From Polytrichum commune (lineage: Eukaryota > Streptophyta > Polytrichopsida > Polytrichales > Polytrichaceae), in assembly GCA_950295325.1 (NCBI GenBank), contig OX485807.1, forward strand, positions 32,461,666 to 32,525,665: a stretch of DNA of 64,000 bases, given 5' to 3'. Of the stretch, positions 1 through 64,000 are shown piece after piece; position 1 is the first letter of the stretch, and each line of letters begins with the position of its first letter. The notes beneath the pieces were generated by a model. The model had not been told where the DNA came from. It was given only the letters and a program-made list of their open reading frames with translations, and did no database searches. The position numbers and the translations under genes are program-made.

Positions 1-106
1 AAAAGTATCCAAATAACACACGTGGACCTTAAATCTATGATCGAATTGTGAAATTTGGTGATTGTGCTGATTTCTGGCTTCAACTTCCCTTGGGTATACT
101 CTGCAG

Positions 107-1818
107 GATGCGGTTCGGGTATTGCCATGTTGTCAACAATGACTATGCGTCCGGTTGGGGCATGTATGCCATTGGTGGGAGCGAAGACCCCACATTCCTT
201 AGTCAAGGAAACCGATTTCTAGCAACTCACAGTAAGGAGGTAAGCATCTCAAGAGACTGTTGAAGTGCAGATTTTACTAAAGATTTAAAAAAAATTTATA
301 TAAGGAAAAACACTGTCAGCATTCATCATCGTATTAGATTATACTGGGTCTCTTAGCACTCATTTCTGGGTTTTAAGGCCATGGCCAGCCGTATTAGATT
401 GATACTGTCGGGGTACCTTTACAAACATCTTGCCATCTGTAAGTACATGGGGCCAAATGAATAATGTCGCGTATGAGCTCAATCTGATGGGTTATTTAGG
501 TGTCCCCTCAACTTTTGAACTGTAAGGCGTCTAAATAAGTTCTTGCTTATTTGACTTGTACTGAGTAGAGCCATGACTCCGATGTTGCGATTGGAGTGAA
601 TCATGATTTCTCTCCACCTTCGAGTTGGTTTGATTCTATGTGTAATCCCAAAATGAGCACCGCGAGAATTAGAGGGACACCTCAAAGAGTATTGACTCAA
701 AAGTGTGGATAAGCCAACTTGCACCTATTTGCCCCAAGGGCAAATGATGGTTGGTTGAAAAATTCTAGCTCATTCAAGCACCCCCACTATGATTGGGTGT
801 ACCGTAATGGTAAGTTTCACTAAAATGTGACCAAATCTAAAGCGCTTGAAAGGTCGCCCATCCTAGCATTATTATTCTGACTTAGATGGCTTAACCTAGG
901 ACTTCCAACAGGGTCTGGGTTGAGGCCTTGGGATTACGACACTCACCATAGTAGCGTTTCTAGTGTCTATTGTTTTGAATATTTAGTATGGTACACTAAT
1001 TCCCTTGAAAATTATGAACACGGCGGGTGGCAGGTTACAAAGCGTTTGGATGACGGGGGAAGTGACTATGGAGGCCAAGATAATTGGAACTGGAGGTCAA
1101 GTGGAGACTTATTGCTTGATGGTGCCACATTCCAAAGCTCGGGAGCAAGTGACGGGGCAAGTGTATATAGTAATATGGCGATTAGTTTGTCAGCGCGACC
1201 CGTGTCTACAGTGCAGTCAATTACAAGCGATGCAGGCCCACTTGCTTGCGCCGCAGGGGTATGTATTTTCTTAATCTTCACAAAAGCCCTCGAAATATTA
1301 ATTGAAACCAGAATCCACCTATCACATCGAATTCAAAAGAATAGTTCACAATTATGAAAATCTATCCAGTTTCATCAATGCTTGGCACGTCGCCCACCTA
1401 ATAGCATTATTAAGCTTGGTAAGAGTGTTCCGTTTGAGTGGGAATCAAAGCCATCTAAGAGAATGTTCTGCAATTTTAAGCCTTACTAGAGAATATGTTG
1501 AATTAGGCTAGTCGTCTTACAGTAGGCTCATAATGGGGTGATGATGAATAGCTGCTTGGCCACTTCACTTATATCTGTGGTATTCATGCCTAGAAGTGAG
1601 GACCCCACTTCTAATTAGAGAGGTGTTCCTAAATTCCTTGGGTCTACATGGAATATGAACAAAGCTTAATATTGTTATGATCATTTGTTTTTGTGCAGGA
1701 TGGTTACTGCGGTGGGAACTATGACATCCAATCAAGTAGTGGCAAAGTAGAAAATCAACTTTTATTCTCACTTTCTCTCTTCAGTCCCATGTTTGTGCTC
1801 TGGATTTTCCACATATAA
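107..1818 (+). CDS. Pectate lyase, 3' part of gene (three exons)
   Basis: Pectate lyases cleave de-esterified homogalacturonan in the cell wall by beta-elimination. Three exons join in frame: 107-239 (acceptor CTCTGCAG, donor GAG/GTAAGC), 1034-1258 (acceptor GGCAG, donor GGG/GTATGT) and 1699-1818 (acceptor TTGTGCAG, stop TAA). The first encodes the family signature [11 protein letters not shown], then MYAIGGS and SQGNRFLA. The second continues with [22 protein letters not shown] and [13 protein letters not shown], the usual C-terminal part of plant pectate lyases. The third encodes DGYCGGNY followed by a hydrophobic tail ([17 protein letters not shown]), which looks like a GPI-anchor signal; that last point is inference. 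The 5' part, with the catalytic Asp/Arg region, lies upstream of the window. The reading frame has no break. Bases 1-106 are the end of an intron. Confidence 0.88.
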
Positions 1819-3246
1819 GAATTGCCATACTTCATTAGTGATTCTGACAAAGGTTTCTAGCACAGAATTAATGTCACTCGTGGAATTCTTCTTTCAAGCA
1901 CGTAGGGGCTCTTAAGTATTGAGGAATGCTTTGGCTACCCAGCATGAGGGAGCTTAAGTATAAGTTCGAATAGAGAGACAAAGTACATAAAGTTATAAAA
2001 ATATATATATTTTTGGCTTCAAAGTGATGCAATGAAACAGTGACTAAATATTGCTGGAAAGAGATGACACTCATCCCTTTCTACCACTCATCATCTGTTG
2101 TGTGAATAATATATGGAATTTCTAACCCCTGAGATTACTAGTGAAATACCAAGGTGTCATGAGATTCCATGGTTGCAAGAGCTTACATTCATCTAGAGGC
2201 TGCTGTCAAAATTTGTTAATGTCTTTACAATGTGCACTATACAGATTTGAGTTCCAATATACCCGTCTGGCAATCAATCCAAAATCTGACATGTTAGAAT
2301 GTCTGAAAAAGTGCTGAAGAATGTTTGTTGATCTGCTACAAAAAGTGGGAAGTTTGTAATTTGCTACTAGGAACAACACAAAATACAAGTGGCATGGCCA
2401 CCAAGCTAAAACTGCTGAGTTGCCAACATGTTTGGAATTAAGCTGCGTCTCTGTTGCGGCTATCACTCAAGTTTCTTGAATTCATGTTTTGTGCCAATGC
2501 ATGGAACAATCAACGAACTAGTTTCACAAATCTTCCTCCAAACATCCCGACGTCTTGGCTTGCACTCCATAACTGTCACCACTGGCTCCCGGTTCCTGAT
2601 CCAGGGGTGATCTGGCAACAATTGACAGATTTGTGACAGCCATTTTTAGTACATGAAAGATCACCTCTTTGATTTGTTGTGAGTTCGACTTTTACCAATG
2701 CGTCTATCTAAACTTCGAAGTAGGAAGAGATATCTAGAGCAAATGTTACTTGGGGCTGTGGCAACTACAAGATTTAAATCTTCTGTCAAGAGTTGAGTCG
2801 TGCATATCTCACCCGCTGCAAAAAGCAGGCAAGGAACTAACGTCTCGTGCAGAATGCTTATATACAATAAATACCTAGGACTTCTGGATGGTGACCCCTA
2901 CTGCACGAAAAATTGCTTCTACTTAGTTCTAAAAATGGCATTTGAGAGTGTAAACCTTTTTCCTGTTCAGACACTAATTCATCCATGGATTCCTCTCATG
3001 CCTTCTTTCCAAGCATGTTGCTCCTCTTTGGTGATATACCAACTCATCAACTCATTAGAAGCAATTCCAAGTGTTTAAAAAAGCAGCTGTTGTAGATGGG
3101 GAGAGTTGCCACTCCTGGGAAAAACAATTCCTCTATTATTTAATCATTGGATTTATGATGCATAGATAAACTCTAGAAATCAATTAACACCGTGTACACA
3201 TTAAAGCGGAGGTTTAATTATTTCAAACTTCAGCTAATCAACGTAC
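1819..3246. other. Intergenic or 3' region; last kinase exon expected here
   Basis: The pectate lyase ends at 1818 and the kinase on - is still open at its last recognised donor (3246-3245), so at least one kinase exon should lie here. One candidate begins after the acceptor TTTTTCCCAG near 3120 on the - strand, but its short translation has no kinase-like features. Nothing else was recognised. Confidence 0.4.
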
Positions 3247-6200
3247 CACAAATTTGTGCGGCGCTGATGCGGTGGTTGGGATCCGGGTTCAGCATTTGAT
3301 CAATCAAATGCTTGGCTTGGGATGGCACCTTCGCCCACATCCCCTTTGCGATCGCCGCGTCATCAAGTCCATCATCTTTCATGAAATTAGGATTAGTAGT
3401 GTTGGGTGACGTCGGCGGAAATGGTAACTTGCCTGTGAGTATTTCGAAGAACAGGATGCCTGCACTCCACACATCGATGGCACTGCCGTATTGCTCTTCC
3501 CTCAGCACCTCGGGAGCCATGTACCCGTGCGTTCCTGACATTCTTCTTCGAAACGATGACACCCCGGATCGATCTGCCGATTCTCAAACCAAACAAAGAG
3601 TCAGAAATAAATTCATCCAAATTCTAATATGTAGGATTACAACACTACAATATTGTTTGTATTTAGTGTCACCGATTCCGAATCATTATTCAGCTACTAA
3701 AAGCCGTTCCATTCTAATAAGATTCAGTGATAGTGCTTCACCTGGGTTTTTCAAGCTGAATTTGTTTAGACAAACATTCATAAGGATAATTCTAGCACCT
3801 TGCATGACGTATTCCCGGTCCCACCCAACTTGATTACTCAGCTGAATTATGGTTAGTCTATTTATCTTGCTCAATACTAATTGTGAACTGCATGTGTAGC
3901 GTCACCAACACTAGTAAATGTAATTCCAATGTTATAATTTCTCATTCCTTGTGAAAAACATTTTGGGCATTGTAGATATACAATGTTGCAATTACTACTG
4001 TCACTTACTAAGTGATTTTTCATCCAATCGTCAATGACAATGTTTCATCACATATTACATGTTATGTTGTATAATATGCCAAAAGTTGTTTCAATAATTG
4101 CCATTTGAATGAACTAAGAGTAATTTGCCCAGGATGACAATATAATTTTGTAATTTATTCAATAGAAGTGTCACAAGAAAAGCTACCACAATGGCATAAA
4201 ATAATATCACATGACACTAAATATCTAGTGTACTCATGGACCCCAAATAAGGTTGTGAGTGTGACCTTTTGAATAGAGTGACTAAATGCTATGATGACCT
4301 ACAAATCCAAGTTATTGAGATAAAGTCAATTTCATATTTTGACATGTGGAGCTATGTGAGTGTGTATTCTTATTTATTTATTGTTACACCGATTATGCCA
4401 ATTAGTGCATGTTACTATTTGGAGTCACGCAATGCTATAACTATTTAATGAGAATGTAATATTTTACCAAGCCAAGTCATTAATGTTCTAAAATGTTCAA
4501 ACAAGCTATTGAACTTTTCTTAGTAAAAACTAAACTCCTAAGTAAGATCTTATTGCATTGCGTAATTCCGAATAGTAACAAACACTAATTGGAATAATCA
4601 GTGTAGTTGCAATAGTTTATATTCTAGAGTAATTTGATCTAGTATTACATTTACCATCACAATAAATCTAACTAAAATAGATGTTTATGACTCGATCTTA
4701 GAGAAATTAGTGTTGATCACATTAATGACCCTAATTAGTGTAGTCAACAATGGTCACCAAAAAGACTCATAGTATGATGAGATTACATATATCACTCTTA
4801 CTAGTTTACTCTAGGAACTAATATGTGAGTTCTTAGTAATAGGTAATGCATGAGAGGATGCATTATGGGGAATAAGGGCAATGTATGAGGCGTAGCTGAG
4901 CTACGATGCTCGCATTCCTCATAATCCACCCGCATGAATGCATTACCGAATATGAAGACCCTAGGCCATATTTCAATGGTTCCAATTGCTTTGATCAACT
5001 ACTAGGGCATTACGAAAAAAACGTAATGCATTAGCAGGTTGCATATTCTCATAATGCACTTGCATATTCTCATAATGTATTCCATGATCGCGGGAACTAA
5101 TATGCAAAATAAGGAAGTGTTTAACAAAGCGAAATATGGACAGGGGCTTGACGAAAGCGAGAGAGCTTCTTCACTCTGATCTAGACTTAAAACTTATGGA
5201 TCTCTACTCCAAACTGAAACTTGAAATGACAATTTGCACAATCCGCAATTGCTTCCCGCAATTATGAGCTAACTCTAGGACCTATGTGATCTCTCAGAGA
5301 GAGAAAGAGAATCTTCATTTTGACCTCTTATAACTTATGAACCTCTACTCCAAATCTGGGAAGTTCTGAAACTTAAAATTTTACAATTTGCACGATCCGC
5401 ATGCAATTGCTCCCCAGATGCGAAAATTGCCGATCCGATCCGGCCCAGCAGCCATAATGTGAAGTTGGAAGTGCCCGTGATAGTGCAACATACCTTATGA
5501 GGAAATCCAAGACTAATTTGACATGATGCTGAGAGCTACCAACTTACTTCACTTCCAAGCGACTTTCTCTTGTACTCCAATGATCCCAAGATTTTCTGGA
5601 ATATCGAGTGGCCCATTGTTGGCTTCCTATGAAATCATGCTTAGTAACTTTCTTACCCTTCTTGCAGGGGTTGTCTGATTCTGGTCTGATTTATATCTCC
5701 ACCGCGAGTGTCCAGTCTCTTTCTCAAGGTCCTGATGGCTTTGATACGATTCACTTGTCTAAAGAATATTGTAAGAATACTCATGAGCTTTCCAAAGTTT
5801 CAGCAAAACTGTATGCCGTGTCTAGCCAATCCTTGAACCTATGAACGGGGAGTTACGGATGGGCTGCGTGGGTTTTAGAAATAACCAGATCATTATAGAG
5901 GAATCTGTAGAATAAACATTAAATTGATAAATGGAAACCCAAAGGCAGCGACATATATAATCGGTTGGAATTGGTTGAAACACTTGGGTCTCGACCAATT
6001 TGCCCAAAATCTCCCCGGACACTGCCTTGAACTACACACTTCTGATCTACAATAAGAAGAGGTGTATATATATTACATACCCGGGTTGACTTGGAAAGCA
6101 TTTCCAAAGTCGGCCACCTTAATGGGCCCATCCTTTGACACCATCAATATATTCTCCGGTTTCAAGTCGCGGTGCACAACCCCTTGTGCATGTGAAAATC

Positions 6201-6861
6201 TGAGAAACTGGGCGACACTCTCCATAATTTCGGCCGCAAACTCGGGATCCAAGCCCTCGGGATAATTCGCCCTCATAAAAACATGTAAGCTACCCAGCTT
6301 GCAATATTCCATCACCATATAAACACAAGATTCGTCCTCGAAAACATCCACCAAGTGCACCACATTGGGGTGTCCCGAAAGGAGCCTATGGATCTTGGCC
6401 TCACTCCGAACGCGTTCTTGGAGCCTGGGACTATCCTGCAGCTTGGCTTTGGAAATGACCTTGCACGCCCACACGTTCCCGACCATCTTGTCCTTGCACA
6501 AACGGACTTCTCCATACGACCCGGACCCGAGGACGTCGTCCCTACGTTTTTTCGACGACGGTTTCGCCATCTTGTAGAAGTCCGTGAAGTTTCGGGCGTG
6601 GCGGACCCGGAAGATGGAGTTTTTGGGATCCGGGGTTGGGTCGAGCTCGTTCACCAAACTTCCCATAATCTCCGAGATATCCTGGATGTCAGCGGCACTC
6701 AAGTCCCCCGCCTCTGCAGTAATGTCGGACTGGGGGTTCAGAATTTCGCCCACAGTAATGGTGGTGGCTCGACAGACCATCTGTGCTTCCTCGGCCATGC
6801 TTATTAATCCGAGGGCTGCAATGATTTCGGCACTCGTGGGCCTGTTTCGATCGGATGCCAT
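3247..6861 (-). CDS. Serine/threonine protein kinase (3' end not resolved)
   Basis: Exon 1 is 6861-6081 (ATG at 6861, donor CCCGG/GTATGT) and exon 2 is 3573-3247 (acceptor CGGCAG, donor TGTG/GTACGT). They join in phase 1 to give ...NP-DRSGVSSFRRRMSGTHGYMAPE. Visible landmarks are the glycine loop GSGSYG (residues 112-117), Lys134 in ACK, the aC Glu in RSEAK (about 154), HRDLKPEN (230-237) and DFG (251-253), then GTHGYMAPE, DVWSAGILFFEILTGKLPF and a conserved Arg in NPDPNHRIS. All catalytic residues are present, so an active enzyme is expected. The first 100 residues are acidic and not a domain I know. The overall look is CAMK/CDPK-like without visible EF hands. The intron is 2.5 kb and contains a MITE. 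The extreme C terminus was not found. Confidence 0.85.
4385..4605. repeat. Foldback MITE inside kinase intron
   Basis: A roughly 50-base left arm (ACACCGATTATGCCAATTAG...GTTACTATTTGGA...ACGCAATGC) recurs, inverted and diverged, at the right end (GCATTGCGTAATTCCGAATAGTAAC...CTAATTGGAATAATCAGTGT). A related copy lies at 51436-51656. No clear TSD was identified, so the superfamily is open. Flanking intron sequence from 3900 to 4385 and 4605 to 5600 is AT-rich with no recognised gene. Confidence 0.6.
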
Positions 6862-8556
6862 CTGATGGATGCCAACATCAGGAATTGAAATCAGATTAAC
6901 ATCAGGGAAAGAAAAGAAAAAAGGCTCCAGTAATTAGCAGGGTAGTCTTACGTGATCCAAAGCTTTTGAGCACCAAAGGTGTTGGAGTTGGCACCCAAAT
7001 ATAAAGAATCTCCTCTTTAGTTAATAAATGTTTCCAACGAAAGTCTCATGGATATCAACATGTGATTAACCTACAGATAAAAGTCTTTTAAGTATAGTAT
7101 TCATTGTGCGTCCCAATGGAGCTGAGACATACACCAAAACATCAAGAATTGTCAGCACCCAAACATGGATTATACTGTCTCTGGTTAACATGTTTCCAAC
7201 AAAAGCTTGATGGATACCAACATGTAATTCATAACACAGAAAAAGTTATAACATTAAGAAGGGTAGTCCTGCGAAAACTTATAGAATCAGCGCCCAAACA
7301 CGAATTGTATTGTGTTTGGGTAACATGTTTCCAACAAAAATCTGATGGGTACCAACATGTAATTAACGGCACAAAAAGGTTACAACATCCAGTAGGGTAG
7401 TCCTGTGTGTAATTCTGAAGGACAGATGACATGCAAACAAACTTATGGAATAAGCACCCAAACATAGAGTATAGTGCCTTTAGCTAACTTAGGCATTGCT
7501 TTAGAAAATTTTAGGAGCAATTTAATTAAGGTGACTTTTTTAACCGCAATCGACAACGTCATGAAAACAGAACAAGTCTAGGTGACTCGATTGCACTCCA
7601 GTTCTGTAGATTGAATTGAGAAAAGATGATACCCCCCAACAGTATCACTTATAATAATACCATTCAGACTTGGTGAAAAACTGAATCACGATAATAACAG
7701 TAGTCTGTGTATCCGGAAGGAGATGAGACATACACCAAAAGTTATAGAATCAGCAACCACACATGAATTATACTCTCTTTAGTTATAAACATGTTTCCAA
7801 CGAAAGTTCGATGGATACCAACATGTAATCAACAGCATAAATTATATAAATATGGTCATCCTATCAAAACTTAAAGAATCAGCACCTAAACATGAAACAT
7901 AGTCTTTAATTTAACATTTTTCCAACGGAAGTCTGATGGAATATACCAACATGTAATTAAAAGCATGAAAAACCAAGTTGCAAAATGAAGTAGGGTAATC
8001 CCGTGTGTAATTCTGAACAGATGACGCGCACGAAAACTTATGGAATTAGCACCGAAACACAAAGTATAGTGCCTCCAGTAACTTCTGCATCGCCTGCGCA
8101 TGTAACACTACACTCGAGTAGCGATACAACATTGCAGTAGAGCATTTTAGGAACGTTTTAATTCAAGTCTTCTGACGTGTTGGATCTCAACTGATCAATC
8201 CACTCTCACCAATTCTGTCGCATAGTTGTATATGTGATCTGTAACTAACACTATATTCGTTATTTGGAGACTTTTTGTTAATTTTGAGACTATTTAAGGA
8301 CGTGGCTTTCACATTTATAGGAATGAAAACACTAAAAATATGCTATGTTCCCAATTTTGGAAACAAATAAGAGACTCAAATGCATGGAACTACACATTAA
8401 CAATAAGAAAATGGGATATATGAAAACATTTGCATATGGAAAATCAATATCATATTTATTGAATAGGGGTTGAAGTACAAAATGCAAGTGGAATATCCAA
8501 TATTAGGCGAAAGTCCTAGAAACATAATTCCACAACTACATGTATGTTAATATAGC
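6862..8556. repeat. Cluster of degenerate repeats
   Basis: From about 6960 to 8100 a unit recurs five or six times in imperfect form. It contains the phrases CAGCACCCAAACATG, ACATGTTTCCAACAAAAG, GATGGATACCAACATGTAAT and GTAGGGTAGTCCTGTG. Copies start near 6990, 7140, 7290, 7750, 7880 and 8040. A separate segment, 7541-7680 (CTCGATTGCACTCCAG, CTGTAGATTGAATT), recurs at 25555-25790 in the same orientation. Bases 8200-8556 are AT-rich with no gene recognised. The region sits upstream of the kinase start and may include its promoter, but no element was identified. Confidence 0.6.
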
Positions 8557-8904
8557 CTATACGTTCGGATCATGATTACGACTCACTACTTTTGCTTTTG
8601 CAATACTATTATTAGCATTTACGGCCGTTTCACGTTCCTTTGCTTTCATGGCCTCCATGGCTCTAAAGATCTCGGGTCCGCGGCTGTAACCTTGTTTATT
8701 TGTTGACCCCGAATATGCGCCATTTGCCCATATTTGCCGACCCCCTTCCGAATAAGTGGAATACGAATGCGTTTGGGAAACCGAACGTCTTGCACTCTTC
8801 CGTAGGGCCAAACAACGATCAGACTCGCAAGAAGCTGTCTTCAGTGTTCGCCTATCCAATGACGAAGTCGATGATGCCCGGCCCACATTCGTGTACATTG
8901 GGGT
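8557..8904 (-). CDS. Unrecognised coding exon, Ser/Arg-rich
   Basis: An open frame of about 115 codons ends in a stop at 8557. It begins after a good acceptor (ATTGTTCAG/ACC) rather than at a clear ATG, so it is probably a last exon. The product is rich in Ser, Arg and Ala (for example RSVSQTHSYSTYSEGGRQIW) and ends VVSRNHDPNV. No known domain was seen. It may be the continuation of the exon at 9453-9019, which can be joined in phase 0 through a weak donor (CAA/GTTTTT). That join is uncertain. Confidence 0.4.
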   Translation of the reverse strand, partial: TPMYTNVGRASSTSSLDRRTLKTASCESDRCLALRKSARRSVSQTHSYSTYSEGGRQIWANGAYSGSTNKQGYSRGPEIFRAMEAMKAKERETAVNANNSIAKAKVVSRNHDPNV

Positions 8905-9018
8905 CTGAACAATGACCATAAATATATATAATGAAGTGGGTTAGTATAAGTGGTTACAAGTTACGGATGGAAGTCCGAAAAACCCAAGAAGTTGAAATGC
9001 ACTAATACACGGAAATCA

Positions 9019-9453
9019 TCAAGGAAAAACTTGAGAATGCCAATAGTTGGGCACCTTCGCCTTTGGGGCGCTGGTTAGAGCTTTTGGGACATCGACGGGT
9101 GTAGATACAAGCCCGAGAGGGACGTTCGCAAACGCCGGGACATCAATTTGGGGTTCATCCATGCAAAGGCGTCTGGTCGACCGTGGGTTACGGACGTGCT
9201 TCTCACTGCGGAGGGGAGATGGAGATGGACTTGGAGAGTAATTGAGTTTTGCAACCTTTGCAGGAGGGCTATCCACGACTCCGTCTTCAAACCCGGAGTC
9301 TTTGGAGTAATCAACAGCAGAGGCAGCATCGACGGCCGAATATTGGAATAGTGAAGGCATTGCAACGTCGCTCATACCAAGGAAAAGGGAGCCGGTGTCT
9401 GCCTGAGATGCAGACATGCCATTGACGACACTTTTGGGTGCTTGGTGAGGCAA
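9019..9453 (-). CDS. Unrecognised low-complexity coding exon
   Basis: An open frame of 144 codons follows the acceptor TTTTGTGTCTTAG at 9454. The product contains an acidic and serine-rich stretch (DYSKDSGFEDGVVDSPPAK), a SPSPSPSP run and a proline/valine-rich tail ending NYWHSQVFP. It looks like a disordered nuclear-type protein; no domain was recognised. It lies 92 bases downstream of the HAD gene on the same strand, and may be either a separate gene or a further exon of the same transcript. Confidence 0.4.
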   Translation of the reverse strand: MPHQAPKSVVNGMSASQADTGSLFLGMSDVAMPSLFQYSAVDAASAVDYSKDSGFEDGVVDSPPAKVAKLNYSPSPSPSPLRSEKHVRNPRSTRRLCMDEPQIDVPAFANVPLGLVSTPVDVPKALTSAPKAKVPNYWHSQVFP

Positions 9454-9545
9454 CTAAGACACAAAAATACATTACAAAGATAAGGGGAGAAATGTTAGAT
9501 ATTTACATGGAGAGTCCAAGTACAAACCCAAAATCATCAAAGTTT

Positions 9546-10265
9546 TCATATTAATTTATTGAGTCTAGCGTAGCCGTACAATCTCCTAAATTCCTCATCT
9601 TGTGGGCCTAGAGGCCTATTGCCAATTGGGCTGGAGAGCACAAAATCCGGGACACTTCCGGGGTGATAGGCAAGCCTCCTAATGTAGGGTCCTAGTTCAC
9701 TCTCTAGAAAGTTGTCATTTCTATCGCTTTCCCAAGGATCCGGGAATATGCAATTGCCCGGGGGATTGAGAATACTCTTTGCCGGGCTGTCGTCAATGAG
9801 GAGTGTGTTATCCGGGGTGGGCCAACAACCGTGGGGAACCCCCTCCAACATAGGGACGCCCACCCAGAGGTTCTTCCTCAGGACCTTTAAGAATTGAGGC
9901 CCACGACCCCCTCCGACCTTGGGTACAATATTGCCACTACGGTCATAGAGGTCATCGCAGTGTTCTTGACCGAGAAGCAAGCATGGCATTGCGAGTTCTC
10001 GGAAAAGGAAACCGACAATGGCCTTCGTGTTGTCCATGAGCATAGAGCTCCAGATGATGACATGGGCGAAGCCAAGGACCTCACGAAAGAAGCTCCTCAA
10101 ACCGGGGCGGGCACGTACAACCTTCTTATTTATGAGAGTATCGAAATGTCCGCCGTAATCCATGTCTTGTGGACTACGGAAGGGCCCCTTGGACGCACTA
10201 TTCGAGATATGTTTGGATTGACAAAGCACCCCATTGAGGTCAAATATTATGAACGGTTTCATCAT
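9546..10265 (-). CDS. FCP1/SCP-like HAD domain protein
   Basis: A single 239-codon open frame starts at ATG 10265 and ends in TGA at 9546. It has the layout of the FCP1/SCP (NLI-interacting factor) phosphatases: FIIFDLNGVL (residues 5-14) in the catalytic loop, RPGLRSFF, VIIWSSM, and LLIDDSPAKSILNPPGNCIF near residues 155-175. The usual loop is DxDxT/V; here the second Asp is Asn (DLNG), as in a known subgroup of plant relatives, so catalytic activity is uncertain. Length and motif order are otherwise normal for the domain. Whether it is a host gene or cargo of the neighbouring element is unknown; no palindromes occur in it. Confidence 0.75.
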   Translation of the reverse strand: MMKPFIIFDLNGVLCQSKHISNSASKGPFRSPQDMDYGGHFDTLINKKVVRARPGLRSFFREVLGFAHVIIWSSMLMDNTKAIVGFLFRELAMPCLLLGQEHCDDLYDRSGNIVPKVGGGRGPQFLKVLRKNLWVGVPMLEGVPHGCWPTPDNTLLIDDSPAKSILNPPGNCIFPDPWESDRNDNFLESELGPYIRRLAYHPGSVPDFVLSSPIGNRPLGPQDEEFRRLYGYARLNKLI

Positions 10266-10608
10266 GGGCGCGCTTGGTTTTCCCGCGGGGTTGCGACATA
10301 TCTCCGACGGACCCTGTGATGGAACATTCTATCTAGGTAAATGGTACTACTCAAGAAAACCAATTGACAAGCATGGATAAACTCAACACAAATTATAAGG
10401 CCAAAAATAATCCGAACCATCCAGTTGAAAAATTGGTATTAATGTAATTGGTGATATACATTTGGTGAATAATATACATTGTCGCAAAAAATATCTGTTG
10501 AAGTTAATGGAATCTATGCTAACAAAATTGTATCCACCCGCCGGGCGAAGTCGAGGATTGAACTCGATAATATACACACGCCACGAAGGAGGCAGACAAG
10601 GAAGTTTT

Positions 10609-10732
10609 GGACGCGCGTCCGTAACGTGGGAGGCATGCTCAAAGGTTGATTACCTCTTCAAGGGCGAGGTCCGCGCCAGCAGTGCCTCCCTCACCTGGCC
10701 CCGTCATGGGCACAGGATCCGGACGCGCGTCC
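10609..10732. repeat. Two palindrome cores at the 3' end of the DGQH gene
   Basis: The core GGACGCGCGTCC occurs at 10609-10620, just past the stop codon at 10639, and at 10721-10732 within coding exon 3. At the second site it encodes part of FADARPD. Both have shorter symmetric arms than the upstream copies. Confidence 0.75.
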
Positions 10733-13700
10733 GCAAAATTGTCCAGATCTTCGACCACCAACAAGGTGTCTCCAGCCGTTTGCGACCCTTGAGTATCCAC
10801 GTAAGGCTGATCCTCATCTGTGGAGTCTTGGCTGCCCCGCATATGTACATCTTCATCGCCGATGGGGGCATTGCCTTCATTGACATCTGTCTCGGCGGCA
10901 CCCGCCATGTCACGTGCCGGTATCTCCTCCACTCCTGTAGGATGAGAGGAGGGCTCCTCTGGAGTGGCGACAACAAGGGGAGAGGGCGGGACAATCAACG
11001 CGGGGGCTGGATAAGCATGCTCGGGTATATACACCGCATGGCTACTAGACGGAGGCCGCATGAGAGTGGGGGGCATAGACATGACGGCATCGGGAGCTGT
11101 ATAGACTACAGGGGGTCTTGCCTGCAAGCTCTGCATCAGGCTCATAAATTGTTGACTTTGGGCCAAGAACTGTTGATTTTGGGCCATGAGATCGGCGTGC
11201 CTTCGAGCAGACTCCAACCTAGCTTGCTCCATCTCAGCTTGGATGGCGGCCATCTTTTTGGCGTGCTCCTCGTTAGCTTCTCGAAGCCGTTGGTCAAGCT
11301 CTTCCTTCATTCGCCTCTCCATCTTCTCGTCCAATTCGGACACTGACATCGGCTCTTTCTTCACCTTGCCAGGTTCCGTAGGCAAGGCAGAGATGGCATT
11401 GTGAATCCTAATCTCATCCTCGTCTTCATCGGAGAGCTCCAAGACCGCGCCTTCAGGGTATTCGTTGTATGGCGTCTTGTTCCTCTTTCGTCGACTCTCA
11501 CGATATAGAGAGATATCAGGCCTCAATATCAACTCCAGCACATCCCTCCCCTCCATAGGGGGTAGATCTGAATGTTGAGATCCCCCTCCAGATGAAGCGG
11601 TGCATCCGCCTTCTGCCGCAAGGTCCACATCCTTCTCGGCCATAACTCCTGGAGCACGAGATGGACCCGCAGTTGAGGGAAATCCAACTCGAGAGGTGGG
11701 AGTCCCAAAAGGTGAGAGAACAGGGGTATGAGGGACCCTTATCGGAGTGAAGTTCACGCGTGCCTCCTGCGCATCCGTGTCGTCTGTTCCCAGCAGGAAA
11801 GCACTTGGATTAATTGGGTCGCGAACAAGGCCGTGTAAAGGCTCCTGTGTGGAGGGTTGCGCTCTTGGGGAACTGGGATCTTGGTCCTCTTCAGGGTCTG
11901 TCTCCATTCCGGGCATTGCCTCTTCTCTAGAAGAAAGAGGCACAACAGGATGGGGTGTAAGGACGTCCATGATGTCCTGGATATCCATTTTGGAGGCCAT
12001 TACCCTGTGAGTATGGGCGTCATCGTAGTCGGAATCCTGCACAAAAGAATTCACCTGCAAGCCAAGCATCTGGACCATAACAAGAAAATTAGATAAGAAC
12101 AATAGTGGTGATTGCATATAAATGAGGCTAGATGTCAACACGTTATACGGACGCGCGTCTGTAAAACCACCACTCAAAAGTTGGACAATTTTACGGACGC
12201 ACGGTCGTAAAATTCACATGCACTTGATACTGGGTTTTTACGGACGCGCGTCCGTAAAATAACTATGCAAAAGATAGGTGGGTTGAAAAACAAACAAATA
12301 CTCACCAGTGCTGCATACATAAACTTCGTGCCTCCGAAGACGTTGTAAACTGTCTCACTCATGACAGTTAAAGCCTTCAAGACCCCTATATAAAAGTCCA
12401 TCCGGAGCTCGAACGCCGGATAGATTGCATGCATTGTCTCCTCAACAAGCTCCTTGGGATGTGGTGGCGGCAACGAATAGACTTTCCTGAACACCTCGTG
12501 TGGTTTAATGGGCAATCGCCCAGTTGGGGAAGACTTGCGTGTTAAGAAATAAAGCTGCACAGCTCCCACTTGCTTCACCCCCCTTGCCTCTTGAATGAAA
12601 GTGATCCCTTCTGTCTTCGCTGGGATGTAGGTGCTGTGGTACATATCGTATTCGAGGTCCATCGTTGATGTGTACAGATGGACAATGGATGTGGACCTCT
12701 CTTGCTCTACAATCCATAACCACACATGAGGCTTGAAGAGGGCAGGCGAGCGATAGCTCTTGAAGGCTTTTAAGAAGGGCTCGTAGAAGGGTGCTCCCGC
12801 AACGTCTTGCTTCCATGCTCCGGGAATTGCACGAAAATCAAAAATGGCGAAAGGGCAACCCCTGGGGTCATCTCTCACAGAGGCTCTTGAAGCATGGGTG
12901 TCCCATGCGCCGAACTTCATGCCCTTTGCGACCGTGCAGAATCTTGCAAACCCTCCAAATTTCGCGTTCTTTTTCCTATCGAGAAAGTGAACATACAACC
13001 CTGCCTCCCTCTCGTCGATGGATCCCTTCTTTTCGTTCCTTCTGGATCGTTGGGCAAGGAAGGATGATGCCCCTCTTATCAAAGCTCGCATTGAGACGCC
13101 ATTGATGTGGTATTCACCCTTCAGCTTCCTCCAATTCTCCCACACGATCTCACCATCACTATTAATGAGGTTGTGGGTGGGTAGCAATTTGCTAATCTCC
13201 CTTACAGCCATGGTCTTCTTCTTTCTGTAATCGCACCATTCCTTAATGTGGTACGTGGATGGCTTCATGTGCTTCGGCCGCTTCAGAAAGATTTTGGGAT
13301 AGGGCAGAGTTCTTCTAGGAGTTTCTAGAAGAATGTGTTCTGCTGCCCTGTACAGCTCCGAGTCCATCAATCCTTGGAGGGGACGAAAGAACTCTCGCAG
13401 GATTGGTGGTACCTTAACTTTTGAGTCGCTCTTGTAGGTGTTCTCCGTATCTGGATTGACAAGGTCGCCGTTGTTGTGGGCATCGAAAAGTCGCAACCAT
13501 ATTGACCACGTCTCTTCTGTTGCAGTGATGAGCTTGAGTTCGCCTTTTAATTCATGCACTGTTTTCATGCCGCTTGTCTTCATGTCTATACTCGAGAACT
13601 TTGTCAATATGGCATTGCTGAATGTCTGCAAGAGGCGCGAATTGCAAGAAATCAGAACATTGAATTCAGTACAAATTAAATTCAAATATTTGAAGCAGTG

Positions 13701-15047
13701 GGAGGAGAAGGGCCACATTTACGGACGCACGTCCGTAAATCTATTTGAGTAACATACCTGCCATTTTGGGTTCTTCACGACAACATTATCTCTTTCTTTT
13801 GGGGGACATTCGTGCTCCACCCACAAGGTCCTCCCAGCCACGATGTTGGCTGCCCATGAAGCCTCGAACTGCCTCACTTTATTCCCCTGGTTCATGAAGG
13901 CAGATATTGCTATGAGTTGGTTCGAGTCCTTGGAATGCACGACGAATGCCTTCCAATATCGGATTGTCTCCTTTAATGGGCTTTTCCACTCGTCGTCTTC
14001 AAGGAGAGCTTTTGCAGCCATTACACTATGTTGGCCGTCGACAATGTAGAACTCTCCATTCTTGAGAATCGGCCAATTTTTTTCGTTGACTTCAACGATA
14101 GGATCCTTTGGTGTCACACAAATGGTTTGCCTGTCAAACTTGGGGTTGTTCATGATGTTGTTCATTTGCCACCATACACCGCTTTCTTCTTTTGCTCTGG
14201 TATTCATACTTTCGGTGCCCTTGTGGCATTTGTAGACGTCTACTTCGAAAGTAAAATACCTGCCAAGGGGCCAGCATCCCTTCGTCTTCTCATCGAACTC
14301 TTGGAATATTTTTGTTGAGAGTTCGGCGTCAGGGCGTTGACCCTTTTTGAGGAGTGGAGCGACAGTCAGTGTAGAGCTGACATCCGGACCCTCTGTTAGT
14401 CCAGAGTCCATCTGCGAGTGAGAGCGTTTACTCGCCTGTCTGCTCCCTCTTGATGCACCACTCTGCGAGGGCCTTGAGGATTCCGGCACTGGTTTAGGCA
14501 CACGCTTAGGTCGTTCAGGAACGACTTGTTTTTTCTTATCTTTCCCCTTTCTGGCCTCTAGCAAGGCTCCATTTACTCTTGTTACATTGTTCAAGAGTCG
14601 TCCAAGCCGCTTACCCGTCCAAGGTGCATTGCATGCATAGTCTTGGAACTCCGTCTGGAGATTGAAGCAAGCCGCATCTGTACTAGCATTCTCACACTCA
14701 TTTTTGTTGAAGGGGTGGTAGGATTCGTGCAAAATGAAAGTGACCCGATCTTCTTTCTTCTCAAGGTCTATTACTACATAATCCCCTTGTGCCACTGCAC
14801 ACTCTACTGTCCACGATTTAAGCTTTATCCACTTCTCAGCTTCATCTATGTCCGTCTTCATTTGATATGCAAATCTAAGCACAAATATTTCTTTCTCGTC
14901 CTTTTCTACCAATACTGTCCAATTATCCACAATTTCATCTTGTGGCTTGTAATGGTCGTTGGGACTTATGTCTTTGATGGCTTCTGGTAGCGGAGGAATG
15001 AGAGCTTCTGCGAACATCTCAATTGCATGTCTCTTTTTAGATGCCAT
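10639..15047 (-). CDS. Large three-exon gene with DGQH (ParB/Srx-like) motif and coiled coil
   Basis: Exons 15047-13758 (430 codons), 13625-12306 (440) and 12069-10639 (476 plus stop) join in phase 0 with clean sites (CAG/GTATGT, CTG/GTGAGT, acceptors CTCTTGCAG and GGTCCAG). They give 1,346 residues with no break. The ATG at 15047 directly follows an acceptor-like TTTGCAG, so a 5' UTR intron is likely. Residues 165-210 are Lys/Arg/Ser-rich and NLS-like. Residues 330-346 read NGEFYIVDGQHSVMAAK, resembling the DG-x-HR motif of ParB/sulfiredoxin-fold and DGQHR (DndB) proteins, but with Ser in place of Arg. Residues 1060-1068 are basic, 1105-1110 (KVKKEP) fit a sumoylation site, and 1115-1184 form a heptad-rich coiled coil ending in a Gln-rich stretch. 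The C-terminal tail is acidic. Palindromes lie in both introns, and one lies in coding sequence near 10727. Function is not known; the ParB link is inference from a short motif. Confidence 0.8.
12146..12259. repeat. Three palindromes in intron 2 of the DGQH gene
   Basis: 12146-12168 and 12187-12214 are imperfect copies of the ACGGACGCGCGTCCGT palindrome. 12236-12259 is a perfect 24-base palindrome with TTTT/AAAA arms. They lie between donor 12305 and acceptor 12070. Confidence 0.85.
13717..13740. repeat. Palindrome in intron 1 of the DGQH gene
   Basis: This 24-base palindrome has ATTTACGG arms and only the centre pair mismatched. It starts about 17 bases inside the intron, just after the donor at 13757. 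Confidence 0.85.
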
Positions 15048-15101
15048 CTGCAAATGATAAGATAGATAAGTTAGAATTCTTGGCAAAAGATATAGATCAT
15101 A

Positions 15102-15247
15102 CTTTACGAACGCGCGTTCGTAAAGTTTTCCAAATTGTCTCAATTATATTTTTGGATCCAAATGAAAAGATACATTTCTTCCAAATACGCATAACGCGTA
15201 TATTATATACTCAAATATCTCTATAAGTTACGGACGCGCGTCCGTAA
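15102..15247. repeat. Two palindromes just upstream of the DGQH gene start
   Basis: 15102-15127 is a perfect 26-base palindrome whose core is ACGAACGCGCGTTCGT, that is, with matched changes on both arms. 15228-15247 is a perfect 20-base palindrome with the standard core. Both lie within 200 bases upstream of the ATG at 15047, so they could be regulatory sites. Confidence 0.85.
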
Positions 15248-15369
15248 ACTTCGCAAAGATAGTATGGTGGTAAATATCAATGTATTCAAGTTACGGTTAA
15301 TATTTTTTTGAGAGTCTTGTTTCACACCTACATTTTTGAGAGTCTTGTTTCTCACCTACATATATTTTT

Positions 15370-15840
15370 GAGAGTCTTGTTTCTCACCTACACAAAGATC
15401 CACAAAGTTTACGGACGCGCGTCCGTAAACTTTGAGTATTATAAAGGCTATTTTAATATGCCTAATATTACAATATTTGGCTTCGTTTGCGTAATATATT
15501 GTTTGAGAGGCTTGTCTCTCACCTACCCAAAGATCCACAAAGTTTACGGACGCGCGTCCGTAAACTTTGAGTATTATAAAGGTTATTTTAATATGCCTAA
15601 TATTACAATATTTGGCTTCGTTTGCGTAATATGCGGTTTGAGAGTCTTGTTTCTCACCTACACAAAGATCCACAAAGTTTACGGACGCGCGTCCGTAAAC
15701 TTTGAGTATTATAAAGGCTATTTTAATATGCCTAATATTACAATATTTGGCTTCGTTTGCGTAATATGTTGTTTGAGAGGCTTGTCTCTCACCTACACAA
15801 AGATCCACAAAGTTTACGGACGCGCGTCCGTAAACTTTGA
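15370..15840. repeat. 135-bp tandem repeat, each unit centred on a 32-base palindrome
   Basis: Units start at 15370, 15505, 15640 and 15775, the last truncated. Each carries a perfect 32-base palindrome at the same place (15403-15434, 15538-15569, 15673-15704, 15808-15839), spaced exactly 135 bases. The arms extend the core with CAAAGTTT and AAACTTTG. Partial units without the palindrome occupy 15308-15369. Open frames through the array, which encode a repeated VYGRASVNF on either strand, are by-products of the palindrome. Position upstream of the DGQH gene suggests an upstream control region. Confidence 0.9.
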
Positions 15841-15889
15841 GGATTATAAAGGCTATTGTAATGTTTGCGTATTCCAATGTTTTCATTAA

Positions 15890-16440
15890 TGCTCCGTGTT
15901 TTTCGGGACTTTACCTTGTCGTCCAATATGGTTTTGCCCTCCAAATAAGAATGCAATTTTACTTCACTGCAATAGCAAACACTGCACTGCAGATTGACAA
16001 CATAAGGCACTTTCAGAACACTGACATGTCCATAACTAAATGATTCTTAGAATGTAGCCATAGACAAAGTACTAAACAAATTCAGAATTCCTTGAAACTG
16101 GAATCTCACATTCTGTCATGCTAACCTTAAGCCCTAAACCACAACAACCCAAAATTGCAATCATACAAAATGCAATTGCAATGTTCTAAAAAACTTACCT
16201 TTCTAGAGTGTTTGCTCCTAAACCACAACTAGCTGCTCCTGCTGCAGCTAATACCAACTGCAAATGAACAATAAAATTGAGGTCAGAAACCTCTAGTAAT
16301 TCAATGTGCACATGCATGATTCAACATTGAGAACTACTCAAAAAAGTTGCTCATAAATCAGATTCATGCAACACAAGTGAAAGGAAACTATTGATTTGTA
16401 TGCAAAAAATATAATGAACTACATGGTGAAGCTACAACTG
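15890..16440. other. Upstream region of the DGQH gene, no gene seen
   Basis: No coding sequence was recognised. A strong donor-like motif on the - strand (AGAAAG/GTAAGT near 16198), together with the acceptor at the start codon, would fit a spliced 5' UTR of the DGQH gene reaching this far upstream. That is inference. Confidence 0.35.
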
Positions 16441-17130
16441 AAACCCTAATGAGCAACATCTGAAACACTAATTACCCTTGCAACAACTGAGATCAACAAC
16501 TGAAAACAACCTAATGAGCAGTAGCAAGCAACAATGAGCATCCTAATGATCTAATGAGCAGCAAGCAAGCAAGCAGCAAGCAAAACTTACTAATGAGCTA
16601 ATGAGCTAATAAGCAAATGAGCAGCAAACAAGGAGAACTTACTCTAGCTCTGACGCGCGTCAGCAATTGACCAATAAGAATGAGTTTTGCATTGTGAGGA
16701 AAGAGAAGCAAGACCAGCAAGGGAAGCAAGAGAAGAGAGAGAAGAAAGTGAAGATAAGGGTAAGAAGCAAGAGAAACAAGAGAAGAAAGTGAAGAGAAGC
16801 AAAAGAAGCAAAAGAAGATGAGCAGATGAGCAAGAGAAGATGAGAAGTTGAGCAAGAGAAGATGAGCAAGAGAAGAAGAGTAGATGAGCAAGAGAAGATG
16901 AGCAAGAGCAGATGAGCAAGAGAAGAAGAGTAGATGAGCAAGAGAAGATGAGCAAGAGCAGATGAGCAAGAGAAGATGAGCAAATGAGCAAGAGAAGCAA
17001 GAGCAGATGAGCAAGAGAAACAAGAGAAACAAGATAAACAAGATAAACAAGAGTTGCAAGAGAAGGAAGCAAAAGCACGAAGAGGAGGGCAAAAGGGAGC
17101 TGGTGTACTTTGAAACCCTATAACCCTAAA
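16440..17130. repeat. Purine-rich low-complexity minisatellite
   Basis: On + the sequence is a run of GAGCAAGAGAAGATGAGCAAG-like units in variable order (16800-17045), with looser GCAAGCAAGCAG and AATGAGC units before it. Long open frames on - here (Leu/Ser/Phe-rich) come from composition. A 14-base palindrome CTGACGCGCGTCAG sits at 16650-16663. About 65 bases at 17065-17130 (AAAGCACGAAGAGGAGGGC onward) are repeated at 17180-17245. Confidence 0.8.
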
Positions 17131-17179
17131 GCAAGAGAAGCAAGAGCAACAGTAGAAGGAACGGAAGGAAGAGATGATA

Positions 17180-17345
17180 GAGAAGGAAGGAAAAGCACGA
17201 AGAGCGAGGGCGAAAGGGTGCTGGAGTACTTGGAACCCTAAAACAATGGCGTGCCTCCACGTGTCCCTACCCCAAACGTCGCGCCCAATCGCCGGCCTAT
17301 ACCCTTACGTGGCATCACCCTACTGGTCTATATTTGGTATTGAAA
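17180..17345 (-). promoter_or_regulatory. Possible promoter for the DGQH gene
   Basis: On - this GC-richer stretch contains a TATATAGACC-type box near 17330, a G-box-like CACGTG near 17260 and TTTTAGGGTTCC near 17240, followed by pyrimidine-rich sequence. The order suits a plant promoter and 5' UTR driving the gene that starts at 15047. There is no direct evidence for transcription. Confidence 0.3.
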
Positions 17346-17874
17346 TAGGGGTTTAATTTATACTTAGTTTGGTGATTTTATTATCATATTATGTCATAAT
17401 AACATCTTATGTTTATGCTAAGGCAAGTTAAAAGTCACACTAAATGTCACTCTAAATATAAAATGAGCCATCTCGTTGCCTCTTCTCTTCACTTTTGATA
17501 ATGAGTGAAATATTCATACAAGCTCTAGAAAGTATTCATTATTTTAGGAAATTATATTAGGGTGTGAGGTTGAGTAAATTATTATGTCATTGTCAACAAT
17601 TAAATGACATCAATAATAATAATAATATCATTTTGGAACTCCAAACAATGAGAGAAACTAACTACAATTTCTAGTGTGGCCTCTATGGAGAGTGGGGGAG
17701 CACCTTTCATTAAAACCTAGAATCACGTGCGTTCACTGCATACTCTAAAAACCCCCTAATATATACAAGTGATTTTTTGTGAAATGAAGTAATACACATA
17801 CAATTGCAACAATAAATATACAAGCAACAATATGTATACACAAAAAAACATCCATTCATATATATTAGTCATTA

Positions 17875-18194
17875 CTCGGGGGGGCAGTGTGTTAAAAAAA
17901 TAAGGATATAGGGGGGTATTACTTTCAATTCTCTTATTTTTTTTCACATGCTATCATTATATAAATTTCTACTTTGGGTTAATAGAAAAATGGCTTGCAT
18001 TACTTATAATTCCAAATTACCAATTATTCCATACCCTATACTACTTTAAAGATGTCCAGTGCCATTTTTGATACCCTATATTACTCTTAAGTCCATTTAT
18101 AAATTTTTGCCCCCATGTTTTTAAAATACCCTATCATTTGTTTGCACGTATATTGCTACTCCAACCAATGACTGCCCCCCCCCCCCCCCCCGAG
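17875..18194. mobile_element. hAT-like MITE with 8-bp TSD
   Basis: The 320-base element begins CTCGGGGGGGCAGT and ends in the inverse, where the C tract has grown to 17 (18175-18191). It is flanked by identical 8-base repeats AGTCATTA at 17867-17874 and 18195-18202. Eight-base TSDs are the mark of hAT transposons. It has no coding capacity. The interior has repeated TACCCTATA phrases. Confidence 0.85.
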
Positions 18195-18202
18195 AGTCAT
18201 TA

Positions 18203-20440
18203 ACATAAGTATACAAATGCAATTATTGTCTCGAAGTCTACCATGGAATGATCAATAAGATCATATGTCCACTTGTTGTTAGCCCCTTTTGATACCAACA
18301 TAAACCAATCTCCACGTTTGATGGACGGTCCATCAAGTCAAATGGATCCCTATACTCCACCCAACGATTACCAAACTTCCTCCGCATCCTATAAACTCTC
18401 CCAACAAACCAAACCTTATGAAAACTTATCCAATATGAACACTTATGATATATAGTATAGTAACAATACCATACAAGTACAATTATTCTATACTTTTTAA
18501 AGGCCTTCCATATATGTACGTAACTATAAATTATAACATGTATACCATATGTATATGCAATACGGCAAGGTCCAAATCAATACCCCTCCTGTGCACTCAC
18601 GTATAACTCGTACATGTTTAGTACAGTGCACCCCCCGAGCTATGGAGGGGACTCTATATTTCGAGAATAGTAATAATATTCAATAAAAGGATGTCTTGTT
18701 GATTAACTTCAGTATAAGAATTCTTTTTCTTCTCAAAGGTGGGATTCAAATGCAATTGGGGCAATATACCAATTGGCCACAAATTCTCATGAAACTTTGC
18801 CAAGAAATACTTGTGAATCCCTCAATTATCGCAATAAGTTGTGAAACGCAATTAACAAAACCGAAACATCGAGATATGGGGAGAATTCATATGCTTGTAA
18901 TACCTTAAACAACATTACGGATTAATTCAATCCCTCCACACATAGGTCTAAGCTTGTATTAAAACAAAATGCATGGGTATGTGTTGAATGTACATCCCTC
19001 TTGTACATTAAACAACCTTTCGGATCCATCCAATCCTTCCACACATAGGCCTCAGCTTGTATTATCGCTTATAAGTAGTAGCAAACTTGTTTATATTTGG
19101 AGTTTTCTTTCGGTGGTGAGTTGTGTTTAGGACTCGATTATAGAATACCAATATACGATCTTCAAAACCTTTCATCAAAAGTATATGTTTAAAGCAAATG
19201 GTTTAAAGCCAAAGAAAGATTTAAAAAAATGAAAGGTAAGGTTACCCCTAAATTTGCTTCACATTTGAAATGTTTATGGTTTTATTTTACAAAATTTAAA
19301 GGTAGTCATATAGTTTTGAATTACTTCCACTTAAGGCTACACATGTATTGGGAGTTATTCAGTTAACCATGCGTACCGTATGTCGTTGTGTTTGTTCAGG
19401 GGTGGGCGGTTATAGGGTATAGGATATAGGGTATAGGGTATAGTGTTTAGGGTTTAGGGTTTAGGATTTAGGGTACCACGTATGAACTAATGAGAGTATC
19501 CCCCTTCTGTCACCAACTTAAAATTGCTTGCCTTTATAATATTTGGATACCCTACCCTCCCCTTCTCTCCATTATGGTTTGTTGGGCTCATAATGTTACT
19601 TAGAACAACAACTGCTATTGTTTGAGTCAATATTGTAGATAATGTACATGGGGTACTAAAAATTGTTTTTTGTCTCACGTATAGTACATTAAGAATGCTA
19701 GTATTATTTTTTTTGAAATAAATGTTGATGTATTGAAGGGGGCCCTAAAGTTAAGAGAGGAAATTGAGAATATTGATTTTAAAGCAACCCATAGTGCCTA
19801 TGACAATAGATGTGCTATTTTCATGGCATCTAGGCGCTCAAAGTTTGTGTACGTATTAGTATAATTATGTATAGGTGTGTAAAAGTGGGTAAATTAAACG
19901 GGTTGGATGGTAGGGTGGTGGCAAATGTAATTACTAGTTTAAATGCTAGATGAGAGGAGATAACATGATATTGGAGTGAATATCATTACATCGTATGCAA
20001 AACAATAAAATAGATGCTAGTTTAATTTTGAATGACACGTATTTTTATACTCCATGTACTATTGTTGTTGTTGTGGTTGATGTTTCACACGACACTATAA
20101 TTTTCTGTCTCCTAGTTCTACAATGACCTCTCAATATTAGGTACTTCAATATTATAAACCACCCCTCAACAATGTTCAATGCTCATATATTATTAGCCTA
20201 TTTTCTTTGTTGTCCACCATAAATACGTAGATGCCTTTTGCTTTGTCATTATGTGGACTCATCGTCTATGCATGTTGTCCACTATGAATACACATTCCAT
20301 TGTAAGGCTGGCACACGGAATGTAGTAATGTTAGGTTTTTATTTATAGGACGTAGATGGTGGCTAGTATCCTATGTTGGAAAACGGATCCAAGGGAAACG
20401 ATTAGTACTTAAGGGGACACCCCTCCACCAAGGGACTCTT
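18203..20440. other. AT-rich region with interstitial telomere repeat, no gene
   Basis: Mostly AT-rich sequence with no recognised gene. At 19411-19475 there is a block of GGGTATA-type repeats passing into GTTTAGGGTTTAGGG, the plant telomere repeat, with degenerate edges. It is an interstitial remnant, not a chromosome end, because unrelated sequence follows on both sides. Confidence 0.7.
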
Positions 20441-20640
20441 TTTGCATCTCAGATGTGGGTTGCGCTGCTTGGACCCTTGTAGTGTTCTGGATGTTTATTT
20501 CGTGCAGGTACAGATCCTATTGCAATGGACCTTTTATACCCTAAACACTAAATTCCAAGCCATAAACCCATTAGTGGAGCCAATTTTATGTGGATTGCAC
20601 TGTCTGGATCCTTATAGTGATTGATTTTTGTTTATGGCAA
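20441..20640. repeat. Two-copy degenerate tandem repeat
   Basis: Phrases such as ATGTGGGTTGCGCTGCTTGGACCC...TAGTG near 20453 recur as ATGTGGATTGCACTGTCTGGATCC...TAGTG near 20588. It lies directly upstream of the palindrome array on the + side. Confidence 0.55.
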
Positions 20641-20687
20641 GTATCGTTCTTGGTGAAATGGTCCTATTATGGCGCCGCAAATCACGG

Positions 20688-20903
20688 AGGTTTACGGACG
20701 TGCGTCCGTAAACCTTAAACCTCTTGCTTGGTTGGATATCTATTTCTGTGAGAATTGCACTTGAGCTATTTCATGTACATTGAGGTTTACGGACGCGCGT
20801 CCGTAAACCTTAAACCTCTTGCTTGATTGGATATGTATTTTTGTGAGAATTATACTTGAGTTATTTCATTTACATTGAGGTTTACGGACGCGCGTCCGTA
20901 AAC
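20688..20903. repeat. 95-bp tandem repeat with palindromes upstream of the DUF7869-type gene
   Basis: Palindromes at 20688-20715 (28 bases, centre pair mismatched), 20783-20810 (28 bases, perfect) and 20880-20903 (24 bases, perfect) are spaced about 95 bases. The intervening sequence (CTTGCTTGRTTGGATATSTATTT...GTGAGAATT) is also repeated. The arms here read AGGTTTAC/GTAAACCT, unlike the CAAAG arms in the other array. This mirrors the array upstream of the DGQH gene. Confidence 0.9.
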
Positions 20904-21060
20904 TTTTGCACCTTTTTGTTCCATTGTTCGGTATTGCACCTGAGCTGACATCATGACCACTTGCCATGTATAGTATACCAACGAGACTGTATTGTCATGA
21001 AAATTTTCTGACTCACGTCCAGTAACCTAAACCTATTTGTGCTAGTAATGAGGTACAGAG

Positions 21061-21545
21061 AGGTTTACGGACGCGCATCCGTAAACCTGCAAACCTTTGG
21101 TTCCATACTTTTTACTATGTGCCATGTAGAATATTACATTGAGACTGTACGGTCAATGGAGGTATAAGATCCCTAAACCCTAAGCTTACATCACCCTATG
21201 TGTCATAGTATAATATTTTGACATTCATAATACACAGTAGGAACCTGGCACCTGGACATCTTGGTTTCCTAAACCTCTGTGTGTCTTGCACAACACTGAC
21301 TTTTGACATTCGGATGTTTGCGGACGCACGTCCGTATACCTATGTTGTATAGTTTGCGAAAACATTTGCGCATGATATTGACCTCTTTGACCACGAAGAG
21401 ATTTACGGGTGCGCGCCCATAAAACTGTCATGTTTTTGTTGTCTGGACCTTTCCGCCGACTATGAACAAATAAAGACATATGTATGCGCGTGCTTGCACT
21501 GATAATGTTGTTACATGGAGATATACGTACGCGCGTTCGTATACC
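21061..21545. repeat. Degenerate palindromes close to the + gene
   Basis: 21061-21088 has one arm mismatch (GCATCC for GCGTCC). Looser copies occur near 21316 (GCGGACGCACGTCCGT), 21411 (ACGGGTGCGCGCCCAT) and 21523 (ACGTACGCGCGTTCGT). They continue the series up to about 140 bases before the coding start. Confidence 0.75.
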
Positions 21546-21684
21546 AATGTGTCTTTGTTTCCAGGCCATGAAATCCACTATTGTTGACATTGTGTTTCAT
21601 TGACAATAAGCGTTAGGACTATCCATGACATTTATTGAATGGGATATTTTGACATACTCTTCATGTGGGTCACTTGTAGTGGCC

Positions 21685-24600
21685 ATGGATTCCAACGTCC
21701 GAGATAGTGCATTCGAGTTCTCTTCGGAAGCGTCAAGCTATGCTAGCGAATTTGAAGGTGTTATGGAACATGAAACTACAATTGGTGTCGCCAATGCAGA
21801 GGATGATTTCATACCAACATGTGAGGGTTATTCGCGGGAACAATGGATTGATCTTGATGTTGTCATAGTCAATGGATACGGCGTCCCCGTGGCCAATGGT
21901 GTTTGTAGGAACTCAAATCCTATGGACTGTATTGATGCAAATCCCCTTGGGGAGGAAGATGTTGGGGTGTGCATTTTGAACTCCTTACATCCATTGGAAG
22001 TACCTCCTGGTTGGAGATTCTCTCTTCGTCGATGGCCGTTGCGAAGTGTTCTTCACGATGGTGTCAGCTTGTGGAATCATGCACGTCGTTTTGAGGAAAT
22101 ACAAAAGACTTTGTTCGCCACAATGCGTCATAGACAAGGTCGGCGTAAATATGATTCCGTTCGCGTGCCCCGTGAACCCACGCAACGTCGTCGAGATCTA
22201 ACATTGGGAGACACATCTATTAGGTCCGTAGCAACAAAGGATTGTTGTGCAAAAATGTGTTGCCAACTATTTCCCCGTGACAAAATCAAATCTTTGAGAC
22301 AAGAGATGTGGCTTGCGGACTTTCGGATGCGATCTGCAAAGAAACTTGAAGTCCATCGCAACATGCACTTTGATGCCGAAGGTCGTAAGGTTGTGACCTT
22401 GGAAAATATAGAGGTATGCTGCACGGCATGGTACATTATACATGCAGTTTCAAAGGCAGATTTTTATAGGTTCCGGAACTACTCGCTGCAAGGACGGCGT
22501 TCTCGGTTCCATGGCAACTCTGGTACAAAGAAGCCCAGGGAGGCAACACTCCAAGCAGCTGCAACACTATCAACCATCATTATGCCATTAGCAGATGCGA
22601 TGCCACACAAAACACGGACTCTGCCGTCGGGGGAAAAGGTTGTCCAGATGGTTTTGCCTACAGGGACAAAATGGAAGAGCATACTTATGGATGTTAATGA
22701 GGTTGGTGAAAAGGCTGGATGTGGGCCGATTTCGTTGTCAAAATTGAGTGTGATCAAGAATCAACAATTTGCAGAGTACATTACGAAGAGGCCTGGGAAT
22801 AAGTTTGCCAGGTGTTCTGTTTGTGAAAAATACAAGGGCCTTCGAGATGCACATCCCATAGGGACTGAGTCGCACAATAGACATCAACGGAAATACATTG
22901 AGCATGTCAACAACCAAGAGGCACACCGTCAAGACTACTACAAGAATCGCGCATTATCGATAATGAGGCCGAATGAGGTTTTGACAATCATTCATGACAA
23001 AATGGACCATGCGAAGACTGCGTGCCCTTGTTATGCACGGAAAATAAAGGCTACAGATGGATATTTCAAGCTCCCAATATCTGTCACAGGTTCGTTGGTT
23101 TTCACATTTTTTTTGCGAACCCACATACTCATCGTTAAGAGTTACGGATGTACATCCGTAAGTGTTTGTTCATTTTCTTGGCCTGCTTGCGGAAAAATTG
23201 AATTTCCTTATTATAAATGATATTGGAATGTACTTCTCATTTGTATGTCTTAATTCAGGTATGATCGCACATGGCCATGTGGACGTCAAGTATGCACATT
23301 ATGGCTTGGATTTCTATCCAGGCGACGCCAATCATACCGTAGGGTCTTTTGCAAAACTTCTACGAGATCTTGAGAGTCCGCCAACATCATCCTCTCGCGC
23401 TCTTTTTGTTGGATGTGGAACAACACCGATTTATGAGGCTGTGCTAGAGGGGAAAGAAGTATGTCTATCGTCACTGCAAGAACCGCCTGAACAAACCGTT
23501 CTTGCTAAACCTTTGCCTCCAACTCTACATGTGCAACTGGACAATTGTGCCAAAGACAACAAATGTCGATACGTGTTTTGTTTTTGGTCATTGCTCGTAG
23601 CCAAGGGCATTTTCAAAGAAGTGTTTGTGTCTTTTTTGATGGTTGGCCACACGCATGATGACATTGACGCTTCATTTGGACGTTGGAGTATGAAGTTGCA
23701 CGAGGAGGATTTTCCGACGATTCCTCTTCTCATGAAATCATACATGGATTTGGATAATGTGCCAGTCATCCCGCATTTGATTGAAGAAGTGCCCGATTTC
23801 AAAGCGTTTATCGAACCATTCATTCTTAAGGGAGGTGACCGTTTAGTGGACCATACCAAGGCTCAACAATTCCGATTCTATATGCGTGATGATGGTTTGC
23901 CGGCCATGCAATTCAAAGTTTTGTGCACTTCCCCGGATTGGGGTCCAGAGGAAGGGATACTCGTATGGCGCCAAAACGAAGAAGGCAAATGTATGCTACC
24001 TGATGGGGAGCCGAAGCCTTGCAAACCCAACCCCATGAGGAATGGACCAGAAATCATCAAAGGTATATCCGGATTCATCCAATATTGGAAAGAATTGTGC
24101 GAGGAAGACATCACAAGGCGTGTTCGGGATACCCACGAACCATTGATTACGTACTGGGATCGCATTCGCTCAGCATTGCTAGCACCCGATGTCGAAACAC
24201 ATTCATGTTTGACACAAGGTTTTTGGCCACAAAGCCGAGTGACAATCGTGGAATCTGAGGCCATGTTCTTCGACAATGGGGACATCCGTGAAGAGTTCGC
24301 AGCGGACGACCATTATGTTGGCCCAGCTCGTAATCGTCCGGCTCCATCATTTCGTGTGGCTGTTGATTGCTACGAAGGGTATATGATCCTCGTACGTCCT
24401 GGAGATGAGGAGCACCCTAAACCGATTTGGTTGGTAAAAGCATTGTCATCACCAAATTTTGTTCCAACTAGCCCAAATTTTCATCAAATTGAGGTGGAAT
24501 ATTGCCGTCCCAGCACCAAAGATCAAAATGTGCTCCGCACATATTTAGGGTGGGACACCAAAAAGGGTTTCAAATGGACAATGGACTCAGCATACGAACC

Positions 24601-24781
24601 AATATGGATAAACACAGATACCATACTTTGTGCTTGGAAACCACGCAAAGGTTCCAAATCAGAGACAATGACCATCCCCCAAAAACATATAGATTTTGCC
24701 AAAGACAACTTGGCACGTATTGCTGCTGCAGAAAACGATGTCGAGAATGGAAATGAAGCTGAAGATGAAGATGGAGAATGA
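21685..24781 (+). CDS. DUF7869-type transposase-like protein, two exons
   Basis: Exon 1 ends at 23089 (GTCACAG/GTTCGT) and exon 2 runs from 23259 (TTAATTCAG) to TGA at 24781, joined in phase 1. From ATG 21685 the product is about 975 residues; an in-frame ATG at 21625 would add 20. The C-terminal half has HVQLDNCAKDNK (Asp at about 563) and, 35 residues on, FLMVGHTHDDIDASFGRWS (about 594-612). This D-N-C/NK ... GHTH-x-DID layout is typical of the DUF7869 family of transposon-linked proteins, which I take to have an RNase H-like DDE-type core; that fold is inference. Exon 1 carries Cys pairs (CCAKMCC, CSVCEK, CPCYARK) that could bind zinc, and the tail is acidic. The intron holds a palindrome at 23142-23161. 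The reading frame is intact. It faces away from the DGQH gene and shares its palindromes. Confidence 0.8.
23142..23161. repeat. Compensated palindrome in the intron of the DUF7869-type gene
   Basis: TTACGGATGTACATCCGTAA is a perfect 20-base palindrome. Its centre, ATGTACAT, replaces the usual ACGCGCGT with matched changes on both sides. Confidence 0.85.
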
Positions 24782-25800
24782 TATTGACGTAGGGTTGGAC
24801 CACAATTATTTGAAATGTGTCTTGGTTTTTCATGAAATATATGACATTGGGGTCGAATACTATATTAGACACATTTTATAGCAATTTTATAGATTACAAT
24901 TATATATCATGATTGTATTGATTTACGGATGTGGAATCCAACTTCACATGCGCTATCAAATGTTTTTTATATGTTTGTGTTTACGGATGTGGAGTCCAAA
25001 CTATATAATTATATTGCAGATGCTAATTTGCAATTTCTTATACACACTGTCAAATTATTTTAATATTGTTGCGTTTGGGATGTGCCGTTCAATTCACCCA
25101 CAATTGGCTAAGATGTTATGTTTGGGATACGCATCCAAGAGTCCCTAGATATAAAATCAGATGGCTATTTATAGATTCATTAATTTTGTTCAATACAAAA
25201 TCAAAAATACAAAATAATTGTGAATTTGTGACATTGGAATATTGTGTTGGCGTAGTTTTGATTATCCCCCAAATAATTACTATATTTAGAAACATATATA
25301 TTCATCACATATGGATCTTTCGAACATTATGTTGCCATTGTTCCCCATGTTCCCTACGTTCACAATATTCGCATCCGAAACTACGGGTCCAATTTATTTT
25401 GAGACTTTCCAAAGTCTCCAATTAACGAATATAGTGTTAACTCCTAGCGTGTTATATAACTTACAGAAAGTTATGATTCATCTGTTTGCTACTTTGATCA
25501 CATGTTGGTTTATTAGCACAGAACGAAATGCATTTATTACACAACAAGGAATTAACCACAATCGACGACGTGCTGAAAAAAAATAAAAAAAATAAAGACG
25601 AGCTGGTAACTCGATTGCACTCCAATACTGTAGATTGAATTAGGAAAAGTAAAGCTGATCTAGTGTCCCACCAGTACCATCTTATAGCAACTTTTTTATT
25701 TCTGGTTTTCATGGATGTTTCAGAGTGTGAATCTGCGAGGAAAAAGAAAAAAACCAAAAAAAAGCTACAATTCAAACTTGGTGATGCGAAGGACTAAACC
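24782..25800. repeat. 3' flank of the DUF7869-type gene: half palindromes and a dispersed repeat
   Basis: TTTACGGATGTGGAATCC near 24922, TTTACGGATGTGGAGTCC near 24979 and GGGATACGCATCC near 25125 resemble decayed or half copies of the palindrome. 25555-25790 matches 7541-7680 (CTCGATTGCACTCCA, CTGTAGATTGAATT) in the same orientation. No gene was recognised. Confidence 0.5.
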
Positions 25801-28540
25801 ATGGAGAGTACAATGAGCCCATAAAACCGGAATATCTTTATTGCACTGTTTGGGACGTACCTGAACAGGCGCAGGAGTATGCAAGCAGATTCTTTTTCCC
25901 TCCCGCCTGGCTATCTTACGTAAAAAAGTGGTCCGCTGATGTAGTATTTTTGTCTTAATTCCGGATTCCACCTTGCTCAAGCTCAACTAACTTGGTGCAG
26001 CTTGATCCAATCGTCGAAGCACAAAAGTAGACCAATCGAATCTCAAGGGGACCTCAAGTTGCTGTTACAACAGATTACGCTCTTGCAATTGATGACTACG
26101 ATCGAGGTCCTCCTGTCTCCAAGAACACCATGAAGTTCTAGTTACTGCAAGAGCAGGACCGCTCCATCCAGAAAACTTATGAAAACTTGTGAGGATGTGA
26201 GAATGTGGATCCGAATTAGGTTTGGTTTTGTTGATGAGAGTAGTTACCCCAACTGGGCCTTGATCAACAAGCTGTTAGTAGGGATGAAGGCTATTATACG
26301 CTAGACTGGTTAATGATGAATTTCTTCTCTCGAGGCCGATCCAGCCTGCCAGCAATTAATTCATCCTGTGCAGATGGATCGACACCGATGGCCACTCCTA
26401 CTCGAAACCTTCGGAGAAGAATTCAGATACCGAGTCCTGGAGTCTGCATCACATTTTCTGTGAGCCCATAAGGTGTGGTGGGTGTTCTTTGGTTCCCCGG
26501 GGTGGCAACTCTTCTTCAAAAACAGCTCCTTATTATTTCCTTCTAATCCATCTAAGAGTTTACAATTTGTGAAGACAAACAACTTGCCTAGAAAGAGGAC
26601 ATTGAGAGGAATCCAATGACACCATAAACGTTCAAATCATAAGAAGAAAATTGGACTTCCAAAAAATAAATTTTAGAAGTAATTATAAGTAAGTTTTCTT
26701 ATGTAGCGGTCACCATCCAAACCCCCCAACTTTATATTTTCTTTCTTAGATTTTTTTTTTGATTAAAAATTTCTAAAAAAATTGAGAAGGGCAGCTTGCA
26801 AAGGACTTAGGGCACGGTTTAGGGTCTAGGGTTTGAGGGCTGCGAGGGGCTTGGGCTTGGGCTTGCATTAGTGTTGGTGGTGTGTGTGACTTGTGTGTGA
26901 GAAGGGAAAATGGGCAACTGCTTGAGCAATAGATTATGTCCTTGTTGAGTCTAGATTATGTAACAATATAATAGATTATGTCCATGTTGAGTCTAGATTA
27001 TGAAGCAATAGATGAGACCCTGATTGAAGCATAAACAACAACGGCAACACACCTTTTGCCTAAATCAACTCAAGAAGAAAACATGAGATCTTTCAAGTTC
27101 TTATGATTCATTACCTCTAAACATGATGAAGTTGTTCCCAAGTTGTTTCTCTTGTAAAACTTTAGAGTTGATGTCACAAGTGTATCTTCTTATGTACCTT
27201 CACAACTCATGTTCATCACTCTATTTCTCTTCATTTAAATGCCTTGGTAATCCTTGTTACGCCAACCTTCACAAATAGTCATTATATCATATTATTGATG
27301 ATTATGGTGTCTTTGGCTTATCTTTGCTTTCCAGATTGGTACACAGGAGGTTGGAGATAGCAATCTAATCTCATCAATCTGCAATTACATTCTAGTCCAT
27401 TTCATATATTTCATAAAAATTAGACTCTAACTTTGGATTTGCAAATGAATGTTGATTTGTATTTGCACTCCTAGCCAATGTCGTAATAATCTATCAAATT
27501 TCAGCTGTTCATAATGTCCAAGTCCGAACTTTATGTGTGCTCTACCTAGCTAAATGATTGTAGGAGTATATCAAACTCCCATAAAACTCGGGTAACAACT
27601 CCAAATGGATTGAGCATTTCTAAGTTTCAAGTCGTTCATATGGTAAGTAATTTTTCATTTGTAACCATTGAAAGTTAGCAAGTTTAGCTCTCTTTTTCAA
27701 ATCCCTTATTTTAACTTATAATAGGCTTATTAGATTTAAAAATATATTATAAATTTAAGCCTCAATTCCTAATGCCTTGGTTTAATTGACCCCAACATTG
27801 TTTAATAATGTTATGTTAAAGCCCGCATAATGTAAGCTGATAGTAGGTTGAGCACATTTTTTCAAATAATTAATCAATTTTTTTTAAAAAGGCTTAGGTG
27901 GTACGTAAAAACATTTATGAAAAAAAAAGGCAAACATGTATATGTATATTATTTCATGTAGGCACATATCATATCATACATACAAATTTATGTATTATAA
28001 CTTATTTTTCATTCATTCAAGGCACCTAAGTACACGATGTTAGCTTTGAGGGTTTAGGTTAAGCCATCTTGGTGTGCTAATAGGGTTGTGAGTAGCATCT
28101 TCTGTCGTTTTGAGCTCATATTTGGTAGAGGTTGTTTGAGAATTTGCAAGCATGGCTAAGAGCCAAAGGCAAATCGGTCATATGCTTCATCTCATTAACA
28201 AGGATGAAAGATTAGTGAGTGTTGCAAGTGATATTGAAGTTTTGAATGCCCAAGTTGAGAGAGACCACCTTGGAAGATTAAAGAATTTCCTAAAACTTAA
28301 GCTTTTGATGATTACTTTTTCTTTCATTTAGACCATCTAGCCCAATAATTTTCAAAAAAAATTAGACTAATTATTTTGAATTATTTTCCACCCAACCAGC
28401 CTATGGTCGAGTTGAGCCCAACACTGTTTAGTGATGTTATGCCCAAGCCATACGTTCCCATGCTCAAATTCCGCATGGTTCCCGACATCATGTAAAAATG
28501 ATACATGCCCATTCCACAGATTCCTATGCTGCAATTTGGT
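25801..28540. other. No gene recognised
   Basis: AT-rich sequence with short frames only. A small tandem duplication (ATAGATTATGTCC...TTGAGTCTAGATTATG) lies at 26925-27010. A 59-codon frame begins at ATG 28153 (MAKSQRQIGHMLHLINKDER) and is not recognised; it may be a gene fragment. Confidence 0.4.
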
Positions 28541-28740
28541 GTGTTTCAGATGCCCCAAGCCGAAGAATCCCATCCTGCAATTCTGGTGTGTTGATGATCA
28601 GTGATAGAGGAGATTAATTTCCTTGGTGTGTTTCAGATGCCCCAAGCCGAAGAATCCCATCCTGCAATTCTGGTGTATTGTTGGCAGTTGCCCAAGCCGA
28701 AGAATCCCATGCTGCAATTCTGGTGGATTGTTGATCAGTG
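28541..28740. repeat. Three tandem copies of a ~55-90 bp unit
   Basis: The phrase GCCCAAGCCGAAGAATCCCA followed by T(C/G)CTGCAATTCTGGTG occurs three times, beginning near 28553, 28640 and 28689. The first two also share GATGCCCCAAGCC and part of the following sequence. Confidence 0.75.
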
Positions 28741-28752
28741 ACCGGGGATCAG

Positions 28753-28972
28753 TGATCGGGGAGATTGTTGGGCATAATCGGTTGAGATCCGAGTGTTTGC
28801 AAGTCCAACCGGTTACATGTTGGCATCCTCCGGGTTTCCTTTATACAATTGGGGTATATTCCATAAATTCCTCTAAAATGATCGGTAGTTTTCCTGCAGT
28901 CTTGAACTTCAACCGGTTATTTCTCAAACTCAACCGGTTCATCTGTAACTAACTGCCGGTTCTCCCCGATCA
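28753..28972. mobile_element. 220-bp MITE with GATCGGGGAGA termini
   Basis: It starts TGATCGGGGAGA and ends in the exact inverse TCTCCCCGATCA. The interior is rich in AACCGGTT-like phrases. A second copy is at 30415-30642 (TGACCGGGGAGA to TCTCCCCGATTA), and a copy lacking both ends is near 53250-53425. No convincing TSD was found. Confidence 0.65.
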
Positions 28973-28989
28973 TTGTTCATGATGCCCAA

Positions 28990-29760
28990 GCCAAAGACTC
29001 CCATGCTGCTATTTTAGCCCACTCTTCAAGATTCACACGCGTTTCCAGGAAAACTTCCACTTTCAAGGGATAAGAGTCAGCACGCCGCTTTGCCCCTGGG
29101 TGCCCTAGCCTCAGCACTCGTTACCTTACTCTTTGGCTACAAAAACCCTTTCATGGCTCATTTCTTTCACCAACTTGCCTCTCCCTAGCATCTCTCTAGT
29201 ATTGCTCCCTGTCGTAAAGAGGCACCAGGCTGATCCGACCTTTTCGTTTGCATCAATTCATTGCCGCTGTGTAGCTGCTGAATGCATGCTAAGCTTACTC
29301 CATCCTCGGCTGCAATAATCAAGCTTGCGACATCACAGTAACCTCGTTTCATTTGCAGGTTTTCCTCTGCTTCCGCTGCCACTTCATTGCTCTTCCAACG
29401 AATTCCTTCCGGTCTACTAACTAGTTCATAGCCTGAAGCTTAGTTGTAGAAATCTTCAATTCCATTTACACTTCTTTCATCTCGGCACTTTGAATGCGTG
29501 GACTCAATGAACGACTGTGGAAGTGTTGATAGAGCTAGGTGCTTGAGCTTGTTGTCGACATCTGCAAATCTTCTCCCTGGTTTATGGTTAGGACTGAGTA
29601 GGAACTGGTCTTGGGTTCGAAATTCAATCCTCTCCTCAACTGTGCGGACAATCTAGCTCTGACAATTTTGCAATCTCTTCTAATGTGATATCTGACATGC
29701 GACTAGTTGGGACTATTTTTTCGATGCCTTCTCATGTGTATTTATACATGTGTTTTTTGT
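28990..29760. repeat. Dispersed repeat, single-unit relative of the 60-kb minisatellite locus
   Basis: About 29160-29760 matches 59925-60165 plus 60747-61090 closely (for example CGTAAAGAGGCACCAGGCTG, GGTGCTTGAGCTTGTTGTCG). Here the segment between the two halves is one unit (GGTCTACTAACTAGTTCATAG...), whereas the other copy has 19. No intact gene is evident. Confidence 0.75.
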
Positions 29761-31136
29761 ATGTTTAAATGACTGTGATATTAGAGTTATCCTTTAACTC
29801 AACCGGAGTTTTAGTAGGGAGTTGGTTATTTCACATGCATAACTTTCCATGTTTGGTAAGTTGTGGGTGCATGCTTGGAGTCAATGTGGAGGTTTGAACG
29901 AAGGACATTCTATATTAGTTTATTGGGTACCAAACTTGATACTACGGAGTTTAGGGTGTATAATATTTTTTAAAAGCAACTTCTAGTATGTAGGAGAGGT
30001 GGGCCTCCACTAGTCGGTATTGTTTGAGGTACCTCGTCTAAGATTGACGTGTCGTGTAGACTCACCTCTCCTAGTAAGTGTCTGTACAAGACTCGTGACT
30101 AAAGTAGAATGATTTGCGGTCCTTGGTGACTTGTTTGGAGATCAAATCAACTGCCAAAGTAGATTTTTGTATTCTAAAATAGTTTATTGCACCACCCTCT
30201 AGATCGGAAGAGTTTACATGGCCTCATATCAAAGGCTGCACAATATATAGGTACCCAAAATTGTGGCCGCAATGAAGGGGGTGCATGTGAGGACAAAAAA
30301 TGACCACACCACTGGGTGTTTATCCGCTACAGTGCATTTTGTGTATGTGAAATGGTGCGGGTATGATGGTCAGCAGCATTTAAACAGGATTAACTCCAGC
30401 ATGGACTTCACCAGTGACCGGGGAGATGTTTGGACATAATCAGTTGAGATCCTAGTGTTTGCAAGTCCAACCGGTTCCATGTTGATGACATCCTCCGGTT
30501 TTCTTTTACTAAATTGGGCATATTCTTCTATAGATTCCTCTAAAATGATGGGTAATTCTCCTGCAGTCTTGAACTTCAGCCTGTTATTTCTCAAACTCAA
30601 CCAGTTCATCTATTATAACTAACTGCCGGTTCTCCCCGATTATAGGACCTGACACACTGTAGGACCTATACACCCTTAATTATACAACAGGAGAATCTGC
30701 ACAAATTTTGATGATGTGAATAACTTATATTCTGTTAGCAAGAGAAGGACTCATGAATGGGAGTGGCGTTGACACTTGATTTCACAGTTTCATTTGCACG
30801 CTGGCCATCCTCATTGGGCCCACAGCACATCGCCTGATTGATTGGACTGCCACTGTGCAATTGGCTGCATGTGGCTTTGCCTCAGTGCACACTGAACTCC
30901 ATAAACCAAGTTACAAAAACCCACCATAGCTTATTGCTGTTACCAATTCACTGGAGTCGCACTACACTAGTGTTTGATTATATTTAGAGTTTTTGTCATC
31001 CTACCCTGCTCAACACTAATTTTCAATTTCTTAATGATTAGTGTGTGACATTAATGTGCCGCTACCTTCCCTGTTGCCACCTCCCTTAGTATATCCTTTT
31101 TTTTATATCCTTACCAACACTGAATTCAAATATGTA
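29761..31136. other. Non-coding, with a second MITE copy
   Basis: No gene was recognised. 30415-30642 is the second copy of the GATCGGGGAGA MITE. Part of 29776-29890 is related to 33610-33735 (TTAGAGTTATCCT, GGAGTTGGT, CTTTCCATGTTTGG). Confidence 0.5.
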
Positions 31137-31660
31137 CAGTAGCCTCCCACCTAAGTACGCAACTTGAACCTGGGAGGATTGTGCGTACTTAGCCGGTAGG
31201 TGTGCACTTTAGGGTTTAGGGTTCCTAATTGCTTGATTCGGCTGCAATGTCAAAGTAACCGAACGGGAAACCCCTCAATGAGTCCCAACGATGTGAGATC
31301 ATAGCGAAGCTAAGCAAGGCGGATGCTCACAGTATAAGGGCTATAGCACCTTTGTATTTAAGGGATTCGAGTCACTTTATAAGCAAGTGGTTGATATAGA
31401 GGATTAGTTGCTCTGCTCCGAAGTTCGAGAAGAGGCTAAGGAAACATTCGATGATCTTAAAAAGTTCTTTGAATCGTTTCAAAGTAAGGTCCGGGTTGTC
31501 ACCTTGAAAGCCAAACGCAAGAATCTTCAAAACTTGCGCCAAATGACAATCCTTGACATGTTGAACTAAATAAATTTGAACCCTATTTTTTTGGGAAAAT
31601 AATGCGTACTTTACCGGGATGCGTACTTAAACGGGTGCGTACTTAGGCGGGAGGCTACTG
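31137..31660 (+). mobile_element. Pogo/Tigger-like element, internally deleted
   Basis: Ends are CAGTAGCCTCCCACCTAAGT and its near-perfect inverse, flanked by TA at 31135-31136 and 31661-31662, which fits Tc1/mariner-pogo. The interior encodes a decayed HTH-like stretch (SQRCEIIAKLSKADAHSIRA, 31277 onward) and, in another frame, VREEAKETFDDLKKFF...LRQMTILDMLN stop (31425-31568). The first is like the N-terminal HTH of pogo-type transposases and the second like their C-terminal tail; the DDE core is missing. These protein matches are by eye. Confidence 0.7.
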
Positions 31661-31662
31661 TA

Positions 31663-32641
31663 ACTTCCACATACTTCCATAGTTGATATTTAGTGTATGC
31701 CTTTGTATTTAGTGCATCAAACACTAAATATCCTATTTAGTGTAGCATACATCTCTAAAACTATATTGTTCCCTCTTGGTGGGACTCAGGTTCAGGGTGG
31801 TCTGCACCTTTATGTTTTTGTTTTGTATTAATTAATTGCATTGTGTAATGCCAAATAGCAAGTGACACTCAATACCATAAACGGTGTACGACATTTGCAG
31901 ATTCATTCTATCTCTCCACAATCTGGGGGTTTTATGATTAACAACCTCAAAGTGCAGCATTACTCGAAATGCTATACCTCATCGAAAAGCAAGGCATATA
32001 TCATTGAACATCTCAATACACAAGTGACCGACATTTGAAGTTGCTACATATCCTTCATTTACGCGTTTCTGGTGCAAGCTTACATTCAGCTCATGTTTTG
32101 TTCAACATCGATTCATCTTACGATTCAAAATTAAACTTCAACCCCATGTTTGGTAGCCATTGAGTCAATGTCATGGTTTGATGTGATTGAATCAAGATGA
32201 ATTCAGTGTTGACATATGATTTTAATGGTTTGTGATGAAAGCTCATAGGTTATCTCCCAAACATGATAGCAGACCCTGTTCACAAATATTTGACCCCCTT
32301 AAACAAGCATGAATCACACACTAATCAAGCCTACAATCCTATATCTTGATAGAATTTGAGGTGCATGAGTGGCACTCACAGCACAGTCAGGTACACTGAG
32401 TTGTTTCTGCAATCAGTGAGTCGCAAACACAAAGCACACCAGATTGAAATATGAAACACACAGCAACCAAAAACCAACCTGTATGCAATTAGGAAGCCTA
32501 AAACTGAGTAGAATGTAAAGTACATAGTTGGCACTCACGACACAACAAGGCACATTGACCTTGGCACGTTATCTTAAGTTGCACTGAACCTTGTTGTGTA
32601 TGACTTCCACTTCAACTGTAAACTAATCACTATGGTCCCAA
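31663..32641. other. AT-rich, no gene recognised
   Basis: 31690-31870 contains phrases resembling the 4385/51436 MITE family (GCATTGTGTAATGCCAAATAG, TAGTGTA). The rest shows nothing I can name. Confidence 0.4.
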
Positions 32642-32649
32642 CCCCTAAC

Positions 32650-33434
32650 CAGGGTTGTCTATCCCGACGTCATGACAGTGTCGTGTTGTCATGACGTGTT
32701 GTGTCGTGACGGACCCCTCCGTCACAACACAATAGGGTCCACGCTAGGGTCAACCTAGGGGGAAGCTAGTAGGGTGGGTAAAATATTTACCTTCTTGCCA
32801 AGGTGGCGTCCTATGTGGCAGAAAAGGCCGATGTGGACGTGGATATGCCTAGCGCCAGGTAAATCGTTTTGCCATTTTGTTTATCATTCTGTTAAAATCA
32901 AAGTAGTAAAATATGACTAAGAAGGGTGTGGGGCGGACGGGGGACGAGGGTGGGGCGGACGGGGGACGAGGGTAGGGCGGACGGGGGAGGGGGGTGAGGC
33001 GGACGGGGGCAGATGGGGCGGGAACGGGGGGGAACAGGGTCGGGAACGGGGTGGACGGGGGGGGAACGGGGGCGAAGAGGGGGGCGGACGGGGGCGGGAA
33101 CAGGGCGGACAGGGGGGGAACGGGGGCGAATGGGGGGGCGGATGGGGGTGGGAACAGGTCGGACGGGGGGGCGAACGGGGGGGGGAACGGGGGCAGACGG
33201 GCGCTAGTAATTTTTTCCCCACTTTACTTCTACTTTGTTGATATGTCATCACACGTGGACATCTTACATCTTACGTGTCCGAAATGGGGTAATGTAATTA
33301 CACACAGAATTCGGTAAAATTCAAGTCCGTCAGGATAAAGACAGCATCCGGCATAATGTCGTGACGGATACGTGTCGTGTCGGCACGACATTATGCCGAG
33401 ATTAGCCTCCGTCACGACACAATAGACAACCCTG
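32650..33434. mobile_element. hAT-like element with G-rich minisatellite
   Basis: Ends are CAGGGTTGTCTAT and the inverse ATAGACAACCCTG. Flanks are CCCCTAAC (32642-32649) and CCCCTAAT (33435-33442), an 8-base TSD with one change. Both subterminal regions form hairpins from GTCGTGACGGA and TCCGTCAC. The middle (about 32923-33210) is a run of GGGGCGGACGGGGGACGAGG-like units; frames through it (Gly/Arg or Pro-rich) are by-products. No transposase is present. Confidence 0.85.
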
Positions 33435-34379
33435 CCCCTAATTGTTTGGACCTGCCACAACAGAATGCATTCCAACAAAATGATCATATATAGCTGGTAT
33501 CATGTGGGCCTTCTGTAATAACCTCTTCTTAGGGTTGGTTTAGGGCCACTTCACACACGAGAAAAGTGCCAACTCCAATTATTGGTATTATTTGTATATG
33601 TGATGTCATCTTCCTCTATTATGGATTATTAGAGTTATCCTCTCACTCAAGATGACTTTTGATCAGGAGTTGGTGGTTTTGCATACAAGTCCTTCCATGT
33701 TTGGAAAGCTTGAGGTATTGTGGAGGTTCACGAGGTGCTACATTGAGGGGAAGGCTAAATCCCCTGTAGTAACGCACAGCTGGCTCACGTATGGCCACCG
33801 TGGCACGTGGGCCCGCGCCGGTGCCTAGCCCATTTGACCCCCCAAGGTTTAGGGTACGGTCGTACTTTGCTAACGCCCGAGACACTGCGCAGTGTCCCGA
33901 ACTTGAGTCGCCGGAACACTGCAATGCCGGAACACTAGCCCCATCCATCGCCATGCCATCCCCCTCATGCCATGCCTAGCCATGCCATCCCCTCATGCCC
34001 ACGCCATGGCTGTGGGGCTCACCAATACGTCATCTCCCGTCAACCCAGAGTCTCGGAATGCGCATTAGGAGACGGGAGTGAAGGAGGAGCAGTCCCTTTA
34101 ACCCATATTGTTTGGGGGACAGCTCAAGGGCAAGCTTATAAGGAGAAGTGGCCAGCACCTCGTTCGAGAACAAGATGTTGACTTGGAATTGGTTACTTGC
34201 TACTTGTTGCTAAGACTATGGCCCCCTCTGATGAGAGAGGTTACTTGGAACTGGTGACTGGTTATTGGCTTTTGAGACTATGGCCGGATACTGAGACTAT
34301 GGTCGCGCCCGTCTAGACTATGGTCCTAGGGATTAGACTCTTCGCTTAGGCCGGTTCGCTTAGCTCAGTCACTCAGTTC

Positions 34380-34690
34380 CTGTTACTTTGCCATTGCTTT
34401 TGCATGTAATCCCAAAAGTCCAAAAGTCTTTTTCTTCAGGGTATTTTTTGCTCAACTCGTCTAGCTTATCTTTTGCCCAAGTTGTTGATTCAAAGCCACT
34501 AGGTGAAGTCGTATCATACATCATGAGACCCAACTCTTGAAGAACCATTGCACGTCGTACAATGTCTTTGATCTTTTAACAAGAGTGTTTTTGCCATGCA
34601 CGACGAACATGCCACAAGCAAAGGAAAATTGGAGTTCTAGGCCACGTCTCTCTGAAACATGCGAAAGATCAACCATGTCAATGTGAATTT
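34380..34690 (-). pseudogene. MULE transposase fragment in the left arm (mirrored in the right arm)
   Basis: Read on -, the left arm encodes TPIFLCLWHVRRAWQKHSC, a stop, then KIKDIVRRAMVLQELGLMMY...DKLDELSKKYPEEKDFWTF. This is the LCxWHxxRAW region of MULE transposases. It ends near a stretch (ACATGCAAAAGCAATGGCAAAGTAA) also present at the start of the central gene piece. The right arm carries the same fragment on + near 36537-36830. Confidence 0.75.
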
Positions 34691-35216
34691 TTTTTTTGAG
34701 TAACGGCTTTCACAATGATATAAAATGACATTTAACAATGAATATGAGATAAATGGGTGGAATATATGTCAAGAATTGTTTGACTAACTCAAACATTCGT
34801 GGGAATGTAACATTGATCTTGTAACACTAAAGTTGTAACACTGCAATCCTAAACACTGAAGTTTGTGTACGTATTAGCTATAGAATTACTATGGTTATCC
34901 AAGTAGCAAGAAACTATGAACAGAACTATAACTGATGTAATAACCCATTCGCAATTTCAAAATACAACAGAGTTGATACTTACACATGCATGGCTGCCTA
35001 TTGGAGAAAAACATATAACTACAAACATGATGATGGCTTTCTTGGTAGGAAATTGCATAACAATCTTATATGAAGAGTAGGACATTGGATGTCAACAGTG
35101 TATTCCGTGACACTAGAATCCTCAGAGTCCACATTTTTTCCTAAGTTCCAATGGGGGTAGTATCACGCGAGCAAACACTGATATGATGTTAGTGTTTGAA
35201 TTAACAGCCAAACATT

Positions 35217-36284
35217 CTAAGACGTCTTGCCACAGTTTTTCCCTTTTGCTCCAAGGAATTTTTTCTCTCGAAAAAGGCTAAACCCCCTGCCATCATTGAT
35301 GGCTTGCAGCACTAGCAAAGCCACAATTGGGTGAAGTGTTCCAGACTTCAAATATGTTTTCAATGCTCGGACCCTACCCACGACTTGATTTAAATCTGCT
35401 AGAAGATGCTCCATGAGGACAATGTCCCCCGTGACTTCTTTAGAGAGGTCTATAACCAATTGCCTCAAAGCTTCGCCGAGATCCTTTGACGAAACACTGG
35501 TCCGAACCGGAGTTTGCTTCGGGGTACATACCGGGGCAGTGTCAGGAGGAAATTGTGGATGACGAAGCGGTGTAGAAGGGGTGAGGAGTTCTCTCATACC
35601 ACCTATGACGGTTCCAACATGTTTGCCATAGAAACGTGCAATTGTACCCTCAACAATATCCGGTCGAAGCATGAGCAGGACCTTCACAACATGCTTACAT
35701 ATATTCCCCCGTTGTACCCAAACACATTTACACCCTGCCCATTCCTCTGCAGGATTATGCACAATGTATCTAATGTGTCGGTGCTCGGAAGAAGTCACTA
35801 AGGCATGGTTCCCTGGAAGCACATTCAGTGTCACGTCAGCATCTGGAATGTCACTTGCCTTCATCAGTGCTGTGACTACAAAATTTTGCATTTTTTTGTT
35901 GTCTACAAAACCATTTTCTTTTCGAAGGCCCTTATACAAGAAGTGGTCGTGCACTTCTTCCGTAAGAGCAGTAATAGTCCAATCTACACGTCTTCCAACC
36001 ATGCGACTTCTCTCTGATTTTAACATTGACTTTAAAAACCCATGGTACCCTTCAATAGCTGCATTCGTGTCCTGGCCAACATAAGGTAGGTTCCGGTAAC
36101 CTACCACCCACATGTGAGCCTTACTTTGCCATTGCTTTCGCATGTAATTTCCTACCAAGAAAGCCATCATCATGTTTGTAGTTATATGTTTTTCTCCAAT
36201 AGGCAGCCATGCATGTGTAAGTATCAACTCTGTTGTATTTTGAAATTGCGAATGGGTTATTACATCAGTTATAGTTCTGTTCAT
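35217..36284 (-). pseudogene. MULE transposase, C-terminal part with SWIM finger
   Basis: An open frame of 355 codons. From about 36146 downward it encodes YMRKQWQSKAHMWVVGYRNL, TNAAIEGYHGFLKSML and the SWIM zinc finger CKCVWVQRGNICKH (CxCx9CxH), all typical of MULE transposases. The N-terminal half with the first two catalytic Asp residues is absent. The first 46 residues lie inside the right arm. No break after that. It cannot be a full transposase. It resembles the C-terminal part of the decayed gene at 43284-46452. Confidence 0.8.
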
Positions 36285-37619
36285 AGTTTCTTGCTACTTG
36301 GATAACCATAGTAATTCTATAGCTAATACGTACACAAACTTCAGTGTTTAGGATTGCAGTGTTACAACTTTAGTGTTACAAGATCAATGTTACATTCCCA
36401 CGAATGTTTGAGTTAGTCAAACAATTCTTGACATATATTCCACCCATTTATCTCATATTCATTGTTAAATGTCATTTTATATCATTGTGAAAGCCGTTAC
36501 TCAAAAAAAAAATTCACATTGACATGGTTGATCTTTCGCATGTTTCAGAGAGACGTGGCCTAGAACTCCAATTTTCCTTTGCTTGTGGCATGTTCGTCGT
36601 GCATGGCAAAAACACTCTTGTTAAAAGATCAAAGACATTGTACGACGTGCAATGGTTCTTCAAGAGTTGGGTCTCATGATGTATGATACGACTTCACCTA
36701 GTGGCTTTGAATCAACAACTTGGGCAAAAGATAAGCTAGACGAGTTGAGCAAAAAATACCCTGAAGAAAAAGACTTTTGGACTTTTGGGATTACATGCAA
36801 AAGCAATGGCAAAGTAACAGGAACTGAGTGACTGAGCTAAGCGAACCGGCCTAAGCGAAGAGTCTAATCCCTAGGACCATAGTCTAGACGGGCGCGACCA
36901 TAGTCTCAGTATCCGGCCATAGTCTCAAAAGCCAATAACCAGTCACCAGTTCCAAGTAACCTCTCTCATCAGAGGGGGCCATAGTCTTAGCAACAAGTAG
37001 CAAGTAACCAATTCCAAGTCAACATCTTGTTCTCGAACGAGGTGCTGGCCACTTCTCCTTATAAGCTTGCCCTTGAGCTGTCCCCCAAACAATATGGGTT
37101 AAAGGGACTGCTCCTCCTTCACTCCCGTCTCCTAATGCGCATTCCGAGACTCTGGGTTGACGGGAGATGACGTATTGGTGAGCCCCACAGCCATGGCGTG
37201 GGCATGAGGGGATGGCATGGCTAGGCATGGCATGAGGGGGATGGCATGGCGATGGATGGGGCTAGTGTTCCGGCATTGCAGTGTTCCGGCGACTCAAGTT
37301 CGGGACACTGCGCAGTGTCTCGGGCGTTAGCAAAGTACGACCGTACCCTAAACCTTGGGGGGTCAAATGGGCTAGGCACCGGCGCGGGCCCACGTGCCAC
37401 GGTGGCCACACGTGAGCCAGCTGTGCGTTACTACAGGGGATTTAGCCTTCCCTCTACATTGAGTTTGGTCCTCAATGAATGGAAATAGGTGGCTCACATT
37501 CAAATTCATAAGCCGGACGCTAAAGAACCCCTATCGAGCTTTGTGCGCCTAAGAATCCGCGTCCCCTGGCCCATGTGCCAATGCCCAAACCATAACTTTC
37601 TAGACCTGCCCACGTTGTT

Positions 37620-38150
37620 GTCCGCACCTTGCCTAACCGGATGTTATGCACTTAAATATGTAGAATGTGTTATGCATCGAAATCTCAGCAATGTGTTGTG
37701 CGCCAATCCCAAATCTACAAATGTGTTATGCACTAAATCCAAATTTACAAATGTGTCATGCGTCATATTCATATTTACCAATGTGTCATACACGAGACCG
37801 AGATTTACGAATGTATCATGCACTAGATCCAAATTTACAAATATGTCATGCGTCATATTCACAATTACAAATGTGTCATGCGTCATATTCATATTTACGA
37901 ATGTATCATTCGTCATCTTCAAATTTACAAATATATCATGCGTCATATTCATATTTACAAATGTGTCATGCATTAGGGTGTCATTTTGAAAAATGTGTTA
38001 TGCGCTAGATTCATATTGACAAATGTGTTATGCACTAAAGTGTCATTTTGAAAAATGTGTTATGCGCTAGATCCATATTTAAAAATATGTTATGCGCTAA
38101 ATCCATATTTACAAATGTGTTATGTGTTTAACCCATATTTATAAAATGTG
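37620..38150. repeat. ~30-bp minisatellite in the left MULE arm
   Basis: Units of the form AAATGTGTCATGCGTCATAT followed by TCATATTTAC repeat about 17 times with variation. The inverted equivalent is at 46975-47525. Small blocks of like sequence occur at 40650-40760 and 44570-44720. Frames running through these arrays (FTNVSCVIF repeats) are artefacts. Confidence 0.85.
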
Positions 38151-38159
38151 TTGTGCACC

Positions 38160-40640
38160 ACAAGGGAAGCGAAATGACATGACACGCCAAGTGAGGGGAC
38201 TTGGTGGAGTTGTTACCGATGGTGGGCTCTGCATTCATCAACATGCCTTCGGGAAGCATGGCTTCTGCAATACAATGCATATTTCACAGCCCTTCCACGC
38301 TGAGGCGATTGGCAAATTTTTGTTGTTGCAAGACTTAGGGTTGGGGGGAAGAGGTTTGGGGTTACATGGCCAACTGTCCCAATCCCACCCCTACACTTCA
38401 GAGAGCCTGCCATGCGTCAGGGTTTTACGCGGCCATAGCCATCGTGAGCTTTCATGTTTTTGAGCTCCAATTTCTTCGTTTACTCTTCTGGAGATTGCCT
38501 GCAACGTGTTGTTTTAGGCTCTGCTTGTTTGTTCTCTGGGATTTTCGAGGGTTAGGGGAAGAGAGTGGGGGATTTGGTGATCAGGCTTGATCTCATCGCT
38601 TTAACTTGCGGTCTCTTCAGTGTCCATAATTGGAGAAAACTTCCTTAAGGCTCTCCACCTGTTTAGTAGCAAAATTGCACATAGATTTGCCCACACTTGG
38701 TACAACCTTGAAGGGGAACTTTCCTTCCTCTACTGATAGAATTGAAGGTTGTTCTTCAAAGACCCTACAAGAAATTTTATGTACTTCACAATGAACTGAG
38801 CTTCTTGTTCACATCTACAAGCTCAAAGACAATGAGCTACCAGTCTTTCAGCAATGAGGCATTTGTACCAAGCCAGTTGGGACATTTGTTATTGAAGATT
38901 GAGTAGCCTTCTCGAAGCATGAAGATGGTTGTCTTTTTTTTTGGATTTGCAAGGGGAGGTGGCGGCCATGGACAACAACATCCTAGAGGTTGCATTGCAA
39001 TATGGTGATGGTGCAAGGCAACATAAACCTTCGGAGAAGTATGTCTTTGACCAGAGTGCCGCATGTGGCTCGGAGGCGTAGGGGCCATGGCGAATAATGC
39101 CAATGCCACGACAGCTCTCAGTGAGATGCTCAGCCTTCAAGCTCTGCTAACTTTGAAGAGGACGAGATTTGTGAGAGAAAGTGATGATTCTTGTGATATT
39201 GAGGTTGCACAAACCAATTGACCATGTGCCTAGTTGGGAGGTATGTTACTCGTGGGCCGGTTGCTCCATGGAGTCACACGGATATTGAATGGTGTGAGAT
39301 GGCAGTAATTATTGTTGATAATAAACAACATGATCCTCTCACACTTGAAGTGGATTGTCCGCAAATTCTTAGAGTGCTTAAGTTATTTATGAAAAATTTG
39401 TATGGTCGTAACGGCCTTTAGTCCATCCCTCACGAGGATTAATTTTAGAATTTATGAAATTTTTAGCTCGTGATAAGGATTGTTCAATAGCAATTAATGC
39501 CGCTATCCAAGAATTTGAGAGGTTTGCTTGGATTTATTTCCCGGATTTGATAGGCTCTGAATGTATATTGGAATCTTTCAATTTTGATATTATTGCCTTT
39601 TTGGATTCTGAATCTATTCAACATGAGGAAATCGCAACGAAGATCGAAGCATTCGTTGGTAGAATTGCACACAAAGCTGTGAGAAATATGATTTATACCA
39701 AGAAACACGAGGAGTTGGCAACTATGTGGCATGAATTAAAGGCAAATAATCAAACCAAGATCGACGCCAAAGAATCACTGCAATTTCCTTAGAAAATCTC
39801 ATTCAACTGGAATCCCTTAGAAAAAAAATATGCAGGAAATCTGTGAGTCAGGAATATGATTTCTCTGCCCCCTCTCTCATGGGCATCACTGCAAGGTTAT
39901 CACATATTTATCTCAGTCACTGAGACAAATCTTCTTAGTCATCTCCTTGGAATGTATCTTGCAACTAAGAGCCCTTACATAGAAAGGGATTACATAGGAA
40001 GTTTGTGACTTAGAGTGCATTCATCAGCACATATTTCCTGGCCTTTCTCTCATCTTTGTCATTTCATTGCAAGGTTTTCATATATTCTCAATCATTGAGA
40101 CTAATACCTTCTTCATTTCCTAAGAAGATCTTATTGAGCTGAGGTATTATTCAATATATAGAAAGGCTTATTACGTGCCTGAAATTGGGGTGAGCTTCTT
40201 ATTTTGGAAAATTTTGGGCATTGGACAATTATTAAAGCCAGGTGATGAAGGTTGGTTGCAAAGATCTTGCACGTAGGTCATGTTGTAAGGTTTAGGTTTA
40301 TCCTAGCACAATTCAAGGTGCAATTATGGTAGTCATTTTTAAAGATCCAATGCAATTGGAAATTTCTACTTGTGAGGGTTGCATGGTATAAGTTTTGATT
40401 GCTTAGGTGCATCAAACTAGTGAACTTGTCTTTGAGTAATTCTGGCACACTTTGTATTAAGCTTCAATTTGTATGAATTGATCAGATTAATACAAATAGT
40501 AGAAAACACAATATTCCAAGACCACATATTGGACAAGAAAGAATTGGGGGGGCATGTTAAAATATGTCTGTTGACTGCAAGAAATCACTAAGGTTTTGGT
40601 ATTTAGCATTTTAGAATGTATTTACATATGTGTCTGATTC
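38160..40640. other. MULE interior; possible captured gene fragments
   Basis: 39218-39792 on + reads as one protein-like stretch if a single frameshift near 39421 is allowed: EWCEMAVIIVDNKQ...ILRVLKLFMKNLYG then RGLILEFMKFLARDKDCSIA...FERFAWIYFPDLIGSE...EELATMWHELKANNQTK. I do not recognise it. It may be a host gene piece carried by the element. The rest of the interval shows no clear gene. Confidence 0.4.
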
Positions 40641-41156
40641 AAATGAATGCTAATGTGTTATGCATAATATCCAATGTGTCATGCATAATGTAGAATATGT
40701 CATGCAAATATGTTTTGCACAATGTCACATACATTATATCACATGCAAAATGTGTTATGCAAAACATTTAAAGTATCACCATTTATTGAATTCCCGGGGA
40801 GGGCACTCATACATGTATTTAATAACCCATCTGCGACAGAAGGGTATTTATCATGGGGCTATTTATCTAAGAAATTGGAATTCTTTACACCCTATCAGTA
40901 CAAATAAATCTAAATTTTGTCATTTTAGATGATCCTATTTGTATTTATAAAGTCGCAACTGAACTAGTTTCTAGTACCCTATGTTCCTTATAATTTTTAT
41001 ATTTGACCCCATGAATGACAACTCATAGGACTCTTGAAAGTTTGTAGTGAAAATTCAATAAACCATGTCTAGATTGAAGACATCAAACAATGTACCAAAA
41101 CATAAAAACTTGAAGCATTATTAGGACCTCCTATTGTTCCAAAACATACATCAAAC

Positions 41157-42504
41157 CACGGGGGGATCACACCCTCTTACATTTTGTAACCACGTGCGAT
41201 AATGGGGTATTTAATGGGGGGGTATTTATGCACCTCTCGGTATTTTATCCCTCCCTATTTGTAGATATAAAGTTGCTTTGACATATTTTTAAGCACCCTA
41301 TGTTTATTTGTAATTTTTTGGAGAGACCAATTTTTAGCATTATATATTTTTTATAAATTGTATAGGTACCAAATAATGAACAAAATACTATAGCATTGCA
41401 AAATCAACTATGTGAGCAACAAACGTTCCATACCATCCATCTTGTCATTTAATCGGTTTCAATTAGTTATACCAATGCTAAAGCATTCAAAGTACCATTC
41501 AAAACACAATCAATAACACTTGGAATTTAGTTAAAAGATTACCAATGAACATGGCGATGACAAAATATGCAAGCTAACATAGACAAGTTGTAAACACGGA
41601 TAGAACAAAACAAGAAATATAATCAATTGTCATAAGACATGAAAATTTTGCATAATTATCTACTCCAAAACAAAAGATTGCATTCAATTGAAAAAATTAA
41701 ATACACGAATTGAAAACATTTACTTTAATTGTGTTCACAAACACATTCAACCTTGTATCAAATATTTACAATGTGAAGGGTTAGGATATAACTATGCACC
41801 CTCCAATACATGTCAAGGTACATATCAATATCCTCTCTTATGTCATGATAAGACAAAAAATTTGGAGAGGTTTAACACCAATGATGACAAAGAACTAAAA
41901 CTAATTGTTGGCATGAGGCGGACATACCTCACGAGAGCAGAGCAAGCCAAATTTTTGGCGTTTGTGAAACACCCTGCGTGAATGTTGTGAATGCTATGGA
42001 GCAAAGAAGAAAGCTCCAAAAAATGTGTCTTACCTACCGCCTTTGTGCCACGCTTCACCAATGCAAGACCTCCTACCCAAACGCTTCACCACCTTCACAC
42101 CACTATGCTTGTCCAAACCCTAAGCAAACCCAAGGGCCGTTGAGAAGTCACAACATTCCTTCCCCCAAAAAAATCCACAACGTTTCCCTCCAAACTAACG
42201 CGTTTCATTCAAATTTGGACAAAATTACACAATTCTTCATCCAAGTAGTCAAACCCATAATTATTTCATTGATTCTACTACATACATTTGGGGGGATCCA
42301 ATATCTATAATCCTATTTTTTTTCTACTGATTACTAAAATGGAGGAATTATTCACCGCCTTATTTTACATATAAACATGTAGGGGACATATTTCCAAAGC
42401 TATGGTAGATCTAATGAAAGTATAAATTTTACCCTCAACGAATTAAATTGACCTTATTTTTTATCTCACGTGGTTTCGAAAATTCCAATAGTCATCTTCC
42501 CGTG
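41157..42504. mobile_element. hAT-like element nested in the large MULE
   Basis: Ends CACGGGGGGATCAC and ...CATCTTCCCGTG, with perfect 8-base TSDs CATCAAAC at 41149-41156 and 42505-42512. It is 1,348 bases long and an inverted relative of 48582-49823. Frames inside (about 98 and 111 codons) are not transposase-like, so it is non-autonomous. Confidence 0.85.
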
Positions 42505-42512
42505 CATCAAAC

Positions 42513-43283
42513 AATGTTCAAATCAAACAAACTTGAAGCAAGTAAACTTGAGAAAAGCACCAAAATAAAACGAATGAAGACAAGATTCTACTACTAGAAC
42601 TCCGAAAACCGCACACAACCACAAAATGCACGTCAAGAACTTCAACACCAAATCATGCTTCACAAGTAGCGTTGCATTGGAGCAAGCAACCCTAGGCAAA
42701 AATCAAAGATACAACGCACAAAGCAAAGAACACCAAAACCCTCGTCATCCAAATTTTTCATTCGGGAATTTGGATTGAAAATGGATAGTTTTTCATCCAT
42801 TGACCACCATAAAATGCATTATATACCTCTGCCTCAATATTTTTTTCTCTACCTACTATTCCCAACCCTATTTTAGATTGAAAGAATTAGATAAACTGAT
42901 GCATTATATGGTACCCTTATTTTTTTTATACACACAACTTTGTAATTGAAGAGGTGCTTCATTATATCGAAGAATTGTATAAATTTTATCACAAATGAAT
43001 AAAAAATACCCTACATTCTTTCTCACATGGTTTAATAAATTTTTGCGAGTGCCCTCCCCGGGATTGAATTGTAACATGTTTTGCAATTAATAAGCAATTT
43101 TATTCATATCCTACCAAACTCTACTCCCATCTGTAAGCATTATGCTTCTTGGATGATTATCTAGAAGACCCTTCAAGAAAACTTCTATATTTTCTCAATG
43201 AATGGTCACCATCACATGTAGGGAAAAATGTTGTATTATATTTTTTTCTAAAATGTCGCCACACCTTTTGCAATTAAATATTT
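42513..43283. other. MULE interior, no gene recognised
   Basis: AT-rich sequence between the nested hAT element and the end of the transposase pseudogene. No gene seen. Confidence 0.4.
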
Positions 43284-46200
43284 TTATTTTCCCTTTATAT
43301 GTTTCAAGTTTGCAACTAAATGTTCTTGTAGACCAGGGTATTCTATCGCGGTTTTGACAAGAGACTCATATAACAATATCACCGTTTTTGGAATCTTGTG
43401 ACCTAGTTTATTTTGTATTTCATATGAGAGCTCAAGGGAATGTGCTGCATCTCCAAGATTTCGATAAGAGAACAAAACTTGTGACAACATATCAAGTGCA
43501 CGTGCTTTAAAATTGAGGCAAACCAGGTTTTCTACTTGACCAACCTGATTAACATCATCACAGAAGTTGATGTCGTCTTCAATATTCTCCTCTTCAGTTG
43601 TTTGCAGATTTGTAAAACACTGAGATAATAGAAGTGTTCTTTGGGTTCCATGCACCATGCCAGCATGTCGGACAATGACCCCATCTCCAATTTCAGGGTG
43701 CAACACTTTAAACACTTTCATAGTATGCCTACAAATCATTTCTTGGGTAGCAATAAGACAACTGCACTATGCCCACTCTCAATTGGGGGAGTGGATGGTC
43801 CATACCTTAGGACGATTATTAATAGAGCTGACATATACAACGTCGTCATCAATGTATATCAGAACGTTGGAATTTGGTATGGCATCAGCTTGATTGATAG
43901 CTGAAGCAACGATGCCCTTTTGGTTGCGATTGCGAATGAATCCAAAGGCCTTACACCGAACGCCATACCAATAATGGGTGACCACCTCTCCAGTAAGATG
44001 ATAAATGAGCCAATCCATGCAGCGGCCATTGAAACGTTCTTTCGCAAAGTTCAATATATTCTTCAAATTCGAGTGATATGACTCGATTATAGCATTTGTA
44101 TTCTGCCCAGCATGTGGAATGTTGCGACTACCAGTACGCCACATGGAAATTTTATCTATCCAAACTTCATTCATGTATTTCATAAATATCGTTGTTTTTT
44201 TATGATCACGTTGTATATCACGAAGTTGTTCATTCATGTGTCTATAACACTGGATCATTATCAATGGGACAACCCTTCCCATACATGACAAGTCCAATTT
44301 GTTGTAAAACAACCGTTCTTTCAACCTTGTCGTTAATTTTTTTGATTGCATTTTTTGTCCATGCTTTTCGCATATGCCATAAGCATAGGAAAATTTGGAC
44401 AGAAGGCCACACTTTCCTAGAGAAAATGGATCAAACTCATAATTAATTTTTAAACATTTATAAACTGCAATGAATAAGACATATCATGGTGTTAAAAACT
44501 AGGACCCTGAATTAATAACACATGCATATGAAAACCTTAAATGGATATTCATAATATGGCCCCACAGTAGATGTTTAAGCAATATTGCAACAATTTTTAT
44601 GTGATATTTAATGCACAATACATGTAACATGACACATACTTCAAAACATGCAATGCATAATATGATATATATCACACTAAATACATAACACAATGTGTGC
44701 ATATCACATAATGCATAACATAGAGGCATATACCTGAGAGTGTTGATTTCGGCTTATGCATTGTCAACAATTATTGATGATGGACTCCATGTCTCGTAAA
44801 GGGTTTAAACGTTGCAATGCAATGCATCAAGCACAAGTCTAAGATCATCTTCACGAGATCGCGATACAAGAAAAATTGCTACCGGTATCTCATTCCTCCA
44901 ATCATCGAACACCATGACTATATAAAGCGGATACTACACAACCAATAGACCAATAAAACGATATAAAAAATGTTAAAGAAAATTCATAATGCAAACTTTA
45001 GCATAGATTGTACATAAATTTTTATGTTTAAATGTTGGAGATAGCAACATACCCTGGTTTAGTTGGTTCCGAATGTCGCGTCAATTGCAATTGCATTGTT
45101 ATGGCCAAATCTAACCATCATCTGTTGCTGCCATTTCGTCTGAATTTTAAGGCTGAATGGAATGTCTTCTTGATTAGTGTTGTTAAGGTTTAGAAGGGAG
45201 TGTTATTGATTTTAAAAAAACACAGAGTCATGGTTTTCATGGACCCACATTCGTAAGCTGATTGGATCCGAAGGGTGTTTTTCCCACAACTCTTCAGCTT
45301 TCTTCTTGCAGATATTCCGTACATCGGAAGGAAGCAAAAAAATATATCTTATCACTCGTTCGTTACACTTTGCCAACTCCTTCACATTTTGTTTGTATTG
45401 GCTCATGATTTGAGCTGGTGATAATCCCAAGGCATACATCTGCTCTATGCGAAGTTTCATGTCTTCATAAATATTAGACCTTAATGCATGACGAAAGCCA
45501 ACCACTGTACTTCCATGACACAACTCTCCATCTTTATTTGTATGCTCTATCTGCTCATATATGAGTTGACATTATGAGCCATCAAGATAATGCCTCTTCG
45601 CAACAAAACAACGAAGACACCCACGCTTAATGGACATACCTACCAGAGTTTTCCCAATCCTTTGTATTTTTTGGCCCGTCTTGCGGTTAATAGGGAAAGC
45701 GTCATAGTTGAGGATAGTCTTGCGACCTCGTTTGGCTTTATTTTCAAATGGTTTCCTTTTATATTCTTTTTGCGTAGATTTTAGGAGTGCTTGCATGTCC
45801 TGTGGAACAATCCATGTCTTATCCTCTGGCCCAAAGTTACATCTAAATGTGAATACAATAGAGAATGTTAAGCATTGATAATTTGGTTATCGATTTGTCA
45901 CATAACATCTTAATTATTGATGTCTACTATTATCAAGTTTGAATAACTCAAATTAGAGGCTCGATGTATAGATGGAGGCAATTATTATAATTTAAGGCCT
46001 TTTAACTTCATGATTTACATGCAAGCATTAGAATGAATAGACAATGGTGCATTAATTTGAGAAATGACCAATTAAGAGGATTGAAATGGATAACATAACC
46101 TGGTTGCAATATTAGGATTGTTGGCTCTTAGATTGCTAAAGGAATTTGGAAGATTTTTCTTGATAATTTCCTTGGTAAACTTGCACGGGAAGAGGTCATT

Positions 46201-46452
46201 ATTTTGTTCACCAACTATGAAGTCAGGAAGCCTCTCCCAGGGTATGATTGCATAGTTGATGGTGTTGTAACGACCATTTCCAGACAAAACTTGTTGAGTC
46301 CACTGGAGGTCCTCAAAGGCGAATGGGCCTATTAGTGGATACTGAGTCGATTCTTGTAATCTCATTATGAAATCTGCATGTACAACTTGAAAAGCAATCG
46401 AATCAGCTTTGGGATCTTTGTTGTCTGTCTCATAGTTGGATTTGAGGTCCAT
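43284..46452 (-). pseudogene. Full-length MULE transposase gene, decayed
   Basis: Reading down the - strand, most parts of a MULE transposase can be followed: WERLPDFIVGEQ with FPCKFTKE (46452-46080), a basic segment with GCLRCFVAKRHYLDGS, WEKHPSDPISLRMWVHENHD, AIAIDATFGTN (first Asp), an intron (GTATGT ... TGTGTAG), YPLYIVMVFDDWRNEIPVAI, SSIIVDNA (second Asp), FLCLWHMRKAWTKN, NTNAIIESYHSNLKN and a SWIM finger CSCLIATQEMICRH. At least seven in-frame stops interrupt it (for example TN-stop-TR, DNA-stop-AEIN, PN-stop-EWA-stop-CSC), and one frameshift occurs near 44270. Several stops fit CAA-to-TAA change. It cannot make an active enzyme. Confidence 0.82.
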
Positions 46453-46974
46453 GAAGTTGACTATCCTATAATTAAAATTGCAAGTGTTTTATACAAACTA
46501 CAACTTGTTTCCAACCTTGTCTTCGTAATCTATGTTGCAACCGCAAAACTCAACAAATTAATATGTAATGTGTAGGTGGATGTATACTATTAGATCAACA
46601 AGTTTGTGTTATTAAACCAACGATTAACTAATTGCTTAGAGATTCATAAGACTCATTAGTGATGATCCAAGCAAAGAGGTACAGAACAATTGTAGATGTA
46701 TACTAATATGAACAATAAATTGTAGTGAATCATCATAATTATTAGATGTAGCAAATCTCATAAGACCACATCATCTACCAGTACATAATTGAATAGAATG
46801 TGAAAAAAAAAACCCATACACAACCTACAAATCATGTATATGTAATACGGGACAAAATAAATGTGTGCACTAAGCTATGAAATATTAGCATCACATGCTA
46901 AGAGAGAAAGATCACTTCATTACAACCATTATTTGTACGAAGTAGTTGTTAGCACTAATAAAACTGGATCTATT

Positions 46975-47795
46975 AATTTTGTTGCACAACACATTTTTAG
47001 ATCTAGTGCATAACATATTTGTAAATCTGAATCTCGTGCACAACACATCTATAACCATAGACCTAGTGCATAACACATTTATAAATTTAGATCTAGTGCA
47101 TGACACATTTGTAAAACTGGATGTAGTGCATGACACATTTGTAAATTTGAATATGAAGCATAACACATTCACAAAATTGGATCTAGTGCATGACACATTT
47201 GTAAATTTGGATCTAGTACATAACACATTCGTAAATCTGAATATGACACATGACACATTTGTAAATCTGAATATGATGAATGACACATTTGTAAATTTGA
47301 ATATGACGAATGACATATTTGTAAATTTAAATATGACTCATGACACATTCGTAAATCTAGATCTCGTGCATGACACATTGGTAAATATGAATATGACGCA
47401 TGACACATTTGTAAATTTGGATTTAGTGCATAACACACTTGTAGATTTGGGATTGGTGCACAACACATTGTTGAGATTTTGATGCATAACACATTCTACA
47501 TATTTAAGTGCATAACACATCCGCAAATATCGTTTGCATAAAACATTAGAAAATGTGGTTGGAAACTGATGAGAAGGGAGGAGGGAACGTTCCTAATGCT
47601 CGGAGGAGGGTCCATGGCTCGAAGGATGACGAACGCCGTTGGAGCTAACTCCGTCCAGGGTTCCGTCCGGTTAGACAAGGTGCGGGCAACAACGTGGGTA
47701 GGCTCAGAAAGTTATGGTTTGGGCACTGACACGTGGGCCAGGGGAGGCGGATTCTTAGGCGCACAGAGCTCGATAGGGGTTCTTAAACGTCTGGC
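46975..47795. repeat. Right arm of the 10.3-kb MULE
   Basis: Inverted counterpart of 37512-38150. 46975-47525 is the ~30-base array read on the other strand (GTAAATTTGAATATGACGCA, TGACACATTT). About 120 bases at 47530-47655 have no match in the left arm. 47660-47795 matches the unique left end with about one change in ten. Confidence 0.8.
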
Positions 47796-47804
47796 AATTC
47801 ATAA

Positions 47805-48581
47805 CACTACCTCCAAACATGCGGCACAAGTGGAAAGATATTATTGCTTTTGTGTGCACAACAACCACTGGACAACCAGCGGGTACAAACTCTTAATATA
47901 AAGTCCCATTGAGTTGAAGAACTTAATTCTCTGTTGATTTAAAATTGATTTAATTTGGTTATATTGGTTCATGCCATACTAAACATCCCTCTTCTCATCA
48001 GTTTTTCCTTTTTGTTGATGTGTGTGTACCTCAAGGATATGCATCTACATTCCTCACGAAGTTCCAGAGTGGTGAGAATTCGAGCATTTTCAGGGGAAGG
48101 TGATGTGGAGGAGGAAGCATCCAGCTCAGGTTGACAAGAGGATGGGAAATCTAGGGTGGCAGGTGCAACCTAGTCAAGTTTCGGGGCTTCTACTAAACAT
48201 GCATATGGTAAATCGTCCTCGAAGGAGAAGAAAAAATTTGGCCCAATTCAAAGAAGTGCACCTTAGCAGCCATTGATTCAAGCTTCTGGGGATCCCCATG
48301 CTCAACAGATTGAGATCGCTTACATCATGTTTTTTCCAATGATAAATTCTAAAAACAAAATGTGATTGTCAAGAGAATAAGATAACATTGGTCCAAATTT
48401 TTTTTTTCAAAGGTTTGACTAAAAATGAAGATAAGCAAGATTGATTTGAGAAATAATAGAATAGAAGTAAAATCAAGGAACACAATGATCAATGCCATCT
48501 TAATGAAGAATGTGTTACTAATATAAACGAAAGAAATCCTTTTCAAAAACTAAGAGAAGAAATACAATTTTAAGGATAGCG
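47805..48581. repeat. Flank of MULE and copy of the terminal-region repeat
   Basis: 48340-48573 is an inverted copy of about 59530-59690 (for example CATTGATCATTGTGTTC read on -). 47805-48340 shows no gene. Confidence 0.55.
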
Positions 48582-49823
48582 CACGGGGGGGTGACTATCG
48601 GAATTTAGAAACCACGTGAGATAAAAAAATAGGGTCAATTTAATTCGTTGAGGGTAAAATTTATAACTTCGTTAGATCTACCATAGCTTTGGAAATATGT
48701 CTCATACATGATTATATATAAAATAGGGCGGTGAATAATTCCTCCATTTTAGTAATCAGTAGAAAAAAATAGGATTATAGATATTGGATCCCCCCAAATG
48801 TGTGTAGTAGAATCAATAGAATAATTATGGGTTTGACTACTTGGATGAAGAATTGTGTAAATTCTGTCCAAATTTGAATGAAAAGTGTTAGTATGGAGGG
48901 AAAATGTTGTGGATTTTTTGGGGGGAAGGAACATTGTGACTTCTCAACGGCCCTTGGGTTGGCTTAGAATTTGGACAAGCATAGTGGCGTGAAGGCGGTG
49001 GATTGCGCTTTGCCTTGGAGGATACGTGATAGAGTGGTTGGAGACTTCGAAGGTTGCCCGCCTCATGCCAATAATTAGTTTTAGTTATTTGTCATCATTG
49101 GTGTTAAACCTCTCCAAAACATTTTGTCTTATCATGACATTGTAGAGGATATCAATATGTACCTTGACATGTATCGGAAGGTGCATAGTTATATCCTAAC
49201 CCTTCACATTGTAAATATTTGGTACAAGGTTGAATGTGTTTGTGAACACAATTAAAGTAAATGTTTTCAATTTTTGTATTTGGTTTTTTCAATTGAATGC
49301 AATCTTTTGTTTTGGAGTAGATAATTATGCAAAATTTTCATGTCTTATGACAATTGATTATAATTCTTGTTTTGTTCTATCCGTGTTTACAACTTGTCTA
49401 TGTTAGCTTGTACATTTTGTTATCTTCATGTTCATTGGTAATCTTTTAACTAAACTCCAAGTGTTATTGGTTGTGCTTTGAATGGCATTTTGAATGCTTT
49501 AGCATTGGTATAACTAATTGAAACCGATTAAATGATAAGATGGATGGTGTGGAACGTTTGTTGCTCACATAGTTGATTTTGCAATGCTATAGTATTCCGT
49601 TCATTATTTGGTACTTGTACGATTTATAAGAAAAATATGATGCCAAAAATTGGTCTCTCTAAAAATTTACAAATAAACATAGGGTGCTTAAAAATATGTC
49701 AAAGTAACTTTATATCTACAAATAGGGAGGGAAAAAATACCGAGAGGTGCATAAATACCCCCCCATTAAATACCCCATTATCGCACGTGGTTACAAAATG
49801 TAAGGGGGTGTGACCCCCCCGTG
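48582..49823. mobile_element. hAT-like element, second family member
   Basis: Ends CACGGGGGGGTGAC and ...GTGACCCCCCCGTG. Perfect 8-base TSDs GGATAGCG at 48574-48581 and 49824-49831. 1,242 bases, inverted relative to 41157-42504. The uninterrupted paralogous site is near 59550 (CATCCTTAAAA). No transposase. Confidence 0.85.
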
Positions 49824-49989
49824 GGATAGCGAGAAGCAAATAAGACTCTATGGATCAGGTAGGAGCCACATATATCAAGGAAGAAGATAATGCACATATA
49901 AGAAATAGTATAAAATTGTGATCTCAAAGAAACAAACTTCTCTCTTTAAAAAAAATGAAGGTCTAGAAAATGAGAAACTAGAAACATAC

Positions 49990-50026
<37 letters not shown>

Positions 50027-50830
50027 GGTAGTCAAAAACAAGAAGAGCATGAAGGTCTCATAAGAGAGGATAAACAATGAAGAAGTAGAGCAAAGCTTGG
50101 GTGTGCCGATTACAAAAATGAAGAGAACCAAGGCCTAACCCTATGAGTAGTTTATGTGGGATATGAAGGGGCAAGGATGAGGAGGGTCCCACATGAACGC
50201 AAGTTGGCAAAATTACAAAGTCAACAATCTAGTGTGCTAGCTTAGGGTTTCTTAGAATTTGACAATATGCATGTAATATTATCTTGCCTAAGACACAATA
50301 TTATCTTATTATTTATTGCTTAAGTTGCTTGTGATCAAATTGGCATTATCATTGATGAGATGAAAGCAAATGAAGATTGCTCTAGCTATGAGAATACTTG
50401 AAGGCCACAAATCCCCGGCCCATAACATTACTCAATTGCCCTTACTTTAGGTTCAATCTAAAGCAGTGGGATTCCAACATCTAAAGCTTTAGTCTCGAAT
50501 CTATGTTGGACCCATGAACACAGCTCATCAACTAAGTCATGTTGTGCCGCCTCTCACTAGCATCTCTCTAACATTGTTCTCTGCATTCGAGATAAGCTTC
50601 CAAAGCACCTCTCTTATTTTGTATGAATTGTTGGTGTTGTATGGCTGCTGGATGCTCAATTAGCCAACTTACTCTTCGGTTGCTTGAATCAAGATTGCAA
50701 GATCACAGTAACCACGTTTCACTTGCAGGTTTGCCCGTGCTGCTTCAATCTTCCAAACGATGAATTGTGGTCCCTTCTCATTTACTACACTGATTGTCCC
50801 GTTTAGTGAGCTAATCGTGCATGTGGGAAA
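49824..50830. repeat. Inverted copy of 58080-59330
   Basis: Read on -, this segment matches 58080-58436 and 58939-59330. At 50432 it has the empty site of the MITE present at 58439. An (ATG)13-like microsatellite lies at 49986-50026. No gene recognised. Confidence 0.75.
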
Positions 50831-52765
50831 TTAGTGAAGGTGACACTAAATTTCTTTGCACTATAAAATTAGTGCCACCAGAAGATCTAGGATATCGGGA
50901 GCTAAAAGTAATATAGTGCCAAAAACTCTCAATGAAAGTTTCTTTAGTTGTTTAGTGTTAAGAGATGCCTTAAGCGTGAGTGGTGTTGATTGAAAAGAAG
51001 AAGTCTCTTCCAACTCATCAAAACATATTATGCACTCTACAAACACCTTAGAGCAAGTACAAATTAGCTGGGAATTTATGGTAAATGATCATGTATTTAT
51101 AAATTTAGTATCACTTAGTAAAAAATTCATCCCTCACTAATTTTGAGATTTGGCAAAATAGTGCGAGCTTGAAGATTTAGTACCACATGCACTAAATAGT
51201 CATATAGTTCCCCTCCCAATTATGTGGACAACTGAGCCTAGGACAGGTGTCACATATTCTAGATGGAGTCCAATCTCTTCTAAACACATGTTAGTTATGG
51301 CATCCATTCTTGGAGCCACACTTGAGCACATGCCCCTCAAAATTAGGTATCCGATGAAGACTAGTAACCATATTAGGCACATCTACCTTAGGACTTGTGG
51401 AGGAGATTATGCTTTCAAAGTTGCAATTGTAGAGTACACTAATTATCCCATTTAGTGTGTGATACTATCTGAAATTACGCAATGCAATAACATCTTACTT
51501 AGGAGTTCAATTTTTACCAACAAAAGTTCAATAGTTTATTCGGACAGTATAGGCCACAAATGACTTTACTTGGTAAAATATTACATTATCATCAAATAGT
51601 TATAGCACTATGTAACTTTGAATAGTGACAAACACTAAATTGGATTAACAGTGTACACCGTTTGGTATTTAGTATACACATAGCATTTACGAAGGGCCTC
51701 AACTAGATGCCTAGAGGTTTCTGAGCGTCACGTATGGTAATTGCGAATATGACACTATTTGTCAATATATAAGTAATATCCTAAGTGAAAAATATTTACA
51801 TTATGACATATACAGTAGCGCATTGAGATACTCGAGATGATAGGTCTTCGTTTTAGTATGCAAAGGAAGGAATTATTATTGAGCATACTAATGGCATGTG
51901 TCATGTATTTAAATTTTAGTATCCAAGAGGAAGATTTTCTTGAGGATACCAATGCCAAGTGTCATATGTATACACTTAGGTCATTTTGTAGGCCACTGTC
52001 TAACATAGGCATACACCTCATATCACTATGAAACATACTCATACCAAGAAATTAGTAAGAGCATGTTCACATATTATCAATACATGGCCCCACAATGGGA
52101 CAATGCCAAGTTTAGCACGGGAGCTAGAGCCACACGTCAAGCCCAACGGCTTTTGTAATGTTGGCGAGGTCCAGAATGCTCTCCCAAGCTGGAATAGCTT
52201 GGGTCTATTGCAGCCCAACTTTCAACTCCTCCATAAGAGAATCACCTATCAATACCTCATAATCTCTCACCAAAGAGAACCTCAACTATTTCTATGTAAA
52301 GCCTTGTGTATTGTACAATATAAGATTGATCTCAAGACCGACATGTTATGAAGCTCATATAGAGTCAATGTGTGGGACATATGATGAGACTACTCCCCTC
52401 TAAAATAATGTTACCCCAATTTAGCACCCCTTTGTGTTTGTATATGGTGTACAACTTGAGAACATGCCCTAAGCGCATTTGAGTACCAAGTGTCAAGAGC
52501 TAACACACATGATGAAGTTGTTGATCACTAGTGTAACCCAAGATACGCCTCAAAATAGGGTAAGTGACACTATTACGCATGTGACACAAATTAACATAAA
52601 GTGTAAACCATCCTAGCATCTATTTCATCACGTTCCTTCATGTGTTGCTTCATAAATGCAGGATCGTGCAGACAAGTGATGATCTAGATGCTTTTTTTTC
52701 TTTTTTTTCTTTTTTTGTATTCTAAAACACAAGAGACACTTGACCACCTAGCTAGTTCATGCTCT
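50831..52765. repeat. AT-rich repeats, no gene
   Basis: 51436-51656 is the second copy of the foldback MITE of 4385-4605. 52430-52600 is an inverted copy of 63735-63930 (GGTGTACAA, CAAAATAGGGTAAGTGACACT). No gene recognised. Confidence 0.6.
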
Positions 52766-54337
52766 TCTTATTTTTGAGGACACATCATCTTTGAGATCTT
52801 CTTCTTCTTCTTCATCATCATCAACATTGTATGTGTTTAGTTTCTCATTTTCTAGACCTTCATTTATTTTTGGAGAGAATTTTATTGCTTCGAGATCACA
52901 ATTTTATACTATTTATCATATGTGCATTAACTTCTTCTTTGACATATGTGTCTCCTTCTTGATCCATGAAATCTTATTTGCTTCTCGTCATCCTTAAAAT
53001 TACATTTCTTCCCTTAGTTTTTGAAAAGGAATTATTTCAATAATATTGGTAACACATTCTTCATTAAGATCGCATTGATCATTGTGTTCTTTGATATCAC
53101 TTCTATTCTATTGCGACTTTTACATTGGATGGATGAGAGGTACACTCACATGCAATAATTCCCTCTCTCCAAAGTCCCAGGTTGATAATCCAAACTTGGA
53201 AGGCGGGAGGGCGGTCAAATTAACTTCGCTTATGTAAGGAGTGTGCAAGGAGGATTTTGGACATAATCAATCAATATCCTAGTGTTTCCAAGTCCAACCA
53301 ATTACATGTTGACATCTTTCGGTATTTCATTATGAATTTGAGGTGTATTCGATAGATTCCTCTAATATGATCGGTAATCTTCTTGACGTCTTGAACTTCA
53401 ACCAGTTCATCCGTAACTACACAAAATTTTTATGTTAGAGTGGGTCACCATTGGGAGTCATCTGTTGCTATGACTTTTTAACTCAAGCTACATAAATAGT
53501 TAATATGCGCATCAAAGAGCATGATATAAGTTACTTGGTAAAGAAAACGATAATGCGAGGAAGAAGTTATAGCAACACGTAACTTCAAATGGTAAGCCAC
53601 ACTAATAGGACAATGCTGTGTACATAGTAAGAAGGGTGAAGACCTAGGGAGCGAAATGATGAGAAGCCAGGATGCCCGGAGCTTGGGAGGCATTATAGAA
53701 AGGCAGGAGGCAAAGTATAAGCTTACATAGCCACAGTAATAAACAAAGCAAGTTAAAGGCAGGCAGGCGCCCCCATGTGAGAGAGAGAGAGATGCATATT
53801 GCACAGTAGGGCACATTGAAGATTCTCTTTCTCTTCACGTGATCATATATGCCCTCCCAATAATGTTAACCATCAGACCTTGTATGATTAATATGTATAC
53901 TTTGAGCACATAGTGACACGTGTCTTTTTGGTGTCTGTTCTTAACTACAAGTCACGTCATGTATGCCACTCAAATATCAAGGTAGACATATGTTTATACA
54001 TGTTTTTTGCGCCATGTGTTTGATTAAGGAGAGTGACCATAATAGGCACATACTTTAGGAGCTAAGATAGGCAAGTCTATTATGGTTACCTCCAAAAAGC
54101 TTGATTTTTTCTAATGTGCAATAAATGCCAAGAAAGAATATCTAGTCGACGAATAAATCTAGTACGTATCTAATGCCATAAGATTGAAATTAAGCTGACT
54201 AAATCTCAATTCACGATAATTTTCCAAAGAACGTATATGTGATCTTCTTAAGTGATTACATTGGTGTGCCTAGAATAGCTAAAGCTAAGTGGGTGTCGAG
54301 CTATTTACTTTTTTGGCTAACATAAACAATAAGTTGT
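52766..54337. repeat. First copy of a large direct repeat, part 1
   Basis: 52766-53160 matches 59325-59720 and 53785-54337 matches 61283-61800, both direct. Between them are an end-less copy of the GATCGGGGAGA MITE (53250-53425) and unmatched sequence. No gene recognised. Confidence 0.7.
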
Positions 54338-55843
54338 TGTGAGCCCAAAAGCATGTGCCACATGGGTGTTAAGTTTAGAATAGAGTAAGGGTTGAGTTTG
54401 GTTTTAATATTATTATATCAAAACATAAAAAGAGTGAAGCTTAGTATTTTATTAGAATTAAGTTAGGAAGGGGACATTAGTTCTTGTGCCGTAGAGGGAT
54501 AAACAAAAACTAGGGGGTACTTAGGATTTTATTAGGGAGGTTGAATTGTTTACGACCAATGCTTGTAGAGCCATTAGTTAAATTGACCAAGGAAGGAAGG
54601 CGAACCGTTTGAATTAGGCAGGGGATTCCAAACAACCTAGAGAATCTCGGATCCAGGCCCTCGGAGGGGGCAGTTGGGCTTCAGGCTGCTGGGCTCCGTT
54701 AGCTGCTAGGGGGTTGCTGGGCGGTGGATATGCGGCTGGGAGGATGGACGAGGAGGCTGCGAACGAGCTCAGGGAAATAGCTCGCCGAAGGAGGATGGGC
54801 TGGTAAGGATTCAGAGGGTAGGCAGGCTGAGGTACTGGAGCAGCAAGGGATTGAATGGTTGAATGGACAGAGGCGGGGGAGCAAGGCTCAAAAACTCGGG
54901 AAGGAAAATTGGTTCGGCACTTTGCTTACTAGGTTGAATCTGTAGGTAGGGGTGGAGGCCGCATTGCGACCACAATCAGCTCATGGATTGGAAGGAGGAC
55001 GGATGGAATGCCACCATTGTAGCATTGGGAGTCACATGTGAAATTGGCTGAACAAGGCATGTCGAATTTGAAACTGAGCTGAGCATACTTGGAGTAATGG
55101 ATCAGAGGTTCTGGTCGCACTCAGAATCAGCTGGGCAGGGTCAGGATTGTCCCTCGAAGGAGGATGCGGAGAGATTCAGCGAGTCAAGGTTGTGCGCCAG
55201 TGCGGTGGAGCAAGGGGGTGTGCTAGCTGAAGGTGTTATCAAGTGCGTCTGAGGAAGCAGTCAGCAAGGCAGCTGGGTGCCGAGCTACCTTCGCTGGGTA
55301 GGGCAGAAGGAGCTGAAGGTGGACAACATCGGGAGGAGCGAAGACTAAGTTGCTGGTCTAACCGACCCTGTGACGGGCGGTGATGGGCACTTCGGGGAGA
55401 AGGACAGCGTAGATTCTAGGAGGACTAAGGAGGACTGAGGCGTAATGTTGGTGTTGTTAGGGGATTGATAGATGGTATGCATTAGTTGAAGTAAGTAGGA
55501 GGGGGATTAGGCTAGGGTAAATAGGGGGTTAGGGAGGATCGGAGACATTAGCCTTGAGGGAAGTGGAGTTCTTAATTGAAACCCATTAGACTTCATTGAT
55601 TAACATACCGTATGACTCGGTTGTTAGGAGGTGGAAGAGGGTAATTTAGTGGGAAAGGGAAATTAGATAGTAAGAGCATTTCTTAAATGCTTGTATCTTG
55701 TTTTATTGAATCAAATTGGGGGATTGTGGAACACTGGAGGGATCCTTACACATGTCAAAGCATGTTGAACATCGAGCAGTAAGTGTTGGCTACAAACTTC
55801 CACTTAGACTACAACGCATAAGGGTGGGGGTTTGTGGCTGACA
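54338..55843. mobile_element. Solo-LTR-like insertion, TG...CA with 5-bp TSD
   Basis: It begins TGTGAGCCCAAAAG and ends GGTTTGTGGCTGACA. GTTGT is duplicated at 54333-54337 and 55844-55848. The paralogous site near 61800 is unoccupied (AATAAGTTGTTGTATTAATCC). TG...CA ends and a 5-base TSD are marks of LTR retrotransposon ends. 1,506 bases with no recognisable gag-pol, so a solo LTR is the likeliest reading. Confidence 0.7.
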
Positions 55844-56368
55844 GTTGTTGTAATAATCCTTAGAATATTATTGAAAATGAATATTTTAGGAAGACATTGA
55901 ACCATTTTGCTCCCAAAGTAGGTGTTTGAATAGGCCGGTGTTTCAATAAGACATGTCTACTTTAAGAGCTTTTATTTCTCTATTGAAGATGTGTGGACCA
56001 TATTAGAATGAACCCCTGTAAATTAGAGAGGTAAACTTTGAAGTTTTTGGAACTTGTCTAGTGATCTTTAAGAGAGATTCTTGTGGAACATCATGGCTTA
56101 TAGTTTCTATTTATATTTTACCTTGAAATGGCTAACTAATCCAATATAATTCCCAAAGCAAAAAATTAGGTTGAGCCACAATATATGTCTAGAAGTCAAA
56201 GTTGTAAATTACAAAGAATGCTTCAAAATTAACATGCCCCCCCCCCCTAATTATGCATTTTGGCACTTGTAGAAGCAATGTCATATATTGTGCATAATCC
56301 TAATGGGATTTCATGGTTTCTTGTAGAGGAGGTTGTTGGCTCAAGATCAAACTACCTCCTGCGCCGAC

Positions 56369-56716
56369 ATGATTCAAATCGTGAAGATTGCACAAGCTCT
56401 CACAACATTATTTGGAGAGTTACGAGATGGGAGGAACCCCATTACTACGGGTGCTCACAAAGTAAAGGATGTTGTTGCAAAAGGGAACCACTTATTGCAG
56501 GTGGCCAATCTAATTGAAAACGCCACCCCAAATACTCCACATTCCCTACCATCAATTGGTATTGGTCATGACGTCATGAATCCCATGTTGTATCATGAGT
56601 CCTTGGAAGTCGTGGCCAAAGCCCTTCAACAAAATTCCCTCAGCAAGGAAAACATGTCTCAGCTCGTTCATTTCTTACATCTTTTGGGAGGCGACTTGTT
56701 GGACATTACAACATGA
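56369..56716 (+). CDS. Uncharacterised 115-codon frame, copy 1
   Basis: ATG 56369 to TGA 56716. The product contains ELRDGRN, TTGAHKVKD, NMSQLVHFLHLLGGDLLD and no known domain. Copy 2 at 62477-62824 has the same length and about 83% identity by eye, with no indels or stops, which hints at selection or recent duplication. An acceptor-like TTTCTTGTAG lies 50 bases upstream, so it may be a last exon. It is part of a repeated segment, so it is probably element-encoded. Confidence 0.5.
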   Translation: MIQIVKIAQALTTLFGELRDGRNPITTGAHKVKDVVAKGNHLLQVANLIENATPNTPHSLPSIGIGHDVMNPMLYHESLEVVAKALQQNSLSKENMSQLVHFLHLLGGDLLDITT

Positions 56717-58438
56717 AGATGCGATAGGTTAGATATACCATAGTAGCTTGGGTATGGGCGCCCTATAGTGGTTTAGGTCCCCAGCTCTCAATATCAGGTT
56801 AGAAGCCTTGAACGAGTAAAATTATTTGGAATTGTTGTTTATATGTTGAAGCTTATTTTGTAGCTAAATGTGTGGTGAAAAGTGTAAGAACAAAGCTTGA
56901 TTGTAAATCAAATGACAAATCAACAACCTGTGATTTGAGCTTGGATTAGCAAAGGCTAGGTTGCACACATCTACTTCTATCTCTAAGGGGTTGTGTGTTG
57001 AAATAGTGTGGGGAGGAAAGAAAATAAAAGAAACGTTGATGTTCTTCAAATTGACGTGAATGTGAGCCCGTTTTCCTAAAAAAAATTCAACATGGAATGA
57101 TTTATATGTATTTGTGGAAGGATTTGTTCATTGTCCATCACACACATATCATCTTTGACTGTATTATTAATGATATGAACAATCCATGTGTATTGATACA
57201 TAGTTGTGGAGGTTTTAGTGCATCTTACAATTGATTGTCAATTTGAGCTCCATGCTTCAATATAAGAGACTAGATGCTCAACAAGTAAAAAAAATGTAAG
57301 AAAATTGGTGTTCATGTTAGGGGCTCATACTCTCTTGGAGATTTGAAAAGAAAAAAAGAACACACACATACACACATCGGATGGACAACAAAATCGGTTA
57401 TCCAGCACATACTTCCCCTGTCCACCCGTCTGGGTATTGGATAAGGTTGAGGCACCTATAGTCGACCAAGTTACATGTGTGTGTTGTCAAAGTTAATGCC
57501 AAAATTTACGCACTGTTGAATTTTTGTTATTCCATTATGTCACATGCTACACTAATTCTCTATTATCATGCATCCATGTTTACAACTGCATACGTCTTTA
57601 ATATCACGTCCACTTTGGTTGGCACAGGCATGATATTAGGAAGGTTAGAGTATACTTTTAAACAAATGCCAAACTCTCTTATTATATGGGTTATAGATGC
57701 CTCAACCTTAAAATGAGCCGTCCTGGAGGTAATTGACCACACAATCTTGGTATAATTGCGTGGTTGGGAGGGTGTGGAATGATGCGTAGCTTGTCGCATA
57801 GATTCGCTAGAATCAAATTGAACGCAGGCTGAATTGCTTCGAGGATATGTCAGGGTCATAACATTTATGTTTGGAGCATAAAAGAGGACGCCAAGGAAAT
57901 TCATTTCTTTCCACAAAATTCCATTGCTGCATTTCCTCTAGCTGGATTAAATCAGCCCTGATTCTGCCTGTTATTTATATTTATGTGAGGGCATTGGCGC
58001 TTGATGTTAATATATGACTTGGTGTCACGGTTTGGGTTTGTGTCTTTGAGTGTAGGATTCTTGGGGAGGGATATGCTGAGTGTAGTAAATGAGAAGGGAC
58101 CACAATTCATCGTTTGGAAGATTGAAGCAGCACGGGCAAACCTGCAAGTGAAACGTGGTTACTGTGATCTTGCAATCTTGATTCAAGCAACCGAAGAGTA
58201 AGTTGGCTAATTGAGCATCCAGCAGCCATACAACACCAACAATTCATACAAAATAAGAGAGGTGCTTTGGAAGCTTATCTCGAATGCAGAGAACAATGCT
58301 AGAGAGATGCTAGTGAGAGGCGGCACGACATGACTTAGTTGATGAGCTGTGTTCATGGGTCCAACATAGATTCGAGACTAAAACTTTAGATGTTGGAATC
58401 CCACTGCTTTAGATTGAACCTAAAGTAAGGGCAATTGA
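56717..58438. repeat. Repeat flanks, no gene recognised
   Basis: 56717-57060 continues the duplication shared with 62825-63430. 57060-58080 shows nothing I recognise beyond a short ACACACAT run near 57360. 58080-58438 is the direct partner of the inverted copy at 50434-50830. Confidence 0.55.
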
Positions 58439-58935
58439 GGGGCGGTTTACACTATGGACCATGAAGTCGTCCCACGGCCGTCTAAGCGATGTGATTGGAC
58501 GTTGAAGTCGTCCCGGGACGACTTGGGTTTACACCAAGGAAAAAATGGCAAAGTGACCACGGAGGTTGAGGTCCACAAATTTGTTTTTTTAAGCCTACTC
58601 TATCCACTGCCATGGTCCAACGGGTTTTCCGTTGGGACAAGCAAAAGAGGTGGTCTAGGAAAAATAGCAAGGGCCCATGCCATAAAAATGCCATTTTAAT
58701 GATTTCTTTTGGATTTTTTTAATGATTTCTTTTCCAACTTAGTTAATGACTCCACTTTTTGGTGCATGGTCATTCTTCATGGTCCACATTCGGTTTACAC
58801 CTAGTGAAGGGCCCACGAACCATGAAAACTAATATTTTAGTAACTCGGACCATGGAAGTCGTCCCATGAAGTCATCCCACGCAAAATGGGCCTCTTACGT
58901 GGGACGACTTCATGGTCCATAGTGTAAACCGCCCC
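58439..58935. mobile_element. Tourist/PIF-Harbinger-like MITE with TGA TSD
   Basis: A 497-base element with 38-base perfect terminal inverted repeats starting GGGGCGGTTTACACTATGGA. TGA is duplicated at 58436-58438 and 58936-58938. The empty site in the paralog at 50432 has a single TGA. Internal phrases GAAGTCGTCCC recur near both ends. Three-base TSD and GGG-start fit PIF/Harbinger, although the usual target is TWA. Confidence 0.85.
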
Positions 58936-59324
58936 TGAGTAATGTTATGGGCCGGGGATTTGTGGCCTTCAAGTATTCTCATAGCTAGAGCAATCTTCAT
59001 TTGCTTTCATCTCATCAATGATAATGCCAATTTGATCACAAGCAACTTAAGCAGTATTAAATAATAAGATGCTATCGTGTCTCGTGCAAGATAATATTAC
59101 ATGTATATTGGAAAATTGTAAAAATAACCTAAGTTAGCACACTAGGTTGATGACTTTGTAATTTTGCCAGCTTGCGTTCATGTGGGAACCTCCTCATCCT
59201 TGCCCCTTCATATGCCACATAAACAACTTATAGGGTTAGGCCTTGCTTCTCTTCTTCTTTGTAATCGGCACACCCAAGCTTTGCTCTACTTCGTCATTGT
59301 TTATCCTTTTTGATGAGACCTTCA

Positions 59325-60161
59325 TGCTCTTCTTATTTTTGAGGACCCATCATCTTTGAGATCATCTTTGAGATCTTCATCATCATCAACATTGTATGTG
59401 TCTAGTGTCTCATTTTCTAGACCTTCATTTTTTTTTAGAGAGAATTATACTGCTTCGAGATCACAATTTTATACTATTTATCATATGTGCATTAACTTCT
59501 TCTTTGACATATGTGTCTCCTTCTTGATCCATGAAATCTTATTTGCTTCTCGTCATCCTTAAAATCAAATTTCTTCTCTTAGTTTTTGAAAAGGAATTAT
59601 TTCAATAATATTGGTAACACATTCTTCATTAAGATCACATTGATCATTGTGTTCTTTGATATCACTTCTATTCTATTGCGACTTTTATATTGGATGGATG
59701 AGACGTACACTCACATGCCTGCCAGCAGGAGGTATTTTAGGGATGGAGGTGATTGGGAAGGGGAGCAACTAGAGCGAGCAGCAGGGAACCAATCCCTGGG
59801 CCTCAATCCCTACCTTTCCGCATCAACCAGGAACTTGGCCCCACTGGATTCCCATGGTTTCATGTTCACTTTCAACATGGGATTGCAGCCCTAACTCCAA
59901 ATAAAGCCCCATGATACTCCTCTCTCCAAAAACTTGCCTCTCGCCAGCATCGCTCCCTGTCGTAAAGAGGCACCAGGCTGATCCGACCTTTGCCTTGGCG
60001 TTGATTCATTGCTGCTGTGTGGCTGCTGGATGCATGCTAAGCTTCTTACTCCATCCTCGGCTGCAATAATCAAGCTTGCAACATCACAGTAACCTCGTGT
60101 TCATTTGCAGGTTTTCCTCTGCTTCCGCTGCCGCTTCATTGCTCTTCCAACCAATTCCTTC
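59325..60161. repeat. Second copy of the large direct repeat, part 1
   Basis: 59325-59720 matches 52766-53160; 59925-60161 matches about 29185-29405. No gene recognised. Confidence 0.7.
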
Positions 60162-60750
60162 TGGTCTAGTAGATAGTTAATAGCATGAAAATTGGTCTAA
60201 TAGATAGTTAATAGCATGAAGCTTGGTCTACTAGATAGTTAATAGCTTGAAAATTGGTCTAATAGATAGTTAATAGCATGAAGCTTGGTCTACTAGATAG
60301 TTAATAGCTTGAAAATTGGTCTAATAGATAGTTAATAGCATGAAGCTTGGTCTACTAGATAGTTAATAGCATGAAAATTGGTCTAAAGGTAGTTAATAGC
60401 ATGAAGCTTGGTCTACTAGATAGTTAATAGCATAAAGCTTGGTCTAATAGATACTTAGTAGCATGAAGCTTGGTCTATTAGATAGTTAATAGCATGAAAA
60501 TTGGTCTAATAGATACTTAATAGCATGAAGCTTGGTCTACTAGATAGTTAATAGCTTGAAAATTGGTCTAATAGATACTTAATAGCATGAAGCTTGGTCT
60601 AATAGATACTTAGTAGCATGAAGCTTGGTCTATTAGATACTTAGTAGCATGAAGCTTGGTCTAATAGATAGTTAATAGCATGAAGCTTGGTCTAATAGAT
60701 AGTTAATAGCATGAAGCTTGGTCTAATAGATACTAAATAGCATGAAGCAT
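60162..60750. repeat. 31-bp minisatellite, 19 copies
   Basis: The unit is GGTCTACTAGATAGTTAATA followed by GCATGAAGCTT. Nineteen GGTCT starts can be counted. In the first half two unit types alternate (AAAATTGGTCTAATAG and AAGCTTGGTCTACTAG), giving a ~62-base higher-order period. The related locus near 29420 has one unit. Confidence 0.92.
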
Positions 60751-62476
60751 AGTTGTAGAAATCTTCAATTCTCCCATTTACACTTCTTCCATCTCGGCAC
60801 TTTGAATGCGTGGACTCAATGAACGACTCTGGAAGTGTTGATAGAGCTAGGTGCTTGAGCTTGTTGTCGACATCTGCAAATCTTCTCCCTGGTTTATGGT
60901 TATAACTGAGTAGGAACTGGTATTGGGTTCAAAATTCAATCCTCTCCCAAACTATGTGGATTATCCAGCTAATTCTGACAACTTTGCAATCTCTTTTAAT
61001 GTGATATCTGACATGCTATTGGTTGGGGACTATTTTTTCGATGCCTTCTCATGTGTATTTATACCTGTACTTTTTGTATGTTTTAATGACTGAGAAGTTA
61101 TCCCCCTGCCTATTTCTCCCGTTCGAATGGAACTTAGGTATGTGGTCCTCTTGTAGATTCCATATATATGTATATATATATGCAACACTTAGATCGGCTT
61201 GAGAATAGTCTAATTCAGTTAGTACTTGCACAAGCCAAAGGGGAGCCAAATATTGCTATTTTAAGTTTCAGGTTGAAGTTGAGATGCATATTGCACAGTA
61301 GGGCAAATTGAAGATTCTCTTTCTCTTCACATGATCACGTATGCCCTCCCAATAATGTTAACCATTGGACCTTGTATGACTAATATGTATACTTTGAGCA
61401 CATAGTGTCACGTGTCTTTTTGGTGTCCGTTCTTAACTACAAGTCACGTCATGTATGCCACTCAAATATCAAGGTAGACATATGTTTGTACACGTTTTTG
61501 CGCCATGTGTTTGATTAAGGAGAGTGACCATCAAAGGCACATACTTTAGGAGCAAGTCTATTATGGTTACTTCCAAAAAGCTTGACCTCTTCTAATGTGC
61601 AATAAATGTTTAGAAAAAAAATTCTGTCAAGGAGCAAATCTAGGACGAATCCAATGCCATAAGATTGACATTAAGGTGACTAAATCTCAATCGCAAAAAA
61701 TTTATGCAATCTTCTTAAGTGATTACATTGGTGTGCCTAGATTAGCTAATCCTAAGTGAGTGTTGAGCTATTGACGTTTTTGGCTAACATGAATAATAAG
61801 TTGTTGTATTAATCCTTGAGAAATATTTAAAATGAACATTTTAGGAAGACATTGAACCATTTTGCTCCCAAAAGTAGGTGTTTGAATAAGTTAGTGTTCA
61901 ATAAGATATGTCTACTTTAAGAGCTTTATTTTTTGTATTGTTTGCCTTAAGTTTTGAATAATAATTCTAGATACTTGAGCTAAGCATAATATGAATTTAT
62001 TGGCTCAAACCTATGGAAGAGACGTAGGGGTGGTCTCTAAAATGTGCCAAACTTTGGCGACCACAACCAATGTGTTAGTAATGTGGATAGAAGATGTGTG
62101 GACCACATTAGAATGAATCCATGCAAATAAGAGAGGTAAATTGTGAAGTCTTTGGAAGTTATCAAGTAATCTTCAAGGGACATTGTTGTGGAACATCATA
62201 GCGTATATTTTTCATTTATAGTTTGCCTTGAAATGACTAAATAATCCAAGATAATTCCCAAAGCACACAATTAGGTTGAGCTACAACATATGTCTAGAAG
62301 TCAAAGTTGTAGATTACAAGGAATGCTTTAAAGTTAATATGGCCCCCGGTAATTATACATTTTAGCACTTGTAGAAGCATTGCCATACATTGTGCATCAT
62401 CTTAATGGTATTCATGCTTTCTTGTAGAGGGGGTTGTTGGTTCAAGATCAAAAACTCAATCACCTCCTGCGCCAAC
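60751..62476. repeat. Second copy of the large direct repeat, part 2
   Basis: 60751-61090 continues the match to 29440-29760; 61283-61800 matches 53785-54337; 61803-62476 matches 55849-56368 with extra sequence near 61940-62090. No gene recognised. Confidence 0.7.
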
Positions 62477-62824
62477 ATGATTCACATCATGAAGATTGCA
62501 CAAGTTCTCACAACATTAGCTGGAGAGTTACGAGATGGGAGGAATGCCACTACTACAGGTGCTCACAAGGTGAAGGATGCTTCTGCAAAAGGGAACTATT
62601 TATTGCAAGCGGCGAATGTAATCGAAGATGCCACCCCAAATACTGCACATTCCCTTCCATCAATTGTTATTGGTCATGACATCATGAATCCCATGTTGTA
62701 TCCCGAGTCTTTGGAAGTTGTGGCCAAAGCCCTTCAACAAGGTTCCCTAGGCAAGGAAAACATGTCTCAGCTTGTTCATTTCTTACATCTTTTGGGAGGT
62801 GACTTGTTGGACATTGCAACATGA
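62477..62824 (+). CDS. Uncharacterised 115-codon frame, copy 2
   Basis: ATG 62477 to TGA 62824. Same length as copy 1 and about 20 residue differences in 115, many conservative (for example D/N, V/I). Just upstream there is a 7-base length difference between copies, which suggests the shared protein starts at or near this ATG or after a splice site. Function unknown. Confidence 0.5.
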   Translation: MIHIMKIAQVLTTLAGELRDGRNATTTGAHKVKDASAKGNYLLQAANVIEDATPNTAHSLPSIVIGHDIMNPMLYPESLEVVAKALQQGSLGKENMSQLVHFLHLLGGDLLDIAT

Positions 62825-64000
62825 AAATGCAATAGGTTGTGCATATCATAGTAGCTTGGGTATGGGCACCCTATAGTGGTTTAGGTCCCCAACCCCCAAT
62901 ATTGGGTTAGAAGCCTTGAGCAATACAAAACTATTTGAAATCATAGGTGAATATTTGGAAGTTTCTTTTGTAGTTAAATGTGTGGTCAAATGTGTGAGAA
63001 AAAAACCTTGATTGTAAATTAAATAATAAACCAAGAACCTGAAATGTTCAAATCTAGTACTTAGTCAAATCTAGATTTTTGGGCAATTCTAGACTAAACC
63101 ATCATTGCTCGCCCACTTCAATATCTTTGCTATGATGTCAAATGTTTGTGCCACACATCATGTCCATGATGTTTTCATGTATAATCACGCAAATGGCTAC
63201 ATGGCAAGTACAAATAATGGCACTCGAACAACAAGTGTTTTCATTTCCCCCCAAAAAAGCTTGCTTATTTCCAAACCCATCAAATGTCCAAAATTACCTA
63301 AATACTAGTTCTAAATTTGCAAAGACTAGGTTGCTCACATCTAGTACTTTTTGGAAGGGTTTTATGTTGAAATAGTATGAGAAAGAAAGAAAGAAAGTAA
63401 AAAAATGTCGATGTTCTCCCATCAATGTGAATGAGAGCCCGTTAACCTAAAAAAGCAACGTGGAATAGATAATGGATTCATTAGGCATAATTAGGCTTAA
63501 TTACGTTGAATCACGCTTAATTATTTTGAATGTGTAAGAATAAGTCTTTGAAAGAAGTGGGCGTTAATTAAAATAGTAAATAAACCAGCTAAAATTAGCA
63601 CATTATTTCAAGTTTAGTTTCTAAATGACATAGGTCTCTTTAAGTGGGTAAGTCTAAAAAATTATCACCTCATTGCTAATGAGCATTTTTTCATATTTCT
63701 CACTTTCAAGTTGATTACATGCTTTATTTATGGTATTTAGTGTCACATGCATAATAGTGTCACTCACCCTATTTTGAGGAGTACGTTAGGTTACACTATT
63801 GATCAACAATGTCATCATAAGTGTCACCTCATGACACTTGACATTCAAGTGCGCTTAGTAAGATCTTAACATGAGCATGTTCAATAATGTTATGAGATGC
63901 ATGCCTACGTTACACAATGGTGTACAAGTTGACCAAAGTGTACACAAATGACACTTGCCATTAATATGTTCAAGAATATCTTCCCCTTGCATACAAAAAT
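62825..64000. repeat. End of the large repeat and AT-rich tail
   Basis: 62825-63430 is related to 56717-57060, with an extra block at 63050-63300. 63735-63930 is the inverted partner of 52430-52600. No gene recognised. Confidence 0.55.

Follow-up and report, generated by a model that had tools for sequence, protein, structure and literature searches.

The window analysed here, i.e., the whole 64,000-nucleotide stretch of contig OX485807.1 from Polytrichum commune, contains two large genes that point away from each other, as the initial annotation had described: D, coding for a DGQH-motif protein, on the (-) strand and T, coding for a DUF7869 protein, on the (+) strand. Conceptual splicing of D gave a protein of 1,346 residues from three exons (exon 1, 15047-13758, with the DGQH motif at residues 337-340; exon 2, 13625-12306; exon 3, 12069-10639), and conceptual splicing of T gave a protein of 995 residues from two exons (21625-23089 and 23259-24781), the second of which matched DUF7869 (PF25273) in Pfam with an E-value of 8.3e-39. 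D exons 1 and 2 are under purifying selection, with dN/dS ratios of 0.08 and 0.09 against copy S2 and of 0.09 and 0.12 against copy S3 (one stop in exon 2 there), while the corresponding values were 0.33 (S2) and 0.26 (S3) for D exon 3 and 0.13 (S2) and 0.14 (S3; one stop there) for T exon 2.

A third gene-like region (8557-10328) lies on the other side of D, inside the same element. It includes a NIF/CTD-phosphatase-like ORF on the (-) strand (9546-10328; PF03031, E = 2.6e-12), with a dN/dS of 0.18 against both S2 and S3, and two (-) strand open frames (8557-8940 and 9019-9453) that had no Pfam match above the cut-off and that may be exons of a NIF/CTD-phosphatase-like gene. The spacer between D and T (15901-20650) holds no recognised gene, is mostly unalignable with S2 and S3 and has a CpG observed/expected ratio of 0.41. 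No Rfam family was found in the window.

Ends, target sites and gene content of the element

Comparison of copies showed that the window carries a whole 17-kb transposon, which is young and present in high copy number, at positions 8247-25438 (17,192 bp). It carries the NIF-phosphatase-like ORF, D, about 20 palindromes and T. The range given in the initial annotation (10600-24790), which left the boundaries open, fell short of the element by about 2.4 kb at its left end and by 0.65 kb at its right end, and neither the terminal repeats nor the target site duplication (TSD) had been found there. Both ends start with a perfect 16-bp terminal inverted repeat (TIR), AACACTATATTCGTTA, from which an imperfect similarity runs on further inward (left TIR at 8247-8274 on the (+) strand; right TIR at 25411-25438 on the (-) strand), and the element is flanked by the TSD AACT on the left (8243-8246) and on the right (25439-25442). 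A 26-nt form of the TIR was found 218 times as an exact match in the genome (109 forward and 109 reverse) and never in the control. An exact 4-bp TSD was found in 16 of the 16 copies for which both ends were read, corresponding to 14 first end pairs plus copies X1 and S5; one of 15 initial pairs was left out of this set for want of its right end. These 16 TSDs consist of A/T bases at 80%. When the joined flanks of six copies were used as one query, uninterrupted matches corresponding to empty sites were found for S2 and F among the 40 of 2,396 candidates that were scored.

The genome contains at least 88 T copies, and 62 of the 88 that were scored have D at a distance of 12 kb or less, with 61 of these pairs in the same divergent order, so that the two genes do co-occur elsewhere. 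With the palindromes accompanying them between sharp common boundaries and with both occupied and empty sites, the proposal of a single mobile element was borne out.

The best explanation for these features, which we hold with moderate confidence as a whole, is that the element is a large autonomous cut-and-paste DNA transposon and that T is its putative transposase, which would act on the TIRs and yield the 4-bp duplications. T has conserved D-rich motifs (LDNC..DNK and GHTHDDID), and its exon 2 found no sequence match in the PDB. In a limited literature collection, no paper on DUF7869 was found; this domain is now tied to a concrete element with ends and a TSD. By description only, the element can be set beside the Sola2 DNA transposons, for which the available part of one study (PMC3627910) reports 4-bp AT-rich TSDs and short TIRs, both shared here, and one transposase of 888 residues, compared to 995 residues for T; this part of the study mentions neither a D-like gene nor a site family.

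Palindromic sites and their distribution among D lineages

The initial annotation had counted about 20 copies of one palindrome, ACGGACGCGCGTCCGT, with none in the rest of the window. Allowing up to 3 mismatches, 18 matches were detected, all between 10607 and 21540 and none elsewhere in the window, with 0 expected from 100 shuffles; allowing up to 4 mismatches, 21 were detected in the window, including those at 16649, 21405 and 23144. The palindrome is an inverted repeat about a 2-bp centre. As described, the sites are found upstream of both genes, in all three introns and at the 3' end of D, with one more inside a coding exon of D: two sites lie just past the D stop codon (10607) and inside its last coding exon (10719), both within 10607-10734; three lie in D intron 2 (12147-12255); one lies in D intron 1 (13721-13736); six lie upstream of D (15106-15831), four of them within a 135-bp tandem repeat; one decayed site lies in the spacer, at 16649; six lie upstream of T (20694-21540), the first three spaced by 95 bp, plus a decayed seventh at 21405; and a variant that is exactly palindromic, ACGGATGTACATCCGT, lies in the T intron (23144-23159). 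At the genome scale, 1,097 exact copies of the palindrome were found and none in the control. An even spread of the palindrome over the genome, which would have spoken against a link to the genes, was not what we saw in the 50 listed copies, to which this count applies: 49 of them have a listed gene or TIR at a distance of 20 kb or less and the 50th is in a decayed copy. Protection of the sites from methylation has left no clear mark in CpG decay, with 1 change per 166 CpG bases at the sites and 13 per 1,062 elsewhere.

Comparing D loci revealed five half-site types that all share a ...CG-NN-CG... syntax, namely TACGGACG, TACGAACG, TTCCTCTCG, CACGGGCG and TTCACTCG, with 0 matches in the control for each; the CACGGGCG and TTCACTCG types occur 232 and 237 times in the genome, respectively. 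These types also differ at the 2-bp centre. Only the TACGAACG lineage leaves it free; in the window lineage most sites have CG there (14 of 19 sites in S1), in CACGGGCG sites it is made up solely of A/T bases, and in all of the 50 TTCACTCG sites listed it is AT. TACGAACGNNCGTTCGTA sites number 4,680 in the genome and 0 in the control; the 100 of them that were listed use 13 of the 16 possible dinucleotides at their centre, and 91 of these 100 are not self-complementary. In the 11 D loci that were read, each D lineage goes with one half-site type: D proteins sharing a site are at least 82% identical and those with different sites at most 78%, a narrow gap among 11 sequences. A prediction written down beforehand held at four of four further D loci, two of which brought new half-sites, and at none of six control stretches. 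S4, S6 and X3 have sites upstream of D, upstream of T and between the exons of D; X2, in whose 18 kb T was not found, has them upstream of D and between the D exons. The difference in palindrome between D lineages could not be seen in the initial annotation. The sequence TCACGAATATCGTGTG was considered as a candidate terminus for the TTCCTCTCG lineage and rejected, since identical sequence runs past it in both copies.

The window copy was also compared with S4. The TIR core at their right ends is identical and their T proteins share 71-85% of amino acids, whereas D exons 1-2 share only 43-53% and the half-site has changed; a left TIR was looked for in S4 and not found. Since S4 keeps the TIR core and a similar T and yet differs in both D and half-site, the site follows D rather than T or the TIR. 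This observation, together with the five half-sites found in one genome, which one host factor would not explain, speaks against the idea that the sites are bound by a host factor or by T while D has another job, and we regard this idea as very improbable.

Candidate roles of D and its sites

Since the tag varies with the version of D in related elements, it is suggested that the D product recognises the tag of its own element. Correlated divergence of D and its sites would be partly expected even without binding, because the two are physically linked. To our knowledge, few transposons have been described that encode a protein directed to the element's DNA through a repeated motif. We give about even odds to the view that D, encoded by the element, binds these sites as a dimer and is most likely an anti-silencing factor convergent with VANC of Arabidopsis; its binding, dimeric state and anti-silencing effect are all inferred. 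The element would then use two separable lock-and-key pairs, T with the TIRs and D with the internal sites. A D homodimer would sit on a half-site, a 2-bp centre and a second half-site, mostly upstream of both genes and in introns, and this cover would most likely keep the element, as well as gene-less derivatives in trans, unsilenced by the host or otherwise expressible.

Such a gene-less derivative is X1, which kept its TIRs, has the TSD CATA and carries 44 sites, i.e., more than any coding copy that was read, while tblastn found no match to D or T in it at an E-value of 1e-3. A 1.3-kb piece of X1 has 33 matches at 97-100% in the genome, itself included. The internal sites could equally serve transposition or autoregulation. 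If D had an accessory function in transposition, as TnpA has in the maize En/Spm element, the internal sites would assemble a transposition complex and would be kept in gene-less copies for jumping, as the 44 sites, the TIRs and the many near-identical matches of X1 would suggest. TnpA sites are, however, subterminal, and the window copy has no subterminal sites, its nearest ones being 2.36 kb and 2.28 kb away from the ends, while sites rather gather upstream of genes and in introns; this reading keeps a real but minor share of our confidence. The clusters found directly 5' of both divergent genes would instead fit a D protein that is merely a transcription factor or repressor autoregulating D and T, with the intron sites as enhancers. 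We find this quite unlikely, considering that it leaves unexplained why X1 has more sites than the coding copies read without any match to D or T.

It may also be that no protein is involved and that the palindromes form RNA or cruciform hairpins, for example as siRNA sources or splicing signals. S2 has perfect arms of up to 28 nt and S3 of up to 23 nt, the variants at 15106 and 23144 are altered symmetrically on both sides, and a loop would also allow a free centre. Half-site letters are nevertheless largely fixed within an element, beyond mere complementarity, and in seven of eight sets the symmetry drops to background level some 4 to 11 bases further outward (the exception being X1, which is rich in tandem repeats and fluctuates), so that we rate hairpins as the least probable of these explanations.

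The anti-silencing reading of D has its closest parallel in the VANDAL elements of Arabidopsis, whose VANC proteins are described as anti-silencing in the available parts of two studies (PMC5735166, PMC10398659). Like the elements treated in the former, the present one is an autonomous DNA transposon with a transposase gene and a second gene, and a short family-specific motif recurs in its introns and 5' of the transposase gene; the VANC21 motifs often lie in tandem repeats. The former study describes the VANC21 motif as a 9-mer in same-orientation arrays, whereas the present motif has two inverted arms around a 2-bp centre. The present element has TIRs and 4-bp TSDs. VANDALs, by contrast, are Mutator-like elements without TIRs and with longer TSDs. 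Neither a VANC domain nor a Mutator-type transposase was found here, D having no Pfam family above the cut-off and T being a DUF7869 protein. A VANC-like job would here be carried out by an apparently unrelated gene through an inverted-repeat motif that is not directional.

A single genome offers five or more types of site, which share one syntax and in the loci read are each paired with a separate D lineage, as well as a derivative without genes in which the sites are retained. These natural swaps could be used to study the evolution of sequence-specific anti-silencing or of transposition control, and they make up a ready-made set of presumed protein-site pairs for work on recognition codes.

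Relatives of D and other transposons with a second gene

For D, searches of Pfam, NCBIfam and the PDB returned no match that was both significant and plausible. Its [IV][DN]GQH motif sits in a conserved block in which GQH is invariant in 11 of 11 D sequences and is followed by S or T, never by R. The motif resembles the signature of the DGQHR and GmrS proteins of ParB/Srx fold described in PMC4619093, with S/T in place of the R of DGQHR. D has no significant profile match to the ParB/Srx-fold families; the motif and weak matches to phrog_1033 ParB-like (E = 0.019), DUF6551 (E = 0.056) and GmrSD_N (E = 0.061) point to a possible but unproven ParB-like fold. Like the sites studied here, parS is a palindrome, and it is bound by a ParB dimer. 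It is conceivable, although we judge it unlikely, that the element carries a ParB/parS-like device in a eukaryotic transposon superfamily: D would be an NTP-dependent dimer of ParB/Srx fold that loads on lineage-specific half-site-CG-NN-CG-half-site palindromes, spreads over the element and excludes the silencing machinery, perhaps with methylation being read through the central CpG pair, and D with its sites would form an exchangeable address cassette, independent of transposase and TIRs, allowing many mutually insulated lineages per genome. A structure prediction, which the initial annotation had recommended, gave no usable model for one D domain (AlphaFold, single sequence; pLDDT 31.6).

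Several other candidate relatives were set aside. A PDB profile search with the DGQH block gave as its best hits a bacterial toxin component (7 sequences, E = 0.003-0.005, aligned without GQH) and a UPF protein (E = 0.44), both attributed to chance, as was histone H3, which provided the sole PDB chains matched by D exon 2 (E = 0.19 or worse). The idea of a degenerate amino-methyltransferase (FGG motif) encoded by D exon 2 received no support from hhalign against YhdJ plus 24 of the 50 viral relatives found (P = 0.29). A GmrSD_N profile search of the genome found none, no relatives of D exon 1 or T exon 2 were confirmed in viral contigs, and none were found for D exon 1 in phages or for D exon 2 in plasmids. 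Fungal transposons with TET/JBP genes, which differ in gene and host group and for which the available text of PMC12730594 mentions no palindromic site family, likewise combine a DNA transposon with a second gene of likely epigenetic role.

Boundaries, gene content and copy number of the element

The initial annotation had proposed one mobile element at window positions 10600-24790 and had found neither terminal repeats nor a target-site duplication (TSD). A single mobile element with sharp common boundaries was indeed found, but its true extent is 8247-25438, with ends shared sharply with three copies from other places, and both missing hallmarks are present: AACACTATATTCGTTA starts both element ends, and an exact 4-bp TSD (80% A/T, n=16) was found in 16/16 copies read at both ends (14/14 of a first set, plus the gene-less derivative X1 and the decayed copy S5). 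The element is a terminal inverted repeat (TIR) DNA transposon, for which Sola2 is one candidate superfamily. The palindrome and both genes were confirmed at their annotated positions: D on the minus strand (1,346 codons in three exons), for which Pfam gave no family above cut-off, and T on the plus strand (995 codons in two exons), which matches DUF7869 (Pfam, E 8.3e-39). A window search at up to 3 mismatches returned 18 palindromic sites, every one within 10607-21540 (0 in 100 shuffles), in agreement with their proposed confinement to the element part of the window; three more appeared at 4 mismatches. We found no publication on DUF7869, nor any description of this element in the mainly open-access literature on Sola2 and moss transposons, VANC, ParB/DGQHR and element-encoded site proteins.

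In the host assembly (408 Mb), the exact palindrome occurs 1,097 times (reversed control 0), T exon 1 at least 88 times (87-100% identity) and D exon 1 at least 98 times (76-100% identity), the two exon counts being lower bounds from scoring the best candidates only. Among the copies listed, 66/88 T exons and 47/98 D exons are free of internal stops. The two genes also co-occur elsewhere, as expected for a single element: a D lies no more than 40 kb from 67/88 T copies and no more than 12 kb from 62/88, with 61 of these 62 in the divergent order seen in the window, and the D-T distance is 5.8-7.2 kb in 51 of the 67 pairs (6.5-6.8 kb in 30). The palindrome likewise appears linked to the genes rather than evenly spread: of the 50 copies listed out of 1,097, 49 have a listed gene or element end no farther than 20 kb away, and the last one lies in a decayed copy.

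The 26-nt element end occurs 109 + 109 times in the genome (control 0). Among 100 ends listed, 50 form 25 pairs within 45 kb and 50 are unpaired; 17/25 pairs span 16.5-17.9 kb, 21/25 enclose a listed D and 12/25 a listed T. Empty sites were searched for using the joined flanks of six copies as one query, with the best 40 of 2,396 candidates scored: uninterrupted junctions were found at 38 places for the subfamily copy S2 (91-100%) and at 2 places for copy F (92%), providing occupied/empty pairs for these two of the six. S2 (G000:C7:26.04 Mb) is inserted in a repeat that, judging from at least 38 uninterrupted forms at this identity, would be another young repeat family.

The spacer of the window element contains a purine-rich low-complexity stretch and a telomere-like TTTAGGG repeat run (16640-17300 and 19415-19475). 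Its segment 17907-18190 is probably a dispersed repeat within the element, because a 94.7% match to it lies in the sequence left of copy E (L002 1959-2241).

Site syntax follows the D lineage

Across the window lineage S1 and subfamilies S2 and S3, the core TTTACGGACGCGCGTCCGTAAA is kept, while most of the spacer can no longer be aligned; the 2-bp site centre is mostly CG (14/19, 14/20 and 17/25, respectively). Very long perfect arms were seen at one S2 site (28 nt, element position 6971) and one S3 site (23 nt, 7415), which exceed the common half-site by far and would represent local palindrome lengthening. The related element S4 (D exons 1-2 43-53%, D exon 3 31%, T 71-85%, right-end core identical to that of the window element) carries TACGAACG-NN-CGTTCGTA, a pattern with 4,680 genomic occurrences (control 0). 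In the 100 places listed, its centre uses 13/16 dinucleotides, and 91 are not self-complementary. What is constrained in this lineage is the pair of half-sites, in the manner of a dimeric protein's target. Outside the TACGAACG lineage the centre varies less: it is AA, TT or AT in CACGGGCG sites and AT in 50/50 listed TTCACTCG sites. The S6 and X3 lineage (D 24-27%, T 41-50%) has TTCCTCTCG-NN-CGAGAGGAA sites, 146 of them exact with centre GC. CG adjoins the centre in 5/5 half-site types.

We had predicted beforehand that a repeated inverted repeat specific to each further D lineage would lie close to D, and that its centre would be nearly free. Such a repeat was found at 4/4 further D loci, as CACGGGCG-NN (14 copies), TTCACTCG-AT (9) and TACGAACG-NN (18 and 24), and in 0/6 control stretches. 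The nearly free centre failed for the TTCACTCG-AT locus, and both TACGAACG-NN loci are close relatives (94-97%) of the D locus X2, leaving new half-sites at 2/4 loci. In X2 itself (L046/L047), the D belongs to the TACGAACG lineage and the set of sites is complete; no T match was found within the 18 kb read. Among 11 D sequences, identity is at least 82% for same-site pairs and at most 78% for different-site pairs, a narrow gap. When listed sites (50/146 TTCCTCTCG, 50/237 TTCACTCG) were compared with D copies listed on C1 and C2 (identity at least 53%), 47/50 and 50/50, respectively, lay within 20 kb of a D, in zones covering less than 1% of C1 and C2. This correlation alone is no proof of binding, because D moves along with its sites; the comparison of the window element with S4 carries more weight, as D and site changed there while T and TIR changed little.

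Selection, age and possible role of D

The window element is 98.3-99.6% identical to copies B and E over long aligned blocks, and 51/72 single-copy differences are C>T or G>A, an excess that fits methylated DNA. Against S2 and S3, dN/dS is 0.08-0.12 in D exons 1-2 and 0.26-0.33 in D exon 3, compared with 0.13-0.17 in T and 0.18 in the third gene-like region, a NIF-like ORF; differences inside the window element's own subfamily are too few for such estimates. In the S3 copy, D exon 2 and T exon 2 are each interrupted by one stop. In the same comparisons, dS reaches 0.84-1.62 for D exons 1-2 (13758-15047 and 12306-13625), far above T (21625-24781; 0.18-0.35) and NIF (0.20-0.42). The history of D therefore differs from that of its neighbors, and D looks as if it had been exchanged between elements as a cassette.

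In the mechanism that we propose, T would be the transposase acting at the TIRs and D a protein acting at the sites. Our first choice for its role is anti-silencing, because the site distribution matches that of VANC21 target motifs, which lie upstream of genes, in introns and in tandem arrays and are family-specific (PMC5735166). The main rival is that D would be an accessory factor of transposition. The GQH motif of D is reminiscent of the ParB/Srx fold, in particular its DGQHR/GmrS branch (PMC4619093); database matches are weak, and other database searches were negative.

A gene-less derivative and minor observations

X1 (C1:639070-648560, 9,491 bp) has the TIR type of the window element and the TSD CATA. 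It carries 44 sites when as many as 3 mismatches are allowed, against 0 for the reversed pattern as control; its flanks have none, and tblastn gave no match to D or T. An internal 1.3-kb piece has at least 33 matches at 97-100%, itself included, among the best 40 of 264 candidates. The sites thus seem useful in cis even where D and T are absent.

Open frames running through site arrays (X1, L044/L045; window 15356-15910) encode recurring peptides such as VYERPFVNV and VYGRASVNF, a trap for gene prediction. Outside the element, the ORFs at 35217-36293 and 43779-44483 have a GYRNLPYVGQDTNA-type stretch in common; the former has weak below-cut-off matches to Rhomboid (E 0.009) and a SWIM zinc-finger (E 0.034), the latter no domain match even below cut-off, and both look like Mutator-type transposase remnants. 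Decayed S5 has no exact sites left, and many of its CGs are now TG or CA.
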